Notes under the pieces: generated by a model
What the model saw: the letters and a program-made list of their open reading frames with translations, nothing else
The model's database searches: none
Told to the model about the DNA's origin: nothing
In this document: positions 1 to 64,000 of the stretch, one piece after another
How the letters are laid out: each line of letters opens with the position of its first letter
How positions within the stretch are numbered: the stretch's first letter is position 1
Origin: Methylovulum miyakonense HT12
GTDB lineage: Bacteria > Pseudomonadota > Gammaproteobacteria > Methylococcales > Methylomonadaceae
Length of the DNA stretch: 64,000 nt
Reading direction: 5' to 3'
Assembly: GCF_000384075.1 (NCBI RefSeq)
Contig: NZ_KB913025.1
Coordinates: 4,151,901-4,215,900, forward strand
Position numbers and translations under genes: made by a program

Positions 1-72
1 TTAAACGTGGCATGGTGGTGGTGGCTCAAAAAGCTTATATTTTATACCATAAAACTTATGTCAAATTACTTA
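1..72 (-). mobile_element. Terminal fragment of an IS630-family element
   Basis: The first 72 bases match bases 38286-38357, the start-side end of the complete IS630 element in this window, with only two mismatches. The match includes the first codons of the transposase (MPRL, read leftward from base 13) and stops exactly at the inverted-repeat boundary AATTACTTA. The rest of this second copy lies outside the window. Confidence 0.85.
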
Positions 73-76
73 AGCT

Positions 77-232
77 TTATTTAAGCCATATTAAGATAGA
101 AAAAATTATTATAGAGATAAAAAACACACTAATATATAGCTTTATATTTGTTTCCTTATTGTCATGCCCTACTTGTTTTGAATCACGTCCTGAAATTGCC
201 GTTTGGCGAATTTTGTTGTCATTATCTGTCAT
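77..232 (-). CDS. Small single-helix membrane protein, unknown function
   Basis: I do not recognise this gene. From the methionine at base 232 it encodes 51 residues: a polar N-terminus containing ISGRDSKQVGHDNKE and one C-terminal hydrophobic helix (about residues 31-50) ending in WLK. The ISGRD-x-QVG-type pattern recalls short motifs seen in some small bacterial membrane or defence-linked proteins, but that is a weak resemblance. It sits between an IS630 end and a resolvase gene in AT-rich sequence. A longer start at base 277 is possible. It may be spurious. Confidence 0.35.
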   Translation of the reverse strand: MTDNDNKIRQTAISGRDSKQVGHDNKETNIKLYISVFFISIIIFSILIWLK

Positions 233-285
233 AATATTCACCTTAATGATGATAAACTTGAGTTTAGAAATGTTCAAACATGTGC

Positions 286-837
286 TTAATTCCTAGCCTT
301 CACGCTATTGTAAAGTGTGGCACGGCAAACCTTGAGCAGTTTGGCGACCGCAGCCGGACTCTCGCCCCTGTCTAGCAATTCCCGCGCGTGTTTGACCTGT
401 TCGCTGGAGAGTGACGGTTTACGCCCCAGCTTCTGGCCGCGCCGCTTCGCCGCCTTCAATCCGGCTTGGGTGCGTTCGATAATCAGTGACCGCTCGAACT
501 CGGCTAGTGCCGCCAGTATGTGACCCATCAACCGCCCCGCCGCACTTCCGGTGTCGATGGCTTCGGTCAAGGACAGGAAGGCCACCCCCTTGCCTTGCAG
601 TTCACCCAGCACCGCCACCAAATGCGACAGAGACCGCCCCAGACGGTCGAGCTTCCAGACCACCAACGTATCCCCAGCCCGTAGCAATTCAAGGCAGCGC
701 GTCAATTCTGGCCGCTTGGCGACTGCGCCGCTGGCCGTGTCGGTAAAAATATACTCGCACCCCGCCTTAGTCAGGGCGTTAATCTGTAAATCCGCTTTTT
801 GGTCATCGGTCGAGACCCGTGCATAACCGTATTTCAT
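286..837 (-). CDS. Serine recombinase (resolvase/invertase family)
   Basis: A 183-residue serine site-specific recombinase. The N-terminal catalytic domain starts MKYGYARVSTDDQ with the nucleophilic serine at about residue 9. The conserved region VVWKLDRLGRS follows, then TGSAAGRLM and LAEFERSLIIERT. A C-terminal helix-turn-helix occupies about residues 140-183 (SPAAVAKLLKVCRATLY). I chose the start at base 837 because it gives the family N-terminus; an upstream in-frame start would add unrelated residues and run over repeated motifs that are probably its binding sites. Such enzymes resolve transposon cointegrates or invert DNA; which one applies here is not shown. Confidence 0.9.
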   Translation of the reverse strand: MKYGYARVSTDDQKADLQINALTKAGCEYIFTDTASGAVAKRPELTRCLELLRAGDTLVVWKLDRLGRSLSHLVAVLGELQGKGVAFLSLTEAIDTGSAAGRLMGHILAALAEFERSLIIERTQAGLKAAKRRGQKLGRKPSLSSEQVKHARELLDRGESPAAVAKLLKVCRATLYNSVKARN

Positions 838-847
838 GCCCCTATTG

Positions 848-928
848 TTAGACAAAATTGCTGGACTTGCAAGCCGTTGATATTGCGCGTTTTGCCGATT
901 GTCTAAAAAACCTTCATTTTTTAGACAA
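848..928. repeat. Three TTAGACAA/TTGTCTAA motifs upstream of the resolvase
   Basis: The octamer TTAGACAA occurs at 848-855 and 921-928, and its inverse TTGTCTAA at 899-906, all within about 90 bp upstream of the resolvase start. Serine resolvases bind repeated short inverted motifs (res sites) next to their own gene, so these are candidate recombination or autoregulatory sites. The assignment is inferred from position and repetition. Confidence 0.5.
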
Positions 929-986
929 CAAGAAAAAGATTTAATAAGCATTTTTAGGAGTGCTGTTTTCAACAGCGTAAGAAATT

Positions 987-1718
987 TTAATAATTCAACA
1001 GCAACTCAGCCATCCCGTCCAACTTAATCTTAATTTGTTTCCATCCGGGCATTTGTAAACTTAATAGTCTGTAGAATTCGGGACTGTGATTGTGTTCCTT
1101 TAGATGGCAAAGCTCATGGATAATCACGTAATCGATACATTCTGTGGGAGCCTTTATCAAATGCGGATTCAACAGGATATGTCCCTGAGGCGAACAGCTT
1201 CCCCATTGTTTCTTCATTGTCAGCAGTTTAATCGTGAGAGATTCGCCGTTCAGCCACAACACGCTAGGCACCAAAGCGTTTAGGCGGCGATGAAAAACTT
1301 GACGGGCGTGAGAGGCATACCAGTCTTTTAACAGTTGCCTCACTTTTTCACTGGAACGGTCGGCAGTGGCAACGTGTAATTGCCCTCTCAACAATTTCAC
1401 CGTAGGCGGATGATTGTTGGCCAACGCCACTATTTTTAAGGGATACCGCTTCCCCAAATAAAAATGACTTTCGCCGCTAATATATTGTCTGGGCAATACT
1501 TCCGATCGCGCTTCACGAATACGGAATAAGTTCAGGGATAACCAACGCGCACGCTTCAATACCGCTTGCTTAATCTGCTGTAAGTCAGCATCTTCCGGTG
1601 CATCCACTTGTACCCTCCCATCAGGATGGATATGGATGACAATCTTAGAAGTTTTACGGGTCAGAAAAGTGACTTGATAATGGATTTCCTCGCTACCGTA
1701 GCGAATGGTCTGTTGCAT
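987..1718 (-). CDS. YgjP-like zinc metallopeptidase (DUF45/M48-type)
   Basis: A 243-residue protein with the zinc-peptidase signature HELCHLKEHNHSPEF near residue 205, including the downstream glutamate region typical of the YgjP/DUF45 family. The preceding GSCSPQGHILLNPHLIKAP segment is also characteristic. Its start overlaps the hsdR stop at base 1718, so it is the last gene of the restriction operon. Family members are often encoded next to type I restriction genes, but their substrate is unknown and the role here is inferred from linkage only. Confidence 0.85.
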   Translation of the reverse strand: MQQTIRYGSEEIHYQVTFLTRKTSKIVIHIHPDGRVQVDAPEDADLQQIKQAVLKRARWLSLNLFRIREARSEVLPRQYISGESHFYLGKRYPLKIVALANNHPPTVKLLRGQLHVATADRSSEKVRQLLKDWYASHARQVFHRRLNALVPSVLWLNGESLTIKLLTMKKQWGSCSPQGHILLNPHLIKAPTECIDYVIIHELCHLKEHNHSPEFYRLLSLQMPGWKQIKIKLDGMAELLLNY

Positions 1719-4700
1719 TAGCGTTCTTTGGACAGGCCGACACGGGTAATTTGCACGATATGTTCAATCACTTCCTTGGCTTTATCCATGCCAATCAGCT
1801 TAAACAACCGTGGCAATAAACTTTTACGAATTTCAGCTTCAATATTTTGCGGATTGACAGAGTTTTCCGCAACCGCCTTATCAACCACTTCGTCAATAGC
1901 AAAAGCTTCTCCGACATAATGGTTTATTTCCTCGGGTGACATGGCAACAAAAGCGTCTTCGCCGATAACCAATTTGAGCACACCGAAATAAGCCTTTGCG
2001 TGCGAATTTTTAGCCAATGGACTTGGTATATCCACCACCTCGCGGCGAGCCAGCTTTTCTTCCAAATCCTTATAAAAGACATACTGTTTAAACGGGTGTT
2101 CGAACATGGCTTCTGTCTCGCGGATAGCCTGTTCCAATAGTTCCGAAAAGACCTTTTGTGTATAAGGGTCGTCTTGGAGTTCTTGCTCGATGGTTTTCTT
2201 CAACCGGGTGCGGATAATGTCGGTTTCGTTACGGATTTTTTCATCGCTCCATTGCTCAGGCTTTTGTTTACCTAGCTCGTTGACGATAAAAACACCCTCA
2301 GGCTCCCGAATACCTTCGCCGACCACATGCTTATCAATCAATTTTTTGATTCGTGCCGCGTAGTCTGAATAGTCAATCGTTTCACCCGCATCTTGGCGGG
2401 AAATTTGCCTAAGTTGACTGAAAAAGCGCACATCGCGTTTATAGATGCGAATATCCTCCTCATTGAAGCTACGGTCTTCGTAAAAACTACCCGATCCCAG
2501 CGCGACTTCCAGGCATAAACTAAACGCTGTCAACGCCTCGTAAAAATCTTCCCGTACCCGTTGCTTCGCATCGTAACCATCACCTGCATCATCGGTTTGG
2601 TAATGCGGAATCAGAACCTGCCGGAACTGCTCCAAATCCGCCCGATTATTGACGTCCTTAAAAATCGCCCATAGCTTGTCATGCAAGCCAGGTAATTTTT
2701 TATATTCGGTGCTGACGGGGTGGTACAAACCCGCCAAATCGTCGATGTCATAGCCGTCTTGAGTCCGTTCGGCTAAATTTTGATAGGCCTCCAAAGTGGT
2801 ATCCAGTTCTTTCAAAATCCCCCGGTAATCAATGAGCAGACCAAATTTTTTCGACTCATGTAGGCGATTGACGCGGGCAATCGCTTGGATCAGATTGTGT
2901 TGCTTCAGCGGCTTGTCGATGTACAGCACCGCGTTACGGGGTTCGTCGAATCCCGTCAACAATTTATCGACCACAATCAAAATCTGCGGATCATCTTCCT
3001 CAGCAAACCGCCGTATGACCTCTTTACTGTAAGCTTCTTCGCTTTGGTTGCCGACCTGCTCTAACCACCACTGCTGCACCTCAGGCTTATAGCTTTCGTC
3101 CACCTCATCATGGCCTTCACGGGTATCGGGCGGTGACATGATAATGGCACTGGACACCAAGCCTGTTTCATCGAGATATTTCTTGTAACGGATCGCCGAC
3201 AGTTTGCTGTCGGTTGCCAATTGCGCCTTGAGGCCATCGGCAACATTTTTCACGAAATGGTCGGCAATGTCGTGTGCGATCAGTTCGATACGGCTATCGG
3301 ATTGGTAGATTTGGCCTTTTTGCGCGAACTTCTTTTTCAGGTCGGCGCGTTGCTTGTCAGTTAGCCCTTCGGTGATGCGCTCGAACCACAAATCAATGGC
3401 CTTGGAATTGGTGCCCAACTCCGGTACGCGTTCTTCGTACAGTAAGGGCGTTACCGTGCCATCCTCCACCGCACGTTGCATGGTATAGGCATGGATGATG
3501 GGGCCGAATTTATTGGTCGTTTTATCGTTCTTCAGTAACGGTGTGCCAGTAAAGGCAACATAAGCCGCGTTGGGCAACGCTAAGCGCATCCGCTCGTGGG
3601 TTTCGCCGCCGTGGCTGCGATGGCCTTCATCAATTAAAACGATAATATCAGAGCTGGAATTGTGGCATTCCGGCTGCTTGGAAGCGGTAGCAAACTTATT
3701 GATAATCGAAAATAAAATCCGCTCGTTACCGTGGCTGATGCGCTGCGCCAAATCCTTGCCGGACGTGGCTTTGGCTTTTTCGATGTCCCTAGGGGAAGCC
3801 AGCGCACCGGCATTGGCAAAGACTTTGCTCAATTGGGTTTCCAAATCAATTCGGTCAGTCACCACGAAAAAGCGGCACAGTTTTAACTGTTCATGCAATA
3901 TCAAAGCCTTAGCCATAAACACCATCGTAAATGACTTTCCCGACCCTGTAGTATGCCAGATCACGCCGCCTTGACGGGCATCACGGCTATCTTTGCGGAT
4001 CACCTGACCTAGCAATTTTTTGATGCCAAAATACTGCTGATAACGGGCGGCAATCTTGCCGTTTTTCTTATCGAACAGGATAAAAAAGCGGATAAACTCC
4101 AGCAAACGGTCTGGCTTCAGCAAACTGACAATCAACTTATCCTGACCCGTGGGCAATAGCTTGCCTTGTGCGGCTTGGCTTTCGAAATGCCGACCCATCC
4201 CATCGGGTCTATGCCCAAACAATTGAATAGTCTGGGCATCTGATAATGGCGTATTTTTAATAGCGTCAAATTCCTCATCTTTCAGCAATTCTTCCCGCCA
4301 TAACGCCCAAAACTTGGCGGGCGTCCGTGTCGTACCATAGCGACCATCCAAGCCATTCACAGATAACAGCAATTGGCTGTAGGCAAACAAATGCGGAATT
4401 TCGGCGACACCCTGGTTCCTTAGGTGCTGGGAAATGCCTTCCTTGAGCATATCTTTGTGCGGGTTATGCGGATCGGGGCGCTTGGCTTCGATGCACACCA
4501 ACGGAATACCGTTGACGAAACAAACGACATCGGGCCGTCTTGTGCCAGTGCCTCCGGCATTCAACACGTCAAATTCGTCAGTGACCTGAAAGCGATTGTT
4601 GGTTGGGTTTTCCCAATCAATGAGGGCGATGGTGGGCTGGGCTTTTTTACCGTCAATGAATTCGGTCACGGTCAACCCTAAGGTCAAGTGATCATACAGC

Positions 4701-4987
4701 CGCTCATTGGCGGACAATAAACCTTCGCCCAAACCGGGCGAAGCCAACTGCCGCACGATGTCGTCAATGGCATTATTAGAGAGCGGATACGCTTGGCCTT
4801 TCCAATTGAATCGGCGTTTGCGCAATTCAGCTATCAACACCGACCGCAACAACACCTCGGACGTTTGCCCGCCACGATAGGCCAGTGCTTGCGTTGGTGA
4901 CAGATACTCATAGCCCATCGCCATTAACACCTGCAAGGCAGGGATTTGCGAACTGAAGACTTCCTTGGTTTCAGGGATGATGCTCAT
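1718..4987 (-). CDS. hsdR: Type I restriction enzyme, R (motor/nuclease) subunit
   Basis: A 1089-residue HsdR. The N-terminal PD-(D/E)xK nuclease domain shows RRPDVVCFVNGIPLVCIEAK around residues 150-170. The helicase part carries Walker A (HTTGSGKSFTM, about residue 345), the DEGHRSHGG motif II, FTGTPLLKND (motif III) and IARVNR (motif VI). HsdR translocates DNA with ATP and cleaves it when HsdM/HsdS bind an unmodified site. The length is normal and no frameshift is seen. It is downstream of hsdM and hsdS, with fic and DUF559 genes in between. Confidence 0.95.
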   Translation of the reverse strand: MSIIPETKEVFSSQIPALQVLMAMGYEYLSPTQALAYRGGQTSEVLLRSVLIAELRKRRFNWKGQAYPLSNNAIDDIVRQLASPGLGEGLLSANERLYDHLTLGLTVTEFIDGKKAQPTIALIDWENPTNNRFQVTDEFDVLNAGGTGTRRPDVVCFVNGIPLVCIEAKRPDPHNPHKDMLKEGISQHLRNQGVAEIPHLFAYSQLLLSVNGLDGRYGTTRTPAKFWALWREELLKDEEFDAIKNTPLSDAQTIQLFGHRPDGMGRHFESQAAQGKLLPTGQDKLIVSLLKPDRLLEFIRFFILFDKKNGKIAARYQQYFGIKKLLGQVIRKDSRDARQGGVIWHTTGSGKSFTMVFMAKALILHEQLKLCRFFVVTDRIDLETQLSKVFANAGALASPRDIEKAKATSGKDLAQRISHGNERILFSIINKFATASKQPECHNSSSDIIVLIDEGHRSHGGETHERMRLALPNAAYVAFTGTPLLKNDKTTNKFGPIIHAYTMQRAVEDGTVTPLLYEERVPELGTNSKAIDLWFERITEGLTDKQRADLKKKFAQKGQIYQSDSRIELIAHDIADHFVKNVADGLKAQLATDSKLSAIRYKKYLDETGLVSSAIIMSPPDTREGHDEVDESYKPEVQQWWLEQVGNQSEEAYSKEVIRRFAEEDDPQILIVVDKLLTGFDEPRNAVLYIDKPLKQHNLIQAIARVNRLHESKKFGLLIDYRGILKELDTTLEAYQNLAERTQDGYDIDDLAGLYHPVSTEYKKLPGLHDKLWAIFKDVNNRADLEQFRQVLIPHYQTDDAGDGYDAKQRVREDFYEALTAFSLCLEVALGSGSFYEDRSFNEEDIRIYKRDVRFFSQLRQISRQDAGETIDYSDYAARIKKLIDKHVVGEGIREPEGVFIVNELGKQKPEQWSDEKIRNETDIIRTRLKKTIEQELQDDPYTQKVFSELLEQAIRETEAMFEHPFKQYVFYKDLEEKLARREVVDIPSPLAKNSHAKAYFGVLKLVIGEDAFVAMSPEEINHYVGEAFAIDEVVDKAVAENSVNPQNIEAEIRKSLLPRLFKLIGMDKAKEVIEHIVQITRVGLSKER

Positions 4988-5136
4988 TGATTAGCTCCTT
5001 CTCCCCCAGGGAGAAGGTCGGGATGAGGGGATAATAATAAGCAATTTTCCTTATTGTAATTTCCCCTCGGCAATTGCTCCATGCTTTGCTCTACCTCCTG
5101 CGTCCTCGCAGTCGTCACCCAGCCCTCTCTATCTGG
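4988..5136. repeat. REP-like intergenic repeat cluster
   Basis: The gap after hsdR starts with a CTCCTTCTCCCCC...GGGAGAAGG hairpin. At about 5064-5125 it holds the reverse complement of a sequence also found inside the fic gene (about 5960-6035): the shared stretch includes GACGACTGC, GGAGGTAGAGCAAAGCATGG and TTGCCGAGG. A related CTCCCTCTCCC...GAGAGAAGGAG unit lies at about 5197-5225. These look like dispersed extragenic palindromes; no gene is visible here. Confidence 0.7.
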
Positions 5137-5138
5137 AG

Positions 5139-5248
5139 CATAGGTATCTACACAAGTATTAAACATAATAAAAACATAAGGTTATATTGCGATTTAACTC
5201 CCTCTCCCTTTGAGAGAAGGAGCTTTTAGATTTGTGTAGATACTCATG
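5139..5248. mobile_element. MITE copy with CATAnGTATCTACACAA ends
   Basis: A 110 bp unit bounded by CATAGGTATCTACACAAG on the left and the inverse TTTGTGTAGATACTCATG on the right. The same terminal repeats bound the 116 bp insert in the IS1 transposase at 42003-42118. The flanks TATCTGGAG and CCTCTGGAG share their last seven bases, a plausible but imperfect 9 bp target duplication. The right end supplies the TGA stop of the neighbouring DUF559 gene. Confidence 0.7.
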
Positions 5249-5600
5249 CCTCTGGAGAGGGCTTTTTTTCAGAAAGCTCATTAACAACCAATCGAATCGC
5301 TTCCAATACCGACTCTATATCCCTGATGACATCATGATTCCAAAACCTCAACACCCGATACCCCAAAGACTCCAAAAAACGGGTGCGCTGTTCATCCTGA
5401 TCCTGCTGAGTAGCGTGCTGACCACCATCCAATTCGATAATTAATTTTGGTTCCAAGCACAGAAAATCAGCTATATTCGATCCTATAACCTGCTGCCTAC
5501 GAAATTTGCAATCCTCTAACTGTCGGTTGCGTAACCGATACCACAGCAATTTTTCAGCATCGGTTTGATTTTTTCTTAAGGCTCTAGCGAGTTCTTTCAT
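5244..5600 (-). CDS. DUF559 family endonuclease-like protein
   Basis: A 118-residue DUF559 protein, related to the very-short-patch-repair/PD-(D/E)xK nuclease fold. Visible family features are the N-terminal LRKNQTDAEKLLWYRLRNRQL, the core DFLCLEPKLIIELDGGQH (aspartate, glutamate and ELDGxQH acidic cluster) and RVLRFWNHDV near the C-terminus. The role is probably DNA cleavage or repair, unproven for the family. The final residues and stop lie in the end of a MITE, so the natural C-terminus may have been altered. It lies 15 bp after fic in the restriction operon. Confidence 0.85.
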   Translation of the reverse strand: MKELARALRKNQTDAEKLLWYRLRNRQLEDCKFRRQQVIGSNIADFLCLEPKLIIELDGGQHATQQDQDEQRTRFLESLGYRVLRFWNHDVIRDIESVLEAIRLVVNELSEKKPSPEA

Positions 5601-5615
5601 TTTTATCCCCTCACC

Positions 5616-6503
5616 CTAGCCCTTTCCTTTATGCCCTGTGGGTACGGAGGGAGAGGGAACTGAACCTTCTACGATCCGCAAGTAACGCTCTAGGGTGGCT
5701 TGCTCCAAGCTGGCTACTAATTCGATAAACAAGCTGTAATCGCCACGGGTATGCGCGGTATCCAAGGCATCGTAATAGGCCAAGCGATTTTCGACCGGAA
5801 TAATCACGGGCAGCAAGCCTTGGCGCATCAGTTCAAAGTTCATTAATAACCGCGAGGTACGACCGTTGCCATCCACAAACGGATGGATGTCGACGAAATC
5901 GACATGCAAACGGGCTGCGCATTCCACTGCGTGCATCAATAAAGCTCCCTCCCCAACGGGAGAGGGTTGGGGTGACGACTGCAAGGATGCGGGAGGTAGA
6001 GCAAAGCATGGAGCACTTGCCGAGGGAAAATTCAAACCAGTCACTTGCCGATACCAATCCACCAAACCCGCCATCGCTTCCGGCACTTGAATATAATTCG
6101 GTGGCAAATGCTCGGCACCGGCAATGACGACGTTTTCCTTGCGGTATTGCCCGGCATTGCGGTCATCGATATTTTTCAGCACCAAATGATGGATGGATTT
6201 GATTTGCCACTCGCTCAAGGTTTCCTGGTTTTTTACGATGGCCTCGACATAATCGATGGCTTCCTTATGGTTGATGACCTCGAAATGCTCGCGCAACGGC
6301 TTGCCGCCGATGGTGATGCCTTCCAGCACCACCTTGGTTTCCTTCAAGGTTAAGGTATTGCCCTCAATAGCATTGGAATGGTAAGTCCATTCCAACACTT
6401 GCTGTTCGTGTAGCGTGCGGACGGTGTGTTCGGGTAGCGGGCGCAAGCTGTCCAGACGAGATTTTAGGCGGTCGATTTCGGCGAAGCGGGCGGCAGTATT
6501 CAT
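5616..6503 (-). CDS. Fic-domain AMPylase-like protein
   Basis: A 295-residue Fic protein. The active-site loop HPFVDGNGRTSRLL is canonical (HPFxDGNGR) at about residues 208-221. An N-terminal SNAIEGNTLT segment at about residue 42 fits the (S/T)xxxE(G/N) autoinhibitory motif of class II Fic enzymes, which normally transfer AMP to protein hydroxyls. The start overlaps the hsdS stop by 4 bp. Unusually, residues about 162-190 (the region around SSPQPSPVGEGALL) and the last 15 residues (VPSPSVPTGHKGKG) are encoded by REP-like repeats, so a repeat has been inserted in frame between the substrate-binding part and the catalytic loop. Confidence 0.88.
   Translation of the reverse strand: MNTAARFAEIDRLKSRLDSLRPLPEHTVRTLHEQQVLEWTYHSNAIEGNTLTLKETKVVLEGITIGGKPLREHFEVINHKEAIDYVEAIVKNQETLSEWQIKSIHHLVLKNIDDRNAGQYRKENVVIAGAEHLPPNYIQVPEAMAGLVDWYRQVTGLNFPSASAPCFALPPASLQSSPQPSPVGEGALLMHAVECAARLHVDFVDIHPFVDGNGRTSRLLMNFELMRQGLLPVIIPVENRLAYYDALDTAHTRGDYSLFIELVASLEQATLERYLRIVEGSVPSPSVPTGHKGKG
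5943..6035. repeat. REP-like element inserted in frame in fic
   Basis: This stretch starts with a CTCCCTCCCC...GGGAGAGGG hairpin and continues with sequence shared with the gap at about 5064-5125 (GACGACTGC, GGAGGTAGAGCAAAGCATGG). It adds about 30 residues to Fic without breaking the frame. The same DNA in the opposite orientation in an intergenic gap shows it is a mobile or dispersed repeat rather than ancestral coding sequence. Confidence 0.75.
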
Positions 6504-7711
6504 GACTCATCGACCTTCACGCGGCGTTTGCCGGTGAGTAGTTGTTGCATCAGGGCTTTTTTCTCTTGTTTCAGGCAGGCGAGCTTTTGTTGTAGGGTTT
6601 GGATTTCGCGGTCGGCTGCGGTAAGCACTTGGGCAATTTTTTGTTGTTCTTCTAGTTTTGGAAGTTCAATATTAAGGTGTTTCAGATCGTTACCGTATAG
6701 GTGAATAATAGTAACCCCTTGAGCGAAAGAAGCAATTTGATGCTTTTTTATGTGGGTTAATAAATGGGCTATGAATATTGAACATACTAAATTACGGTTT
6801 GGACGCAAAATATTTATATCGCCACCAAGCAAAACGTCATCCTCTAGCAAAGCAACTGCATTAGCTAAATCAATGCCAGTTGTTGTCGTGGATGATGGTA
6901 TCAAAATATCTCCCGCAACAGATTTCGTTCCTTCTTCAGAATTAGTCCGGCTTACGATATTTTTGATCACTTCTCCATATTTCGTATAAAGCTGCCCATA
7001 AAGAATACATTTATATTTGCCGTTGCTAGAAATAAGATCTTTTGAAAGTCCATATCCTTTTTTAAAGTCACAAACTTGTTTGAGTCTATATCTCTTCCAT
7101 TCATCTTCGAATTCTGGAAAACGTATTTGACTTTTTAGCAAAATTTGCACCAAAGCCTTTTTCTGTTGCTGACAATTATCCAGCAATTTTTCTGTAGTCG
7201 AGATGGCTTGATCCCAAACGGACAGGATCTTTGCAATTTTCTTTTGTTCACTAACCGGCGGTAAATTTACAGGCAGCTTTACCAGTTTTTCTCTCGTTAG
7301 ATGGGAAATGCTTGTTCTAGTCGTATAGTCATCAAGTAATTTTTTTCCAGCTAATGACTCCATATAATATTGAAAATATTCTGGAAGAATATTCCCCTTA
7401 GTTCGCAATCTATGTAACGCCTTTTGGTAGTAGCAAGTTGATAATTGTTCGTTCCATATTGCACAACGTCCGACTTCCCCCCCCTCGCACATAATCACGT
7501 CGCCATGTTTTAAAGAAAACTTCTCTCTTTGCTTTTCAGTGAAGTGCATTTCGTTCATTTCATCCATGTAAAATTTTCCCCATTGAACGTTAAAGTTGGT
7601 CAAATAAGGAAATTGTGGATGCTGCATTTTTGCTTCTTGGTTCAGCATCTTGCCTAATTGAACATCAAATAATTCACCTACTTTCTGTCGCGTCCACCCT
7701 TTAGATACCAT
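6500..7711 (-). CDS. hsdS: Type I restriction enzyme, specificity subunit
   Basis: A 403-residue HsdS with two target-recognition domains, each followed by a helical spacer. Repeat 1 runs from GWTRQKVGELFDVQLGKM to SEQKKIAKILSVWDQAISTTEKLL (about residues 5-185); repeat 2 from WKRYRLKQVCDFKKGYGL to EEQQKIAQVLTAADREIQTLQQKL (about 207-390). It directs HsdM and HsdR to a bipartite DNA site. It overlaps the DUF1016 gene upstream (11 bp) and fic downstream (4 bp). The recognition domains are more AT-rich than the neighbouring genes, which is usual for exchangeable specificity modules. Confidence 0.93.
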   Translation of the reverse strand: MVSKGWTRQKVGELFDVQLGKMLNQEAKMQHPQFPYLTNFNVQWGKFYMDEMNEMHFTEKQREKFSLKHGDVIMCEGGEVGRCAIWNEQLSTCYYQKALHRLRTKGNILPEYFQYYMESLAGKKLLDDYTTRTSISHLTREKLVKLPVNLPPVSEQKKIAKILSVWDQAISTTEKLLDNCQQQKKALVQILLKSQIRFPEFEDEWKRYRLKQVCDFKKGYGLSKDLISSNGKYKCILYGQLYTKYGEVIKNIVSRTNSEEGTKSVAGDILIPSSTTTTGIDLANAVALLEDDVLLGGDINILRPNRNLVCSIFIAHLLTHIKKHQIASFAQGVTIIHLYGNDLKHLNIELPKLEEQQKIAQVLTAADREIQTLQQKLACLKQEKKALMQQLLTGKRRVKVDES

Positions 7712-8744
7712 GGCGTTCTCCCTTCACTGTCAATCGCTGCTGTACCGCTTGCCGTTCCCGTTCCAACTCTAATCTCAGCTCGTCCTCAGTCGGCAAATAA
7801 GGCAGATATTTAGCTGCAAACAATTGTTGGTTGTCCGCCAGTACCGAATATTTGGCGATGGTTTCGCTTTTTTGACTGCATAAGATCAGGCCGATGGTCG
7901 GGTTGTCGTCCTCGCCTTTTTTATGTCGGTCGTAAATCCGCACATAGCTATCCATTTGCCCAACATCCTGATGAGTCAGCTTGCCGAGTTTCAGGTCGAT
8001 CAGTAAAAAGCATTTGAGCTTGAAGTTGTAAAACACCAAATCAATGTAAAAATCTTGGTCATCGGTGCTGATGCGTTGTTGCCGGGCAACGAAGGCAAAG
8101 CCCTTGCCCAGCTCCAGCAGAAAGTGTTGCAAGTTATCAATCAAACCTTGTTCCAGCTCGCTTTCCAAGAAGCTTTGTGCTGGCAAATTCAGAAAATCCA
8201 GCACATAAGGATCACGCAGATACTCTTCTGGCCTGGTGCTTAGTTGCGTGGTGTTTGCCTGTGCTTCTTGCTCGACGGCGGTGCGATCCTGACTGGCTAA
8301 CAGGCGTTCGTAATACAGCACGCCAATCTGCCGCTCCAAAGCCCGTACACTCCAGTTTTGTTCCAACGTTTCTTGCTTATACCAATCGCGGGCACGCGGG
8401 TTTTCCAGCCGCAACAACACACGATAATGGCTCCAGCTCAATTCGAGACACAGTGTGTCTCGAATTGGAAAGCTTTGATAAAACCGACGCATGTTACGCA
8501 AATTGGAAACATCAAAACCTTTGCCGTAGTCGCGTGTCAGTTGTTCCGACAAGTGTTGCAATTGCTGTTTGCCGTAAGCAGCGCGTTGCTGGCCTTGCTG
8601 TTCATCTTCGACAATCACGCGACCGATATGCCAATAGGCTTGCACCATTTCGCTGTTGACGGTTTGATGCACCCGCTGACGGGCCTGCTCGATGATGTGC
8701 CGGATTTCCGACAACAGCGGGTTGTTTGCAGCATCAAGCGTCAT
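7701..8744 (-). CDS. DUF1016/YhcG-type PD-(D/E)xK nuclease family protein
   Basis: A 347-residue protein of the YhcG/DUF1016 family. The N-terminal helical domain contains VYWHIGR-type residues (VQAYWHIGRVIVEDEQQGQQ, about 30-50) and YGKGFDVSNLRNMRRFY. The C-terminal half has the nuclease-like core FYIDLVFYNFKLKCFLLIDLKLGKL (about 240-265), with the acidic residues and LK expected of a PD-(D/E)xK fold. Members often sit inside type I restriction operons; their role is not established. It overlaps hsdM and hsdS by about 11 bp each, indicating translational coupling. Confidence 0.88.
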   Translation of the reverse strand: MTLDAANNPLLSEIRHIIEQARQRVHQTVNSEMVQAYWHIGRVIVEDEQQGQQRAAYGKQQLQHLSEQLTRDYGKGFDVSNLRNMRRFYQSFPIRDTLCLELSWSHYRVLLRLENPRARDWYKQETLEQNWSVRALERQIGVLYYERLLASQDRTAVEQEAQANTTQLSTRPEEYLRDPYVLDFLNLPAQSFLESELEQGLIDNLQHFLLELGKGFAFVARQQRISTDDQDFYIDLVFYNFKLKCFLLIDLKLGKLTHQDVGQMDSYVRIYDRHKKGEDDNPTIGLILCSQKSETIAKYSVLADNQQLFAAKYLPYLPTEDELRLELERERQAVQQRLTVKGERHGI

Positions 8745-10257
8745 AACCCAGCTCTTTCAAGTAGTGGTCCATTTCGATTTCCAGTTCCGCCAATTGCGCC
8801 TTCAATTGCTCACGCTCCTTGCGTACCGCCAGCAAGTCAATTTCCGCCTCTTCCACGAAGGTATCGACATAGCGCGGAATATTCAGGTTGAAGTCGTTTT
8901 CCTGAATGTCGGCAAGGCTCGCTAAGTAGGCGTATTTATCAATGGATTGTCTGTTGCGGTAAGTGGTGACAATTTTTTGAATGTCTTCGGCGCGAAGAAA
9001 ATTCTGGTTTTTGCCGTCGCGGTAATCACGGCTGGCATCAATAAACAGCACTTTTTCGTCAGTTTTACGCTTTTTGAAAATCAAGATAGCGGCAGGAATG
9101 CCAGTGCCGTAAAATAGTTTTTCCGGCAGGCCGATAACCGTATCGAGCAAATTTTCTTCAATCAATTTTTTTCGAATTTGGCCTTCGGCGGCACCACGGA
9201 ACAACACGCCGTGCGGCACGACCACACCCATTCGCCCGGTGCCAGGTTTAAGGGTTTCGATCATGTGCAAAATAAAGGCGTAATCACCTTTGGTTTTGGG
9301 CGGAAAGCCACGCCGATAACGGCTGAAACGGTCATGCTGGGCTTCTTCGTAGCCCCATTTTTCCAGAGAAAACGGTGGATTGGCGGTGACGATGTCGAAA
9401 TGTTTTAAGCTTTCATCGGGATTGAGCAATTTAGGGTTGCGTAAGGTGTCGCCCCATTCGATACGGTGATTGTCTTCGCCGTGCAGGAACATGTTCATTT
9501 TGGCAAGTGCCCAAGTGGAGCCGATGGCTTCCTGCCCAAACAAGGCGTATTTTTTGGAGCCGTTGAAGTTTTCCCGAATTTTGCGCCCGCATTTCATCAG
9601 CAATGAGCCGGAGCCACAAGCCGGATCAGCTATTTCGTCACCTTCGCGGGGTTCCAAGATGTCAGCTATCAAATCGGATACTTCCGGTGGGGTATAAAAC
9701 TCGCCCGCTTTTTTGCCAGCACTGGCGGCAAAGTTTTTGATTAAAAACTCGTAAGCACCACCGATGATGTCCAACTGGCCGATTCGGGACGGACGCAAGT
9801 CTAAGGTGGACTTGTTAAAGTCTTCCAATAAATGGCGCAGGATGTTGTTTTTCTGTTTGTCGTCGCCCAGTTTGTTGGAATTGAAGCTAATGTCCTGGAA
9901 CACATCACGCAGTTTGCTGATGTTAGCTTCTTCGATGGCATGTAAGGCTTGGTCGATACGTTCGCCATTACCGGGTTCATGCCGATGCTCGAGCAAATGG
10001 TAAAAACCTGCCGCTTTGGGAAGGACGAAGCGCTCGTTTTTCAACAGTTCTTCAATCAGCTCCGGTTCGTCGCCATGTTCTTTTTGGTATTGGTCGTAGT
10101 GATCCTGCCATACATCGGATATGTATTTCAAAAACAGCATGGTCAGGACATAGTCTTTATAGATACTGGGGTCTACAGTGCCGCGAAAGCTGTCGCACGC
10201 GGCCCAGACGGCTTTGTTAATGTCATCCTGTTTGATCGGTTCCCTGTTTTCGTTCAT
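8734..10257 (-). CDS. hsdM: Type I restriction enzyme, adenine methyltransferase subunit
   Basis: A 507-residue HsdM (N6-adenine methyltransferase). The HsdM N-terminal helical domain (about 10-140) includes VDPSIYKDYVLTMLFLKYISD. The SAM-binding motif is GEFYTPPEVSDLIADIL...DPACGSGSLL (about 190-220), and the catalytic NPPF motif is in VTANPPFSLEKWG (about 300). I chose ATG at 10257 because AGAGAA precedes it; a GTG 30 bp upstream would add ten lysine-rich residues. It overlaps the DUF1016 gene by 11 bp and begins 19 bp after the preceding HsdS-like gene. Confidence 0.94.
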   Translation of the reverse strand: MNENREPIKQDDINKAVWAACDSFRGTVDPSIYKDYVLTMLFLKYISDVWQDHYDQYQKEHGDEPELIEELLKNERFVLPKAAGFYHLLEHRHEPGNGERIDQALHAIEEANISKLRDVFQDISFNSNKLGDDKQKNNILRHLLEDFNKSTLDLRPSRIGQLDIIGGAYEFLIKNFAASAGKKAGEFYTPPEVSDLIADILEPREGDEIADPACGSGSLLMKCGRKIRENFNGSKKYALFGQEAIGSTWALAKMNMFLHGEDNHRIEWGDTLRNPKLLNPDESLKHFDIVTANPPFSLEKWGYEEAQHDRFSRYRRGFPPKTKGDYAFILHMIETLKPGTGRMGVVVPHGVLFRGAAEGQIRKKLIEENLLDTVIGLPEKLFYGTGIPAAILIFKKRKTDEKVLFIDASRDYRDGKNQNFLRAEDIQKIVTTYRNRQSIDKYAYLASLADIQENDFNLNIPRYVDTFVEEAEIDLLAVRKEREQLKAQLAELEIEMDHYLKELGYDA

Positions 10258-10276
10258 AGCGTGTTCTCTGGTTTTT

Positions 10277-10852
10277 TTAATTTTCACGTAGTATTTGTTT
10301 GGCTATCCCGGTCATGGTGCGCTGCATATTGTCAGTTAAAGCCGCCATTACCCGGAGTTGTTGTTGCCATGCGTGGTTAACCGACAATATGGCCTGTTGT
10401 TTTTCAAGCGATGGAATCGCAACGGGCATATTGTCTAACACTTGCCGACCAATAGCTTGCACCATGCTGCCATGGGATGATTTTTGTAAATAGTGTTGGA
10501 TCGGTTCTTGATTAATCTGCCATGCCAAAAAACCTGGCAAAATGTTGACTCCGCGCTTAACAGTCAAATGAAAAAAATGTGGAGAAAGCACCGTATCGAA
10601 CGGCACTTCATCGAATAGCAACGCAAAATTGCGGTTGCCTCTGGCCACAAATAACAAGTCACCATTTTTCAACCAATCCGGTTGTTTCTTCCCTGGCAAA
10701 TCAGTCACGACTAAGCCAGTCCAATCAATGCCTTTCCCAACATCAACATCTTTCATCTGGATCACGTGGACATTTCCGTTTTGATCTTCTTCTATTTTTC
10801 CTCTAAAGGCATATCCGGCTCGGATTGTGGCAATTTGTTTTAGGAGCTTCAT
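10277..10852 (-). CDS. Single-domain HsdS-like protein (half specificity subunit)
   Basis: A 191-residue protein resembling one half of an HsdS: one target-recognition domain (IATIRAGYAFRGKI at the start, GDLLFVARGNRNFALL in the middle) followed by one helical segment (VAIPSLEKQQAILSVNHAWQQQLRVM). It is the first gene of the operon, upstream of hsdM, while a full-length hsdS lies further downstream. It could act as an alternative or modulatory specificity protein, dimerising through its single helix, or be a relic of a duplicated hsdS. Confidence 0.75.
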   Translation of the reverse strand: MKLLKQIATIRAGYAFRGKIEEDQNGNVHVIQMKDVDVGKGIDWTGLVVTDLPGKKQPDWLKNGDLLFVARGNRNFALLFDEVPFDTVLSPHFFHLTVKRGVNILPGFLAWQINQEPIQHYLQKSSHGSMVQAIGRQVLDNMPVAIPSLEKQQAILSVNHAWQQQLRVMAALTDNMQRTMTGIAKQILREN

Positions 10853-10894
10853 GGTTAGTAGTGAATAGATATATTTTGTCAGCCATCATACCTG

Positions 10895-10929
10895 CTTAAA
10901 TTGCATCATGCAATTTGATGCAATTTAAG
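10895..10929. promoter_or_regulatory. 35 bp palindrome between two divergent defence operons
   Basis: Perfect 14 bp inverted repeats, CTTAAATTGCATCA at 10895-10908 and TGATGCAATTTAAG at 10916-10929, flank a 7 bp spacer that itself contains TGCAATT. A further TTGATGCAATTTAT lies at 10978-10991. A TTGACA box follows at 10932. The position between the leftward restriction operon and the rightward conjugation operon suggests an operator or divergent promoter; no regulator gene is encoded beside it. Confidence 0.6.
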
Positions 10930-11117
10930 TATTGACAATATAAACAGTCGTGATAACATCATTTGCGTCAATTACTTTGATGCAATTTATTTTATTTTTA
11001 ACATTGCCTTGAAATATTATATGGCAACCCTATATTGCCATTAGTAACTATATATTGTGTTATTATTTTTAAAAATCATAATATATAGTGTTTATTAAAT
11101 ATCAGTGGAGACTCGAA

Positions 11118-12293
11118 TTGAGTACAAAAATTACTTTTTTTCCGGTTGGCAACGGCGATATGACGTTGATTGAGCTTGATGATGCCAGCCAAACCAAGAT
11201 TTTGATCGACATGAACATCCGTGAAAGCGCGGACGACGAAGCCAATGCAGATTATTTCGACGTCTCCAGCGAACTGAGAAATCGCCTTAATAACGATTCC
11301 AATGGACGCCCCTACGTTGATGTCTTTCTCCAAACCCATCCAGACCAAGACCACTTGAGAGGCTTAAGCAAACATTTCCATCTTGGCGCAATTGATTGCT
11401 ACAAAGAGCCTAAGGATGGAGAGCAAGCGAAAATTATCATTCAAGAAATTTGGTCATCCCCTATTGTTTGGCGGCGTGCAGACCGTCGAACCGGGCATAC
11501 ACTTTGCGAAGATGCCAAAGCGTTTAATACTGAAGCAAAGCGCCGCGTCAATTTGTACAAAGAAACCCAAAAAATCGGCGAAGCCGGTGATCGCATCCGA
11601 GTTATTGGTAAAGATGAAGACAACAAAACAGATGGCCTAGAAGCAATATTGACTGAGGTAGACAAAACATTTACCAAGATTAATGAACGTGAAACTCAAA
11701 TGGTCGAAGTGTTTGTGCTTGGCCCCTTGCAGTCCAAGGATATTGAAGAAGAAGATCGGTTATCCAAGAATCACTCAAGTGTCATCTTGCAATTTAAGAT
11801 TGCATCACGGCCTTACGGCGCTAAAACCAACCGGTTTTTGTGTGGAGGCGACGCGGAAGTCGCAATCTGGCGCAAACTATGGCAGAAACACCGATATGAC
11901 ACGCACTGTTTACGTTATGACATCTTGTTATCGCCACATCATTGTTCTTGGCATAGTTTGTCGGAAGACAGTTGGAGCCGTTCTAAAAACCCTAAAGTGG
12001 ACCAAGAAGCCAAATCGGCACTCTCACAAGCAGAACGTTACGCTACGGTTATCGCCAGCAGTAATGTCATCAAAGACGATGATAACGATCCGCCGTGCTG
12101 GGGGGCCAAGAAACAATATGAAGCCATCGCCAAGAATGTCGATGGTGAATTTGTCTGTACAGGAACTCAAGATCAAGAGGTCATTGAAATTACACTGACA
12201 TCTGGAGGCCCCCAAAAAAGTCCAAAACTAGCTAGCAACATTACCTTTGGTGCTGGACTTGCCTCAGGTGCAAAACCAAAGCGACATGGTTAA
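11118..12293 (+). CDS. MBL-fold metallohydrolase (first gene of E2-E1-JAB operon)
   Basis: A 391-residue metallo-beta-lactamase-fold protein. The metal motif HPDQDH lies at about residues 74-79 in LQTHPDQDHLRGL, with a further HHCSWHSL motif near residue 275 after ILLSPHH. Overall it resembles the stand-alone ComEC-type or phage-defence MBL hydrolases. I chose TTG at 11118 because GGAG lies 8 bases upstream; an in-frame GTG at 11088 lacks a good site. The stop overlaps the next gene by 8 bp. MBL proteins act as hydrolases on nucleic acids, nucleotides or esters; the substrate here is unknown. Confidence 0.85.
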   Translation: MSTKITFFPVGNGDMTLIELDDASQTKILIDMNIRESADDEANADYFDVSSELRNRLNNDSNGRPYVDVFLQTHPDQDHLRGLSKHFHLGAIDCYKEPKDGEQAKIIIQEIWSSPIVWRRADRRTGHTLCEDAKAFNTEAKRRVNLYKETQKIGEAGDRIRVIGKDEDNKTDGLEAILTEVDKTFTKINERETQMVEVFVLGPLQSKDIEEEDRLSKNHSSVILQFKIASRPYGAKTNRFLCGGDAEVAIWRKLWQKHRYDTHCLRYDILLSPHHCSWHSLSEDSWSRSKNPKVDQEAKSALSQAERYATVIASSNVIKDDDNDPPCWGAKKQYEAIAKNVDGEFVCTGTQDQEVIEITLTSGGPQKSPKLASNITFGAGLASGAKPKRHG

Positions 12294-14598
12294 TACTGTG
12301 GGATTGCTCTCAAAGGATCCGCCAATCGCTGTGAAAGAAGCAATTAGCCAAATCCTAGCCCATCCTTCCGTGAAAAATGCAGACATCAGTCCCAGTGAGG
12401 ACAAGCATGGAAACTGGGAAATCGAAATCAACTTGATTGTCCCGTTGCCACGAGATGCTGTTAATGAAGGAATCACTAAAACCGGTGTTAAGGCAATCGA
12501 ATGGGTGAAGATTTTATTTCCAGCAGCTTTCCCCAGCCTCTCCCCTCGGCTTTTCTTGCGTGCAGATTTCAATCGAGCCCACCCGCATATTAATCCGGGC
12601 AGACAAGGCGAATTGGTCTCGCCTTGCATTTATGAAGGTAGGCTTGACGACTTATTGCATGAACCGGACTGGATAAACGGCTTAATCAACCAGCTCGCCG
12701 ATTGGTTAAGTAAAGCTGCGGCTGGAGAGTTACTGGATTGCTCCGGACAAGGGTGGGAACCAATTCGAAGGGATAGCGTTGAAGGATCGATTGTTACCGA
12801 AATATCCATCATTCGTGAGCGGATTACCAAAGCGAAAATGCCATTATGCCAATATATTCGGTATGAATATTGGCAATCTGTTATAGGACATTCCGGTCGA
12901 ATTATTGATGAAAGTATGTTCTATCCGACCATCGGCGAAGCTATTCGACACTTCGAAATAGGCAACACTAAACGATCTCAATTTGGGACAAATTATTCCC
13001 TGGGGCTGGTGGTTTCAGGTGGAATCAAAAACACAATTTCTATTTATCAACCGGACGATGTCAATAGCCTTGAACAGTTGCTGGTTAGAGCCGAAAATTA
13101 TGGCTGTCGATCTGGGCTGGAAATTCGTCTAAAGGAAATTAGCGAAAAAATCTCCCTTCCTCTAATAGAGCAAAAATTGGATATTGCTGTCATATTTACC
13201 GTAAAACGACCCTGCAATCTAATCGGCGAAGACAGTGACATTGAAGTCATTCCTTATGGAATTACTTTTACTTCTGACAAAGACCACCGATTGCAATTAA
13301 CCCGAACAACGGTTTTTCCATTAGTACAAATTCGGAAAGTGAATCCAAAGCTATTAGCCGAAACCTCGGATCGTAATTTCAACAAAGCAGATCACCGCAA
13401 AGAAATTGCCATGATCGGCTGTGGCAGCTTGGGATCAAAAATTGCATTGCATCTCGCTCGCTCTGGACATGGTCCATTTAGGCTTTATGACAAAGATTGT
13501 TTTTCGCCACATAACAACGCAAGACATGCCGTAGCAAATTTTGCTGCGGCCGAATTCATGCTCCCCAAGGTTTGGTTAACTAAAGACCTACTAAAGCAAG
13601 TTGGTGCCAATGTTACTGAAGTGAGTAAATCCCTGGAAGATGTCATTTTCAGGCTACAAAATAAGCCAGACCTGTTTGCAAAATGTAATGGGCTAATTAT
13701 CGACGCGACGGCTTCCAGTTCTGTGCAAGATGCTCTTTGCGTGGTCAGCCCAAAGAATTTCGGTGCGCCACTCCTTCAAATTGCGCTGTATGGTCGCGGG
13801 CAGATTGGTTTTTTTGGCCTAGAAGGAAGAGACCGAAATCCAAGGGTCGACGATTTGGTTGCCCAGCTTTATCAACTAGGCTGGGAGTCCAGCACGATTG
13901 GGACTAAATTATATCAATCCACAAAATTTGACCGAATAAACACCGGTCAAGGGTGCACATCATTTTCGATGAAAATGTCTGACGCAAAAATCTCACTATT
14001 TTCAGCTGGCATTGCTGAGCGGACATCACAGTTACTCGATAACGGCATTCCGAAGGACGGAGAACTTTTGGTCGGATTGCTTACCGAAGATTGTTTAGGA
14101 GTCAATTGGATGCGTCAATCCACGACCAAAATCGAAGTCATCCACGTTGGAGATAAATCAAAATGGGAGCTAAGAATTCCTTTTGCCTTAAAAGATCGAA
14201 TGCGCATGGAGACTGAGCAGCACAAACCCTTGGAAACCGGAGGCGGCTTAATCGGGCACATCAATTGGGGTAGACGAACAATTTATGTAACGGGTCTTCT
14301 TCCACCTCCTATGGATAGTGAATTTCGAACTGACGAATTTGTTCTTGGTATTCAAGGTTTGAAAAAGCAAATTAGTGCTCTTGAAAAGGCCACTAGCCAT
14401 ACGCTCACTTATTTGGGGACTTGGCACAGTCACCCGAACGGAGGCGGCGCATCAGGGACAGACAAAAGAACATTGGTAGATCTGACAAGAGAGCGGGGTA
14501 ACGTCCCAAGCATCTGTTTAATTTATCGACCAGAAGGGCTGATATCAGTACCAGGCCCAATCACAAATCCATTGGAGAACTCCGAATGCCGTCATTAA
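12286..14598 (+). CDS. Fused E2-E1-JAB ubiquitin-like conjugation protein
   Basis: A 770-residue three-domain protein. (1) A prokaryotic E2-like domain, about residues 1-200, has a candidate catalytic cysteine at about 114 (SPCIYEGRLDD) followed by the usual W and helical residues. (2) A ThiF/E1-like adenylating domain begins at about 375 with IGCGSLGSKIA and the acidic LYDKDCFSPHNNARH; Cys of GQGCTSF (about 557) is a possible thioester cysteine. (3) A JAB/JAMM isopeptidase, about 640-770, has the glutamate in ETGGGLIG and the zinc motif HSHPNGGGASGTD (HxHPx6SxxD). All three activities appear intact. ATG at 12286 is preferred, coupling it to the MBL gene; a start at 12247 is also open. No separate ubiquitin-like gene is seen, so the modifier is unknown. 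Confidence 0.88.
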   Translation: MVNTVGLLSKDPPIAVKEAISQILAHPSVKNADISPSEDKHGNWEIEINLIVPLPRDAVNEGITKTGVKAIEWVKILFPAAFPSLSPRLFLRADFNRAHPHINPGRQGELVSPCIYEGRLDDLLHEPDWINGLINQLADWLSKAAAGELLDCSGQGWEPIRRDSVEGSIVTEISIIRERITKAKMPLCQYIRYEYWQSVIGHSGRIIDESMFYPTIGEAIRHFEIGNTKRSQFGTNYSLGLVVSGGIKNTISIYQPDDVNSLEQLLVRAENYGCRSGLEIRLKEISEKISLPLIEQKLDIAVIFTVKRPCNLIGEDSDIEVIPYGITFTSDKDHRLQLTRTTVFPLVQIRKVNPKLLAETSDRNFNKADHRKEIAMIGCGSLGSKIALHLARSGHGPFRLYDKDCFSPHNNARHAVANFAAAEFMLPKVWLTKDLLKQVGANVTEVSKSLEDVIFRLQNKPDLFAKCNGLIIDATASSSVQDALCVVSPKNFGAPLLQIALYGRGQIGFFGLEGRDRNPRVDDLVAQLYQLGWESSTIGTKLYQSTKFDRINTGQGCTSFSMKMSDAKISLFSAGIAERTSQLLDNGIPKDGELLVGLLTEDCLGVNWMRQSTTKIEVIHVGDKSKWELRIPFALKDRMRMETEQHKPLETGGGLIGHINWGRRTIYVTGLLPPPMDSEFRTDEFVLGIQGLKKQISALEKATSHTLTYLGTWHSHPNGGGASGTDKRTLVDLTRERGNVPSICLIYRPEGLISVPGPITNPLENSECRH

Positions 14599-15221
14599 AA
14601 ATGATCAACATGCCAAGCATCGTTGCCATGACATTGATAAATACTGGGCTATTGTATTTTTTTTCGCAAAGTATAGAAATTGATACTCAAGTGGTTGGGT
14701 CATTTATGACCAATTGGAAACTTTCCGGGTTAGCTGCGGCAGTATCGACTGTGGCTATCGGAGCATTGAGCCTGATTATTCCAAGGCAGGTTAAAGATGC
14801 ACTAGTGTATTTACGCTGGCCCTATGCGGCGCCTGGCCATCGTGCATTTTCAATCTATGCTCAACGTGATATCAGAGTAGATTATGAACGGCTGAAAGCA
14901 GACCTTCCTGAATTGCAGGATCAATTGACTTTAACGCCAGTAGTTGAAAATAAGGTTTGGTACAGATTATTCAAAGCTAATGAAAAAATCCAAACCGTTT
15001 CCCATGCTCATCGAATGTGGCTAATGTACCGAGATCTAACAACGCTGGCTTATATATTCTTAGGGGCATTTGTAATTGTGTACCTATATTTAAAACCAGA
15101 TATTAACTATGATCTTTATCTAGCAATCTTTATTCTGGAATTATTGCTTTTCTGGAGTGCTGCCTGGAATTCTGGAGTACAGCTTATTTGTAATGTTTTG
15201 GCATCAGCATCGACTGACTAG
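14586..15221 (+). CDS. Four-helix membrane protein of the conjugation operon
   Basis: A 211-residue protein with two N-terminal transmembrane segments (about residues 10-28 and 45-66), a central soluble domain of about 85 residues (from RQVKDALVYLRW to AHRMWLMYRDL), and two C-terminal segments (about 155-173 and 180-198). I do not recognise a named family; the layout recalls small 2+2-helix effector proteins of defence systems. The start ATG has GGAGA 6 bases upstream and overlaps the preceding gene by 13 bp, so the three genes form one translation unit. Role as effector is inferred. Confidence 0.75.
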   Translation: MPSLKMINMPSIVAMTLINTGLLYFFSQSIEIDTQVVGSFMTNWKLSGLAAAVSTVAIGALSLIIPRQVKDALVYLRWPYAAPGHRAFSIYAQRDIRVDYERLKADLPELQDQLTLTPVVENKVWYRLFKANEKIQTVSHAHRMWLMYRDLTTLAYIFLGAFVIVYLYLKPDINYDLYLAIFILELLLFWSAAWNSGVQLICNVLASASTD

Positions 15222-15232
15222 TGTTAATTATT

Positions 15233-15642
15233 GGCTATGTCACCGTTAATTATGGAATCATCCCGCTAAAGCCCTATCGAATCATTTAACCGCCATTTGA
15301 CTGGGATAAGTTGATGATTACCGAAGACTTTAATGAATTACTGTCAAACCTCTTTAGCCATCATCAGCGCAGCGTGATCAAGGCCGCACTTGACCGGCAA
15401 ACCGGCCTGCCCGAAGTCATAGAACTGGTTGAAACCCGCTTTGAGCTGAAACCTGCTTGTCCGTATTGTGCAGGTATTCTGCTGTCGAGGTACGGCTTCG
15501 CCAGCGGCCTGCAGCGCTACCGTTGCCAAAGCTGCCAGAAAACCTTCAATGCCCTGACATGCACGCCCTTGGCGCGGTTGCGCCATAAGCCAAAATGGCT
15601 GGGTTATTTGGCCGCTTTGGCGGAGTCAAAAGCCGTCCAACG
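15233..15642 (+). mobile_element. Left part of an IS1595-family element
   Basis: The left end GGCTATGTCACCGTTAATTA at 15233 is the same terminal sequence that bounds two 124 bp MITEs (36839-36962 and 55255-55378), and it lies 81 bp before an IS1595-type transposase start. The element is cut at about 15642, where the end of a decayed Tn7-like element begins. This copy identifies the parent family of the MITEs. Confidence 0.8.
15314..15642 (+). pseudogene. IS1595 transposase, N-terminal fragment
   Basis: About 110 residues remain. They include the zinc-ribbon CPYCAGILLSRYG...YRCQSCQKTFNALT and the characteristic TPLARLRHKPKWLGYLAALAE. The DDE catalytic domain is missing because the reading frame runs into the repeat CGAAGTAT at 15641, the end of another transposon. 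The product cannot be active. Confidence 0.85.
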
Positions 15643-16487
15643 AAGTATGTTTGTTATTTTTGTGTAAGTATTTTTGTTACTTTTTGTAACATCCAGAACG
15701 CTCCGTACGTAAACCCATAGAATCAAAAATCCAGAACTTTAAGCTAAAATGCAACAGACTGTTTTTACTATCATTATTTTTATTGCAACGAAAATTGCGA
15801 AGTATCGTTGTTACTTTTTGTTGGATTGGCGAATATATAGCCTTGGAATGATCAACTTCATCACGCTTGGCATCAACAGAATGCCTCCCCTTTGCAGCAT
15901 CCACTAGGCCAACCATTGGCAGCGCCGATAAGAGCGCCACATTACTTGGTGGATATCGTCAATCAGTTCACCCGACTTAGTGAGAGGCACCGGACTGCTT
16001 TAATTTTGGCGTACCATAATCTCGGATTGACAAGAAAGAACTCGGCGGTGGCGCCCTGAATCCAGAAATCAATTAAAACAGGTTTTTGGTCTTCGGATTC
16101 CAGCAAAGCTGGCCGTTCGCAAAAGCTTTTACCGAAGGCAAGGCTTACAACAAAAGCCGTTGTTGAATTGGCTATATGAAAATAGGGTCAATGGACGGCC
16201 CAGCTTGGGGCTAAACGCATCAAATCGATCACGACAGGCAGGACGTTCCGTCTCCAGTGGTTTAATGTAACTCATTTCGCAACCTCCCCTTTTCAAAAAT
16301 CAAGTTACGAAATTGACATTGCATACAGAATGTAACAAAAATACTTCGCGATATTCGAAAAGTAACAATTTTACTTCGCAAGCATACGAAGTAAAATTGT
16401 TACTTTATTGAAACAAACAACTAATAACCTATTGATTTATAATAGAGGAATTGGGGTACATGTAGTAACAAAAATACTTCGCTGTAC
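15643..16487 (-). mobile_element. Decayed Tn7-like element with TnsB-type end repeats
   Basis: The stretch is inserted between an IS1595 fragment and an IS66 tnpC fragment and is bounded on both sides by CGAAGTAT-type sequence. GCGAAGTAnnnTTGTTAC-like motifs recur in both orientations at 15641-15658, 15666-15680, 15797-15814, 16332-16349, 16362-16379, 16387-16403 and 16465-16482. They resemble the end motif GCGAAGTAAAGTTGTGCTAA of the intact Tn7-like element at 26369-31508. A broken tnsA lies at 15963-16275, adjacent to the repeat-rich right end as in that element. The rest of the transposition genes are gone; 15670-15960 shows only a residual open frame without similarity that I can name. 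Confidence 0.7.
15963..16275 (-). pseudogene. Frameshifted tnsA-like endonuclease remnant
   Basis: Reading left from ATG at 16275, with AGGGGAGG as a strong ribosome site, the frame gives MSYIKPLET...RFDAFSPKLGRPLTLFSYSQF. After a frame change it gives SFCERPALLE...PVLIDFWIQGATAEFFL before the stop at 15963. These parts align with the intact TnsA-like protein at 30615-31235 (RFESFSPKLNRR and FCERPCRL...VDFWV). The distance between the two conserved blocks is also preserved. The frame change and early stop mean it is inactive. Confidence 0.7.
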
Positions 16488-16706
16488 GGGCGCCAAGGCT
16501 TCGGCTTCATTCAGGAACAGGTCACGCTGAGCCGGATTCGCCCGCGCCTCGGACTTGGCCGCGAAGAATCGGCGCAGATAGGCATCCAGCCGCTCTTTCA
16601 GCAAATCACGCTCGACCGTCATCACCCGGAGTTGATTCGCAAGACGTTGCTGCTCGGCCAGCAAGGCTTGGTATTCGCCGGTGGAAAGGGTGATGGTCGT
16701 CGTCAT
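16488..16706 (-). pseudogene. IS66 TnpC transposase, N-terminal fragment
   Basis: About 73 residues remain: the coiled-coil-like N-terminus of TnpC (LAEQQRLANQLRVMTVERDLLKERLDAYLRRFFAAKSEA) ending at NEAEALAPV. From there the reading frame enters foreign sequence CGAAGTATTTTTGTTAC. The zinc-binding and DDE domains are absent. Confidence 0.85.
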
Positions 16707-16737
16707 GGGCCTATTCTACTGGCTTTATGACATCGCT

Positions 16738-17090
16738 TCAGCCCACTTTTGTATAATTTCTCTCCGGATGCGGCCGCATCGCCGCCAAATCAATACCCGC
16801 CAACAGCCAGTGCAACTGCTCCACGGTGAGTTCTACGACCGCAGCGTCCTTCGGCCAGCGAAAACGATCGGCTTCCCCAGCCGCTTGATCATCAGCCAGA
16901 AGCCGGTGCGGTCCCATAGCAGCAGCTTGATCCGATCCCGCCAGCGATTGCTGAAAACGAAGATCGCCGGTGCGAAAGGATCCAATCCCAGGTATTGCTC
17001 GACTAACAGTGCCAAGCCATTGATAGCCTTGCGGCCATCCACCGGTTCTCGATGCAAGTAGACCTTCAATCCAGATTCGAAGCGGAACAT
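16738..17090 (-). pseudogene. IS66 TnpB with a one-base frameshift
   Basis: The first part, LKVYLHREPVDGRKAINGLALLVEQYLGLDPFAPAIFVFSNR...WLMIKRLG, is normal TnpB. The family continuation RFRWPKDAAVVELTVEQLHW is present only in another frame, ending with a stop at 16738. One G appears to be missing from a G run at about 16880 (CTGGGGAAG instead of CTGGGGGAAG). This is either a mutation or a homopolymer sequencing error. Confidence 0.8.
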
Positions 17091-17473
17091 GGCAAGCCGG
17101 CCAAACAGTTTAATAAGGGCGGAAGATCGGTCGGCTCAACACCCTGCAAATCCAGTTTAACGCCATTCGGCAAAACCACACTGAGGGATGACCCCGTCGG
17201 CTCCGGTGCCGCCAGTGACAGAACCGGTGCAAAGGCCGGCCAAGTTGATGGAATGCCGGTTACCGGAGTGACCTTTTCACGATAACGCTCGATCCACTTA
17301 CGCAGCAAGTTGGCATTGATGCCATGTTCCAGCGCTATCCCAGCCACCGATCCCCCGGGCCGCAAACAGGCTTCGACCAACTCCCGTTTCGCTTCCGGGT
17401 CATAGCAGCACCTTCCATCCCGCTTGTGCCCCGCGATCAATGATCGCGACAATGTCGTCTTCTTCTCTGTCAT
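17066..17473 (-). CDS. tnpA: IS66 TnpA accessory protein
   Basis: A 135-residue IS66 OrfA with the helix-turn-helix YDPEAKRELVEACLRPGGSVAGIALEHGINANLLRKWIERYR (about residues 24-65) and the usual C-terminal LPNGVKLDLQGVEP strand region. It overlaps tnpB. Its element is truncated, so it is probably a remnant without function. Confidence 0.85.
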   Translation of the reverse strand: MTEKKTTLSRSLIAGHKRDGRCCYDPEAKRELVEACLRPGGSVAGIALEHGINANLLRKWIERYREKVTPVTGIPSTWPAFAPVLSLAAPEPTGSSLSVVLPNGVKLDLQGVEPTDLPPLLNCLAGLPCSASNLD

Positions 17474-17700
17474 AGGTGTCCACCTTCTTGTACGTGGACA
17501 CCATCATCTCCTCTTTCTTCCAGTTGTTCCAGACGCTGTTAAATGAGCGCTTACGTTGATTTCCCCGATTCCCTGGTAATTTTTGCATGTTGATTAACAG
17601 GCAATAACCGCCAGCAAATTTTTCGCCGCTGAAATCGGACGGATCCCATTTCAGCTTTCGCGAAAAATGTTGGCGCGCTTGTAAAGAAGCAGTCAATCAA

Positions 17701-17755
17701 TTGACAAACAAATGGATTTCCATATAGACTAAACATTATATACTAAAGTATATAA
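17701..17755 (+). promoter_or_regulatory. Candidate promoter and 20 bp palindrome before the binding-protein gene
   Basis: TTGACA at 17701-17706 is followed after 17 bases by TATAGA at 17724-17729, a plausible sigma-70 promoter. Just downstream lies the perfect palindrome TTATATACTAAAGTATATAA (17736-17755), an operator-like element about 90 bp before the first coding start. Its right side, TATAACGAAT, resembles sequences upstream of tpsA. Confidence 0.5.
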
Positions 17756-17847
17756 CGAATAAGGAAGCTACAGCGGGTGGATTAGCGCCGGTTGAGGAAG
17801 GATTCTAGTTGTTCTATTAATTACTTATCTAAATGAGAGGAATTCCG

Positions 17848-18747
17848 ATGTTTATACGTAATGCGAAGCATTTTGCAATAGCGGCAGCAATGGTTGCGCT
17901 GCTTTCGCCCAATGTTCAGGCCACTAGTACGATCACAATTTATGCTTCGCCGACAGTAGGAAGTGTAGCGACCGATTTGGTTTCTGACTTTCTCAGCGTA
18001 ACCGGCGACCTGGGGCTGGGTTATAACGTAAGGTTACAAATCATGTCTGATACCGACGCACAAGCCGCCATTATCGCTGCCGCCGCAACGGGTACCGGCC
18101 CCGATCTATTCCTGTCTAAGTCCACCGCCTCGCCGAACGCTATCATCGCTGACGGCATCTCGCTTGATGGTCAGCTCATCAAATTCGCCAAAGATTCGCT
18201 GGTGCTTTACAGCAGCGCAGAGAAGGTGGCCAATATACAGAGCGTTCTCACTAACGGGACAGTGGATAATGTCAAGCTAGAACTTAGTTCTCTGACAGTA
18301 TCGATCCCAGATCCTGCGCTAAATGACCCTTATGGGCTTTCGGCGCAAAAACTCCTCGGTGGCAGCAAGCCCAGCAGTTGGTATAGCAAGTTAGACAATA
18401 GCGGAGTTCTCGTCAAATCGATCGATTCGGTGAGCGCTTATGGCTCAGTGAGGTATGTCGATAAGGTCGACGGCGGAACCGATTTAGCTTTTACCGGTTT
18501 AAATCAGATTTGTAATGCGCTGGATGGCACGAAACACTTCGAACCGGGCGCCAAACAATGGGTTATTCCTTCGGTGTTGGGACTAGATATTCAACTCGCT
18601 GGGGTTGCACTGGTCAATAGCGCTAATCAGTCTAATCCTGCGCAATACCAAGAATTGACAGACTTTGTCAGCTTTCTTACAGGCACGGCACTCGCAGAAG
18701 GCGCCAAGACAGGAAAAGACACCTTGGCGGAACATTGTTACCACTAA
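17848..18747 (+). CDS. ModA-like periplasmic binding protein, copy 1
   Basis: A 299-residue secreted protein with a clear signal peptide (FIRNAKHFAIAAAMVALLSPNVQAT, cleavage near residue 26) and a type II periplasmic-binding fold of the molybdate-binding (ModA) type: ITIYASPTVGSVATDLVSDF at the N-terminus, then a ligand-loop-like GPDLFLSKSTAS. I chose ATG at 17848, which follows GAGGAATTCCG. There are two cysteines (QICNAL, AEHCYH) in the C-terminal half. No ABC permease or ATPase is nearby; the gene leads a locus with Tps and TonB genes, so it may work as a periplasmic partner of that system. The ligand is unknown. Confidence 0.75.
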   Translation: MFIRNAKHFAIAAAMVALLSPNVQATSTITIYASPTVGSVATDLVSDFLSVTGDLGLGYNVRLQIMSDTDAQAAIIAAAATGTGPDLFLSKSTASPNAIIADGISLDGQLIKFAKDSLVLYSSAEKVANIQSVLTNGTVDNVKLELSSLTVSIPDPALNDPYGLSAQKLLGGSKPSSWYSKLDNSGVLVKSIDSVSAYGSVRYVDKVDGGTDLAFTGLNQICNALDGTKHFEPGAKQWVIPSVLGLDIQLAGVALVNSANQSNPAQYQELTDFVSFLTGTALAEGAKTGKDTLAEHCYH

Positions 18748-18842
18748 AGAAACCCACGGAAATGTCTTTACGAAACGATGGCTGCAAGCCAGTTACAAAT
18801 ATTGGCTTGAGTCTTAAACAAATTCATTAAAAGGTAAATTAT

Positions 18843-19700
18843 ATGATTTTAAAGAAACTTAATATGTGGATCCTGAGCGTTTTGCTGTGCGGAGGATTAG
18901 CCAATCACAGCGCCCACGCCTCGGGTACTATCAATATAGCGGTAGCTGCGAATTTCTATACAACATTAGGTATTATCGTACAAAACTTTCTAAACAGTAA
19001 CCCAGGGAATACTATTAACGTAACACCAGATAGTTCGGGTGTTTTATACAATACCATCGTCGCCAACAACGGCGTGAACACTTATGACATGTTCCTGTCC
19101 GCCGATAAAAAACGCCCAGACGACCTCGTGAGCCTTCATCCAACGCTCGTTGTTTCCGGTACGGAATGGCTGTATGCCGTAGGTGAGTTGGAATTTTGGT
19201 CGCCGTCGATTAACGTCAGTGCCGGAGTAGTCTATCCATTAACGCAAAATCTCGTGCTGGCCAACCCTTCCACAGCACCCTATGGCACTGCCGCAGCCAC
19301 CGTATTGAATACGATATCCGGCGGCGTTATCGCTTATCCGCCTCTTGCCGGAACCACCTATCCGAACGGGGCGGCTTTTGTCAACGTCAGGGCGAATATT
19401 TCGTTAACCAAATCGGCTATTACGAGTACAGGATCTATCAAAGAAGGGTTTATTCATCAGTCCTCCATTTGTACGCAATCCGGCTCGACGAAGACGTTCA
19501 CCGGCTCCCATCATACTTATGCCTGGAATGATCCGACTTATCCCCATGCAAAAATTGCGCAATATGGAATTCAGTTAGTTAACAGCGCCAGACCTTCCGG
19601 CAGTGGATCCGATACGTTGTTGACTAATTTTCGTAATTACCTGGGCACTACTTCTGCTCAAAATGTTATTAAGGGTTATTGCTACGCAACGACTTTATAA
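18843..19700 (+). CDS. ModA-like periplasmic binding protein, copy 2
   Basis: A 285-residue secreted protein with the signal peptide MILKKLNMWILSVLLCGGLANHSAHAS and the ModA-type start INIAVAANFYTTLGIIVQNF. The segments ITVTP-like NVTPDSSGVLYNTI, YDMFLSADKKRPDDL and NLVLANPSTAPYGTAA match the family pattern, with the family residues AANF and NPxxAPYG visible. It is only distantly similar to copy 1. It also carries two cysteines (SSICTQ, KGYCYA). Like copy 1 it lacks a transporter, which argues against simple molybdate uptake. Confidence 0.8.
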   Translation: MILKKLNMWILSVLLCGGLANHSAHASGTINIAVAANFYTTLGIIVQNFLNSNPGNTINVTPDSSGVLYNTIVANNGVNTYDMFLSADKKRPDDLVSLHPTLVVSGTEWLYAVGELEFWSPSINVSAGVVYPLTQNLVLANPSTAPYGTAAATVLNTISGGVIAYPPLAGTTYPNGAAFVNVRANISLTKSAITSTGSIKEGFIHQSSICTQSGSTKTFTGSHHTYAWNDPTYPHAKIAQYGIQLVNSARPSGSGSDTLLTNFRNYLGTTSAQNVIKGYCYATTL

Positions 19701-19761
19701 CTTGAAACGTTACCGTCGGTGCGACCCGATGGTAACTTCAAACAGTTTCGAGAAAGAAACA

Positions 19762-19789
19762 AACGCCGTCGGCGCGAGCTGGCGGCGTT
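19762..19789 (+). terminator. Hairpin after the second binding-protein gene
   Basis: AACGCCG (19762-19768) and CGGCGTT (19783-19789) can form a 7 bp stem about 60 bp after the stop at 19700; AGTCGGTTTT follows. The T-run is short, so termination strength is uncertain. Confidence 0.4.
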
Positions 19790-19932
19790 AGTCGGTTTTC
19801 CCAGTAAACGCCGTTAGCTTCCTTACCTTAAGGTGTCCCCAAGTACTTATAGCCAACTGTATTTTCCGAATCAGGATATTGCTGTTAGGCAACTTTTGTT
19901 GATTTGACAACAAAATATACAACAATTGCGTT

Positions 19933-20139
19933 GCATTATAGGTATTACTATATAACGATTACCTTACGATAGCCCTGGAAAAAGTCGGCGATGTGAGAGA
20001 TACATGTAAGCTGGCTTTGGATAGACCTGCAATTGACCGACTTCCGGTTATAGTGCTGCTGGTTATCACTACGGCTTATTAGACTGGCAAGCAAATTGCG
20101 TTGTTAATATTTCAACCTATGTACTAATAGTTATAACGA
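19933..20139 (+). promoter_or_regulatory. TATAACGA motifs in the leader of tpsA
   Basis: The 455 bp gap before tpsA holds no gene. It contains CATTATAGGTATTACTATAT followed by AACGA (19934-19957) and TACTAATAGTTATAACGA (20122-20139). Both resemble the palindrome region upstream of the first binding-protein gene (TACTAAAGTATATAACGA, 17741-17758). The repeated ACTA-n-TATAACGA core suggests a common regulator, but the motif is AT-rich and the evidence is only positional. Confidence 0.35.
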
Positions 20140-20155
20140 AGAGTGGGTAATTAAA

Positions 20156-23100
20156 ATGGTTATAATTCAGCACATCCGCGAACTGTTTCCGCGCCACAAG
20201 CTTGTCCTAGCCCTTTCGGCCGGGCTTGGGATCAGCCCCATAACGACGCTTGCCTCACCCACGGGCGCTATAGTCGTCAGCGGTAGCGCACAGATCGGTC
20301 AGACGGGGGCGGTGACCGACATCAACCAGCACACGGACAAGGCGGAGATTGACTGGCAGGGCTTTTCAATAAGCGGAGGGGAAACGGTCAACTTTCATCA
20401 GCCCGGTTCCTCCTCAATCACCCTCAACCGCGTATTGGGCAATGAACGTAGCGTGATCGACGGAGCGCTCAACGCCAATGGTCAGATCTTTCTCATCAAT
20501 TCCAGCGGCGTCCTGTTCACCAAAGGCAGCAGCGTCAATGCCGCCGGGTTGGTGGCAAGCACGCTGGTTATCCGTAGCACCGACTTCAAGGCTGGCCGCT
20601 ACATTTTTCAGGACACTGGTGGCAGCGGATCGGTGATTAACATGGGCACCCTCAGCGCGACCGACGGCGGCTACGTGGCGTTGATTGGCGAAGCGGCCCT
20701 GAACCAAGGCGTCATTATTGCCAGCCGTGGTACGGTGGCGCTGGGCGCGGGCGAGAAGATCACCCTCAATTTCAACGGTGACTCGCTGCTGAATGTAAGC
20801 TTAGACCAAGGCGCACTCAATGCGCTGGTGGAGAACAGAAAGGCTATCTACGCCGATGGCGGCAAGGTGCTCCTTACCGCCCGCGCCGCCGACGAACTGC
20901 TGGCCAGCCAAGTAAACAACAGCGGGCTGGTGGAGGCGCACACACTGGGCGACCTCAAGGGCGAGATCGTCGTCCATGCCTATGGCGGCAGTGCCCATAT
21001 CGACGGCACACTGGACGCTTCAGCGCCGGAGGACGGCGACGGCGGCTTCATCGAGACCAGCGGCGACCAGGTTAAGGTCGCCGACAGCGCGCGCATCACC
21101 ACCCAGGCGGCGGCCGGTCGGATCGGTCACTGGCTCATCGACCCGGACGGTTTCACCATCGCCGCGGCTGGTGGCGACATGACCGGCCAAGCGGTCAGCA
21201 ACGCGCTCTCTAGCAATAACCTGACCTTAACCTCAACCCAGGGCAGCGGCAATAGCGGCGACCTCAACGTCAATGATTTGGTGAATTGGTCTAGCAACAC
21301 TATTCTGGGCTTGATCGCCACCCGTAGCGTCAACATCAATGCGCCGATCACCGGTGCGAACGGCGGTCTCGCCCTGAGCGCCGGAGCGGATGTCAATTTC
21401 AACGCGCCGTCATCGGCGAACGTCGCTAGCTTGACCGCGACCGCCGGCGGCGACATCAATTTTAATGCACCGCACACCTGGACGGCGCCTGGCGCTTGGC
21501 GCTTCGCCGGCAATAACATCAACGTTAACGATGCCGTAAGTTGGGCCGACGGTCGGGTGACTTTCAATGCGGCCAAGCTCATCAACCTCAATGCGGTGAT
21601 GACGGTAAGCAACCATGCCGAACTGGTGGCGACTTATAACACGGCTAAAGATACCAGCAAAGACGCCAACGGCGTTCCGACACCGACTTACGGCGCACCC
21701 TTGGGGGGCTTCAACCCGCTATTTGACGATACCAAACAGGAATTCGTGGGTCGGCTCGATTTCGTCAACAACCAGGCCGAAAGCCCTTTGACCATCAACG
21801 GCAATCGGTACACCCTGATCACCAGCATCGGCGGGTCGGGGGCGCATGACTTAAGTGTGATCGATGCGAATACTGCTCCGGAATTTGGGAGCATCGGCTA
21901 TTACGCACTGGCCGCTGACCTGACAGCACCTTCAACAGCCTTTGCTAAATGGCCGATCCATTGGCTGGGTGGCTACGACTCAAACGCGGGGTGGATAACG
22001 GCTGGATTGGAAGGGTTGGGCCACGCCATCAGAAACCTGACCATCAACGACCAGAGCGGAGCCAATTATGGCACCGCCTTGATCGGAGAAGTTTTCCAGG
22101 GCAGTTTCGTCAGCAACCTCAACCTGGTCAATATCAATGTGACGGGGTCGTTCAGCTATGTCGGTACGTTGGTCGGGCGAAACCACGGTTTTGTCGGCAA
22201 TAGCTATGCGCGCGGTACGGTAAGCGCCAGCGCGATCACCGACAACTTCGGAAGCCTGCACGCGCTGGTTGATGTCGGCGGCTTCATCGGGTATAGCGAT
22301 GGGACTATTTACCGCTCCGGGGCGGATGTGGCGGTAACGACCAAGGATGTTTTGACCGTCGGCGGCTTCGTCGGCTTGAATTACTCGTCTGGCAATCTTA
22401 CCGACGAATCCGGCAATCCATTTCCCTTCGGCGTCATTCTCGACTCCTACGCCAGAGGCGCGCTGAACCTGACATTCACCAATTATAACGCCACAGTTGA
22501 TCCTAGCTCCGATATCGGCTTCGGCGGCTTCGTTGGCACCAACTACTCTCTGATCAGCGGCTCCTCCTCCAGCGGATCGGTTACTGTCGTGGCGCAAACC
22601 CCCGAAGGTTATCCCATCGCTCTCGGCAACATTGGCGGATTCGCCGGTGTAAATACTTCAGGGTTTTTCAATGCCAACGCCGTCATCAGCAACTCGACCT
22701 CGTCTTCATCCGTAACCGGCACGGTGATCGGCGGCCCGGATCAGGGAGGTTTCGGCCTTATCGGCGGTTTTGTAGGGAAGAATTACGCTGCCCAGATCAA
22801 TAATTCGTCCGCGTTCGGGCGGGTTAATGCGGATAACGCATATGATGTCGGTGGTTTCGCCGGCAATAACACAAACGGCGTTTTGACCGGAAATACCTTC
22901 AATTCGGCGACCACCGGCCAGAATTTCGGCATTGGTGACATTGGTAATTTAACCCCTTCAAACGAGGGTACTGCAAACACCACTGACCAGAACCCGTCTC
23001 CCAACCAAGGGCGGCAGCCGTCGTCACAGGCGCAGAACGCAAGCGATGCGCGCACCCAGGCGCAAGCCTTGAACAACCAGGCCACCGCACAGCGAATCGA

Positions 23101-23437
23101 TGCAGCGGCGCAGGAACAGGCGGCCGCGCAAGCGGCTGCCCAAGCCGCCCAGCAGGAGGCTGAGCAAGCGGCTACCCAAGCTGCCCAGCAAGCCGATGCC
23201 GCCCGGACTGCATCGCAGTTGGGGTCGACACGGACAGCGGAGGTTCAACGGTACGCTGGCCCCGATGCCCTAGCTAACGCCAATATCTCGTCCGCAGCGA
23301 CCCCCCCAGCCCCCATTGACAACAATATTGTTCAAATCGAGCCAGCCAGCTATTCCGCGCATGTGCGGAGTATTGAGGTTGATGGCGTAACTTATGACTT
23401 GGACGAAGAGGATGAAAAAGAGGACAAAAGCAAATAA
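20156..23437 (+). CDS. TpsA-type secreted exoprotein (filamentous haemagglutinin-like)
   Basis: A 1093-residue two-partner-secretion exoprotein. A signal peptide ends near LAS-PTG (about residue 34). The TPS secretion domain follows, with GQTGAVTDINQHTDKAEIDWQGFSI, NFHQPGSSSITLNRVLG, and NANGQIFLINSSGVLF (about 35-260). Residues about 620-930 contain repeated GLUG-like units such as VGGFVGLNYSSGNL and IGGFVGKNYAAQINNS. A low-complexity Ala/Gln/Glu-rich tail (about 965-1030) and an acidic end DEEDEKEDKSK complete it. It is probably exported across the outer membrane by the TpsB encoded 108 bp downstream, either to adhere or to bind a ligand. Confidence 0.9.
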   Translation: MVIIQHIRELFPRHKLVLALSAGLGISPITTLASPTGAIVVSGSAQIGQTGAVTDINQHTDKAEIDWQGFSISGGETVNFHQPGSSSITLNRVLGNERSVIDGALNANGQIFLINSSGVLFTKGSSVNAAGLVASTLVIRSTDFKAGRYIFQDTGGSGSVINMGTLSATDGGYVALIGEAALNQGVIIASRGTVALGAGEKITLNFNGDSLLNVSLDQGALNALVENRKAIYADGGKVLLTARAADELLASQVNNSGLVEAHTLGDLKGEIVVHAYGGSAHIDGTLDASAPEDGDGGFIETSGDQVKVADSARITTQAAAGRIGHWLIDPDGFTIAAAGGDMTGQAVSNALSSNNLTLTSTQGSGNSGDLNVNDLVNWSSNTILGLIATRSVNINAPITGANGGLALSAGADVNFNAPSSANVASLTATAGGDINFNAPHTWTAPGAWRFAGNNINVNDAVSWADGRVTFNAAKLINLNAVMTVSNHAELVATYNTAKDTSKDANGVPTPTYGAPLGGFNPLFDDTKQEFVGRLDFVNNQAESPLTINGNRYTLITSIGGSGAHDLSVIDANTAPEFGSIGYYALAADLTAPSTAFAKWPIHWLGGYDSNAGWITAGLEGLGHAIRNLTINDQSGANYGTALIGEVFQGSFVSNLNLVNINVTGSFSYVGTLVGRNHGFVGNSYARGTVSASAITDNFGSLHALVDVGGFIGYSDGTIYRSGADVAVTTKDVLTVGGFVGLNYSSGNLTDESGNPFPFGVILDSYARGALNLTFTNYNATVDPSSDIGFGGFVGTNYSLISGSSSSGSVTVVAQTPEGYPIALGNIGGFAGVNTSGFFNANAVISNSTSSSSVTGTVIGGPDQGGFGLIGGFVGKNYAAQINNSSAFGRVNADNAYDVGGFAGNNTNGVLTGNTFNSATTGQNFGIGDIGNLTPSNEGTANTTDQNPSPNQGRQPSSQAQNASDARTQAQALNNQATAQRIDAAAQEQAAAQAAAQAAQQEAEQAATQAAQQADAARTASQLGSTRTAEVQRYAGPDALANANISSAATPPAPIDNNIVQIEPASYSAHVRSIEVDGVTYDLDEEDEKEDKSK

Positions 23438-23545
23438 TTCAACATGAGAATAGGGCAATCCTTGTGTTGCGCGGTGAAAGATGCCCCGAAAAGCCGCGTG
23501 TATTTAATTAAAAGACCATGAAGCAACTGTCAAGAGGGATTTGCA

Positions 23546-25357
23546 ATGAAATCGGTATCAAAAACGATAGTGATGCATTGTTCCGCTTGCCGATCTTTTT
23601 TCCAGCCCTTATTTATCAAAATTAACCTAATGAACCGAGACCTTCACTCTGCCACCCCAAAGTGCCGGCTATTGACCCTTTTCGTGCTGGTTACGGGCTT
23701 AACCGACTCCGTTGCAGCATTAGCCGCCCCGCCCGCGATTCCCAACTATGGCGCTGGCGAGGCGGTCAAAGAAGCGCAACCATTAAGCCGCCCAGAACCA
23801 CGCGAGGCGCCTGAGCCGGAAATTATTGAGCAGGAAACGCGTCCGCTGATACTGCCCAAAGGTGAAACACTGATGGTGAATGAGTTCCGACTGGAAGGCG
23901 CAGAGTTCATTCCCGAAACCGAGTTGCAAGCCGAGCTAGCCCCTTACAAGAGACGTGCGCTTAGCATGGTCCAGATTCAGGAAGCCGCCGCCAAGCTCAC
24001 TGCGCTTTACCGCAGTCGAGGCTACTTGGTGGCGCGGGCTTATGTGCCGAAGCAGGATGCCAGGTCGGGGGTGCTGACCATCCGTATCATTGTCGGAAAA
24101 TTTGGCAAGTTCACCCTCGATAACCAGTCGCTGGTTAATGACGGCTTGCTGCTCGGCAACTTCGCTTCGTTGCAAGGAAATAATGCGGTGTCGCGGGCCG
24201 ACCTCGAGCGCGCCATGCTGCTCGTCGACGACATGCCCGGCGCCGCCCTGCCTAAGCTCACGATCACTAGAGGCAAGACGTTCGGCACCTCCGATTTCGG
24301 CGTCGGTGTTCCCAAAGATAAGCGGGTGCAGGGCTATCTGCAAGGCGACAACTTAGGGTCTCGCTTCACCGGCGAGTATCGTTTGAGCGGCGGTGTATCG
24401 TTGAATTCACCGTTAGGTTTCGCCGATCAGCTCAATGTCCGCGGGCTGGTTAGCGACGGCACGGGCCTGGTCAACGGCAGCGGATCATATAACTTTCCGT
24501 TGATGGACAACGGCCTCCGGGAGGAAATTTCGGCGGCGGTGACAACCTACGAGCTGGGATCCATTTATGACAATCTCGACGCGACCGGGGATGCCTTTTT
24601 CTTTACGTCATCGCTGAGCTATCCGCTGCTGCGCAGCCGCGTCGAAAGCCTCTACATGTCATTCGGGCTGGCGAAAAAGTTGCTGCACGACAAAGTCGGC
24701 CTTTCGGGAATCGTCACGTCCAGAGAGGCGGAAACCGGCACCTTAAGCTTACGCCATGAACGCTGGGGTTCTGTATTCGGGAGAGGGAGTTACAGCAATG
24801 TGATAGCGGCTTTCACCTTCGGTAATCTCGACTACAACGACCCTAAGCAAGAAGCATTCAACAAGGCCGGGGTTAATACTGCCGGGGATTACGCACGGCT
24901 TAATCTCGATTTTTCCGGTATGGTCTCGTTGACCCCGCTATGGAGTCTGAATGCCACGGTCAGTCTACAGAAAGCGTTGTTGGACAAGAATCTCGATCCC
25001 ATCGAGCAAATGTACCTGACCTGCAGCAGTTGCAATGGCGTGAAGGTCTTCCGCGAGACGATTAGCAGCGACAACGGCTTTATGGTGGGAACAGAGCTAC
25101 GCTACAGCCTGCCGATGTGGAGAGGCCTTAAGCATTCGACCGGAGTGTTCGCCGACACCGGCGGTGTTTATGTAGAGAATGTCGGTTTTACCCAGGTGAG
25201 CGATATCCAGTTGTCCGACATCGGGGTCGGTTACTATGCGGGCTGGGGGCCTTTCAATTCACTGGTGCAGTTCGCGCGCAGCATTGGACCGATCCCGGTC
25301 GCCCTGGCAAATCAAGACGATTACCGCATCCGGGCCCAGGTTGGCCTGACTTTCTGA
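23546..25357 (+). CDS. TpsB outer-membrane transporter (ShlB/FhaC family)
   Basis: A 603-residue Omp85-superfamily transporter for two-partner secretion. A POTRA-like domain starts at LMVNEFRLEGAEFIPETEL (about residue 110) and continues through LTALYRSRGYLVARAYVPKQDARSGVLTIRIIVGKFG. The C-terminal beta-barrel runs from about 265 to the final aromatic residue (LTF), as outer-membrane proteins require. The start at 23546 follows GAGGGA; an internal ATG at 23630 would give a shorter signal peptide (RLLTLFVLVTGLTDSVAALAA). It presumably exports the adjacent TpsA protein. Confidence 0.92.
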   Translation: MKSVSKTIVMHCSACRSFFQPLFIKINLMNRDLHSATPKCRLLTLFVLVTGLTDSVAALAAPPAIPNYGAGEAVKEAQPLSRPEPREAPEPEIIEQETRPLILPKGETLMVNEFRLEGAEFIPETELQAELAPYKRRALSMVQIQEAAAKLTALYRSRGYLVARAYVPKQDARSGVLTIRIIVGKFGKFTLDNQSLVNDGLLLGNFASLQGNNAVSRADLERAMLLVDDMPGAALPKLTITRGKTFGTSDFGVGVPKDKRVQGYLQGDNLGSRFTGEYRLSGGVSLNSPLGFADQLNVRGLVSDGTGLVNGSGSYNFPLMDNGLREEISAAVTTYELGSIYDNLDATGDAFFFTSSLSYPLLRSRVESLYMSFGLAKKLLHDKVGLSGIVTSREAETGTLSLRHERWGSVFGRGSYSNVIAAFTFGNLDYNDPKQEAFNKAGVNTAGDYARLNLDFSGMVSLTPLWSLNATVSLQKALLDKNLDPIEQMYLTCSSCNGVKVFRETISSDNGFMVGTELRYSLPMWRGLKHSTGVFADTGGVYVENVGFTQVSDIQLSDIGVGYYAGWGPFNSLVQFARSIGPIPVALANQDDYRIRAQVGLTF

Positions 25358-25451
25358 ATTCTTAAAGAAGGCGTCGAGACCGGCAAATACAAGGCCTGAT
25401 TTTGAACCCAAAACGACAACTAACACACCGCAGGCAAGAACAGGGAATGAA

Positions 25452-26234
25452 GTGACAAGACTCAAATCAGGGATAAAAACGTTCGTATTCGACAGCCGTT
25501 TTAAGTTGCTCTGCTTGACTCTTTCGCTGGTGCTGCATACCTTTATTGTAATAGGCGTATTCGCTAAAAAGCGGAGCAAACCGCCGCAGCATGAAGAATT
25601 AGTGGTGCAGTTAGTTGGCATGGTCAACACCCGTCAAGTTGAACAAAAGCAGAGGGGCGAAACCAATCCTGACACTGCTCAGAAAGCCGCCGCGCCGCTG
25701 CCTCAGAAAGCAGCAAAAAAAGCGCCCGAAAAGGAGAAAAAACCCATCCGCAAGGTTCGGGTTAAGGAAAAGGCCAAGCCTGAGCCGAAACTGGAACCCA
25801 AACAAGAAGAAAAGCAGGCGTTGAAACAACCATCAGAGCGGCAGACGCTACAGCCTGCACAGCCCGTAAGCGGAATGGCAGTGCCTGCGGGTGCCGAGTC
25901 ACAGCAAATACAACAAACCATAAAGCCGCGCGAATCAGAAGCCAACCTGATCCGCAAGTATCTCGCCGTTCTTAAACGGGATATCCAGAACCATCTGGAC
26001 TACCCGGAGGAAGCCCGGGACACCGGCAACGTAGGTGCACCCACGATCCGTTTTACCATTACCGAGAACGGCAACATTCTGCTGGGTTCTTTGTCCATCA
26101 GTAAGAGTAGCGGCTCGATCCAGCTCGATCAACAGGCGCTACGGGCGGCACGGGACGCAGCACCGATGGCGAAACCGCCACGGCAGATGACGGTGACGAT
26201 TAAGGTAGTATTCACCCAAGATGGGGTTATTTAA
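25452..26234 (+). CDS. TonB-like energy transducer
   Basis: A 260-residue protein starting at GTG after AGGGA. It has one N-terminal transmembrane helix (LLCLTLSLVLHTFIVIGVFA, about 18-37), a long Pro/Lys/Glu-rich linker, and a TonB C-terminal domain (about 170-260: VLKRDIQNHLDYPEEARD, PTIRFTITENGNI, SGSIQLDQQALRAARDAAP). TonB proteins pass inner-membrane proton-motive energy to outer-membrane receptors. No exbB, exbD or receptor gene is nearby, so it may couple to the TpsB/TpsA pair or use ExbBD encoded elsewhere. Confidence 0.88.
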   Translation: MTRLKSGIKTFVFDSRFKLLCLTLSLVLHTFIVIGVFAKKRSKPPQHEELVVQLVGMVNTRQVEQKQRGETNPDTAQKAAAPLPQKAAKKAPEKEKKPIRKVRVKEKAKPEPKLEPKQEEKQALKQPSERQTLQPAQPVSGMAVPAGAESQQIQQTIKPRESEANLIRKYLAVLKRDIQNHLDYPEEARDTGNVGAPTIRFTITENGNILLGSLSISKSSGSIQLDQQALRAARDAAPMAKPPRQMTVTIKVVFTQDGVI

Positions 26235-26503
26235 CCGTTGCGGCCTGGCAATGCTGCATAAACTAGCGGGCGCGAATCCCGTCCAGGTAATCGCTAGCCA
26301 CGAGCCTGGTATCGAGCCTTGCAGGCATATCGGTAACGATGTGCTTGATGCGTAGGCACGAAAGGAAGCGTCAATCGAAACAAAGTTGTGCTAAAAGCGA
26401 AGTAAAGTTGTGCTAATGTTGATAGTTTGAAGAAATCGATTTCTGCTTCCCTGCGGATATTTACCGCCTTGCACCGGATTTACTCCCCCTTAATTTTTAT
26501 TCA

Positions 26504-27754
26504 TCATCCAGGCCTGGCCTGAAAAAACGGCGATGCCGGAAGAAAGTTAGAAGGTATCCCGATCCAGTGACGATCAAAACAAAACTGGCCCCCCGCCGTT
26601 TTTCGGTTGGCCAGGGATTCGCACTGCCAATAGGTGTGGCAGAGCGCCTCAGTGAAGGCTTGGAGCTCTTCGGGTTGTATAGTGGCTGTCCCTGCCTCGT
26701 TTCCGTACGCTTCCGGCGGCAAATTAAACAATCGCCACACCCATAGTCCCGTGTAGGGAGCCTCTGTCCGTTGAAACAATGACCCAGGCTTAGAGCGCCC
26801 TTCCCAAAGCATGCGCCAGAACAGGTAGGTGGTTTGCCGACGGTTAAGGGGCAATGGAACTGGCCGGGACTCCAGTTCCGGATGTCCATGCCGCCAATAG
26901 CCCAATTGTTGACGTTCAGTCCGGTTAAGTTGGCGCCATAACCCTCGACGAATGCTACGGTAGCAGCGGTGCATATCGGCTACCGCGGTGGCGCAGTGCG
27001 GCCGATAAAACCCGGGGGTGGCACGCAGCCACGCTTGGGGTTGTTTGTGCCGCAGAGGATGCGCGGGATAGTGGGCGGGAAAAGCCTTAAACCAGCTAGT
27101 TAAGCCATTTAAGTTACTGGCATCATGGCATTGTTTGAGGGATTGTTGTAAGGATCGGGTAAAATCGAGCAAGCCTAGAAATATTTTTTGTGCTTGGCGA
27201 TTGAGCCGGTCAACAGCCGCGATGTCCAGCATGGCCTTGAAACAACAGGGACAATGGCCGGGAAGTTTGAAGGTGTCGGCATTGAACCGATAAGCCACTG
27301 GCTGGTGACACTGCTGGCAACGTACAAGCAGCGGCAGGCGATGCCGGGGACAGACGGAAATAAAGGCCCATTGAAAAATCGGCAAATGAATGCCGAGGGC
27401 AAGACATTCGGGGCAAAACCTAAGGGTCGTGGACTGATAGTCCGCCATCGGATGCCCGGAAGAAAAACCAGTGGCGTTCTGTAAAGTGCAGCAAGCCCCT
27501 TGTAACGGCGGGCAGCGATGTTTGACCCGCCACCCCGGCAGATTGAGGTCGTAATCAAAGGGCCGGGGTGGCCTCTTCAGCACTGGAAGCCAAAGCAAAC
27601 TGTTTAATTCAGCGGCGGACAGTCCGTTGGCCAAGGCCAAATGGGTGAGGATCATCCAGGCGGAGACACCCGGTTGCAAGCTGTTGGCGGGATAGTAGCG
27701 CAGTTTCAATGCGCCCGTGTGGATCGGATCCAGCACCATGATCGGATGCCGCAT
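26504..27754 (-). CDS. tniQ: TniQ/TnsD-family target-selection protein
   Basis: A 416-residue TniQ. The zinc-finger region RFCPECLALGIHLPIFQWAFISVCPRHRLPLLVRCQQC (about residues 112-150) with C-x2-C...C-x2-H...C-x2-C spacing is diagnostic, and a further CPCC motif lies near 170. In Tn7-like elements TniQ/TnsD recruits TnsC to the target site. It is the last gene of the operon, 3 bp after tnsC. There is no CRISPR array or Cas gene nearby, so the target would be chosen by DNA or protein recognition. Confidence 0.88.
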   Translation of the reverse strand: MRHPIMVLDPIHTGALKLRYYPANSLQPGVSAWMILTHLALANGLSAAELNSLLWLPVLKRPPRPFDYDLNLPGWRVKHRCPPLQGACCTLQNATGFSSGHPMADYQSTTLRFCPECLALGIHLPIFQWAFISVCPRHRLPLLVRCQQCHQPVAYRFNADTFKLPGHCPCCFKAMLDIAAVDRLNRQAQKIFLGLLDFTRSLQQSLKQCHDASNLNGLTSWFKAFPAHYPAHPLRHKQPQAWLRATPGFYRPHCATAVADMHRCYRSIRRGLWRQLNRTERQQLGYWRHGHPELESRPVPLPLNRRQTTYLFWRMLWEGRSKPGSLFQRTEAPYTGLWVWRLFNLPPEAYGNEAGTATIQPEELQAFTEALCHTYWQCESLANRKTAGGQFCFDRHWIGIPSNFLPASPFFQARPG

Positions 27755-27757
27755 GGA

Positions 27758-28729
27758 TTAGCCCCCTTTGACGTTATTTTCAGCGGCACGCTGGGCTTTC
27801 AGATAGCCGCAACGTTTAACCGCGAAACGCCATAAATCGGGATTAGGCTTAAAATCTGCCGCATCCAAATGTGCTGTTTCTAACAGCGCACTCTCTACGG
27901 CGCGGCTGAAATACTCCATGGGAATTTCCAGTGGGCCTGGCAACGCCGCCTGATGGTGGAGTTCGGCAAACGCATTCCACACCAAGTGCGCAGACTCGGT
28001 GAGCCGAAGCCCCGCTTCATAGGCGTCCGGATAGAAAAAACGGGTAAACGTCCAACCTGATTTTTCCGGGTATTCGGTCTGGTCATAGCCGTTTAGGCAG
28101 GTGGCGGTCTCTTCGGCACTGCGAATGCCGTAAAACTTAAATTCTTCGATCATGAAACGGGCGACGATTTGTTCATCCCCGCGCAATTGAAAGGCGTTTT
28201 TCTGGTGCAACAACTGCGGCTGGCCCACCAGGAGGGTATGCAGGCGAATCCCAAGCAACGCCAGTTCGTCATGGATATCACGCAACCATTCGTATTCATT
28301 ATAACTATAGCGCTGCGCTTCATCACACAGCATGACCAAGCGGTTGCTGCGGTGCGCTAACGCGGCTTCCCGTAAGCGGGCAGTCAAACGTGCCCGTTTG
28401 ACACTGTTACGTCCTTGGTCTGGCTCCGGATAACCCGTGGCCCTTAACATGTGGGCAAAAAAACCGCCTTCCGAGTGGCCGACCTTGTGCTGGCTTTGGA
28501 TGTGGAAACTGGCAATCTCTGGGGCATCGCGTTTGAGCAGCAAACGCAGATAATCGATCGCATAGGTTTTTCCTAGCCTTGGGCGACCATAGATTAACGC
28601 ACCGGGTATCCGGTAGCGCAAACATTCTTGCAGTAAGGCATAACACCCGACGATCGCCGGGGTAGCAATGCGGTAGGTCTGCTGGCTGATGGGATGAATG
28701 TCGAGATCGCAAGGCCGTTTAGAAGACAT
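27758..28729 (-). CDS. tnsC: TnsC/TniB-like AAA+ ATPase
   Basis: A 323-residue AAA+ protein. Walker A is GRPRLGKT (about residue 46), Walker B is RLVMLCDEAQ (about 127), and sensor-type VGQPQL follows at about 165. It regulates the TnsA/TnsB transposase and links it to TniQ. I chose the start at 28729, which gives the family N-terminus MSSKRPCDLDIHP and an 11 bp overlap with the preceding frame; a longer frame upstream to 28927 lies over tnsB sequence. Confidence 0.88.
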   Translation of the reverse strand: MSSKRPCDLDIHPISQQTYRIATPAIVGCYALLQECLRYRIPGALIYGRPRLGKTYAIDYLRLLLKRDAPEIASFHIQSQHKVGHSEGGFFAHMLRATGYPEPDQGRNSVKRARLTARLREAALAHRSNRLVMLCDEAQRYSYNEYEWLRDIHDELALLGIRLHTLLVGQPQLLHQKNAFQLRGDEQIVARFMIEEFKFYGIRSAEETATCLNGYDQTEYPEKSGWTFTRFFYPDAYEAGLRLTESAHLVWNAFAELHHQAALPGPLEIPMEYFSRAVESALLETAHLDAADFKPNPDLWRFAVKRCGYLKAQRAAENNVKGG

Positions 28730-29171
28730 GGCCACTGCCGATGGGAAGCTTTTTTGGCTTGACCGGTCCGTCGACCAAATGAGGATTGTCCGAAACTGTG
28801 GGCCGTTCCGGGACGGCGTCGGCTGTGTCACGAATGCGTTGCGCATCGGCCAATTTATTGGCCGCGTGCCGGTTCTTAGGCGCGGATTTTTGTTGCATGG
28901 CAATATACGCGCTAATCGGGTCTTCACCTTGCCTGAGTTTCAACCGCCCTGCCCGGCGCTGGCGGCAGATGTCCCGACGTAAGGTTTCGCTGTGGCGGAT
29001 CTCCCGCGAGGGATGGGCCGCGTAGAGCGTCCCCAGTTCATTGCCGTCCGGGTAAAAGGCCTGCAAGGTGCGTAAATCGTCCGGATGGTAATATAGTTGG
29101 ATCGGCTGATTGATCAGGTTGGGCAGATGGGCTAACCGTTCGTTGCTGTAACGCACACCGAGAAAGTGCAC
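28719..29171 (-). CDS. tnsB: C-terminal beta-barrel part of TnsB, separate frame
   Basis: A 150-residue frame that starts GTG at 29171 and reads HFLGVRYSNERLAHL...QPIQLYYHPDDLRTLQAFYPDGNELGTL, which is the Mu-type transposase C-terminal barrel normally fused to TnsB. A charged tail follows. It overlaps the stop of the catalytic frame by one base (TAGTG). A -1 shift at that point would restore an alignment RPVVHFLGVRY like the continuous family sequence. It could be translated by coupling, by frameshifting, or be the product of a one-base mutation. Confidence 0.75.
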   Translation of the reverse strand: MHFLGVRYSNERLAHLPNLINQPIQLYYHPDDLRTLQAFYPDGNELGTLYAAHPSREIRHSETLRRDICRQRRAGRLKLRQGEDPISAYIAMQQKSAPKNRHAANKLADAQRIRDTADAVPERPTVSDNPHLVDGPVKPKKLPIGSGHVF

Positions 29172-30628
29172 TACGGCCGCACTCCCCTGCCCACGCTCCC
29201 GCGTACGATGGCTTGCCTTGGCATTTGCATGAGACAGAGGTTACGCCGGCGGGGCTCCGCCAACCAACGTAAGGGTGAGTGTTTTTCCCGTAAATAATAC
29301 GCTAACGTTTCCAAGGGGGTGCGGCCGTTCAAGCTCCCATGGGGACTGCCGTTGTAATGTGCCACCATGATTTCCAGCAGATCTTCCAATTCGGCCAGCG
29401 TCATCGGCACGCCTTCGCCAGGCTTTGGATGACGCAACGATTTTAGTTTCGCTTTCATCCCTCCCGGTAGGCGATGGGAAAAATGGGTCGTTAAGGTGCC
29501 AAAAAATCGTTCAATAAACGGCCGCTCATTGGGTTGATAAGGCGGGCCACTGTGCGCCATGCAGCCTAAGAAATCACATAGCACCCGTAAGGTGTCATCA
29601 GCCCAATGGGCTTTCGCCCGGTCAAAACGAAGACAATCCCAAGTGGCGTAGGCGAGTTCCGGAAAGCATTGGTTCGGGAATCCGCCCTGGGCCGGTAAGG
29701 CCAATCCGGGCAATGTGAAGGTATGTGTCGGGTGCGGGATGAGCGCTTTTTCCAGCGTGCGGATTACATCGTACGCCCGGTATTCCCGCTCCAATACCAA
29801 ATGGTAGGACAAGACGGCACGGCTCACCACGTCGATCACCGCCAGCAGCCAAACCCGTTCTAATGGCACGATGCGCTCACCGGCTATGGGATCCGGGATA
29901 CCCAGTTGCAGCGGTATGTCGAGCAAATGGCCATCGAATTCGACGGCTTCCAGCGGCCGCACCGCGGCCATGGCGGCCAGATGTGGATCCATTGATGCCG
30001 GGCCTTTAATATGGGTGGCCCCGGCATAATGCGCCGCCCGCTCAAAGTTTTCATGTAAACAGCGTTTGACGAAAGCCGATAACGAACGGATGCCTTGTTC
30101 TTGGGTGCACAGTGGATAGTCCCTAGGCCGAAGCCCCAATTCCCGACATTGCTGGACAAAACGCCGATGTAAACCTTCAATGCCTAGCAGACGAAGTTTT
30201 GGCGGTTCTCCAGTGACCCGCACCTTTCGTGCATGCAGCTCACGTCGGATCATCACTTCCAAATCAGGATAAGCTTTCAGCAGCTGTGAAAATAAACCGG
30301 CGTTGCCGGTCGTGTCAGATGTTGGATCCGGTGTTTGTCGGCGTTGATACGTTTTTACCCTGACATGGGGTATTAAGGCCCTAAACCCGAATAGGCGGCC
30401 ATCACCATGAACTTCAAGACAACGTTTTAAAAGCGTGGCCAGTTGATTTTGTGCCACGCCGGTTTGTTTCGCAATATCCACCGTTGTAAGACCGGCAATA
30501 TAGCGCTGTATTGCATTTTCTCTCCGGTCAAAGATGTCACGTTGCACAGACGACAACTGGCGTCGGTCAACGCTTGGCCAACCCGTCAAATCGATGGACT
30601 GTCGATCTATCCGGTTACGTTTGCCCAT
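29171..30628 (-). CDS. tnsB: TnsB-like DDE transposase, catalytic part
   Basis: A 485-residue DDE/integrase-core transposase. Helix-turn-helix segments are at the N-terminus (IQRYIAGLTTVDIAKQTG, about 40-58). The catalytic core has AVEFDGHLLDI (first Asp, about 235), CLRFDRAKAHWAD (second Asp, about 335) and NERPFIERFFGTLTTHF (Glu, about 372). The protein ends at VRGSVGRGVRP, where uninterrupted homologues continue into a beta-barrel domain. It cuts and joins the 3-prime transposon ends. It overlaps tnsA by 14 bp. Confidence 0.88.
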   Translation of the reverse strand: MGKRNRIDRQSIDLTGWPSVDRRQLSSVQRDIFDRRENAIQRYIAGLTTVDIAKQTGVAQNQLATLLKRCLEVHGDGRLFGFRALIPHVRVKTYQRRQTPDPTSDTTGNAGLFSQLLKAYPDLEVMIRRELHARKVRVTGEPPKLRLLGIEGLHRRFVQQCRELGLRPRDYPLCTQEQGIRSLSAFVKRCLHENFERAAHYAGATHIKGPASMDPHLAAMAAVRPLEAVEFDGHLLDIPLQLGIPDPIAGERIVPLERVWLLAVIDVVSRAVLSYHLVLEREYRAYDVIRTLEKALIPHPTHTFTLPGLALPAQGGFPNQCFPELAYATWDCLRFDRAKAHWADDTLRVLCDFLGCMAHSGPPYQPNERPFIERFFGTLTTHFSHRLPGGMKAKLKSLRHPKPGEGVPMTLAELEDLLEIMVAHYNGSPHGSLNGRTPLETLAYYLREKHSPLRWLAEPRRRNLCLMQMPRQAIVRGSVGRGVRP

Positions 30629-31235
30629 GTCCGGATTCGAAATGGGTTAAGGCATCCAAGGGACGTTTGTCCAAATCTTCGGACACTAGGTGTCCCTGAT
30701 GCAGCAATTTAAAGAGCGCCGCACGAATTAGCACGGTATCCCGGCCACGGAAATGATGTTCCACACTCCCTAGCGTTTGAGGTTTATGCAGCAAATCCAT
30801 CACCGGATCAGTCCACTCTTGGGTGATCAACGTACGGTTCGCAATGAGATAGGGCAAGATCAGTCGCCAATTTTGAATACGCTGTCCGCAAGCGGTCAAA
30901 TCTGTAATGGCAACGGTACGGATCTCTTCAATAGGTGCATCTTTCGTCTTGTCAGCGTCTGAGGGGGGTTCCTGTGCGGTTTGAATCAGCAAACCGTATG
31001 CCCCCGTATGGGTTTTGACCCAAAAATCCACCAACCGTTGGGAAATTTTGGGTTGTAACCGGCAAGGACGTTCACAAAACCGCGTGACTTCCCGGTCAGC
31101 TTCCAGGAGCACCCATTGGTCCACATTCCATCGGTCAAAGAACACCACCCGGCGGTTGAGCTTAGGACTGAAGCTTTCAAACCGGTGCCCGCCAGGGCCG
31201 ACTTTAGGATAAATAGGTTGTTCAAAGCCGCTCAT
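30615..31235 (-). CDS. tnsA: TnsA-like endonuclease
   Basis: A 206-residue TnsA-type nuclease that would cut the 5-prime ends and allow cut-and-paste transposition. The N-terminal nuclease domain shows HRFESFSPKLNRRVVFFDRWN, WVLLEADREVTRFCERP (glutamate and aspartate) and RLVDFWVKTHTG (second acidic position). The usual ExK/QxK lysine is not clear in GLLIQTAQ, so catalytic competence is uncertain. The C-terminal helical region has repeated winged-helix-like residues (RAALFKLLHQGHLVSEDL). It is the first gene of the transposition operon. Confidence 0.82.
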   Translation of the reverse strand: MSGFEQPIYPKVGPGGHRFESFSPKLNRRVVFFDRWNVDQWVLLEADREVTRFCERPCRLQPKISQRLVDFWVKTHTGAYGLLIQTAQEPPSDADKTKDAPIEEIRTVAITDLTACGQRIQNWRLILPYLIANRTLITQEWTDPVMDLLHKPQTLGSVEHHFRGRDTVLIRAALFKLLHQGHLVSEDLDKRPLDALTHFESGHGQT

Positions 31236-31508
31236 AAAACCGGGTTCACCTCCCCATTCTCAATGGAGACTTTCCAAAACTCGCCCCGTTAGCTTTGAAA
31301 AAATTATTTCATGATTTAGTAATTAAAACAATAGGTTTAGTTCATTATCACATTAGCACGACTTTATTTCCCTTTACAATATTAGCATGACTTTATTTCG
31401 TTTTGAGTTCTAATAAAAGTGTGCTAATTTTAGCGATGGAATTTTTAACATATTGAATACAATGAAATATATTTTCATCGGGTTAGCACAACTTTGTTTC
31501 GATTGACG
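31236..31508. repeat. Right end of the Tn7-like element with repeated TnsB-type motifs
   Basis: AT-rich noncoding DNA upstream of tnsA. It contains ATTAGCACGACTTTATTT (31352-31369) and ATTAGCATGACTTTATTT (31381-31398) plus the terminal repeat at 31483-31508; a partial inverse GTGTGCTAATTT sits at 31419-31430. The promoter of the transposition operon probably lies here. Confidence 0.75.
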
Positions 31509-33397
31509 AGCAGCGCATCAACGATTTCAAGGATGAACTGGCCACTCTTCAGCAACAGGGTATTGGTTACTATGACCTGCTCGAAAAACGCTCCCTCAAA
31601 CTCCAAGGCCGCGTTGCCGATATTGTGCGGCAAGCGATTTTTGATCCGAATTGCGGCAAGCCCTTGTTACTGGAAGCCATCGTGTATTACCAGAACAAGT
31701 CTGGAAATATCGACAAGCAGGCGCCGATTGCTTTTTTAACGCTTGAGCAGCGAAGCTTGATAGTCGCTCAAGACGGCAAGTTTCGGGTGTCCCTCTATAA
31801 GGCGCTACTCTATCTTGCGGTTGCAGATGCTATCAAATCCGGCGTACTCAACCTGCTGCATTCAGAAAAATACCGTTCCCTGGATGATTATATGATCCCG
31901 AAACCCGATTGGGATGAAAACCGGGATGAATACTTGCAAAGGGCGGAATTAAGCCACTATTCTGATTGCCAGGCAACATTGAAAGCGTTGTCCCAGGCCG
32001 TTGATTGCCGTTACGGGGAAACCAATAACCGCTTCATAGCTGGCGACAATCCCTACCTGACGTTTCGCAGCGACGGCACGTTCCATGTTTCAACACCCAA
32101 GCTTGAGGAAGTGGATAGCTTGCCATTGGCCGGGATATTTCCGGAGCGGAAATACATCCCCCTGCTTGAAGCGCTGGCGACGGTTGATAACGCGGCCGGT
32201 TTCCTGGATGAATTTGAACATTGGCAGATGAAGAGCCGGCACACAAAACCGGCCAAGAAGGTTTTCTTCGCGGGGATCATGGCCTATGGCTGCGATATTG
32301 GCCACCGTAAACTGGCGCAAATTTCCAGGCAGATCAATGAAAACGAATTGGACAACACGCTGAATTGGTATTTTTCGTTGGCTAACGTCCAAAGCGCGAA
32401 TGACCGCATTTTACAATTCATGGATAAGATGGAGATACCGGACATTTACCGGAACCAAGCCGGCCAGTTGCACACATCCAGTGATGGGCAAAAAGTCGGG
32501 GTGTCTGTTGATTCACTCAACGCCAACTATTCCTTCAAATATTTGGGGAAAGACAAAGGCGCAAGCGTAATCAGTTTCATCGATATGCGCCAGATGATGT
32601 GGCATTCCACGGTCATCAGTTCCGCCGAGCGTGAAGCGGCCTATGTCATTGATGGCCTGATGCACAACGATGTTATAAAAAGCGATATTCATTCAACGGA
32701 CACGCACGGTTATTCGGAAGTGGTATTTGCCGCCACTTATTTCCTGAATTTCACGTTTGCACCTCGCATCAAAGGGCTGGGCCGCCAGAAGCTGTATGCG
32801 TTCAGGAACGGAAAAACGAAAACCACGGGGCAAGACACCCAAGGCTTTCAACCTGACCGGTATATCAATGAGGAAATTGCTGGCACCCAGTGGGACGACA
32901 TGTTGCGGTTTATTGCGACCATCAAACTGAAAAAGACGACGGCATCGCAGCTTTTTAGGCGGTTGAATTCCTACTCCAAGCAACATCCGCTTTATAAGGC
33001 ATTGAAAGAATTTGGGAAGATTCCCAAGACGCTGTTTATCCTGAAGTATGCAGACGACCTTGAATTCAGGCAAGCGATTGAGAAGCAGCTCAACAAAGTG
33101 GAGGGGTCGAATAAATTGTCCAAGGCGATTTCACTGGGCAACGACCACGCGTTCAGCCAAGGCGAAAAAGAAGACCAGGACATTGCGGAAGGCTGCCGCC
33201 GGCTCATCAAAAACACCCTGATTTGTTGGAACTACCTTTATCTTGCCAAAGAACTGGGCAAGGACAATAACGAAGAGCGGAAGAATGAACTCACGGAAGC
33301 CATCCGCAATGATTCCGTCATGCGGTGGAGCCATTTTAACTTGCAGGGGGAATATGATTTCTCGGATGAAAAAATGGTCGATTCCGTCGGGTTGTAG
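31508..33397 (+). pseudogene. tnpA: Tn3-family transposase, truncated at its N-terminus
   Basis: About 629 residues remain of a protein that is usually near 1000. The open frame begins exactly at the end of the Tn7-like element (EQRINDFKDELATL) and runs to a normal stop. The DDE_Tnp_Tn3 domain is present: GVSVDSLNANYSFKYLGK, HSTDTHGYSEVVFAATYFL, FAPRIKGLGRQKLY and EEIAGTQWDDMLRFIATIK. The missing N-terminal third suggests that the Tn7-like insertion, or a deletion next to it, removed the start. No second half is found at the left flank of that element. Confidence 0.88.
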
Positions 33398-33507
33398 GCT
33401 CTCAAAAAAACATTCCTAAAATCAGCTAAAATTTGAGAAGTTGAAAATCGTCTGTAGACCTTTATGAACAATAAGTTAGCAAAAATCCCGTGAAACTTTA
33501 GAGCCTT

Positions 33508-33999
33508 TTGTTTATTAGCACCCAACGTAATGGGGTGAGTAATCTGTTCCTATTTTTTGAACCGTTAGAGGGGAAACGGCATGTGGTGGTAACGGATCAA
33601 CGGACGGCGGTGGATTGGGCGCATCAAATCCGCAACCTGGCTGATGTCGAGTACCCTCGTGCTGAGCGCATCACACTGGTTATGGATAATTTGAACACCC
33701 ACACGGGAGCATCGCTGTATAAGGCGTTCGCCCCTGAGGAAGCGCGAAGAATTCTGGATAAATTGGAAATCCACTACACGCCCAAACATGGCAGTTGGTT
33801 AAATATGGCGGAAATAGAATTGAGCATCTTGTCTCGCCAATGTCTGGATCGGTGCATTCCGGATCAAGAAACATTAAGGATGGAAATCGCAGCTTGGCAA
33901 GAACAAAGAAATGCTATTGCTCAGCCTATGGAATGGCGATTTACCAGTGAAGATGCCCGGGTAAAATTGAAAAAACTTTACCCGACAATAAAAAAATGA
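33508..33999 (+). pseudogene. IS630-family transposase, C-terminal fragment
   Basis: The 163-residue frame holds the second half of an IS630 DDE domain: HVVVTDQRTAVDWAH, LVMDNLNTHTGASL (second catalytic Asp) and HYTPKHGSWLNMAEIELSIL (Glu). The N-terminal helix-turn-helix and the first Asp are absent. It is not the same subfamily as the complete IS630 element at 37264-38357. Probably inactive. Confidence 0.8.
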
Positions 34000-34009
34000 C
34001 TGAGTACTA

Positions 34010-34832
34010 GGTTCTGTTGACGTTTGTCGAATAGGTTAAGATTATCCGATTTGGATGGCATGAACCGAATAGAGCTGAGTGATGACGAGTGGGGCCGCTT
34101 ATTGGCGTTCTTAAAACAATTGCCGTGCATCCATGTCGGCTGTCCCGAGCAATGCAAGCGGTTCGTTGGGGCTTGCCTGTGGATATTACGTTCGGGGGCG
34201 CAGTGGCGGGTTTTGCCGCCAACGTACGGCAAATGGAACACCATCTTCAAACGTTTCTCGCGCTGGTGCGCGAATGGGGCTTGGGAGAAACTCCTCGGAT
34301 ATTTTTCCGAAGCCGCTGATTTACAGGATGTTTCCATGGATGGGTCGGTAATCAGGGCACATGCCTGTGCGGCGGGGGCGGCAAACAGCTCCGCCAAGGA
34401 AGAGGCGTTGGGGGCGTTCCAAAGGTGGCTTTGGCTGCAAGATCCATGCGGTCTGTGATGCCTTGGGGCTACCGGTCAGATTCATCCTGACGGGCAGCCA
34501 AGGGGCGGAGTGCAGGCAGGCTATCCCCTTGTTGGAAAACCTCAGTGCCCGCGCCGTTTTGGCGGACAAGGCCTACGACACCAATGCCTTACGGGAGTGG
34601 TTGGAAATACGGGGGATAAAAGCCGTCATCCCGCCCAAATCGAACAGGAAAGAAGAAATTGACTGCGATTATTGCCATTATAAGGAGCGGCACGTCATCG
34701 AATGTATGTTCGGCAAGCTCAAGCACTACCGCAGGATTGCCACCAGATATGAGAAAAAAGCCATTAATTACAGGGGGATGTTGTCATTTGCCTCCGTGCT
34801 CTTATGGCTACGATGAAACGTCAACAGAACCT
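34010..34832 (+). mobile_element. IS5-family element
   Basis: The inverted ends GGTTCTGTTGACGTTT (34010-34025) and AAACGTCAACAGAACC (34817-34832) enclose an IS5-type transposase in two frames. The flanking bases CTA and TAG suggest a CTAG-like target. The element lies inside the remains of an IS6-type gene, whose 3-prime end follows at 34835. Confidence 0.85.
34060..34816 (+). pseudogene. IS5-family transposase split by a frame change
   Basis: The first frame (from 34060) has ELSDDEWGRLLAFLKQLP, WILRSGAQWRVLPPTYGKWNTIFKRFSRW and SMDGSVIRAHACAAGAANSSAKEEALG. The second frame continues GRSKGGFGCKIHAVCDALGLPVRF...DKAYDTNALREWL...YKERHVIECMFGKLKHYRRIATRYEK. The frames meet at a run of five G (about 34409-34413), and removing one G would fuse them. 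Some IS5 elements use frameshifting, but this needs +1, so a mutation or homopolymer error is as likely. Confidence 0.82.
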
Positions 34833-34834
34833 AG

Positions 34835-34967
34835 GGGTATCAAAAAGATAACCGAGCCAATGTTGGGGTTCAAAACTTTCCGTGCCGCCCAGGCCACCCT
34901 CAATGGGATCGAAACCGCCCATATGATCCGCAAGGGACAACTTGCCGGGAAGGGACTTCCCGCCTAA
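34835..34967 (+). pseudogene. IS6-family transposase, C-terminal remnant
   Basis: About 40 codons survive: ITEPMLGFKTFRAAQATLNGIETAHMIRKGQL, matching the typical end of IS6/IS26-type transposases, then AGKGLPA and a stop. The 5-prime part has been removed by the IS5 insertion. The following 34968-35055 shows no gene. Confidence 0.7.
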
Positions 34968-35055
34968 CAGCAATTTATCCATTTGGCAGGCTAGCTTTGC
35001 CCGCCAATCAGGCCGGCCCAGGCTCTTGTAAATATTTGCGACAAAACCAAATTTA

Positions 35056-36405
35056 TTACTCTCTCCGGTCATTTCGCCTGAATGGATCCCATTTCGGATT
35101 AATACTGAGCAAGTGTTGCAGTGCCGGACTCGGAATCTTGGACGGCAACGTATTCAGCACGTCGAACACAAGGGGTAATGGTTTGTCTTCGAACTTGGGC
35201 AACTTGTAATAGGGCGCTCCACAGGATGTAACCCACGTCCAACTCGGGCAGTAATCGTTGCGGTATAACCGCCAGGTCAACGGATTATCCTGCCCGGCGT
35301 CCCAAGGATTACGCACGATGGAAAACTGCGAGTTTGACTCGCCGAATGGCTTCTGTTCAATTAGCTCATCCCATAAAATCCAGGCATCGTCGAACGGAAC
35401 TGGAAACGAGCCGTCGTGGCTGGTATACGAGGGGCGCAGCCGTAGTCTCGGGCGCACCCCGTAGGTACGCAGGTTGCTAATGGCCGTCTGATTGAGAAGG
35501 GCCGACGCAGAGGCGTGAAAGCCTTGCATCAGGCCAATCTGTGTCATCAGCATCTGGATCTGCGTCAGCAACTCCGGCTGCTGCGGGCCGTTGTGCCACG
35601 CAGCCCCTAGAAAGACAAGCCCTTGTACCTGTACGGCCAACACCTGCTGGAACAGTTCCCCTACCACGGGCAACACAGCCCTGGCGGCGTCGAGGGCACC
35701 GTTATGTAGCTTCCTGGCCACCAGAACTGGCGTATCCATATACACTCGGCAACCGTCAGGTGTCCCATCGGCCCAGGGGCGGTTAGTGTAGTTAGCAGGC
35801 GTGGCGGCCCACGTCGTCATCTGATCGTGCAGGTATGTTGCCAGTCGTGCCAGCACCCCCGGATTGGCTGCCGAGGTCGTGAGCAGGATGCTGTTGATGT
35901 TGCTCATTGCGAGCGCCACGGCGGTATCGTTGGGCTGCCCCAGCCGGCCAAACAAATCAAGCGCTGCCGCCGCGCCTTTTTCGCTGGGCAGGTCGGCGAT
36001 GTCGTTGCTAATCAGTCTAAAGTGCTCTATGATCACATTAGCTTCAAGAACCAGCATTTGGAGCCGATCAGCCAACACTTCGGCTTCGATCAGGTTACCA
36101 ACAATGATAATCGCGTTCTTTAACTCGCTGATCGCCTGCTGCATCGCGCTAATCTGACCCTCAATCTTGCGCATCTCCTCCATCACTTCCCGATGGTATG
36201 TCTCCGCTGTATCGGTGATGCCGATGCCGATCACGTTGAATAGCGACCCGGAAAGCGCTGCCGCAATCGTTTCGCCAAAGAGGCCTTCCGCCACCTTGCC
36301 TATCGCCCAGCGGGTTGCGTCATTCTTGTATTTTTCAACAAACTCCCGTTCTTCGGGTGTCAGGTTCAGGGTCGCTTCAGGGGAATCTGGAATTTTGGTA
36401 ATCAT
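35056..36405 (-). CDS. Orphan 449-residue protein of unknown function
   Basis: I do not recognise this gene. The N-terminal half is mostly helical: an amphipathic/hydrophobic stretch WAIGKVAEGLFGETIAAALSGSLFNVIGIG (about 32-61), then a long heptad-like helix REVMEEMRKIEGQISAMQQAISELKNAIII and more helices to about 300. The C-terminal part is rich in Trp, Tyr and Pro (RNPWDAGQDNPLTWRLYRNDYCPSWTW), which suggests a beta-rich domain. The helical bundle plus beta-rich layout is reminiscent of some pore-forming toxins, but I see no family signature. There is no signal peptide. It stands alone between IS remnants and a MITE. Confidence 0.7.
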   Translation of the reverse strand: MITKIPDSPEATLNLTPEEREFVEKYKNDATRWAIGKVAEGLFGETIAAALSGSLFNVIGIGITDTAETYHREVMEEMRKIEGQISAMQQAISELKNAIIIVGNLIEAEVLADRLQMLVLEANVIIEHFRLISNDIADLPSEKGAAAALDLFGRLGQPNDTAVALAMSNINSILLTTSAANPGVLARLATYLHDQMTTWAATPANYTNRPWADGTPDGCRVYMDTPVLVARKLHNGALDAARAVLPVVGELFQQVLAVQVQGLVFLGAAWHNGPQQPELLTQIQMLMTQIGLMQGFHASASALLNQTAISNLRTYGVRPRLRLRPSYTSHDGSFPVPFDDAWILWDELIEQKPFGESNSQFSIVRNPWDAGQDNPLTWRLYRNDYCPSWTWVTSCGAPYYKLPKFEDKPLPLVFDVLNTLPSKIPSPALQHLLSINPKWDPFRRNDRRE

Positions 36406-36838
36406 GGGAAGATGACGATAGTTGACAGGTAAAATAGTTTTTCACAGATGTTATTGTATAGGCGAAACGGTATGCTGACTTTTCGCAAAGCCCTAACACT
36501 TCCTAGTTACCCATCTGAGGGGCTTAAAAAGATGGGCAGGCATCTGCTCCGGCAATCTCCGGTCATTATTCCTGAATCGTTTGCTTTAGTCAATCGTACA
36601 ACAATGGGATGGCAGGGCCACCTCATTAAAATACCTGAGTGTAAAACGGCTTGCAATATTTACCACTAACCAGCATCACCTTTTCCAGTAATTTTCGACT
36701 ACGGGCTATTTAAAAACAATAGGATAACAAAATCTTCTGGTAAATTTTGACGCTCTTTTCTTGCCAAAACTGGCAAATTTTCCACACTGCTTTGCAGGGT
36801 ATAGCGAAAGTCCTAACTTAGTAGACATCTTTCCTAAA
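36406..36838. other. Intergenic, no gene recognised
   Basis: The stretch between the orphan gene and the MITE is AT-rich. A short open frame at 36448-36669 has no recognisable product and no convincing start signal, and I regard it as noise. The last eight bases before the MITE's AG end are part of the MITE target duplication (TTCCTAAA). Confidence 0.5.
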
Positions 36839-36962
36839 AGCTATGTCACCGTTAATTGTTGAAAATTTTTTACTTTCTGACAAAAGCCATATTTAATGCG
36901 GCTTGTGGTTTTCGCCCAAAGCCACGTTGTTTAAGCCTTCCATAATTAACGGTGACATAGCC
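36839..36962. mobile_element. IS1595-derived MITE, copy A
   Basis: A 124 bp element whose ends are inverse copies of (G)GCTATGTCACCGTTAATT. It is flanked by identical 8 bp repeats TTCCTAAA on both sides. The ends match the left end of the IS1595 fragment at 15233, and the 8 bp duplication is what IS1595 transposases make. It has no coding capacity. Confidence 0.88.
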
Positions 36963-37034
36963 TTCCTAAATGTTGCTGACCCTATATACCGTCAGGTTAA
37001 AATAGCAAGCCTTATCCTGAACCGCCAAAAAGCC

Positions 37035-37157
37035 ATGAAACCGTATGCCCAGTTACCCACTGACAACCCCGAAGAATACAAACGGCTGGTCGGGCTGTCA
37101 AAGGAAGATTTCCAGCATCCGTCCAACGAACTAAATTTAGAACAAACGTGTAACTAA
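37035..37157 (+). pseudogene. Possible N-terminal fragment of a transposase
   Basis: About 40 residues, MKPYAQLPTDNPEEYKRLVG followed by LSKEDFQHPSNELN. They resemble the first helices of IS transposases in which a GLxxxxF segment follows an EEYKRL helix. The frame ends soon after, before the left end of the IS630 element. Weak assignment. Confidence 0.3.
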
Positions 37158-37263
37158 ATTTGAAACTTTTTGAATAAGATAGATTTTGGGTGGTATTTCG
37201 ACTGAATTATTTGTTTTTTGTGTTTACCGTATCATTTTCAACTCATTGATAATGATATGGTAT

Positions 37264-38357
37264 TAAGTAATTACACAAAAGTAACCCGGTATTCATCGCC
37301 GAATTTTGAAAGGATGTCCAATACGGCCTGTTTCAATGTCCCGTAACTGGCATAGCACGATAGGGGCAGCCATTCATACTTGATCTTGCGCCAGACGATT
37401 TCGATCAGGTCGGGCTCAGGGCTATAGGGCGGCAGATAATGCAACACGACACCTTGCGCCATCCAGTCGTCGCGGCGTGCCAGAAAGGCGCGGCTGGTGT
37501 GCATGGAAGCGTTGTCAATAATGACGACGCACGGTTTTTTATGGACGGCGTAGCCGTCGCCATAGTGTGCGGCGAACTGGTCGAAGGCTCCGGCCACCTG
37601 TTCAGTTTTGACGCTCCCTTCAACGGTGTGGAAAAAAGACCGGCTGTCCCGGGAAACAAACCCCAGGACATTGAGGCGCTGGCTATGGAAACAGGGGATT
37701 TCCAACGTCTGGCCTTTGGGTTGCCAGGCGTAAGGCACGGAGGACGTGGTGCTGAAGCCGGATTCGTCAAAATAGAACAGGCTGATTTTGTCTTCATCGT
37801 CCCATTTTTTCAGGGCGGTTTGGATGTCCTTGGCCTTGGCAAAGCCCTCGGCACAACGCCTGCTTTTTACGGAGCGCCTGCACCGCCGCCATGAATAACC
37901 GGTTTTTTTAAAATGCGCCTTAACGTCCCGGTCGCCGACTTTTTCCGGGTCCGGGCCTCCAGAAGGGCTTGGGCCTGCTTGATTTGGCGCGGTTCTTCGT
38001 CCAATTGGGCCCGGAACAGTGCGATTTCTTCGGGCGTGTAAATCGGTGGCCGCCCGGAGCGCGGCAAATCCCCAAGCCCGCCGACACCTTGCGCGTTGAA
38101 GCGGTTGATCCACTGGCTGATAGGGTCACGGTCAACCTGGAAAATGGCTTGTAGCTGGTTTATCGTATGCCCGCTGCCGCTCAGCAACAAGGCGTGGGCG
38201 CGTCTTCGCACCTTAAAGTTTGGGTGGGTCTTGTAAAGCGCATCCAACTCTTGCTTGTCTGTGTCGCTGAGTGGCCGGACAAATTTTAAACGTGGCATGG
38301 GGGCGGTGGCTCAAAAAGCTTATATTTTATACCATAAAACTTATGTCAAATTACTTA
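37264..38357 (-). mobile_element. Complete IS630-family element
   Basis: The ends TAAGTAATTACACAAAAGT (37264) and AATTACTTA, the inverse of TAAGTAATTTGACATAAGT (38357), form imperfect inverted repeats. The terminal TA fits the TA target of IS630. A second copy of the right end is at bases 1-72. The insertion at 38357 cut an unrelated gene whose 3-prime part continues to 38616. Confidence 0.88.
37271..38298 (-). CDS. IS630 transposase made by -1 frameshifting
   Basis: Frame 1 (38298 to about 37905) encodes the helix-turn-helix part MPRLKFVRPLSDTDKQELDAL...HTINQLQAIFQVDRDPISQWINRFNAQGVGGL...ATGTLRRILKK. Frame 2 (from about 37905 to 37271) encodes KTGYSWRRCRRSVKSRR and the DDE domain: LFYFDESGFSTTSSVPYAW (first Asp), VVIIDNASMHTS (second Asp) and YLPPYSPEPDLIEIVWRKIK (Glu). 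The frames meet at TTAAAAAAAC, where the heptamer A AAA AAA in the zero frame is a canonical -1 slippery site. The fused product would be about 341 residues, a normal IS630 length. Confidence 0.88.
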
Positions 38358-38358
38358 T

Positions 38359-38616
38359 GCAGGGCGATTTGATAGCAGCGTAAGTAAAACAATAGACAGT
38401 TTGTTGCAAAGAGATGATCTTTCGGTAAATGTTTTAAACAGGATAGGCGAGCTGAATATCGACCGCTACGATATGCCTTTTGATCAAGTAAAAAGCCTTA
38501 TTGAGGAAAGCCCAAGTTTTGCACAATTAAATGAGGTGGACATTCAATACATGAACACAACTTTAAAGTCCGTAAACGAACAATATGCACCTAATAATTT
38601 TGTAATGGCCAAGTAA
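38359..38616 (+). pseudogene. C-terminal fragment of a gene cut by IS630
   Basis: The frame is open from the IS630 boundary and reads FDSSVSKTIDSLLQRDDLSV...MPFDQVKSLIEESPSFAQLNEVDIQYMNTTLKS to a stop at 38616. It is polar and helical. I do not recognise the parent protein. A TTG at 38401 could restart translation, but a truncated remnant is more likely. Confidence 0.5.
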
Positions 38617-39105
38617 ATCCGGACACATTTTCAGGCACATTGGCTTAAAATGTTAGTGCCAACAAGCTTATGTTTCAGCACTGAATCTTCAAGGGTTTGC
38701 AAGCTAAACCGCGTCCCAGTCTTCCTTTTAAACTAATCCATGCTCTCCCTAGCCAGACGCAGGGGACAGCATTTGATGGGTGATTTGTTTAAATGTCGCC
38801 AGGGATGGGCGTGACCCAGCCGCCGGACTTTAATGTTATTTTAATGCTGCACTCATCCCCCATTCATCTTCGCAGGCTAGACTGGCCCTGCACGAAACTG
38901 GAAGGCGTGCCCGATTGCAAAAACCTGTGAGGTGTCCGTTGACGTCGTTTGCTCTCTGTTGAGTGGCCGGTTTATGGCCATCCACCTTGGCGCGGGTCAG
39001 CGCACGCTTTGATGAAATAACGGTTTCTACAGATACGGATTTATCCAATACCCTCTATAGGCATCTGTTTATAAAGGCCAACCCATACCGACTATTGAAA
39101 AAAAC
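38617..39105. other. Intergenic, no gene recognised
   Basis: No open frame with codon structure or a known product stands out on either strand. The region probably holds the promoter of the lipoprotein gene that starts at 39106. I see no strong repeat. Confidence 0.5.
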
Positions 39106-39495
39106 ATGAAAACAGCTCATTTATCAACCCTGCTGGTGCTGGCTGCATTGGCCACGGGGTGCGCCTCCATGAGCGGCTGGCAACCGATTGTCGATCCCCG
39201 CTTGGACCAACACCCAGACACCACCCAGCGCGACATGGGCGAGTGTAAGGCACTGGCAGCCCAGGCATCGGATATCACCAAAGAAGTCGCCCTGGGCGCC
39301 GGTGTTGGCGCCGTCACGGGCGCAGCGGGCGGCGCAGCAATTGGTGCGGTCGCGGGCAGTGCCGCGACCGGCGCAGCGGGCGGTGCCATTTTGGCCATCC
39401 CCGCCGGCTTATGGGAAGGCTATCAGGCCAACGAGACCTTTAAACGGGCATTCAAAACCTGTATGCGCCAGCGTGGGCATACTATCGTCAACTAA
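39106..39495 (+). CDS. Glycine-zipper lipoprotein
   Basis: A 129-residue predicted lipoprotein. The signal peptide ends with the lipobox LATGCAS (lipid-anchored Cys at about residue 19). A glycine-zipper stretch VALGAGVGAVTGAAGGAAIGAV...GAAGGAILAIPAGL (about 62-104) could insert into membrane. The C-terminal FKRAFKTCMRQRGHTIVN is common in this group of outer-membrane-associated lipoproteins. Function unknown; linkage to kfrA and the toxin-antitoxin pair is probably coincidental. Confidence 0.82.
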   Translation: MKTAHLSTLLVLAALATGCASMSGWQPIVDPRLDQHPDTTQRDMGECKALAAQASDITKEVALGAGVGAVTGAAGGAAIGAVAGSAATGAAGGAILAIPAGLWEGYQANETFKRAFKTCMRQRGHTIVN

Positions 39496-39653
39496 AGCCC
39501 ATCGCTTGCCGTTCGGACATCAACCGCATGTCCGTCCAACGGCCTACAATGGGAGCAAACAGGCCACACGCCAGCATCAATACGGATTCGGCAAAAGCGG
39601 CACCCGGGTTTTTCCGGCCGCCGCTTTTGCGATTGCCAAGCGTTGGCCATTGC

Positions 39654-40472
39654 CTACCCGCCCTGCCCTTGCCCGGCCTTTTTGTGGGTCTTGCTGTTTG
39701 GCTTGAACTTAAACGGTTGCTTGATATTTTGTTGGCTTTCCGCCAACGCAACCTCCAGCCGCCGCAGCTCCCGCCGCAAGCCGATGCCCGTGTTTTGTAG
39801 AGCGGCTTCCGACTCCCTCAAGACGGCAACCTGTAAAGCCTGGCGTTCCAGCTTGTCCTTGAGCTTGTCCTCGGCAAACTGCCGTTCCTCCAGGATGCGG
39901 CGGGCAAACCACGCCTGGTCCTGCTCCTGCTGTTGCCGCCAACGCAAGTCCTGTTCCACCGCCAACGCAAGTTGTTGGGTGAGCTGCTGTTCCGTAGCGT
40001 CCCGTTGCCCCGACAGCAACCGGACGGTTTCCGCTTGCGCCTCCAATTCACCGCGCAGCGCCACCACCTGCCCTTCACTTTCCGCTAACCTCGCCTCCAC
40101 CGCAGCCAGGGTTTGGGCCAAGCCCGCCTTGTCCTGTGCCAAGGCGTCCATCGCCGCCTGCTGGTCGGCCACGGTTTGTTGGTAACCCCGCTCCTTTTGC
40201 AGGTACGCTTTTTCCGCCTCGACCACCGCCAACTTCCAGGCCTGTTCCATCGCCTGGGCCAGCGCCACTGGCACATCCGGGCGGTTAAGCTTGTCAAAAT
40301 GCTGTTCGGCAAAATGCCGCGTCCATTCGTTCATGGCCTTCTTGATGGTCACCGGGCTGTTGACGCCGATGCGCTCGCGGATCAGGTCGATGGTCGGGAA
40401 GCGCCCGAGTTCGGTGAAGACCGCGTCGCAGCAGTCGTAGGCACGGGCGTAGGTGTCGGTGAGTTTTGGCAT
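39654..40472 (-). CDS. KfrA-like DNA-binding coiled-coil protein
   Basis: A 272-residue KfrA-type protein. The N-terminal DNA-binding domain is MPKLTDTYARAYDCCDAVF with FPTIDLIRERIGVNSPVTIKKAMNEW (about 1-60). A long alpha-helical coiled coil follows (about 85-240; repeated Glu/Gln/Leu such as LAAVEARLAESEGQVVALRGEL), then a basic C-terminus. KfrA proteins are plasmid-associated autoregulators and organisers, so this hints at integrated plasmid or conjugative DNA. I chose the start at 40472; upstream in-frame codons look noncoding. Confidence 0.85.
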   Translation of the reverse strand: MPKLTDTYARAYDCCDAVFTELGRFPTIDLIRERIGVNSPVTIKKAMNEWTRHFAEQHFDKLNRPDVPVALAQAMEQAWKLAVVEAEKAYLQKERGYQQTVADQQAAMDALAQDKAGLAQTLAAVEARLAESEGQVVALRGELEAQAETVRLLSGQRDATEQQLTQQLALAVEQDLRWRQQQEQDQAWFARRILEERQFAEDKLKDKLERQALQVAVLRESEAALQNTGIGLRRELRRLEVALAESQQNIKQPFKFKPNSKTHKKAGQGQGG

Positions 40473-40679
40473 ATCAATCGTGTAGGTGCGGAAACTGTGT
40501 CGGATGGGTTTTATTATAAATAATCCTTTCAGTTTAACGCTAATATAATTCACTTTATTAAACGCTTAGTATAGATAACTAACCTTGTACAAACTACCCC
40601 TTACAAATAAGGCAACTATAACGGTTGACATATATGGTCATAATGACCAATATAATTACTTTAACCTATGGGTGACGAC

Positions 40680-40955
40680 ATGATTAATGAAGTAAGCGCG
40701 GTCACGTTCAGGCAAAACTTGGGTGAAATGCTGAACCAAGTCCAATATCGCCATGATGCTATTGTGATCAAAAAGGACGGTAAAACCGTGGCGGCGTTGG
40801 TTGATGCGCCTATGTTCGAACGTATCCGGCGTTTCAAGGACCGCTTCGATACACTGAGCCAACACATTGCCGATTCCTATGCAGAGGTGCCTCAGGATGA
40901 GGGGCTATCTGAAATCGATGCCTTGGTTGCGGATGTGCGGCATCCGGCTAATTGA
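40680..40955 (+). CDS. Phd/YefM-type antitoxin
   Basis: A 91-residue antitoxin. The N-terminal DNA-binding Phd/YefM fold is INEVSAVTFRQNLGEMLNQVQYRHDAIVIKKDGKTVAALV (about 1-42), and the C-terminal helices presumably cover the toxin. I chose ATG at 40680, which follows GGTGA. Its stop is one base before the toxin start. Such antitoxins repress their own promoter, and AT-rich DNA upstream (40590-40670) would hold the operator. Confidence 0.85.
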   Translation: MINEVSAVTFRQNLGEMLNQVQYRHDAIVIKKDGKTVAALVDAPMFERIRRFKDRFDTLSQHIADSYAEVPQDEGLSEIDALVADVRHPAN

Positions 40956-40956
40956 T

Positions 40957-41373
40957 ATGGCGCGATTGAAAATTGTTTTGGATACCAACGTGTTGCTTTC
41001 CGGCACGGCCTATCCAACCTCCATTCCCGGAAAAATTGTTTCCGCGTGGCGAAGCGGCGGTGTGGATGTGGTACTGTCCCAGTATATCTTGGATGAATTG
41101 CAGCGGGTATTGCCCAAGCTCAACCATCGTCTAGGATGGACAAACCTAGAAATCAGCGAGTTTGTCGATAGCCTGTCTTTTCTGGCCGATCTGGTGGAGC
41201 CAGTGCAAACCGTAGACCCGAATTTACGTGATGCCGCTGACCAGCCAGTCCTCGGCACATTGTTGGCTGCCCAGGCCAATTATCTGGTCACAGGCGATAA
41301 GGATTTATTGGTCTTGGCCGACCGTTATCCCATTCTTAATCCTACCGAATTTTGGCAATTGCATGGCGGTTAA
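40957..41373 (+). CDS. PIN-domain toxin
   Basis: A 138-residue PIN-domain ribonuclease of the COG1569-like group. Acidic residues are in KIVLDTNVLLSG (first Asp, about residue 10), YILDELQRVL (Glu) and the late motif YLVTGDKDLLVL (about 110-121). With the antitoxin gene directly upstream it forms a type II toxin-antitoxin pair that would stabilise plasmid or island DNA. Confidence 0.85.
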   Translation: MARLKIVLDTNVLLSGTAYPTSIPGKIVSAWRSGGVDVVLSQYILDELQRVLPKLNHRLGWTNLEISEFVDSLSFLADLVEPVQTVDPNLRDAADQPVLGTLLAAQANYLVTGDKDLLVLADRYPILNPTEFWQLHGG

Positions 41374-41687
41374 TATTTGAATACGGATAGATCAAGACGT
41401 TTTGTCTTTGAGTAAAACAACATCCTTCCTCAACTAACCCCAACCTCATCGGAATAGTTATTCACAATGGATTGGGTGGACATTTCAGCCTCTTGTTATA
41501 GCTTGGACTTGAAAGCTGACGGCAACGGCAACCTCTATGCTATCGGCACAATATTCCATATCTAACGTTTCTTGCCCTTGAGTAGCCATGTGACAATCTT
41601 TTTGGGTTTACCAAGGTGATTGATAACAAACACGAATAAATTGTCGGTAGTGGGTCTAATCTGTAATTTGTCTTAAAATAGCAGTCT
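41374..41687. other. Intergenic, no gene recognised
   Basis: No coding sequence or structured RNA is evident. The last part (from about 41640) probably contains the left end of the IS1-type element that follows, but I cannot fix its boundary because the other end is missing. Confidence 0.45.
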
Positions 41688-42413
41688 ATGACATGCTATC
41701 AAGAAATTACCTGTCCGACTTGCGGCAGCAACAAAATTATGAAATCAGGGCGTAGCGCGTTGGGAGTTCAACGATACCGCTGCCGGAACCCGGAGTGCGC
41801 GACCAAAACCTTCATGCTCAGCTACCGCTATAAAGCCCTTGAGCCGGGTGTCAAGCCACAGGTCGTCGATATGGCCATCAACGGCAGCGGCATCCGTGAC
41901 ACGGCGCGGGTGCTGAAGATCAGCAAGAACACGGTCATCCGCATCTTAAAAAAAAAAAGTCGGCACCATCGTCCGGATGAACCCCAACTTCCGGCCTGGA
42001 ACCATAAGTATCTACACAAGTTTTGCAACCATTTGATTTTTATGAAATTGGCACTTTTCGTAAAACATGCTAACTACTTGTTTTAAAATAACTAATCAAA
42101 GATGTGTAGATGCTTATGGCCTGGAACAGACAGGGAGCTGGCGGTACGGCTGGAAATGGCCTGCCCGGAGGCCGAACTGGACGAACAATGGTCGTATGTC
42201 GGCGGCAAGTCCAACCAGCGCTGGCTTTGGTATGCGGTCGACCACACCACCAACACCATTTTGGCGTATGTGTTCGGCAAGCGCAAAGACACGGTCTTCG
42301 AAGAACTTAAGGCCTTGCTTGAACCGTTCGGCATCCGCCGCTTCTATACGGACGACTGGGGTGCTTACCAACGCCATCTCGCCCCGGAAAGCCACGAGGT
42401 GGGCGTTCGTTAA
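41688..42413 (+). pseudogene. IS1-family transposase genes, disrupted and truncated
   Basis: The first part is InsA-like: zinc-ribbon CPTCGSNKIMKSGRSALGVQRYRCRNPEC and helix-turn-helix INGSGIRDTARVLKISKNTVIRILKKK. The second part is InsB-like: DRELAVRLEMACPEAELDEQWSYVGGK, YAVDHTTNTILAYVFGKR and FYTDDWGAYQRHL, ending early at HEVG where the IS1 C-terminus and right end are lost. The frames meet near a run of 11 A (41948-41958). A 116 bp MITE (42003-42118) sits inside InsB. Confidence 0.85.
42003..42118. mobile_element. MITE inside IS1, CATAAGTATCTACACA ends
   Basis: A 116 bp insert with inverted ends CATAAGTATCTACACA and TGTGTAGATGCTTATG, flanked by a perfect 9 bp duplication GCCTGGAAC (41994-42002 and 42119-42127). 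Removing it with one duplicate restores the IS1 reading frame. A second copy with the same ends is at 5139-5248. The parent IS is not in the window. Confidence 0.88.
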
Positions 42414-42474
42414 ACTAAAGTTGTAATTGGAATTAAACTAATCATGTAAAAAACACGTAAGCATATGATTTAAA

Positions 42475-42732
42475 CTAATTTATAAAACGCTTCAGTCTAC
42501 GGTTAAATTTAACGGCCTTTTTTAAAGAGGCATCCCGAATGGCAATTCCTCTTATTTCTATTGCAAAAACCTTTGCTAAATACAACACGAGAGACTGCCA
42601 AAACGCCGAGCCAATTTGGATGAGCCGGAATGGTGGCTGTGTCAGTTTACCAAGAAGATTTTGCAACCAAGCGGCAAACGACGTCAGTTTGGCAAAACGG
42701 CGGACTGCACCTGTATTTTTCTGTAACGGCAT
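42475..42732 (-). pseudogene. N-terminal fragment of a methyltransferase-like gene
   Basis: From ATG at 42732 (AGGGAA upstream) the frame reads LQKNTGAVRRFAKLTSFAAWLQNLLGKLTQPPFRLIQIGSAFWQS. That resembles the dimerisation helices at the start of O-methyltransferases of the acetylserotonin methyltransferase type (RLIQIGSAFWQSRVLY). It then loses similarity and ends at 42475. The SAM-binding domain is missing. Tentative. Confidence 0.4.
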
Positions 42733-42891
42733 GGCGATTTCCCTATTCCGTGACGGACGCAGACAAGGCTGAGGCAAACAAGTGTCCAAATTTACTTGAC
42801 CATTACAGGTGGGCATGGACTTAAATACACGCATATGGCCTCTCAATTGTCAGTCTAAAATGTTATAAAACATACCATTACCGGAGCATCA

Positions 42892-43665
42892 TTAAACCGC
42901 TTTTACTTCACCGCCATCCATCCTTAACGTCGAACCTGTCATCCAGCGGGCTGCGGGAGATAAGGCAAAGGCAATTAAGGCGGCAATTTCTTCCGGTTTG
43001 CCAAAGCGGGTGATGCCGCTTTCTTTGGTAAATACCGTCACTGCCAATTCATAATCCAAGCCACGGTCACGGGCAAAGTTCTCCAACATCTTGTGGCGAC
43101 GGTCAGTCATTACCGGCCCTGGCATTACGCTATTAACTTGCACACCATCGACAATGCCCTGCTCGGAAAACGCTTTCGCTAAGGCGGCAATAGCGGCATT
43201 AATTGATCCGACTGCCGCTAAAGAAGGCTTGGGAGTAACTGCCATAGCGCCCGACATGAAAATAACCGAGCCTTGGCTGGACTGCAAGGCCTGCCAAGCG
43301 GCAATCACCAATTTCCGCGCCGCATGGAATTTAAGCGCCAAACCTTCCTGCCATTCGTTATCGGTCATGGTCAGAATATGGGTTTGTGGCACTGCCCCGG
43401 CGATATTGACGACCGCATCTATCCGTCCGCCCATCGCCAACGTTTCAGAAACCACGCGTTGCGCGGCAATGTCATCGCGCATATCTTGAACCAATACAAG
43501 TGGTATCGCTCCCGCTGTGCGGATTTCTTCCGCCGTATTTTGCAAGTTTTCGGCACTTCGCGCGACCGCGACGACCCGGTCAAAATCCTGTGCTAAACGG
43601 ATGGCTGTTGCCCGGCCTATGCCACGGCTGGCTCCCGTGACAATCACCGTACGTTTTTGAGTCAT
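42892..43665 (-). CDS. Short-chain dehydrogenase/reductase with degenerate active site
   Basis: A 257-residue SDR with the cofactor motif TGASRGIGRA near the N-terminus, VVNIAGAVP (NAG-like) near residue 88 and the C-terminal WMTGSTLRMDGG typical of the family. The catalytic Tyr-xxx-Lys is replaced: the segment after VIFMSGAMAVTPKPSL reads AAVGSINAAIAALAKAF, where family members have a YxxxK. The enzyme may therefore be inactive or use a different mechanism. It lies 97 bp downstream of an alpha/beta hydrolase gene on the same strand. Confidence 0.85.
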   Translation of the reverse strand: MTQKRTVIVTGASRGIGRATAIRLAQDFDRVVAVARSAENLQNTAEEIRTAGAIPLVLVQDMRDDIAAQRVVSETLAMGGRIDAVVNIAGAVPQTHILTMTDNEWQEGLALKFHAARKLVIAAWQALQSSQGSVIFMSGAMAVTPKPSLAAVGSINAAIAALAKAFSEQGIVDGVQVNSVMPGPVMTDRRHKMLENFARDRGLDYELAVTVFTKESGITRFGKPEEIAALIAFALSPAARWMTGSTLRMDGGEVKAV

Positions 43666-43720
43666 TGGTTTTTATCCTTTGGTTTCCGGCTATTCCTAGC
43701 CGGGTTGGATTTTTACTTCT

Positions 43721-43746
43721 GGAGTCCAAAACAAGTTTTGGACTCC
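43721..43746. repeat. Dispersed 26 bp palindrome, copy 1
   Basis: GGAGTCCAAAAC, two bases AA, then its exact inverse GTTTTGGACTCC, in the gap between the hydrolase and SDR genes. Near-identical palindromes lie at 48849-48873 and 63719-63744. It may act as a transcript hairpin. Confidence 0.8.
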
Positions 43747-43762
43747 CCCCCATTCAAGGCAA

Positions 43763-44755
43763 CTATTTAGTTGGAAAAGCCGCTTTAATTTCGCCAGCAA
43801 TATCCTCGGCGTGTTCTTCAAGCGCGAAATGCCCGGTTTCGTACCAGACTATTTTTGCCGCCGGAATGTCTTTTTTAAAGGCTTCAGCTCCTGCAGGAAT
43901 AAAGAACGGGTCATTCTTTCCCCAAACGATCAGTGTCTTGGGCTGATATTTTTTAAACAACACATGCCAAGCATCATACGCACCGACATTGGTCTTGTAG
44001 TCTTCAAGCAAGTCGATTTGGTAAGCCGCCGTACCTGACCGATCCAGCAAGGCTTGATCTATCGTCCAGTTATCGGGGCTGATGGCATCAGGATTCTTCG
44101 CGCCAAAGGTATATTGGAATTTAGTCGTGTCTGCGGTTAAAAAACTGTGGGCGGCAGCTTCGGATGCGGCATCGCGTTTTTCCCATAAGGGCAGGAAGAC
44201 TTTTTTAGGCGCATCCCCTACCCCTTCCATATAGGCATTGGAATTTTGCACCACAAAACCTTTTACCGCTTCGGGATGTTCCGCAAACAACCGGAAACCT
44301 ACCGGGCCACCGTAATCCTGCATATACAAAATGTACGACTGCACATTCAGTTGCTCAAGCAAACCGTCGACATGTTCGGTCAAGGCCGCAAACGTGTATT
44401 TGAAATCGGTGTTTGACGGTGCGTCCGACTGGCCAAAGCCGATATAGTCCGGCGCAACCAAATGGAACTTGTCCGCTAAAGCCGGAATAAGTTCGCGGTA
44501 CATGTGTGACGAGGTCGGAAAGCCATGCAGCAACACGATGGTCGGGTTTTTCGGGTCGCCCGCTTCGCGGTAGAAAACCTTAAGGCCTTTGACGTTTGCA
44601 TAGCGATAGTAAGTTTTGTTCATTGTGACTTCCTTATGGTGGGTTGCTGACAATTTTGCCGCCGTAGCGGAAGCCATTGAAAGCGGTTGAAAAAATAATA
44701 CCGCCGATACCGAAATGGCGGCGGCCACTGAAAAGAGTATTTTTGTTTTGTCCAT
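43763..44755 (-). CDS. Alpha/beta hydrolase (haloalkane dehalogenase/epoxide hydrolase type)
   Basis: A 330-residue alpha/beta hydrolase with an N-terminal export signal (ILFSVAAAISVSAVLFFQPLSMASA). The oxyanion motif is LLHGFPTSSHMYREL (about residue 75). The nucleophile is the Asp in YMQDYGGPVGFRL (about 150), as in haloalkane dehalogenases and epoxide hydrolases. The acid is in LIVWGKNDPFF (about 272) and the His in YETGHFALEEH (about 310). An internal ATG at 44623 has a strong AGGAAG site and would give a cytosolic form, so two starts are possible. Confidence 0.88.
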   Translation of the reverse strand: MDKTKILFSVAAAISVSAVLFFQPLSMASATAAKLSATHHKEVTMNKTYYRYANVKGLKVFYREAGDPKNPTIVLLHGFPTSSHMYRELIPALADKFHLVAPDYIGFGQSDAPSNTDFKYTFAALTEHVDGLLEQLNVQSYILYMQDYGGPVGFRLFAEHPEAVKGFVVQNSNAYMEGVGDAPKKVFLPLWEKRDAASEAAAHSFLTADTTKFQYTFGAKNPDAISPDNWTIDQALLDRSGTAAYQIDLLEDYKTNVGAYDAWHVLFKKYQPKTLIVWGKNDPFFIPAGAEAFKKDIPAAKIVWYETGHFALEEHAEDIAGEIKAAFPTK

Positions 44756-45170
44756 GACACGACCTTGTAACCATTAAAATTGCGTATTAATAGTGACAAT
44801 ATACTTGTAACCTGTCAAATGTATTTTTATGGGTTACTATATTTTGGACGTGAGAATACCTAGACAGAAGCGCGGCGCATCGGCTCTCCATTGCCATGAA
44901 ATGAAGTCATCTTATTGAAAATAAATTGATTTATTCGATTTGGAATAATGGTTAGAACAATAAAACGAATGGCAGGGGTGAAAAATAAAGCTTGTAGAAA
45001 GCGAAGGTCAGCTCGGGACGATTCCGGCTTGAAAAATAGGGGATGGCTAAGTGTTTTAGTGGGTTAAAAGGCTTAAGGCCCTACTTGGTTTTACGTAAGA
45101 CGACGCTAATGCTGTTTTGGTGGTGGCCAAAACAGCAGCAAACAAAAATGACGGGGATATTTTGGGGAGG
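44756..45170. other. Intergenic, no gene recognised
   Basis: The 415 bp between the hydrolase gene and the CGNR gene contain no supported coding sequence. The sequence ACTTGTAACCTGTC (about 44808-44821) shares GTAACCTGT with AATAGTAACCTGTAATACC upstream of the CGNR gene (about 45804-45821). This could be a shared operator, but two sites are too few to be confident. Confidence 0.4.
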
Positions 45171-45767
45171 TTATTTGCTTTTAAGCTTAGCACGGAAAGC
45201 GGCGACTTTCATGCGGTTGCCGCATAAGGACATATCGCACCAGCGGCGTTGATGAGATTTAGTGCGGTCATAAAACCATAAGGTGCAAACGGGGTTTTCA
45301 CATTGTTTGACCAGATTAAAATCACTGCTAACGACCAATTCGGCAATGGCTTCGGCGACAGGCACCAGCAAGTCTACCAAGGTGCTGATGCGCTGGTGAT
45401 GCAAGCATGCAGGCGGGTTCCCGTTTTCCCAATGCAATTCCTGATAGTGGCAACTGCGGGCCAGAAATCGGTTAAGGATTACAGGATTTTCGTATGCCGA
45501 TGTTTTACGCGCCAACAACAGTTGTTTGGCTGTTTCGCGCAATTCCAGTGCAGCGGCGTGTAAGGCACCCGATGACCCGTGGGCCGACAACCCGGCCATG
45601 TCAACACTAACGCTGGCACGTTGTAGCCATGCCAGCACTTGGGCATCATCGGTCAGGCACTCCACGCGAGCGTCCCCAGACCCCATCTCGGTATTAATAA
45701 AATCCAAGGCCAGATGGCCAGCAATAAAAAATGCGGATGGCGGCGGGCTAGTTGCAGTCCTGTGCAT
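45171..45767 (-). CDS. ABATE/CGNR zinc-finger regulator-like protein
   Basis: A 198-residue protein with the ABATE domain at the N-terminus (FFIAGHLALDFINTEMG) and the CGNR zinc finger at the C-terminus: CENPVCTLWFYDRTKSHQRRWCDMSLCGNRMKVAAFR. Members are thought to be stress-related transcription regulators. It faces away from the DMT gene cluster and may control neighbouring genes, though this is only inferred. Confidence 0.88.
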   Translation of the reverse strand: MHRTATSPPPSAFFIAGHLALDFINTEMGSGDARVECLTDDAQVLAWLQRASVSVDMAGLSAHGSSGALHAAALELRETAKQLLLARKTSAYENPVILNRFLARSCHYQELHWENGNPPACLHHQRISTLVDLLVPVAEAIAELVVSSDFNLVKQCENPVCTLWFYDRTKSHQRRWCDMSLCGNRMKVAAFRAKLKSK

Positions 45768-45865
45768 GGGCTTACTCTACTTAATTGAACAAATTCAATG
45801 AAATAGTAACCTGTAATACCGTAGTGGACAAGTTATTGCGTAATCCTGAAAAGCTTATGCTGGCA

Positions 45866-46747
45866 TCACGGGGCTTGGGCCTTATCAAAAATCATCACCG
45901 CAATGCCGCCCAGTATCGCCGTCGAAGCGAGGAAAAAAGGTAAGGTGATGGCTTCACCCAGAAATATCACGCCCCCTACAGCCGCAAAGACCGGCACGCT
46001 GAGTTGCATGGTCGCGGCATGGGTGGCAGGTAGGCCTGATAAGGCTTTGTACCAAATGGCATAGCCTAATCCAGAAGCGAATACCCCGGAACCGATGGCG
46101 TAAACGACACCCATTTTATCGGGCAAAAGCCCTGCCCATAACACCAAGCTAAGTGCAGCGGCAAAGGCGGATGCCCGTAAAAAGTTGCCCGCTGTCGCCA
46201 ACAGCGGATCTCCGGCCTGTTTTCCGCGTAAAGAATAAACACCCCAAGCCACACCTGCGGCGGTCATCAATAAGGCACTGGGCAACGGCGGTGCGGCAAA
46301 TGGGGGTGACAGGAGAGCGACGAAACCAGCAAAGGAACAGATAATCGCCACGGTTTGTTTCCGGCTCAAGCGTTCGCCATGCCATAGCCCGTAACCCAGC
46401 ATGGTGGCCTGTACGGCACCAAACAGCAATAAGGCCCCAAGCGCGGTAGGCAAATGGTTATAAGCAAAAGAAAATCCCGCCGCGTAAACGAACAACGCCA
46501 ACGCCGACCACCAACTCCCTGCCGTGCCATAGACACCGCCACGCAAACGGACAAGCAAGCCAAGCACCAAGGCACCGGACATGATCCGGATCGTCGTAAA
46601 ATTCGCCGCATCAATGACTGCGTGTTTCAGTGCTAAACGGCACAGCAAGGAATTGCCAGCAAAAGCCATCATGGCAAGGAACGCAAAAAAATAGACGCGT
46701 TTATCGGCATCAGGCATTTTCCAGAAATTGATTGTGTGCGTTTCCAT
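45866..46747 (-). CDS. EamA/DMT-family membrane transporter
   Basis: A 293-residue protein with about ten hydrophobic helices and two EamA-like repeats: FFAFLAMMAFAGNSLLCRLAL at the start and PSALLMTAAGVAWGVYSLRGK beginning the second half. The tail VFAAVGGVIFLGEAITLPFFLAS matches the end of the fold. Substrate unknown; such proteins usually export metabolites or amino acids. It follows an SMR pseudogene on the same strand, with the HAD and cupredoxin genes further upstream. Confidence 0.88.
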   Translation of the reverse strand: METHTINFWKMPDADKRVYFFAFLAMMAFAGNSLLCRLALKHAVIDAANFTTIRIMSGALVLGLLVRLRGGVYGTAGSWWSALALFVYAAGFSFAYNHLPTALGALLLFGAVQATMLGYGLWHGERLSRKQTVAIICSFAGFVALLSPPFAAPPLPSALLMTAAGVAWGVYSLRGKQAGDPLLATAGNFLRASAFAAALSLVLWAGLLPDKMGVVYAIGSGVFASGLGYAIWYKALSGLPATHAATMQLSVPVFAAVGGVIFLGEAITLPFFLASTAILGGIAVMIFDKAQAP

Positions 46748-46755
46748 AGGGCCGT

Positions 46756-47077
46756 TTATTTACCAAATCCAGACACATTCAAGCCGATAATCCCGATCAA
46801 AACAAAGCCAATATGGACATATTGCATGACTTGATAGCGCTCATGGAAAAGCCAGTACCCCAACATGGCGACAATCAAAATTCCGGCTCCCGCCTATGTG
46901 GTATTGGCAATGGTCATATCCATACCTTGTTAACGCCATCGCGATGTTGAAAAAAAGCAATCCGCCAAGCAGATATTGCCAATGCCTAAACCCGTCTGAT
47001 TTATTCAGCAAAGCGACGCCGATTGACTCCAACACAATGGTGCAGAACAAATAAAAGTAACTCACCCAAGTTCCCAT
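46756..47077 (-). pseudogene. Small multidrug resistance (EmrE/SugE-type) gene, broken
   Basis: The start is a good SMR protein: WVSYFYLFCTIVLESIGVALLNKSDGF...LLGGLLFFNIAMALTRYGYD. The continuation MTIANTT, then AGAGILIVAMLGYWLF and VMQYVHIGFVLIGIIGLNVSGFGK, lies in another frame and also contains a TAG where tyrosine is expected. One frameshift and one stop make it inactive. Confidence 0.82.
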
Positions 47078-47092
47078 AAATACAATTTGACC

Positions 47093-47848
47093 CTAATAAT
47101 TCTCCACAAAATCTTGCAAAACACGTAAATCGTTGCCAGTCTTATCGGCACTGACACCCAACTCTTCAAGCGGGACATTCAGACGATTAATCCAAACGGT
47201 AGGATAGCCAAACCATTTTGCTCCGGCGGCATCCCAGCCACCGAACGCGGCAAAAGCGATTTCTTCCCGTTGCAAGTGGAAAGCATCGACACCCATCTGG
47301 TATGCGCGGGGATCAGGCTTGAACGCCCGTATCTTGTCCGTGCTTAAATGCGCGTCAAAAAGCCCCGTGAAACCCGAATTTTTGACCGCAGCATCCAGCA
47401 CATCCACAGGTAAATTGGATAAGAATGCCAAATGCAGATCCATCGCTTTTAACGACTTCAGGATCGGCAAGGCATCAGGCCAAGCCCGTAGCGCATAATA
47501 ACTATCCATGAGCTGTTGCTTCTGGCTTGCGGTCAATTGGAGCTTGAGGGATTTGGCGGCGAAAACCAAGGCCTCTTCGGTGACTTGCATAAACCCGACA
47601 TAATTTCCCGATAAGGTGCGCAACCAGCTATATTCAAATTGTCTGATCCGCCAACTATTGCCTAAGGCAACACCTTGTTCAGGAAAAAGGGATTCCGCCA
47701 AAGCAAAAATAGGCCGGGGGTCCAACACGGTGAAACCGTCGAAAGCAATGGCTTTAATCTTTGGCTTTACAAACGCTGCAGAGATGAACGGACTGGATGC
47801 CAAACTTCCGGCTGCTAAGCTGATAAATTGTCTACGATTAACTGGCAT
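47093..47848 (-). CDS. Exported HAD-family (haloacid dehalogenase type II-like) protein
   Basis: A 251-residue HAD protein with a twin-arginine signal (NRRQFISLAAGSLASSPFISAA). The catalytic Asp lies in IKAIAFDGFTVLDPRPIF. Downstream are the LAFLSNLPVDVL (motif II), KPDPRAYQMGV (motif III) and FAAFGGWDAAGAKWFGYPTVWINR segments of L-2-haloacid dehalogenases. An exported HAD is unusual. It begins 5 bp after the cupredoxin gene and is likely cotranscribed with it. Confidence 0.85.
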   Translation of the reverse strand: MPVNRRQFISLAAGSLASSPFISAAFVKPKIKAIAFDGFTVLDPRPIFALAESLFPEQGVALGNSWRIRQFEYSWLRTLSGNYVGFMQVTEEALVFAAKSLKLQLTASQKQQLMDSYYALRAWPDALPILKSLKAMDLHLAFLSNLPVDVLDAAVKNSGFTGLFDAHLSTDKIRAFKPDPRAYQMGVDAFHLQREEIAFAAFGGWDAAGAKWFGYPTVWINRLNVPLEELGVSADKTGNDLRVLQDFVENY

Positions 47849-47853
47849 AACGT

Positions 47854-48210
47854 TTAACCTTCGTCCCGAACGATAATTTCCCCGGCCATTTCTTCATGGC
47901 CATCGCCGCAAAAAATATCGCAACGGAAGACAAACGAACCCGCCTTATCGTGGGTGAAGCTAACCCGCATGGGCTTTCCCGGCTCAATATCGGCACGGAC
48001 GGCAAAATCCGGCAAGGAGAAGCCGTGCAACCTATCGCTGCTGGTAAATTCCAAAATGACCGTCTGGTCTTTTTTCAACTCAATTTTGGTGGGTTGGAAT
48101 AAGAACTTACTGGCCTTTATGACAATAACCGGAGGTTCGGTATTGGCGGTTGCCGCCAATGGTGCCAGCAATAACAAATAAAATAGGCATTTTTTCCAAT
48201 AGTGGTTCAT
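47854..48210 (-). CDS. Periplasmic cupredoxin with a CuA-like motif
   Basis: A 118-residue protein with a signal peptide (LFYLLLLAPLAATAN) and a cupredoxin fold. The metal motif FRCDIFCGDGHEEMAGEI gives C-x3-C-x3-H-x2-M, which matches the CuA site of cytochrome oxidase subunit II and nitrous oxide reductase. An upstream His (RLHGFSLPD) could complete the site. AGGAG lies 6 bases before the start. It stands outside any oxidase operon. It may be an electron carrier or copper chaperone. Confidence 0.85.
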   Translation of the reverse strand: MNHYWKKCLFYLLLLAPLAATANTEPPVIVIKASKFLFQPTKIELKKDQTVILEFTSSDRLHGFSLPDFAVRADIEPGKPMRVSFTHDKAGSFVFRCDIFCGDGHEEMAGEIIVRDEG

Positions 48211-48283
48211 AGATAACTCCTAGGTGAGCGTTTTTTCTTCAAGACGGTAGTTTTTCCAAGGATATCTACGGCAATGCCCTTAT

Positions 48284-48766
48284 TTATAAACCTAACTCCG
48301 CCAAACCAGGATGTCCGTCAGGACGGCGGCCTTGAGGCCAATGGAACAGCCTTTCCGATTCGGCAATCGCCAAATCATTGATGCTGGCATAGCGTTTCTG
48401 CATCAGGCCGTTGTCAGCAAATTCCCAATTTTCATTGCCGTAAGAACGGAACCATTCGCCTTTGTCGTTATGCCATTCGTAAGCAAAACGTACGGCGATG
48501 TGGTTGTCGGTGTACGCCCAGAGTTCTTTGATCAAACGGTATTCGTGTTCGGTCGCCCATTTGCGGGTCAAGAATTCGATAATTTGCTCGCGGCCCTTGG
48601 GAAATTCGTTACGGTTGCGCCATTGGCTGTCGGCGGTGTAAGCCAGTGCCACGCGTTCAGGGTTACGGTTGTTCCAGCCATCTTCCGCCATACGGACTTT
48701 TTGCGCGGCGGTGTCGCGGGTGAACGGTGGAAAGGGTGGGCGGGGTTCTTCTACGATGGTTGTCAT
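48284..48766 (-). CDS. DUF1348 (NTF2-like) family protein
   Basis: A 160-residue protein of the DUF1348/YesE-type NTF2-like fold, recognised by [30 protein letters not shown] at the N-terminus, [21 protein letters not shown] in the middle and the C-terminal [21 protein letters not shown]. Function is not established for the family; the fold holds small hydrophobic ligands. Confidence 0.88.
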
Positions 48767-48796
48767 GGTTTGTTCCTCTGGTGATTTGATTTTTGT

Positions 48797-48912
48797 CCAC
48801 GAAAGACACGAAAAGCACGAACAAAACGTTTTTAGAGTTGCATTATCTGGAGTCCAAACATGTTTTGGATTCCATTTTTTAAGCTTTTTCGTGCTTTTCG
48901 TGCCGTTCGTGG
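48797..48912. repeat. Nested palindromic repeat between DUF1348 and GST genes
   Basis: The arms CCACGAAAGACACGAAAAGC (from 48797) and its near-inverse (to 48912, ending GCCGTTCGTGG) enclose the short palindrome GGAGTCCAAAC/GTTTTGGATTCC at 48849-48873. The outer arms belong to a widely seen type of CACGAA-rich bacterial repeat, so this looks like one palindromic element inserted in another. Confidence 0.75.
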
Positions 48913-48929
48913 AAAATCATTTATAAAGC

Positions 48930-49535
48930 TCAGACTTCCCACATGCCTGCCATACCGACATAATTCGGTAAGGCTTGGATGCGGCGCAGCCAGGCGATTA
49001 TCGTGGGATAATCGGTAAGGTCAATATTAGCTTCCGGTGCTAGGGCAATGTACGGGTAAATGGCAATGTCGGCGATGGTGATATGGTCTAAAGCCAGCCA
49101 ATCGTTATGCGTCAATTGCCTTTCTAATATTGCCAACAAATTGGCGGTGATTTGCTCGGATTCTTCGACGTTTATCTCGCGTCCGAATTTGTAATGCACC
49201 CGTAAGCGGCTTGGCCCCCAAGCCAGTTCGTTGGCGGAGGTTGCCAGCCACGCCATCACTTGCGCTAGGGCTTTGGGTTCGTTCGGCAACCAATGCGCAT
49301 CACCGTATTGTCTTGCCAAGTACACTAAAATGGCGTTGCTATCGCGCAAAGTAAATTCACCATCAATCAACACCGGAACTTGACCGAACGGGTTCATTGC
49401 CAAAAACTCGGCAGTTTTGTGTTGTTTGTTTAGGCCATCGACGGCGATGCCTTCATAAGCCAAACCCAATAATGACAGCATTAATCTGACTTTATGGGCG
49501 TTACCGGAAACAGCAAATTCGTATAGTTTTATCAT
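48930..49535 (-). CDS. Glutathione S-transferase family protein
   Basis: A 201-residue GST. The thioredoxin-like N-terminal domain is IKLYEFAVSGNAHKVRLMLSLLGL, with the conserved NPFGQVPVLIDGEFTLRDSNAILVYLA (about 48-77) containing the cis-Pro and the glutathione-binding DS. The helical C-terminal domain has HITIADIAIYPYIALAPE. The start overlaps the upstream oxidase remnant by 4 bp. Likely detoxification; substrate not known. Confidence 0.9.
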   Translation of the reverse strand: MIKLYEFAVSGNAHKVRLMLSLLGLAYEGIAVDGLNKQHKTAEFLAMNPFGQVPVLIDGEFTLRDSNAILVYLARQYGDAHWLPNEPKALAQVMAWLATSANELAWGPSRLRVHYKFGREINVEESEQITANLLAILERQLTHNDWLALDHITIADIAIYPYIALAPEANIDLTDYPTIIAWLRRIQALPNYVGMAGMWEV

Positions 49536-49930
49536 GGTGTCTCCTCTTCTTGTGATTTGTTATTTATCGTTTGCAAGCGTTCAATCTCCGCCAATAAGGG
49601 CGCAATCATTGCTTCCACTTGCGCTTGGCTGTAGCGTGGTGTGATATGTTGCGGGCAATTCCAATCCAAAGCTTCAATATGAATGATGATGCCCCGCTCG
49701 ACCCGCGCCCGATAGGTCGGCACTTCCAATTGCGCGAGCAAGTCCGGTTCGGTATCTGCGTGGGCGATGCGTACCGTTCCCCAAATTTTTAGGCGTTGCC
49801 GATTGGCGTAATCCATCAAAATCAGCGAAATACGGTGATTGGCTTGCAAATTGCCAACGCTCAGATACTGGATATTACCGCGAAAATCGGCAAAACCGAT
49901 TGTCCGTTCATCCAGCACCTTTAAAAATCC
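49532..49930 (-). pseudogene. Pyridoxamine 5-phosphate oxidase-like gene, N-terminus lost
   Basis: The frame is open from the IS1595 boundary at 49930 and reads LDERTIGFADFRGNIQYLSVGNLQANHRISLILMDYANRQRLKIWG, a flavin-binding split-barrel region, then a C-terminal tail EALDWNCPQHITPRYSQAQVEAMIAPL. The N-terminal half is missing because of the IS insertion plus a deletion, since it is not found on the other side of the IS. A restart at ATG 49918 would give a truncated protein. Confidence 0.78.
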
Positions 49931-50933
49931 GGCTCAATATGTGTTTTGAGGTCTTTTGATAAAATAGTCTGATGGAAACCTCAATCATAACCATCAAACA
50001 ACTAGTCAGCGAAGCCCAATGCTATGCCACCATCCGGCAGTTGCGTTGGGCCGACGGTGTCACCTGCCCGCATTGCGACAGCGGCGACACGATCCGGCGC
50101 GGCTACGACAGCCCGCAACGCACCTGCCAGCGTTACCAGTGCAAGGCCTGTGGCAAACGCTTCGATGACCTGACCGGGACGGTCTTGTCGGGGCATCACC
50201 AGCCGTTGTCGGCCTGGGTGCTGTGCCTGTACTTTATGGGGCCAGACCTGTCCAACCGGCAGATCGCCCAAGAACTGGACTTGAACAAGGACGATCTACA
50301 GTATATGACCGAACACCTGCGCTTAGGTCTAGATAAAAAAAAGAGCCCATAACCCTATCTGGGGTGGCCGAATGCGACGAAGTCTACATCGTTGCAGGCC
50401 ACAAAGGCCAGCCTAAAAAGGTCGCCGAAGCCGGAAGGAAGCCCCGTTGCCGCCGCCTGCAAGGTGCGCGTGGGCGCGGCACCTTGGCGACGGAAAGCCG
50501 CCCGTCTTCGGCATGATCCAACGCACCAGGGAAGTCGTCATCAGGATGCTCGACAACGTCCAACAGGCCACCATCAAGCCCTTGATCTTACAAACCATTA
50601 TGCCCGGCACACCAATCTATACCGACGAATACAACATTTATAGCCGTTTGGAGTCCTGGGGCTACCCGCATAAGACCGTCAACCATTCGGCGGGTGAATA
50701 CGCCCGCGATGAAGATGGTGACGGCTTCTGCGAAGTCCATTCGAACACCATGGAAGGCTTCTGGTCGCTGCTGCGCTCCTGGCTGCGCCCGCATCGCGGC
50801 ATTTCACAGGCCAAGTTGCCGTTGTACCTGAGCTTTTTTGAGTTTGTCCATAATGTCAGAAAACGCGGTAAAGGCTTGCTGTTTTCGTTATTGGCTGTTT
50901 TGGTTAAAAAGACCCCAAAAGCCATATAGAGCC
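49931..50933 (+). mobile_element. IS1595-family element, second type
   Basis: The ends GGCTCAATATGTGTTTTGAG (49931) and the inverse of GGCTCTATATGGCTTTTGGG (50933) form imperfect inverted repeats, followed inward by GTCTTTT on both sides. They differ from the ends of the MITE family. I see no matching 8 bp target duplication, so one flank has probably been lost. Confidence 0.8.
49972..50929 (+). pseudogene. IS1595-family transposase with two frame changes
   Basis: Frame 1 holds the zinc-ribbon CPHCDSGDTIRRG...YQCKACGKRFDDLTGTVLSG and HQPLSAWVLCLYFMGPDLSNRQIAQEL. At AAAAAAAAG (about 50335-50343) a canonical A AAA AAG site would allow a -1 shift into frame 2: LSGVAECDEVYIVAGHKGQPKKVAEAG (first Asp). 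At about 50493 one A appears lost, and frame 3 continues KPPVFGMIQRTREVVIRML, IYTDEYNIYSRLESWGY (second Asp) and VHSNTMEGFWSLLRSWLRPHRGI (Glu). The second change probably inactivates it. Confidence 0.82.
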
Positions 50934-51187
50934 AAAGAAGTTTGGTTATTCGCCACGCGAATATAGGGTGCATCTTACTGCAAGTTATTGAAATATAATA
51001 TATAAGTCCTGAACAGCTGTAACGCCTGCTGTGAATAAAACTACACCCATACGAATTTCGGCAGGTCGGGTTGTGGCATGTCCATACGCTAAAATATGGA
51101 TGGTGTCGTAGGAATGCCCGTATTAGCTTCCGCCCATTCCGGTGCGTGAGTACGGCGTGTCCATTGCCGTAACGTTAGGCACTTGTC

Positions 51188-51769
51188 TTATTTTTGTTCA
51201 TTAAGCATTACATTTTGTATGGCATTTGCAATTTCGGTGGCTAACGCCTCATCTTTAACCGCACGAGCCAACGTAACGCCACCTATCAGCATAGCTAGAT
51301 TAACCAGTGTTTTTTCATTGACGGTTTGCTTACTGGTTTGCGATGAACCCTCATTAGCTGCATCCAGAACCTTGAGCAGCTCTGTTTCAAATATCTCACG
51401 AATTGCTTCATCAGAGCGGCCTATTTCCGGAGTCAGGCTTTGTAATGCGCAACTTTCAGCCAAGTCGCAGGTGCGTTTTTGGTTCATATAGAACTTGGCA
51501 AATTCTGGCCACCATTTTGCCCCGTATTCATTTTGAAACTGCTTGATGCCGACTTCTAATTGACTGAGCCCTGAGATAATCGCCGCTGTGAACGCAGTTT
51601 GCTTGGAATCAAAGTGTCCATAAAAAGCCCCAGAAGTTACCCCTGCCTCTTTGGCAAGCCCATCAACACCAATGCCGTTGTAGCCACTTTTTTTAAAACA
51701 CCGTCCGGCTGCCGCGATAATGTTTTCGCGTGTTTGCTCTTTTTGGTCTTGTTTGTATCTCGCCATCAT
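51188..51769 (-). CDS. TetR/AcrR-family repressor
   Basis: A 193-residue TetR regulator. The helix-turn-helix is TRENIIAAAGRCFKKSGYNGIGVDGLAKEAGVTSGAFYGHFDSKQTAF (about 13-60); the C-terminal ligand domain is helical. It is transcribed away from the tautomerase-like gene, with three repeated operators between them (51807-51868), so it probably represses both genes. Confidence 0.92.
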   Translation of the reverse strand: MMARYKQDQKEQTRENIIAAAGRCFKKSGYNGIGVDGLAKEAGVTSGAFYGHFDSKQTAFTAAIISGLSQLEVGIKQFQNEYGAKWWPEFAKFYMNQKRTCDLAESCALQSLTPEIGRSDEAIREIFETELLKVLDAANEGSSQTSKQTVNEKTLVNLAMLIGGVTLARAVKDEALATEIANAIQNVMLNEQK

Positions 51770-51806
51770 TCCACCTTAATTTTTGTATAACACATTATAT
51801 CAAAAA

Positions 51807-51868
51807 ATAACGGTCGTTATTCTTGACAGCATAACGACCGTTATGTAATTATAGATTACGGTCGTTAT
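51807..51868. promoter_or_regulatory. Three 14 bp TetR operators spaced 24 bp apart
   Basis: ATAACGGTCGTTAT (51807-51820), ATAACGACCGTTAT (51831-51844) and ATTACGGTCGTTAT (51855-51868) are palindromes or near-palindromes at exactly 24 bp intervals. A TTGACA box at 51823-51828 lies between the first two. The arrangement is typical of repressor sites overlapping divergent promoters. Confidence 0.8.
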
Positions 51869-51915
51869 TTAAAGACCGTGAAAGCAATCTTGACTAACAC
51901 AACAGGAGAAAAATC

Positions 51916-52332
51916 ATGCCACTTACGCTGACATTTACCACAGGTGTTTTACCTAATGAGGCCGTAAATCAAGTAATCGAAAAACTGACAGATTCCATGT
52001 TGAAATGGCATGGGTTGACAGGCAATAAAGTGATGACCCCAGTAGTTACTGGTCAAGTACATATATTGCCAAACGGGGCGACTTTTACAGGTGGCAAAGA
52101 ACTTCCAGCCGCTTGGGTAGAGTGGAAAGTGCCTTCGTTTGCATTTGCTACTCGTGAAATACAAATTGGCTATATTGAAGAGGCGACCAACATCGTATTT
52201 GAAGCCGCAGATGGCAAACTCCCGAAGGATCAGATTTGGGTCAATGTTGTTCATGCCGTTGATGGCGCTTGGGGTATTGCAGGGAAAGCAATGACAAATG
52301 ATGAACTGAAAACAGCCATATCCCAGGGTTAA
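51916..52332 (+). CDS. Tautomerase-like protein
   Basis: A 138-residue protein starting Met-Pro (MPLTLTFTTGVLPNEAVNQVIEKLTDSMLKWHGL), so that Pro becomes N-terminal after Met removal, as in tautomerases that use Pro-1 as base. The remainder, ATREIQIGYIEEATNIVF and DQIWVNVVHAVDGAWGIAG, is compatible with the beta-alpha-beta fold of the superfamily. AGGAG lies 9 bases upstream. It is divergent from the TetR gene and probably induced by the ligand of that regulator. Confidence 0.7.
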   Translation: MPLTLTFTTGVLPNEAVNQVIEKLTDSMLKWHGLTGNKVMTPVVTGQVHILPNGATFTGGKELPAAWVEWKVPSFAFATREIQIGYIEEATNIVFEAADGKLPKDQIWVNVVHAVDGAWGIAGKAMTNDELKTAISQG

Positions 52333-52488
52333 GCGCGAAGTAGAAATTGGGTTGGGGTAATGGTAAAAATCAACGTAATGTTGTTTTGTAAAGATGGCAT
52401 CAAAAAAACCTCTGCCATGTATTCAATTAATTTTTACCACTACCCCATTGGACTTCAAGGGCATCTTCAATTTGAAATCGAACCCACC

Positions 52489-52932
52489 ATGAAATATATA
52501 ATTTCTGCGCTCACTATTACAGTTCTTAGTGGCTGTGCTAGTGTTGCTGGCAACTTATCTTCCCCAGTCATTTTAAGCAGTTCGCCAAGTGAGGAAAAAT
52601 TAATTGCAACTCAGGTATCCCGAAAAGTTATTGAAAGGGCCAGTATTGCGGGTAGTGATGAAGAACTCAGGTTAATGTTGGTCGAGTTTCCCCCTAAATT
52701 TGCCAGCGTAGCACACACCCATCCTGTGATTGGCTTGTGCTATGTTATTAAGGGGGTTGCGGAATCGCAATATGAAGGTGAGAAGTTAAAAACGCTACAT
52801 GCAGGAGATTCCTATCAAGACTCAGCAACAAAAAAACATTTGTTGTTTAGAAATGCCAGCGAAACTGACACGCTTAAATTCACCTGCGCTGCTAAAATTA
52901 AAATAAATCAGGCGTTTATGTTGCCACTGTAG
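52489..52932 (+). CDS. Cupin-domain lipoprotein
   Basis: A 147-residue predicted lipoprotein: signal peptide KYIISALTITVLSGCASVAG with the lipobox LSGC, then a small cupin domain with VAHTHPVIGLCYVIKGVAESQYEGEK (metal-binding His motif, about 80-105) and LHAGDSYQDSATKKHLLFRN (second motif). Cupins of this size often bind metals or small ligands. I chose ATG at 52489; longer in-frame starts lack a signal peptide. It follows the tautomerase gene by 156 bp. Confidence 0.8.
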   Translation: MKYIISALTITVLSGCASVAGNLSSPVILSSSPSEEKLIATQVSRKVIERASIAGSDEELRLMLVEFPPKFASVAHTHPVIGLCYVIKGVAESQYEGEKLKTLHAGDSYQDSATKKHLLFRNASETDTLKFTCAAKIKINQAFMLPL

Positions 52933-53224
52933 TGGCGTAACAAGCTCAATATTGGGCTTTAATACAAGTTTGGCCCTGGTTTTCTTTTATGACCAACAAG
53001 TCGGTCAAAGGGACGCGCCTTCCGTTGGCGGTTTTGAAGTTTAGTTTTTTATCAAGGCCTGGCGGTTTCGCTCAAGCTTACAGAGCGGGTTTCCTTCGTA
53101 AATGACTCAAGTTAACTTGTAACCTTTTTGATAGCAACACAGCCAAATTTGAAAGCAAGACCCAGAGTGGTTTATGCCTCAAATTAGCGTAAATTGCTGG
53201 CATTCATGATTGCTAGGATCGAAC

Positions 53225-54298
53225 ATGCCAAACTCTGCCAACACCATCATCTTGCCGACTAAAGACGATCCCCGTTGGCAAGCCGTACTGGCCCGCGATA
53301 TAAACGCCGATGGCAAGTTTTACTATTCGGTCAAAACCACAGGTGTTTATTGCCGCCCTTCTTGCCCTTCACGCACCGCCAAACCGGAAAATGTGCTTTT
53401 TCATACTAGCCGGGAAGAAGCCGAAACCGCTGGTTTTCGTCCTTGCCGACGTTGCAAACCGGATCAGCCTTCCTTGCGCGAACAACATGCCGACAAAGTC
53501 AGCGACATTTGCCGTTTGTTGGAAACAGCGGAAACAGAATCTAGCCTCGCCGAGTTGGCGGCAATTGCTGGACTTAGCACTTTCCACTTCCACCGAGTTT
53601 TTAAGGCAATCACGGGTTTGACACCAAAAGCCTATGCGACAGCCCAGCGCAGCCATCGGGTACGGATACAATTGGTGACCAGCCAGTCGGTCACTTCTGC
53701 CATCTATAATGCAGGCTATAACGCCAACAGCCGTTTTTATGAACAAGCACCGCAATTGCTAGGTATGACGCCCTCCGATTATCGTAAGGGCGGCACCAAT
53801 AGCCGGATTCGTTTTGCCTTGGGTGAATGCGCGTTGGGCGCGATTCTGGTCGCTGCTAGCGACATCGGGCTGTGTGCAATTGCCTTGGGCGATGACCCCA
53901 ACCGCTTGGCGGAGGAATTACAAGACCGTTTCCCTCAAGCAGAACTCATCGGTGGCGATAGCGAATTCGAACAATGGGTTGCCCAAGTGGTGAGCTTTGT
54001 CGAAGCGCCCGCCATTGGCTTGGATTTGCCACTAGACTTGCGCGGAACAGCCTTTCAGCAGCGGGTTTGGCAAGCCTTGCGGCAAATTCCGGTAGGCGCA
54101 AAAGTCAGTTACACCGATATTGCTCAGCGCATCGGTTCACCAAAATCAGTTCGCGCGGTGGCAGGCGCGTGCGCTGCCAATACCCTGGCGGTAGCGATTC
54201 CCTGCCATCGGGTCGTGCGCTCAGATGGCAGTTTATCGGGTTACCGCTGGGGTGTGGAACGTAAAGCCGCGTTGTTACGGCGGGAGAGTGAAGAATGA
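53225..54298 (+). CDS. ada: Ada-type alkylation-repair methyltransferase and regulator
   Basis: A 357-residue Ada. The N-terminal metal-binding domain has GVYCRPSCPSR and FRPCRRCKPD with four Cys (methyl acceptor is the first Cys, about residue 40). The AraC-type helix-turn-helix region (about 95-170) contains LSTFHFHRVFKAITGLTPKAY. The C-terminal methyltransferase has GTAFQQRVWQALRQIPVG and AVAIPCHRVVRSDG with the active-site Cys (about 316). Methylation of the N-terminal Cys activates transcription of repair genes. ATG at 53225 follows AGGA. Confidence 0.93.
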   Translation: MPNSANTIILPTKDDPRWQAVLARDINADGKFYYSVKTTGVYCRPSCPSRTAKPENVLFHTSREEAETAGFRPCRRCKPDQPSLREQHADKVSDICRLLETAETESSLAELAAIAGLSTFHFHRVFKAITGLTPKAYATAQRSHRVRIQLVTSQSVTSAIYNAGYNANSRFYEQAPQLLGMTPSDYRKGGTNSRIRFALGECALGAILVAASDIGLCAIALGDDPNRLAEELQDRFPQAELIGGDSEFEQWVAQVVSFVEAPAIGLDLPLDLRGTAFQQRVWQALRQIPVGAKVSYTDIAQRIGSPKSVRAVAGACAANTLAVAIPCHRVVRSDGSLSGYRWGVERKAALLRRESEE

Positions 54299-55200
54299 AT
54301 GCCACCGTTGTGTCATGCACGACGCTACCCTTGCCAACAAATTATCGAATGATGGACATTCTGACTTTCCATAACCGCGATGCGTTGGCGATTGCTGAAA
54401 CAGTCGAGGGCAATTGTTTGGGTAAAGGGATTATCTGGCAGGGCGCCCCCGCTTGTTTGACAGTCCGCTTCTTGCCCTTGTGCGCTGAAATAGAACTCAG
54501 CATCGATCATCCGCTTGCTTCAGCTAAAGTTGACGAATTGACCGCATTGGCAACCCGAATGCTGGGATTGGATCAAGCCGTTGAAATTTTTGAGGAAGGC
54601 GTTGCCCGACATCCGCAGCTTGGCAAGTTGATCCAGAAACAATCCGGATTGCGGGTGCCAGTTGCACCGTCGGTATTTGAAGCCTTAACTTGGGCGATTA
54701 CCGGACAGCAAATCAGCGTTGCCGCCGCTGTTTCAATACGCCGTAAATTAATCCAGTTGGTCGGCTTACAGCATTCTAGCGGCTTATATTGCTACCCGGA
54801 TGCACAACTTGTTAAGGATTTAAGCATAAACGAGTTACGCCAGACGGGATTTTCGCAAAGCAAAGCGCAAACTTTGCTGACGGTGAGCCAAATGGTGGCA
54901 TCTGGTGAACTGGTATTGAATATCTCGAAAGAAGAGCCGTCGATAGCACAAATCCGGCAACAATTATTGGCGGTCCGCGGCATAGGACCTTGGACGGTCA
55001 ATTACGCGCTATTACGTGGCTATGGTTGGTTGGACGGATCACTGCACGGCGATGCCGCTGTCCGGCGTGGCTTGCAAATGCTATTGGATCACGATGGGGT
55101 CATGGATGAAAACCAGACCCAGAAATGGCTTGAGGGCTTTGCGCCGTGGCGGGCATTGGTCGCCGCGCATTTATGGGAGCTGGTCGCTAACGGCGGGTAA
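54295..55200 (+). CDS. alkA: DNA-3-methyladenine glycosylase II (AlkA family)
   Basis: A 301-residue HhH-GPD glycosylase of the AlkA family. The helix-hairpin-helix and catalytic region is LLAVRGIGPWTVNYALLRGYG followed by DGSLHGDAAVRRGL with the catalytic Asp (about 228-262). The N-terminal AlkA-like beta domain and VFEALTWAITGQQISVAAA (about 123-141) complete the fold. The start overlaps the ada stop (ATGA), so ada and alkA form an adaptive-response operon. Confidence 0.92.
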   Translation: MNATVVSCTTLPLPTNYRMMDILTFHNRDALAIAETVEGNCLGKGIIWQGAPACLTVRFLPLCAEIELSIDHPLASAKVDELTALATRMLGLDQAVEIFEEGVARHPQLGKLIQKQSGLRVPVAPSVFEALTWAITGQQISVAAAVSIRRKLIQLVGLQHSSGLYCYPDAQLVKDLSINELRQTGFSQSKAQTLLTVSQMVASGELVLNISKEEPSIAQIRQQLLAVRGIGPWTVNYALLRGYGWLDGSLHGDAAVRRGLQMLLDHDGVMDENQTQKWLEGFAPWRALVAAHLWELVANGG

Positions 55201-55254
55201 AGATATTGTTACTGTCCTAACAGTAAAAGGACTAATCCATACATCAAAAAATAT

Positions 55255-55378
55255 GGCTATGTCACCGTTAATTATGGAAGCCTTAAACGACGCGGCTTTA
55301 AGCAAAAACTACAATCCGCATGAAATAAGGCTTTTCACAGAAAATAAAATTTCTTCAACAATTAACGGTGACATAGCC
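55255..55378. mobile_element. IS1595-derived MITE, copy B
   Basis: A 124 bp element with ends GGCTATGTCACCGTTAATTA and its near-inverse, flanked by the 8 bp duplication AAAAATAT on both sides. Length and ends equal those of the copy at 36839-36962, though the centres differ. It lies just after alkA, and an open frame reads across it by chance. Confidence 0.88.
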
Positions 55379-55516
55379 AAAAATATCGATAGCGAAGAAC
55401 TCCAACCAAGCATCCGACCAATTAATTTAAGCGCAATTATCGGAGTGTTGCCGCCAAACAAACGCGATAACCTGTGGCTGTTTTCAACCACAACCACATC
55501 TGCTTTGGAGTCAAAC

Positions 55517-56171
55517 ATGCAACACGCCCATATTCTCGGCAAACCCCCGATCCTTTATTTTGGCACTCCAGTCATTTTAGTCAGCACCATCAATGAAGAT
55601 GGTACTGCGAACCTTGCGCCAATGTCTTCGGCGTGGTGGCTCGGCTGACGGTGTATGTTGGGCTTTGCCAATTCCTCCCAAACCCCGCAAAATTTGCTCA
55701 GGACAGGCGAATGTACACTCAATTTGGCCTCCGTAAAGGAAGTCGACGCCGTGGATAGGTTGGCCCGGTTGACGGGTACTGAAAATATCCCAGCCATGAA
55801 GCATGGCGATGGGTTACCGCTATGAACCCCGCAAATTCGAGACAGCAGGGCTGACGCCCGTGCCGTCGCTGACCGTTGCGCCGCCACTTGTATTGGAATG
55901 CCCAGTTCAACTGGAAGCCGTCGTTGCTGGGCAATCTGCCATGATGCAAGATGATCCACGGGTTGCTGGCCTTTTCGTCGCCATTGAAATGCGTATTACC
56001 CGCGTTCACCTGCATCCCGACATCTTGCTGGATGGCAATCCCGACCGCATAGACCCGAACCGATGGCGGCCTTTGCTGATGAGTTTCCAACACTTTTACG
56101 GCTTGGGTGAACGGGTCCATGAGTCGCGATTAGCAGAAATTCCCGAAGCAATGTATCGGATGCCGGATTAG
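55517..56171 (+). pseudogene. Flavin reductase-like gene, broken
   Basis: The start, MQHAHILGKPPILYFGTPVILVSTINEDGTANLAPMSSAWWLG, is the N-terminus of a flavin-reductase-like split-barrel protein. An in-frame TGA (55646) stands where a Trp codon is expected, followed by CMLGFANSSQTPQNLLRTGECTLNLAS. A frame change at about 55800 leads to MGYRYEPRKFETAGLTPV...ECPVQLEAVV and the C-terminus at 56171. Both lesions make a functional product unlikely. Confidence 0.8.
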
Positions 56172-56188
56172 AATCGGCTAAGATGCTT

Positions 56189-56950
56189 TCAATGCCGCCC
56201 GGCAGTAACGCCGCCATCTAAAGGCAATACCGCGCCTGTTATCCATCCTGACTTGTCGTTATCAGCCAAAAACAAAAAAGCGGCAGTGGTGTCATGTACT
56301 TGACCGTTACGCCCTAAAGGATGGAAGCTGTTAAACCCTGCTAATTGTTCCGGGGTCAGTAAGGGATCAAACAACGGTGTTTCAACCACAGCGGGGGCTA
56401 TGGCATTGACGCGGATGCTATCGGAGGCAAATTCAATCGCCAAGCTGCGGGTTAGGGCATGCACCCCACCTTTGGCGGTGGCGGCGGCACTGCACGGTGT
56501 CGCGGCAATGGCATGTTCTGACCACATAGAACCGACATTAATAATAGCACCGCCGCGCCCACCTTGACGCATCGCCTGAACCGCTGCTTGGGAGGTAAAA
56601 AAATAGCCCTTGAGGACATGGAAATAGGCATCAAAGTCAGCTTCGGTGTGTTCTAAAAAAGGCAAGGTGCGGAAAATACCGGCGTTGTTAACCAGCACAT
56701 CAACCTGCCCAAACCGTTGCATGGCTAGGGCGATGACTTGTTGGCTTATCGCCATTTGACCTATGTCGCCAGCCAGCCAAGCTACCCGTTCTCCGCTGGG
56801 GTCTAGCTTTTCCGCCAGTTCGGCCAAGGGCTGTTCGCGTCTGCCATTAAGCACCACTATTGCGCCAGCCGCAAAAAAACCGATTGCCGCATCTTGGCCC
56901 ATGCCACTGCCAGCTCCGGTAATCACTACCACTTTGTTTTGCAAACTCAT
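56189..56950 (-). CDS. Short-chain dehydrogenase lacking the catalytic tyrosine
   Basis: A 253-residue SDR: TGAGSGMGQDAAIGF for the cofactor, LVNNAGIFRT (NNAG motif), and the C-terminal GWITGAVLPLDGG. In the active-site helix the sequence is CSAAATAKGGVHALTRSLAIE; homologues have YSMAK-like residues, so Tyr appears replaced by Ala while Lys is kept. I chose ATG at 56950 because GGAGAAAACA precedes it. It is divergent from an HxlR regulator gene, a common regulator-target pair. Confidence 0.85.
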   Translation of the reverse strand: MSLQNKVVVITGAGSGMGQDAAIGFFAAGAIVVLNGRREQPLAELAEKLDPSGERVAWLAGDIGQMAISQQVIALAMQRFGQVDVLVNNAGIFRTLPFLEHTEADFDAYFHVLKGYFFTSQAAVQAMRQGGRGGAIINVGSMWSEHAIAATPCSAAATAKGGVHALTRSLAIEFASDSIRVNAIAPAVVETPLFDPLLTPEQLAGFNSFHPLGRNGQVHDTTAAFLFLADNDKSGWITGAVLPLDGGVTAGRH

Positions 56951-57087
56951 TGTTTTCTCCCGTAAAGTAAATATAAAGCCAATGAAGGCATACGCGGCAT
57001 CTTGGGTTAAGCTACCGTTGGTAAGCACTTTACGGGTTATTTAACCAATTGAAAATAATGTACAAATTTGAAAGGTGACTATCTTTT

Positions 57088-57465
57088 ATGAAAGAAACGG
57101 CAAAATTTGCGGCATCCAAGGCAGGAACAAATGTCGAATTCAAAACAAAGACGGCACTCAATGTCGCCGAAACCATAGAAGCCATCTTCGGCTGTAAATG
57201 GTCGCTACGTATTCTTGCACTTATCCGTGAAGGTATTAACCGACCAACCGCAATCGAACGTGCACTGGAAGGCTTAACCCCGAAAGTGCAAAATTATTAT
57301 TTCCGCCGCATGATGGTTTTAGGGATTTTGGAGCGGGTAGTGTTTGCCGAAGTGCCGCCTAGGGTGGAATATCATCTGACAAGCTTTGGCGAACGCTTGC
57401 TACCACTGCTGGATGCCATTCTTGCTTTGCAGCGGGAATTGGAAGCGGAGGTGGACGGCGACTAG
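57088..57465 (+). CDS. HxlR-family regulator
   Basis: A 125-residue winged-helix protein: IEAIFGCKWSLRILALIREGINRPTAIERALEGLTPKVQNYYFRRMMVLGILERVVFAEVPPRVEYHLTSFGERL matches the HxlR DNA-binding domain (about 30-105). The usual CPV Cys near the start is replaced by FGCKW. It is divergent from an SDR gene and likely controls it in response to redox or electrophile stress. Confidence 0.85.
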   Translation: MKETAKFAASKAGTNVEFKTKTALNVAETIEAIFGCKWSLRILALIREGINRPTAIERALEGLTPKVQNYYFRRMMVLGILERVVFAEVPPRVEYHLTSFGERLLPLLDAILALQRELEAEVDGD

Positions 57466-57648
57466 CTGCGTCCTGTTGCCGAGGTCAAGCCATGCCAATT
57501 TAAAGGCAATGTTGGACAGGAAACTTTAATTTATAATCCGCCCAACACGTTTGCAGACATCGCTTTCAGTGGCGAATGTTGGTTAAAGAGCGATAATCAG
57601 CGTGTTATACTCTTGTAAATCAATTACATATCAAATGGATATTTTCCT

Positions 57649-58254
57649 ATGCATATCGCCATCCTGACCTTCCAAGGCTTTAATGAACTCGATTCGCTCA
57701 TTGCCCTCGGTTTGCTTAATCGGATTAAAAAAACCTCTTGGCGAGTAACGCTTTGCTGCCCGGAACCGACTGTCACATCAATGAACGGTGTTGTCATTCA
57801 TGCCCAATCGACCTTGGTGGAGGCGGCTTCAGCGGATGCGGTGATTATCGGCAGCGGCATCAAAACACGGGAAATTGTGAATGATCCGCTTTTAATGTCG
57901 GCATTGCGTTTGGATCCTCAGCGTCAGCTTATAGGCGCACAATGTTCAGGGACACTGGTTCTTGCCAAGCTTGGGATATTAGGCAATGTACCGGCTTGCA
58001 CTGACCTTACAACCAAGCCGTGGGTTCAAGAAGCCGGCGTCGAGGTTTTGAACCAAGCGTTCTACGCATCGGGCAATGTTGCCACAGCTGGAGGATGTTT
58101 TGCTTCGCCGTACCTTGCGGCTTGGATGATTGCCCGCACTGAAGGCGAAGAGGCCGCCCGTTCGGCGCTGCACTATGTAGCGCCAGTAGGTGAGAAAGAT
58201 GAGTATGTCGAGCGTGCAATGGCAAACATTACTCCGTATTTGACACGGCAATAA
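57649..58254 (+). CDS. DJ-1/PfpI-family protein
   Basis: A 201-residue glutamine-amidotransferase-like protein: IAILTFQGFNELDSLIALGLL at the N-terminus and the nucleophile-elbow QLIGAQCSGTLVLAKLG (Cys about 104) in the middle. A His (TEGEEAARSALHYVAP) lies near the C-terminus. Members act on aldehydes, glyoxal or as regulators; the class here is uncertain. It stands alone after the HxlR gene. Confidence 0.82.
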   Translation: MHIAILTFQGFNELDSLIALGLLNRIKKTSWRVTLCCPEPTVTSMNGVVIHAQSTLVEAASADAVIIGSGIKTREIVNDPLLMSALRLDPQRQLIGAQCSGTLVLAKLGILGNVPACTDLTTKPWVQEAGVEVLNQAFYASGNVATAGGCFASPYLAAWMIARTEGEEAARSALHYVAPVGEKDEYVERAMANITPYLTRQ

Positions 58255-58429
58255 TGCTTAACCTTAGCCAACCGTTAATCCACTTTTGCGGCGGTTCGCA
58301 ACAAAACCAAAACAACTAATAATCCACCAGACAAATGGCTTAAGTCGGCAGAGCTATAAACGTTCAAGGAATTGACCGCTACAAAGTTGGCTACAATGAC
58401 CTGTTTAAGACGGGTATCCTATCCCGTTT

Positions 58430-58849
58430 TCAATTACCGCCCTCCGTATCATCAGCATCAGCATCATCGTTACATACCAACGGGTTATCGGGGTCGCTCA
58501 GACTCCACCTTAAGGCCAACGCATTGATTTCATCCAATAAAGCAACCAGATCATGCCCGCGTTGCGTAAAGCTATACGACACTTTCGGAGGGATGGTCGC
58601 TTCTTGTTCGCGCAGCAAAATACCCGCGCTTTCCAGCATCCGCAGCCGTTCGGTCAACACTTTGGCGGAAATGGCGGGCATCTGCTTTTTTAGCTGCCCA
58701 AAACGAAGTGTGCTGTGGGTGCGGATTAGCCACAAGATATAAGTTGTCCACGGGCCAGTGAGCAGGCTGACCAAGCCGTGCATCGGGCAGCGCATGGCAC
58801 TGTATTCGCGGATGTCAAACCCACCCATCAATTGCATTTCTTTTCCCAA
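58430..58849 (-). CDS. HxlR-family regulator, redox-sensor type
   Basis: A 139-residue HxlR protein with MRCPMHGLVSLLTGPWTTYILWLIRTHSTLRFGQLKKQMPAISAKVLTERLRMLESAGIL. The N-terminal Cys of RCP is conserved in the electrophile- or disulfide-sensing subgroup (HypR/YodB-like). An Asp-rich tail follows. It is divergent from a GST gene (start 58964) and probably represses it. Confidence 0.9.
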   Translation of the reverse strand: MGKEMQLMGGFDIREYSAMRCPMHGLVSLLTGPWTTYILWLIRTHSTLRFGQLKKQMPAISAKVLTERLRMLESAGILLREQEATIPPKVSYSFTQRGHDLVALLDEINALALRWSLSDPDNPLVCNDDADADDTEGGN

Positions 58850-58963
58850 TGGTTACTCCAGGGTGATTAGTTACTTTTAAGTACCTAGTTGCTAATAAAA
58901 ACCTTGTCACTAAAATAGCACCCGTCGGGCCTGACAACCAACACTTTTTTAGGAGACTTTATT

Positions 58964-59569
58964 ATGAAACTTTACTTTACCCCTGGCGCTTGTTCGTTGT
59001 CCCCGCATATCGTCTTGAGCGAATTAGGCTTACCCTATACCTTGGAACAGGTTGATTTAAAAACCAAACTAACCGCAAGCGGCGAAGATTTCAACGCCAT
59101 CAATGCCAAATCTTCAGTTCCCGTGCTGGAGTTGGACAACTGCGAACGCTTAACCGAAAGTTCGGCGATTATCCAATATTTGGCAGACCAAAAGCCGGAA
59201 ACTGGTTTGGCTCCTGCCAACGGCACTTGGGAACGTGTCCGCTTGCAGGAATGGCTGAACTTCATTTCTACCGAATTGCATAAAACCTTTGGACCGATTT
59301 TGATGCCAGATGCTGGCGAACAAGCTAGTGAGTTCTATCTGAAAAAACTGAAAGACAAGCTCGGTTTTGTTGCTGACCAACTGGTAGGCAAAGCGTACTT
59401 GATGGGCGATCAATTCTCGATTGCCGATGCCTATTTGTTTACCGTATTGAATTGGCATAAATGGATTAATCTGGACTTGTCCGCGTGGCCGACGCTGGCT
59501 GATTACCAACAGCGCGTTGCCGCTCGCCCGAGAGTGCAGGCGGCCTTGCAGGCCGAAGGTTTATTGTAA
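58964..59569 (+). CDS. Glutathione S-transferase (GstA-like)
   Basis: A 201-residue GST: KLYFTPGACSLSPHIVLSELGLPYTLEQVDLKTK (about 2-35) contains the beta-class Cys (GACSLSPH), followed by SSVPVLELDNCERLTESSAIIQYLAD with the cis-Pro and ES motifs. The C-terminal half is helical with FSIADAYLFTVLNWHKW. AGGAGA lies 8 bases upstream. Likely detoxifies electrophiles. Confidence 0.92.
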   Translation: MKLYFTPGACSLSPHIVLSELGLPYTLEQVDLKTKLTASGEDFNAINAKSSVPVLELDNCERLTESSAIIQYLADQKPETGLAPANGTWERVRLQEWLNFISTELHKTFGPILMPDAGEQASEFYLKKLKDKLGFVADQLVGKAYLMGDQFSIADAYLFTVLNWHKWINLDLSAWPTLADYQQRVAARPRVQAALQAEGLL

Positions 59570-59588
59570 TAGGGGATATATCAGTCTT

Positions 59589-59620
59589 CCGGCAAGCTTT
59601 GTCACCACTTAGCTTGCTGG
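59589..59620. terminator. Hairpin between GST and GNAT genes
   Basis: CCGGCAAGCT (59589-59598) and AGCTTGCTGG (59611-59620) form a 10 bp stem with one mismatch. There is no clear T-run afterwards, so it may slow or stabilise transcripts rather than terminate them. Confidence 0.4.
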
Positions 59621-59655
59621 ATTTCCGCCCAAACCAAAATTCAAGGGATCCATTT

Positions 59656-60117
59656 ATGTGGCGTATCGCCCAACAGGAAGATAGTGCGGCTATCATGGCC
59701 TTATGTGCAAATTTATACGACGAAGACCCTAGCCAAGACCCGCATAGCCATCAACCCATCATCGAAAAAACCTTGGCGGAACTGTTTGCCAGGCCGCTAC
59801 GCGGTAAAGCGGTGGTGTTGGAACAAAACGGCGAAATTTGCGGCTACGCACTGTTGATGGCGTTTTGGTCGAATGAGTTCGGTGGCGAAATCATCATTGT
59901 CGATGAACTGTATGTCATGCCTACCTTCCGGCAACAAGGCCATGCCACGCAGTTGTTCACCACGCTACAAACGCCGGACAATCCACTACGGTCTAATAAC
60001 CTTGGGGCAATTTTCCTCGAAGTACGTCCGACCAATCACCGGGCGATGGCGTTTTACCAACGGCTGGGGTTTAAATTGCACCCGAACAAGCACTTGGTGC
60101 TTTGTCCTGAGCTTTGA
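59656..60117 (+). CDS. GNAT-family acetyltransferase
   Basis: A 153-residue GNAT: WRIAQQEDSAAIMALCANLY at the N-terminus, IIIVDELYVMPTFRQQGHATQLF with the acetyl-CoA-binding pattern (about 79-102), and LEVRPTNHRAMAFYQRLGFKLHPNKHLVL at the end. ATG at 59656 follows AAGGGA. The substrate is unknown. A degenerate copy of its 3-prime end is found at 61364-61455. Confidence 0.88.
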   Translation: MWRIAQQEDSAAIMALCANLYDEDPSQDPHSHQPIIEKTLAELFARPLRGKAVVLEQNGEICGYALLMAFWSNEFGGEIIIVDELYVMPTFRQQGHATQLFTTLQTPDNPLRSNNLGAIFLEVRPTNHRAMAFYQRLGFKLHPNKHLVLCPEL

Positions 60118-60274
60118 TTAATTTGCTGGATATATCATGTTAAAAAACTCTCGATATTGGGCTTCAAAAATTTTTAAAAAAATTGGTAAGGTTTTGTAGG
60201 TGATTGCGACTAACGATTAGGATGGCAATGATTACTTATTAACCTTTTATTAAACTGATAGACAGGAATTGATT

Positions 60275-60430
60275 ATGACCCAAAAAACTAGGCTGGCTTC
60301 TACCTTTGCGAATACGCCCACCCCTTACTATGCGGCAATTTTTTCCAATTAGAACACGGTTAACATGTCTGGTTATGCGGCGATGGGGATAAAATATTGC
60401 AATTGGCATCCTAACAACCTAGGTAATTAA
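60275..60430 (+). pseudogene. Remnant of an antibiotic-biosynthesis-monooxygenase-like gene
   Basis: The frame starts MTQKTRLASTFANTPTPYYAAIFSN, then has an in-frame TAG, then NTVNMSGYAAMG. This resembles the N-terminus of small dimeric ABM-type monooxygenases (YYAVIFxS...GYxxMxxKM). After that no similarity is visible. The remaining 60431-60576 holds no gene. Confidence 0.45.
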
Positions 60431-60576
60431 GTTTCGAAAGCGTAGGCACCACAATCAGTGCATATATAGCAAAACTTGAGGAGATTCAATCCATATTTAG
60501 TAACAACTCAATGAATCCGTATTTAAGAGATTAACCAAGTCATTGTCATCCTTATTTATAATTGGAAATATTAGCC

Positions 60577-61275
60577 ATGCAAGTCTTGATTGTACACGCA
60601 CACCCAGAACCTAATAGCTTCAACGGCGCTTTAACAAGATGTGCGGTTGAAACATTAGCTAGCATAGGTCATCAAGTCGTCGTATCCGACCTTTATGCCA
60701 TGGGTTTTGACCCTGTTTCTGGACGACAGAATTTCACTCATATGGCCGATCCAAACTATTTTCGTTTGCAAACCGAAGAAAAATACGCCAGCGCAACGAA
60801 TGGTTATCACTCGGAACTGCAAGCAGAAATGGACAAACTCGTTGCTTGTGATCTGCTGATTTTTCAATTCCCTATGTGGTGGTTGGGTTTACCTGCCATT
60901 CTTAAAGGATGGGTTGATCGCGTATTTGCAGTCGGACGGGTTTACGGTGGCGGACGATATTTTAATCAGGGAATGATGCATGGCAAGCGCGCTATGTGCT
61001 CAATCACCATCGGGGGGGCGTATGAAGTGTATTCCAGTCGCGGTGTCTATGCAGATATAGCGGAAATCCTTTTTCCTCTGCATCGGGGCATTTTCGGCTT
61101 CACTGGTTTTGAAGTATTAGAATCTTTTGTAGTGTACGGGCTTAATGGTTTGGGAAACGATGAACGCATCCAATACTTGGAAAATTATCGGCTACGCCTG
61201 CTGAATCTCGATCAAACTAACACGATACCCATGCCGAATATGGATAACTACGAGAAAGGTATTTTTAAACAATAA
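60577..61275 (+). CDS. Flavodoxin-like NAD(P)H quinone reductase
   Basis: A 232-residue protein of the MdaB/YwrO/NQO1-like group: MQVLIVHAHPEPNSFNGALTRC, LVVSDLYAMGFDPV-like residues, and the conserved FPMWWLGLPAILKGWVDRVFAVGRVYGGGRYFNQGMMHGKRAM (about 96-138) that binds FAD or FMN and substrate. It reduces quinones by two electrons and protects from oxidative stress. I chose ATG at 60577; the upstream in-frame ATG at 60562 has no better site. Confidence 0.9.
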   Translation: MQVLIVHAHPEPNSFNGALTRCAVETLASIGHQVVVSDLYAMGFDPVSGRQNFTHMADPNYFRLQTEEKYASATNGYHSELQAEMDKLVACDLLIFQFPMWWLGLPAILKGWVDRVFAVGRVYGGGRYFNQGMMHGKRAMCSITIGGAYEVYSSRGVYADIAEILFPLHRGIFGFTGFEVLESFVVYGLNGLGNDERIQYLENYRLRLLNLDQTNTIPMPNMDNYEKGIFKQ

Positions 61276-61363
61276 CTTAATTTAATGACAAGATGATTCA
61301 TGGCAGGAGACAATAGAGTTACCTGTTGCGCTTGTTTTTGACAGTGTTTTCGCTTTTCTAAAT

Positions 61364-61455
61364 GAAGTACGCAGACCAATCACCGGGCGATGGCGTTTTA
61401 CTAACGGCAGGGGTTTCAGTTACACCCGAACCAGCGCTTGCTAATTTGTCCTAAA
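61364..61455 (+). repeat. Degenerate duplicate of the GNAT 3-prime end
   Basis: GAAGTACGCAGACCAATCAC and following (61364-61455) repeat the end of the GNAT gene at about 60019-60112 with many small changes and an altered frame. It is noncoding now and marks a past duplication of at least 90 bp in this region. Confidence 0.75.
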
Positions 61456-61493
61456 GAACGGTGTAACTCTTGTTGGGTATCAAAAGAAACATT

Positions 61494-61901
61494 ATGTACG
61501 CTGAAATATCAATGCAAGACACATTAGAGCAATCAGAAGTTATTGCTCTATACCGAGCAAATGAATGGTCATCTGCTGAAAAGCCAGAACAGCTATTGGC
61601 GGCACTCCGTAACTCACACAGTCTTGTAACTGCACGCCTCAATGGACATCTTATCGGCATCGGTAACGCAATCTCTGATGGTCATCTTGTCGTTTACTTT
61701 CCTCACATGCTGGTACACCCAAACCATCAAAGGCAAGGTGTCGGAAAGCAAATGATGCAAGCTATGCAAGAAAAGTACACTGGTTTTCACCAACAAATGC
61801 TCACCGCTGACGGTAACGCCATTGATTTTTATAAGTCACTGGGGTTTTCCAGGGCAGGCAAAACCGAGCCGATGTGGATATATGCTGGCAGTGATCATTA
61901 A
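61494..61901 (+). CDS. GNAT-family acetyltransferase
   Basis: A 135-residue GNAT: the N-terminal YRANEWSSAEKPEQLLAAL, then HLVVYFPHMLVHPNHQRQGVGKQMMQAMQ (acetyl-CoA-binding motif RQGVGK, about 68-96) and TADGNAIDFYKSLGFSRAGKTEPMWIY at the end. The protein acetylated is unknown. I chose ATG at 61494; an in-frame TTG at 61470 is weaker. Confidence 0.88.
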   Translation: MYAEISMQDTLEQSEVIALYRANEWSSAEKPEQLLAALRNSHSLVTARLNGHLIGIGNAISDGHLVVYFPHMLVHPNHQRQGVGKQMMQAMQEKYTGFHQQMLTADGNAIDFYKSLGFSRAGKTEPMWIYAGSDH

Positions 61902-61991
61902 TGCCAAGACATCATCCCGCCGGAGCCAGCGCGATAAAACCGCGCATCGTCGGTATATTCAGCTGTTAGGCCGTCAATTATCGAGGCACAA

Positions 61992-62463
61992 ATGAACACT
62001 ATTGAATATGTGAAATTCGTAGAGCTAGATCCTGCGGAATTTATTCCTCTATTAAATAAGGAAAAACTCAGGAAACATCTTATCGATCATGAGTTATTTG
62101 ATGTGGAATTAGTAAAGTCGTGGATAGCTAGCAAAATTGAAGTTGATGCGTCCGGTTGTAAAGTAAGAGCTGTTTTAGTTAACGCTAACTTGTAACTTGG
62201 CTGGCTGGTGTGGCATTCAGCTTGAAGATGGAAAATATGAAGTTGCAATAGTCATTGATGAAAGTTATTGGGGCATAGGAGTAAAAATATTCCAGGACAT
62301 AATGGTTTGGGCTAAAGATTTTAATCATAAAACCGTATTTATCCATTTTCTTTATACCCGTCCGGAATATAAATTTTTGCGTAAAATCGCAAAGAACGTG
62401 TCTCAAAGCGAGCTTTATGGCAGTCAATTCACGACTTACGAGCTTGAGGTGGATAGTGCCTAA
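61992..62463 (+). pseudogene. GNAT-like gene broken by a 7 bp tandem duplication
   Basis: Frame 1 (61992-62195) reads MNTIEYVKFVELDPAEFIPLLNKEKLRKHL...KVRAVLVNANL; frame 2 continues LAGWCGIQLEDGKYEVAIVIDESYWGIGVKIFQDIMVWAKDF...RPEYKFLRKIAKNV to the stop at 62463. The frames meet at TAACTTGTAACTTG, a tandem repeat of TAACTTG; removing one copy joins them. The lesion looks recent because both parts are otherwise intact. Confidence 0.85.
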
Positions 62464-62562
62464 CCAGGCCATGCACAGAATGTCAAAAAGCTGCGTTCGT
62501 TTCTCTCACCCCTCTTTTGCTACCTGTGATGGCGGCGTTATACGGCAAATACTGGAACACAC

Positions 62563-62955
62563 ATGAAACTTGGCTATACCATTATCTACGTCCCCAACGT
62601 TACCGAATCACTGGCATTTTTTGAAGCGGCATTCGGTTTGTCACGCCGCTTCCTGCACGAGACTGGCAACTACGGCGAGCTTGAAACCGGCGCGACAACG
62701 CTCGCCTTTGCCTCGCATGCACTGGGAAAAATCAACCTGCCTTCAGGTTTTGTGGCGGCAAACGAATCCAGCAAACCACTGGGATTTGAAATCGCCTTGG
62801 TGACCGCCACGGTGGTTAAAGCACACGCTAACGCTTTGGCGGCAGGCGCTACGGAAGTAAAATCCCCTGAGCAAAAACCGTGGGGGCAAGTAGTTTCGTA
62901 TGTCCGCTGTCCTGATGGTACTTTGGTGGAAATCTGCTCGCCGGTAGGCGGATGA
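62563..62955 (+). CDS. VOC-family (glyoxalase-like) protein
   Basis: A 130-residue vicinal-oxygen-chelate protein: LGYTIIYVPNVTESLAFFEAAFGLSRRFLHETGNYGELETGATTLAFASH (about 2-52) and AAGATEVKSPEQKPWGQVVSYVRCPDGTLVEICSPVGG at the end are the usual two half-folds. Metal-binding Glu/His positions are present in ELET and VEICS. Such proteins act on glyoxal adducts, dioxygenase substrates or antibiotics; the substrate is unknown. Confidence 0.88.
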   Translation: MKLGYTIIYVPNVTESLAFFEAAFGLSRRFLHETGNYGELETGATTLAFASHALGKINLPSGFVAANESSKPLGFEIALVTATVVKAHANALAAGATEVKSPEQKPWGQVVSYVRCPDGTLVEICSPVGG

Positions 62956-62991
62956 TGTTTATATAAAACTTAACTCTCAAGTTGCTGAATA

Positions 62992-63696
62992 ATGCTGAAA
63001 TTTGACGACATAATTGCCCGCGCCCAAGACCGTAAAGGCGGCGAACAAGCCCTAAATGCCTTATTGCCCCAGTCGCCATTACGGGACGATCTTAAACACA
63101 TTGGCGATGACCGGGTGTTGGCGGAGATGACCAAGCGGGTGTTTTGCGCCGGCTTTGTCTGGAAAGTGATAGAAGCCAAATGGCCTGCATTTGAAGAAGC
63201 CTTTTTAGGGTTTAATCCAGATAGCTTAGTGTTCCAGCCCAACGAATTCTGGGATGGCTTGCTGGGCGACCAGCGCATCGTCCGCAATGCGGCAAAAATA
63301 TTCTCCGTGCGTGAGAACGCCATTTTTGTAAAGGAAATTGCCGACGAACAGGGCAGCTTCGGGCAATTTTTGGCGGCTTGGCCTTCATCCGACCAAATCG
63401 GCTTGATGGCGCTTCTAAACAAACGTGGCAACCGGCTTGGCGGCAATAGCGGACAACTGTTGCTGCGCCATTTAGGCTGGGACGCTTTTGTGCTGTCCAC
63501 CGATGTCGTGGCCTGTTTGCGCCAAGCCGGATTAGACATTGCCCCCGCCGTCAAATCGAAAGGCGACTTGGCTAAAGTGCAAGCGCAATTTAACGCTTGG
63601 GCGGAAGAAACCGGGCTTCCGTATTGCCATTTATCGAAAATTTGTGCGTTTTCGGTGGGTGAAAATTACAGCCAAAATCCTGAGCATTTTGATTGA
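62992..63696 (+). CDS. DNA-3-methyladenine glycosylase I (Tag-like)
   Basis: A 234-residue protein resembling the Tag/COG2818 glycosylases: FDDIIARAQDRKGGEQAL, DDRVLAEMTKRVFCAGFVWKVIEAKWPAFEEAFLGFNP and IVRNAAKIFSVRENAIFVKEIA (helical core), then LLRHLGWDAFVLSTDVVACLRQAGLDI. Tag removes 3-methyladenine from DNA. This member is longer than E. coli Tag (about 190 residues) and lacks an obvious zinc His/Cys cluster at the C-terminus, so it belongs to a divergent subgroup. Confidence 0.82.
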   Translation: MLKFDDIIARAQDRKGGEQALNALLPQSPLRDDLKHIGDDRVLAEMTKRVFCAGFVWKVIEAKWPAFEEAFLGFNPDSLVFQPNEFWDGLLGDQRIVRNAAKIFSVRENAIFVKEIADEQGSFGQFLAAWPSSDQIGLMALLNKRGNRLGGNSGQLLLRHLGWDAFVLSTDVVACLRQAGLDIAPAVKSKGDLAKVQAQFNAWAEETGLPYCHLSKICAFSVGENYSQNPEHFD

Positions 63697-63718
63697 TGGT
63701 TTGTGCAAGCTTTGCGCT

Positions 63719-63744
63719 GGAATCCAAAACCTGTTTTGGATTCC
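63719..63744. repeat. Dispersed 26 bp palindrome, copy 3
   Basis: GGAATCCAAAAC, CT, then GTTTTGGATTCC lies between the Tag-like and TrmO-like genes. It is nearly identical to the palindromes at 43721-43746 and 48849-48873, with covarying changes (AGTCC/GGACT versus AATCC/GGATT) that keep the pairing. Confidence 0.8.
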
Positions 63745-63830
63745 AAATCAAGAAACGTCAGCCATCGCCATTCTTTAAATGCTTTTACAGAACAGGACAA
63801 CCCTTGCCTTAACCTGCCGGAAGTTTGCCC

Positions 63831-64000
63831 ATGACTACACAATACACCATCGTTCTCATCGCCTATGTTTCCGAATCAAGAATTGCCGCAGAGGATGATT
63901 TCTGGAGCCGTGCGACTGCCGTCATTGAATTGACCGACGCTTTTCCAGAAGAAGCGCTCCTTGGCCTTGCCGATTTTTCGCATGTTGAAGTGCTGTTTTT
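63831..64000 (+). CDS. TrmO-like tRNA methyltransferase domain, partial
   Basis: The window ends inside this gene. The first 56 residues, MTTQYTIVLIAYVSESRIAA then EDDFWSRATAVIELTDAFPEEALLGLADFSHVEVLF, match the N-terminal start of TrmO/YaeB-type proteins (SAM-dependent N6-methylation of threonylcarbamoyl-adenosine in tRNA), in particular LLGLADFSHVEVLF. The rest is outside the window, so the subgroup cannot be confirmed. Confidence 0.7.
   Translation, partial: MTTQYTIVLIAYVSESRIAAEDDFWSRATAVIELTDAFPEEALLGLADFSHVEVLF

Follow-up and report, generated by a model that had tools for sequence, protein, structure and literature searches.

An operon that encodes the enzymes for attaching and removing a ubiquitin-like modifier, with no modifier gene in sight, raises the question of what these enzymes conjugate. 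Such an operon occurs in Methylovulum miyakonense HT12, of which a stretch of 64,000 nucleotides was analysed (hereafter the window, to which all positions refer). The products of three overlapping genes on its + strand are an MBL-fold protein, a fusion of E2, E1 and JAB domains (E2-E1-JAB) and a membrane protein with four helices. The original prediction, made from the sequence, regarded the locus as a candidate defence system that is unusual in its membrane protein and its missing modifier.

Operon Structure and Family Assignment

The program-made open reading frames, all on the + strand, span 11088-12293, 12247-14598 and 14586-15221, and the genes overlap by 8 nt at 12286-12293 (MBL and fusion) and 13 nt at 14586-14598 (fusion and membrane protein), exactly as predicted. 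Both the fusion (561.7 bits to NF058523; cut-off 320 bits) and the adjacent MBL protein (409.3 bits to NF058524; cut-off 220 bits) belong to the NCBIfam family “anti-phage 6A-MBL,” and the pairing of the two, which the original prediction had proposed, was already reported as operon type 6a, an MBL and E2-E1-JAB pair that is usually two genes (Iyer 2006; PMC1779556). The catalytic E1, E2 and JAB residues of the window match columns conserved in 93 of 93 aligned fusions. On the basis of these sequence matches, the operon is assigned to the known 6A-MBL anti-phage family, i.e., operon type 6a. Since both proteins match a curated family, the existence of the system is not new.

The family match and the type I restriction operon next door bear out the proposed defence-island setting and make a defence role probable. 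This divergent operon comprises, according to PADLOC and Pfam, a short HsdS-like protein (10277..10852, - strand), HsdM (8734-10287), a YhcG nuclease (7701-8744), HsdS (6500-7711), Fic (5616-6503) and HsdR (1718-4987). Short HsdS and HsdM also adjoin the cassette in three other loci (L051, L131, and L053), and in L013 they adjoin a pair of a tail-less MBL (see below) and a membrane protein. Promoter and terminator scans gave signals at chance level, and a megablast search of E. coli genomes returned no near copy of the DNA.

The E2-E1-JAB Fusion

The reading frame of the fusion (6A-MBL cap2_3; 12286..14598, + strand) begins at 12247 and contains an in-frame ATG at 12286, from which the protein is 770 aa long. 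All three predicted activities are found on this single chain, as Prok-E2_A (101.5 bits; cut-off 25), ThiF (38.6; 28.1) and Prok-JAB (34.7; 25) each exceed their Pfam cut-off; the E2 and JAB folds are thus assigned from profile matches. The E2 cysteine, predicted at about residue 114, is indeed C114 when numbered from the ATG (C127 from 12247; codon 12625..12627, + strand) and, like the E2 histidine, is conserved in 93/93 aligned fusions. The same holds for the cysteine of the E1 domain (C570 from 12247, C557 from 12286; codon 13954..13956, + strand), which we take to be catalytic by analogy. The predicted E1 and JAB motifs, GCGSLG and HSHPNGGGASGTD, were both located; the HxH motif of the JAB domain (14425..14433, + strand) holds H727 and H729 (H714 and H716 from 12286), and E663, H727, H729, S736, and D739 each occur in all 93 aligned fusions.

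A five-row profile of the fusion matches the Cap2 structures 7tsx, 7tsq, and 7to3, so that Cap2 is its nearest solved relative; a search of solved structures with the single sequence returned only a KtrA chain (E 0.0039). At least 371 relatives were confirmed and 80 were kept. No relatives of the fusion were detected in phage records at 1e-5. Viral contigs contain 13; of the three viewed, two (L181 and L184) have a tailed MBL, and in the third (L182) no MBL was called beside the fusion.

The MBL Protein and its C-Terminal Glycine

The MBL-fold metallo-hydrolase (11118..12293, + strand) may start at GTG 11088 or at TTG 11118, of which the latter fits its relatives better and yields 391 aa. Its AlphaFold model (pLDDT 88) has the ComEC MBL domain 9ic4 as top PDB fold match (E 2.8e-13), and ComEC MBL domains are its nearest solved relatives both by sequence and by fold. 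Its active site is well preserved among 87 aligned MBLs (H274 and H275 in 87, D78, H79, and D245 in 86, H74 in 85, D76 in 83), some of the misses being proteins cut by a contig end.

The protein ends in a tail (residues 371-391; 12228..12290, + strand) that closes with KPKRHG, its last residue being G391, and that we propose as a conjugation handle. The tail is predicted to be disordered (pLDDT 38-53 in the AlphaFold model of the window protein), and the core is modelled with confidence. The column of G391 is glycine in all 87 aligned MBLs that lie beside an E2-E1-JAB protein, and invariant in alignments A7 and A11; in 52 of these it is exactly the C-terminal residue, and in the other 35 a further 1-5 residues come after it. 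None of 19 tail-less MBL relatives ends in glycine. In the MBL tree, tailed and tail-less proteins separate on one branch (support 100/99, from a bootstrap that had not settled), and the contrast therefore reflects one evolutionary event rather than many.

The terminal glycine might be suspected to be an artefact of the gene overlap, because an ATG can lie out of frame over the last two MBL codons. This ATG is absent from 45 of 80 loci, for which such an origin is ruled out; in the 35 loci that have it, it could help to fix the HG or YG form and is a possible contributor. Glycine is, moreover, encoded by all four codons (GGC 32, GGA 22, GGT 17, and GGG 9; n = 80), which indicates that it is kept at the protein level.

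How does this bear on the missing modifier? The + strand from the restriction operon up to the MBL gene holds no ORF of at least 30 aa that might encode a small modifier, and none of the three operon genes, the only + strand genes between 10852 and 15311, gave a beta-grasp match (ORFs, PADLOC, Pfam, and NCBIfam). In this respect the original prediction stands. However, the invariant glycine at the MBL C-terminal end offers a likely answer: judging from the alignments, it is probably the MBL that serves as the “missing” modifier, and the 1-5 residues that follow the glycine in 35 MBLs would suit a JAB domain that matures a precursor. The usual substrates of E1-like enzymes are beta-grasp proteins, and the Bil and Bub systems encode such a modifier. 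This would favour a distinct ubiquitin-like protein whose gene lies at another place in the genome, the MBL glycine then having another role. We consider this very improbable, in view of the lack of such a gene in the operon, the occurrence of the glycine in 87/87 MBLs beside E2-E1-JAB against its absence from the end of 19/19 tail-less MBLs, and the conjugation of the cyclase itself in type II CBASS, as described in passages of PMC10097602.

The Third Gene

The third protein (14586..15221, + strand) has 2+2 helices with a soluble helical middle, and its all-helical AlphaFold model (pLDDT 85) agrees with the predicted four-helix membrane protein. It gave no PADLOC or NCBIfam match up to E 0.1 and none above the Pfam cut-off. 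We propose it as a membrane effector; a comparison of its model with PDB folds gave nothing that reached E 0.001 (top E 0.11), and membrane permeabilisation is thus a guess. It belongs to what we term third-slot family A, which is present in 18 of 90 related loci and in whose alignment (A5, 19 rows) K70, P83, G84, D95, R97, W125, L146, R149, D150, and G197 are invariant. Relationships to third-slot family B (hhalign 5%) and to a Csx27-like third-slot family (23%) are not claimed.

The neighbour check set beforehand, i.e., whether homologues lack the MBL and membrane genes, gave an MBL within 3 kb in 89/90 loci; a membrane-protein family is present in 60/90. Fusions without an MBL occur in L064, among the 90, and in L047, outside them. 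With so many loci having one, a membrane protein as third gene is not unusual, contrary to what had been thought; a further 19 loci have a patatin instead, which brings the slot to 79/90 for these types, counted with families defined from the very loci concerned. A recognised third gene lies within 3 kb in 83/90 loci, and L094 has a caspase-domain protein as an alternative. The gene in the third slot is exchangeable.

Third-slot membrane families also pair with tail-less MBLs (MBL2) without E2-E1-JAB. The membrane partners of MBL2 fell into the same families in 11 of 11 pairs examined, of which three (L013, L135, and L147) came from searches with the membrane protein and two (L013 and L135) were scored with a family A profile of which they were themselves rows. 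Separate tail-less MBL2 proteins are also found in some fusion loci. Of the seven non-self membrane homologues in the class, four (L012, L014, L015, and L016) showed neither system in the stretch examined, and the same applies to L146 and L134. In the family A tree the MBL2 partners do not group in one clade; many of its forks are weak and, consequently, we do not take this tree as evidence that partners were swapped.

Patatin phospholipases, the type to which the CapV phospholipase belongs, and caspase-domain proteins are effector types of other defence systems, and their presence among the alternatives suggests that it is the third slot that does the killing. This, like the separate MBL2 proteins mentioned above, argues against a reading in which killing or cleavage falls to the MBL, acting as a nuclease like ComEC, with the membrane protein serving only to anchor or restrain it and E2-E1-JAB to mark its targets. 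The close relationship to ComEC MBL domains and the near-constant MBL beside a variable third gene speak for it; all in all, it seems rather unlikely.

The membrane protein might also be the conjugation target, with E2-E1-JAB joining the MBL to it as a reversible membrane-anchoring switch. The 13-nt overlap of the fusion and membrane-protein genes and the invariant K70 and conserved helical middle of family A would fit, as would the finding that B. cereus Cap2 links PspA, an envelope-stress protein, with the cyclase (PMC11153139). However, the slot is held by several families including patatins, which makes it unlikely that they share an acceptor lysine, and these membrane families also occur as partners of MBLs that lack both tail and glycine. 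We, therefore, regard such a switch as decidedly unlikely.

Proposed Mechanism and Its Implications

We consider it fairly probable that this 6A-MBL operon acts like type II CBASS, with an MBL-fold phosphoesterase in place of the cyclase and a third protein that would permeabilise the membrane. In our best model, the MBL and the membrane effector would form the core, and E2-E1-JAB would prime the MBL by reversible conjugation. The reaction steps, the substrate of the MBL, the attack on the membrane and the action of this copy against phage, all of which we infer, would be as follows. The JAB domain would trim or recycle the MBL C terminus at the conserved glycine, which the E1 domain would adenylate and hand to its own cysteine and then to that of the E2 domain. 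Through its last residue, the MBL would become attached to lysine side chains in proteins of the cell or the phage and thereby be primed or relocated. Upon infection, the MBL may act on a substrate of the nucleic-acid or nucleotide type and so switch on the third protein, here the four-helix protein, which would permeabilise the membrane. JAB would finally undo the conjugates.

If true, bacterial ubiquitin-type enzymes control a metallo-hydrolase too, besides cyclases (CBASS) and beta-grasp proteins (Bil and Bub), and an enzyme itself serves as the modifier. The last glycine would provide a one-residue handle on the working of an operon type described in 2006, and several membrane-protein families, including that of the window, would be tied to one defence logic. 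An MBL as modifier, the exchangeable third slot and the pairing with tail-less MBLs were not found in the literature searched on 6A-MBL, MBL conjugation and the membrane partner, where the text bearing on the subject consists of PMC1779556 and one line of PMC13373217; the search did not reach the paper from which the NCBIfam name derives, so earlier publication is possible.

Comparison With Known Systems

As in the 6A-MBL system (NF058523 and NF058524), the fusion lies directly 3' of a dedicated MBL gene. Type 6a of Iyer 2006 is usually two genes, whereas the window and 83/90 loci have a third within 3 kb. The ComEC/Rec2 MBL domain is part of a DNA-uptake channel; the window MBL, in contrast, forms a protein of its own and carries a tail at its C terminus. 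In PADLOC, it also matches LmuA (1.3e-15).

PDC-M48, a PADLOC candidate consisting of M48A and M48B, is related through both components: M48A matches a third-slot membrane family (L118, 1.2e-61) and M48B a tail-less MBL2 (L132, 7e-153). The window does not itself hold this pair, its membrane protein having 0 PADLOC matches and its MBL reaching M48B at 6.3e-7. Unlike the window MBL, that of PDC-M48 has no glycine tail, and from the pairs seen (e.g., L178 and L198) we read it as a system without E2-E1-JAB.

Type II CBASS, composed of a cyclase, Cap2, Cap3 and an effector, shares with 6A-MBL the E1-E2 and JAB domains and exchangeable effectors that include phospholipases (e.g., CapV; PMC10097602, in part). 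It differs in that the window has the MBL in the place of the cyclase (no operon protein matches a CD-NTase in PADLOC, Pfam, or NCBIfam) and E2, E1 and JAB in one chain. According to PMC10097602, the C-terminal glycine of cGAS becomes bound to Cap2 as a thioester, and the terminal Gly/Ala of the cyclase is not conserved except where the operon has both Cap2 and Cap3 in full, a rule to which the MBL glycine may be likened and from which conjugation would be predicted. With moderate confidence, therefore, we see in 6A-MBL a metallo-hydrolase that would serve as ubiquitin-like modifier, joined by way of the invariant C-terminal glycine of its disordered tail and matured by the JAB domain that its conjugating enzymes carry on the same chain, and a system that would be the ubiquitin-controlled form of two-gene, PDC-M48-like pairs of an MBL and a membrane effector, just as type II CBASS is that of a cyclase and an effector.

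The operon and its family assignment

Three overlapping genes, all on the + strand, were called in the window, which is part of a single-contig genome of 4.69 Mb: a gene for an MBL-fold metallo-hydrolase (11118 or 11088 to 12293), one for an E2-E1-JAB fusion (12286-14598) and one for a membrane protein of 211 aa (14586-15221). The fusion contains the Pfam domains Prok-E2_A, ThiF and Prok-JAB, each above cut-off, and in NCBIfam release 20 the first two proteins are the “anti-phage 6A-MBL system MBL-fold protein”, scoring 409.3 bits against a cut-off of 220, and the “anti-phage 6A-MBL system cap2_3 protein”, scoring 561.7 bits against one of 320, which bears out the single-chain fusion with its MBL gene as originally predicted. 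In the proposed search of defence-system models, the MBL and the fusion showed weaker matches to related families in PADLOC (LmuA, 1.3e-15; E1-E2, 5.5e-19, and JAB, 8.7e-17, respectively). For the third protein, neither PADLOC nor NCBIfam gave a match up to E 0.1, and nothing exceeded the cut-off in Pfam. The window cassette is genuinely a 6A-MBL operon and, like most related loci examined, has a third gene. The 6A-MBL system as such is already known; a literature search excluding most subscription journals and bioRxiv did not find the paper behind its NCBIfam name. Nor did that search find the points made below on the glycine tail and the third slot, which we do not claim as unpublished.

Relatives of the fusion

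A contig scan covering 84,980 species yielded at least 589 stretches fitting the pattern, at least 371 of them confirmed, of which the best 80 were retained. Three plasmid loci and three other loci brought the total to 86, and 85 of these had a fusion ORF of at least 500 aa (L092 was dropped). Aligned with seven further loci and the window (93 rows), the E2 His, E2 Cys, E1 Cys and JAB E, H, H, S and D were each present in 93/93. The hosts are labelled variously, from Cyanobacteriota and Bacteroidota to Methanosaeta (a MAG, L073). An MBL was found directly upstream in 80/85 loci by simple ORF picking. In the set of 90 loci used hereafter (the 85 minus L060 and L065, >90% like others, plus the seven; window not counted), a six-frame search placed one within 3 kb in 89, the exception being L064, and the neighbourhood survey that had been proposed thus recovered the MBL almost throughout.

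The fusion stands without an MBL in L064, L048 (apparently one and the same contig) and L047, a locus outside the 90. The L047 fusion carries an N-terminal extension like an MBL tail, perhaps a remnant left by MBL loss. These loci without an MBL hold the best non-self fusion matches in the class (genomes G015 and G036).

The third gene

Seven recurring families were searched for within 3 kb of the fusion on either strand, two per locus being allowed. At least one occurred in 83/90 loci, a count of recurrence and not an independent test, because the families were built from the same loci. The membrane family of the window (A) was present in 18 loci, family B in 24, C in 7, a Csx27-like family in 7 and the small family D in 5, the helices of all but A being predicted by hydropathy only; patatin was present in 19 (in one, L050, fused to E2-E1-JAB) and a second MBL in 12. 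With a membrane family in 60/90 loci, and a membrane family or patatin in 79, the membrane partner is not unusual, contrary to the original prediction. L093 has a match to Csx27 in PADLOC (2.5e-12). The second MBL is the sole recognised third gene in four loci (L103, L113, L115, L125). Five of the 12 score strongly to a profile of tail-less MBLs (MBL2; L132, L133, L117, L184, L113), although L132, L133 and L184 are themselves in that profile; the other seven may be different MBLs, since their scores are weak (E 2e-25 to 5e-7). Four of the seven loci without a recognised third gene stop at a contig edge, and the six-frame search found no third-slot family within 3 kb in L054, L116 and L064.

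Two further arrangements were observed: a natural E2-E1-JAB-patatin fusion, 1178 aa long and preceded by a tailed MBL (L050, 6469-10005), and a caspase-domain gene (PF00656) immediately after the fusion in L094 (9260-10624).

The neighbours of 11 of the 19 MBL2 proteins were checked, and all 11 belong to third-slot membrane families (A 4, B 4, C 2, Csx27-like 1), three of these loci (L013, L135, L147) having been found via the membrane protein. The membrane families therefore serve MBLs with and without E2-E1-JAB. In terms of the PADLOC candidate system PDC-M48, family C is PDC-M48A and MBL2 is PDC-M48B. Family A had seven non-self matches among 369 genomes of the class, two by a fusion and one by an MBL2, while the stretches fetched around the other four held neither; among 398 genomes of the phylum it had three (fusion 1, MBL2 1, neither 1). 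On Acinetobacter plasmids the family A gene adjoins a WYL gene and is divergent to the MBL-fusion pair; a DUF6338 gene comes after that pair.

Genomic setting

Next to the cassette, in divergent orientation, lies a type I restriction operon (short HsdS, HsdM, YhcG nuclease, HsdS, Fic, HsdR), whose presence, already proposed, PADLOC and Pfam matches confirm. The short HsdS-like gene (10277-10852, - strand) and HsdM also occur beside the cassettes of L051 (Methylomonas methanica), L131 (on a plasmid of Methylobacter, where Hachiman HamA is close by) and L053, as well as next to an MBL2 and family A pair in L013 (short HsdS-like gene at 10072-10644, + strand). Among the loci compared (L051-L147, six others and the window) the short HsdS was found only in these four and the window. 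Lying divergent to MBL cassettes with and without E2-E1-JAB, the two genes possibly mark a shared insertion or recombination hub.

Two small genes (~290 and ~190 aa) lie upstream of the 6A cassettes of L054 (5259-6718), L107 (500-2029), L109 (4198-5696), L119 (4081-5622) and L127 (4165-5659). They are possibly CapK/CapS-type regulators (cf. PMC13373217); the L054 pair had no match in PADLOC. Elsewhere in the window are a zinc-ribbon transposase-like fragment with IS66-type parts just 3′ of the cassette (15311-17473), a two-partner secretion pair consisting of a TPS-domain exoprotein with GLUG motifs and a ShlB-type transporter (20156-25357), and the DDE domain of a Tn3-family transposase (31625-33397).

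Predicted folds

The model of the window MBL best matched the ComEC MBL domain (9ic4, E 2.8e-13), followed by phosphorylcholine esterase, among 24 structure matches at E ≤0.001 that included RNase Z-type enzymes and other hydrolases. Because of these fold matches, its chemistry is likely phosphoester hydrolysis. The MBL profile also recovers ORFs of ~770 aa in many genomes, which we take for ComEC. The model of the membrane protein has a helical middle flanked by 2+2 long helices and had no PDB match in a structure search.

The C-terminal glycine and comparison with type II CBASS

In an alignment of 87 MBLs, each beside a fusion, the column of G391, with which the window MBL ends, is Gly in all 87. 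In 52 this Gly is exactly C-terminal, and in 35 another 1-5 residues come after it; the preceding residue is A (36), H (25), Y (19) or another (7). In a 44-row alignment G391 is among 15 invariant positions, together with the metal-site residues H74, D78, H79, H274 and H275. AlphaFold predicted the core of the window MBL confidently, with pLDDT of 38-53 for the last 21 residues. None of the 19 MBL2 proteins, a control set of ten from fetched loci and nine hand-chosen from 43 plasmid records, with L103b and L180 as very distant members, has a terminal Gly; their ends are mostly acidic, L103b being an exception. A single branch (support 100/99, bootstrap not settled) divides the tailed MBLs (MBL1, 84 rows; L101, L080 and L061 omitted) from MBL2 (19 rows), and the contrast in tails therefore counts as one event.

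The Gly could be a by-product of the overlap with the fusion gene, and an out-of-frame ATG spans the last two MBL codons in 35/80 cases. It is absent in 45/80, and all four Gly codons are used at this position; gene overlap thus does not explain the Gly, though it may contribute in those 35.

The nearest solved relatives of the fusion in a five-row profile search are Cap2 structures; the window sequence alone matched only a KtrA chain (E 0.0039). We infer from the sequence comparison that the MBL would be the protein conjugated by the fusion. Comparison of the loci supports a mechanism in which the MBL would be conjugated via its own C-terminal Gly and combined with an exchangeable membrane effector. 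For CBASS, Jenson 2023 (PMC10097602) demonstrates a Cap2 thioester with the C-terminal Gly of the cyclase and compares cyclases likewise, reporting a C-terminal Gly/Ala only alongside full Cap2 and Cap3. The MBL Gly of fusion-bearing 6A-MBL loci would be the counterpart of this C-terminal Gly/Ala of the type II CBASS cyclase.
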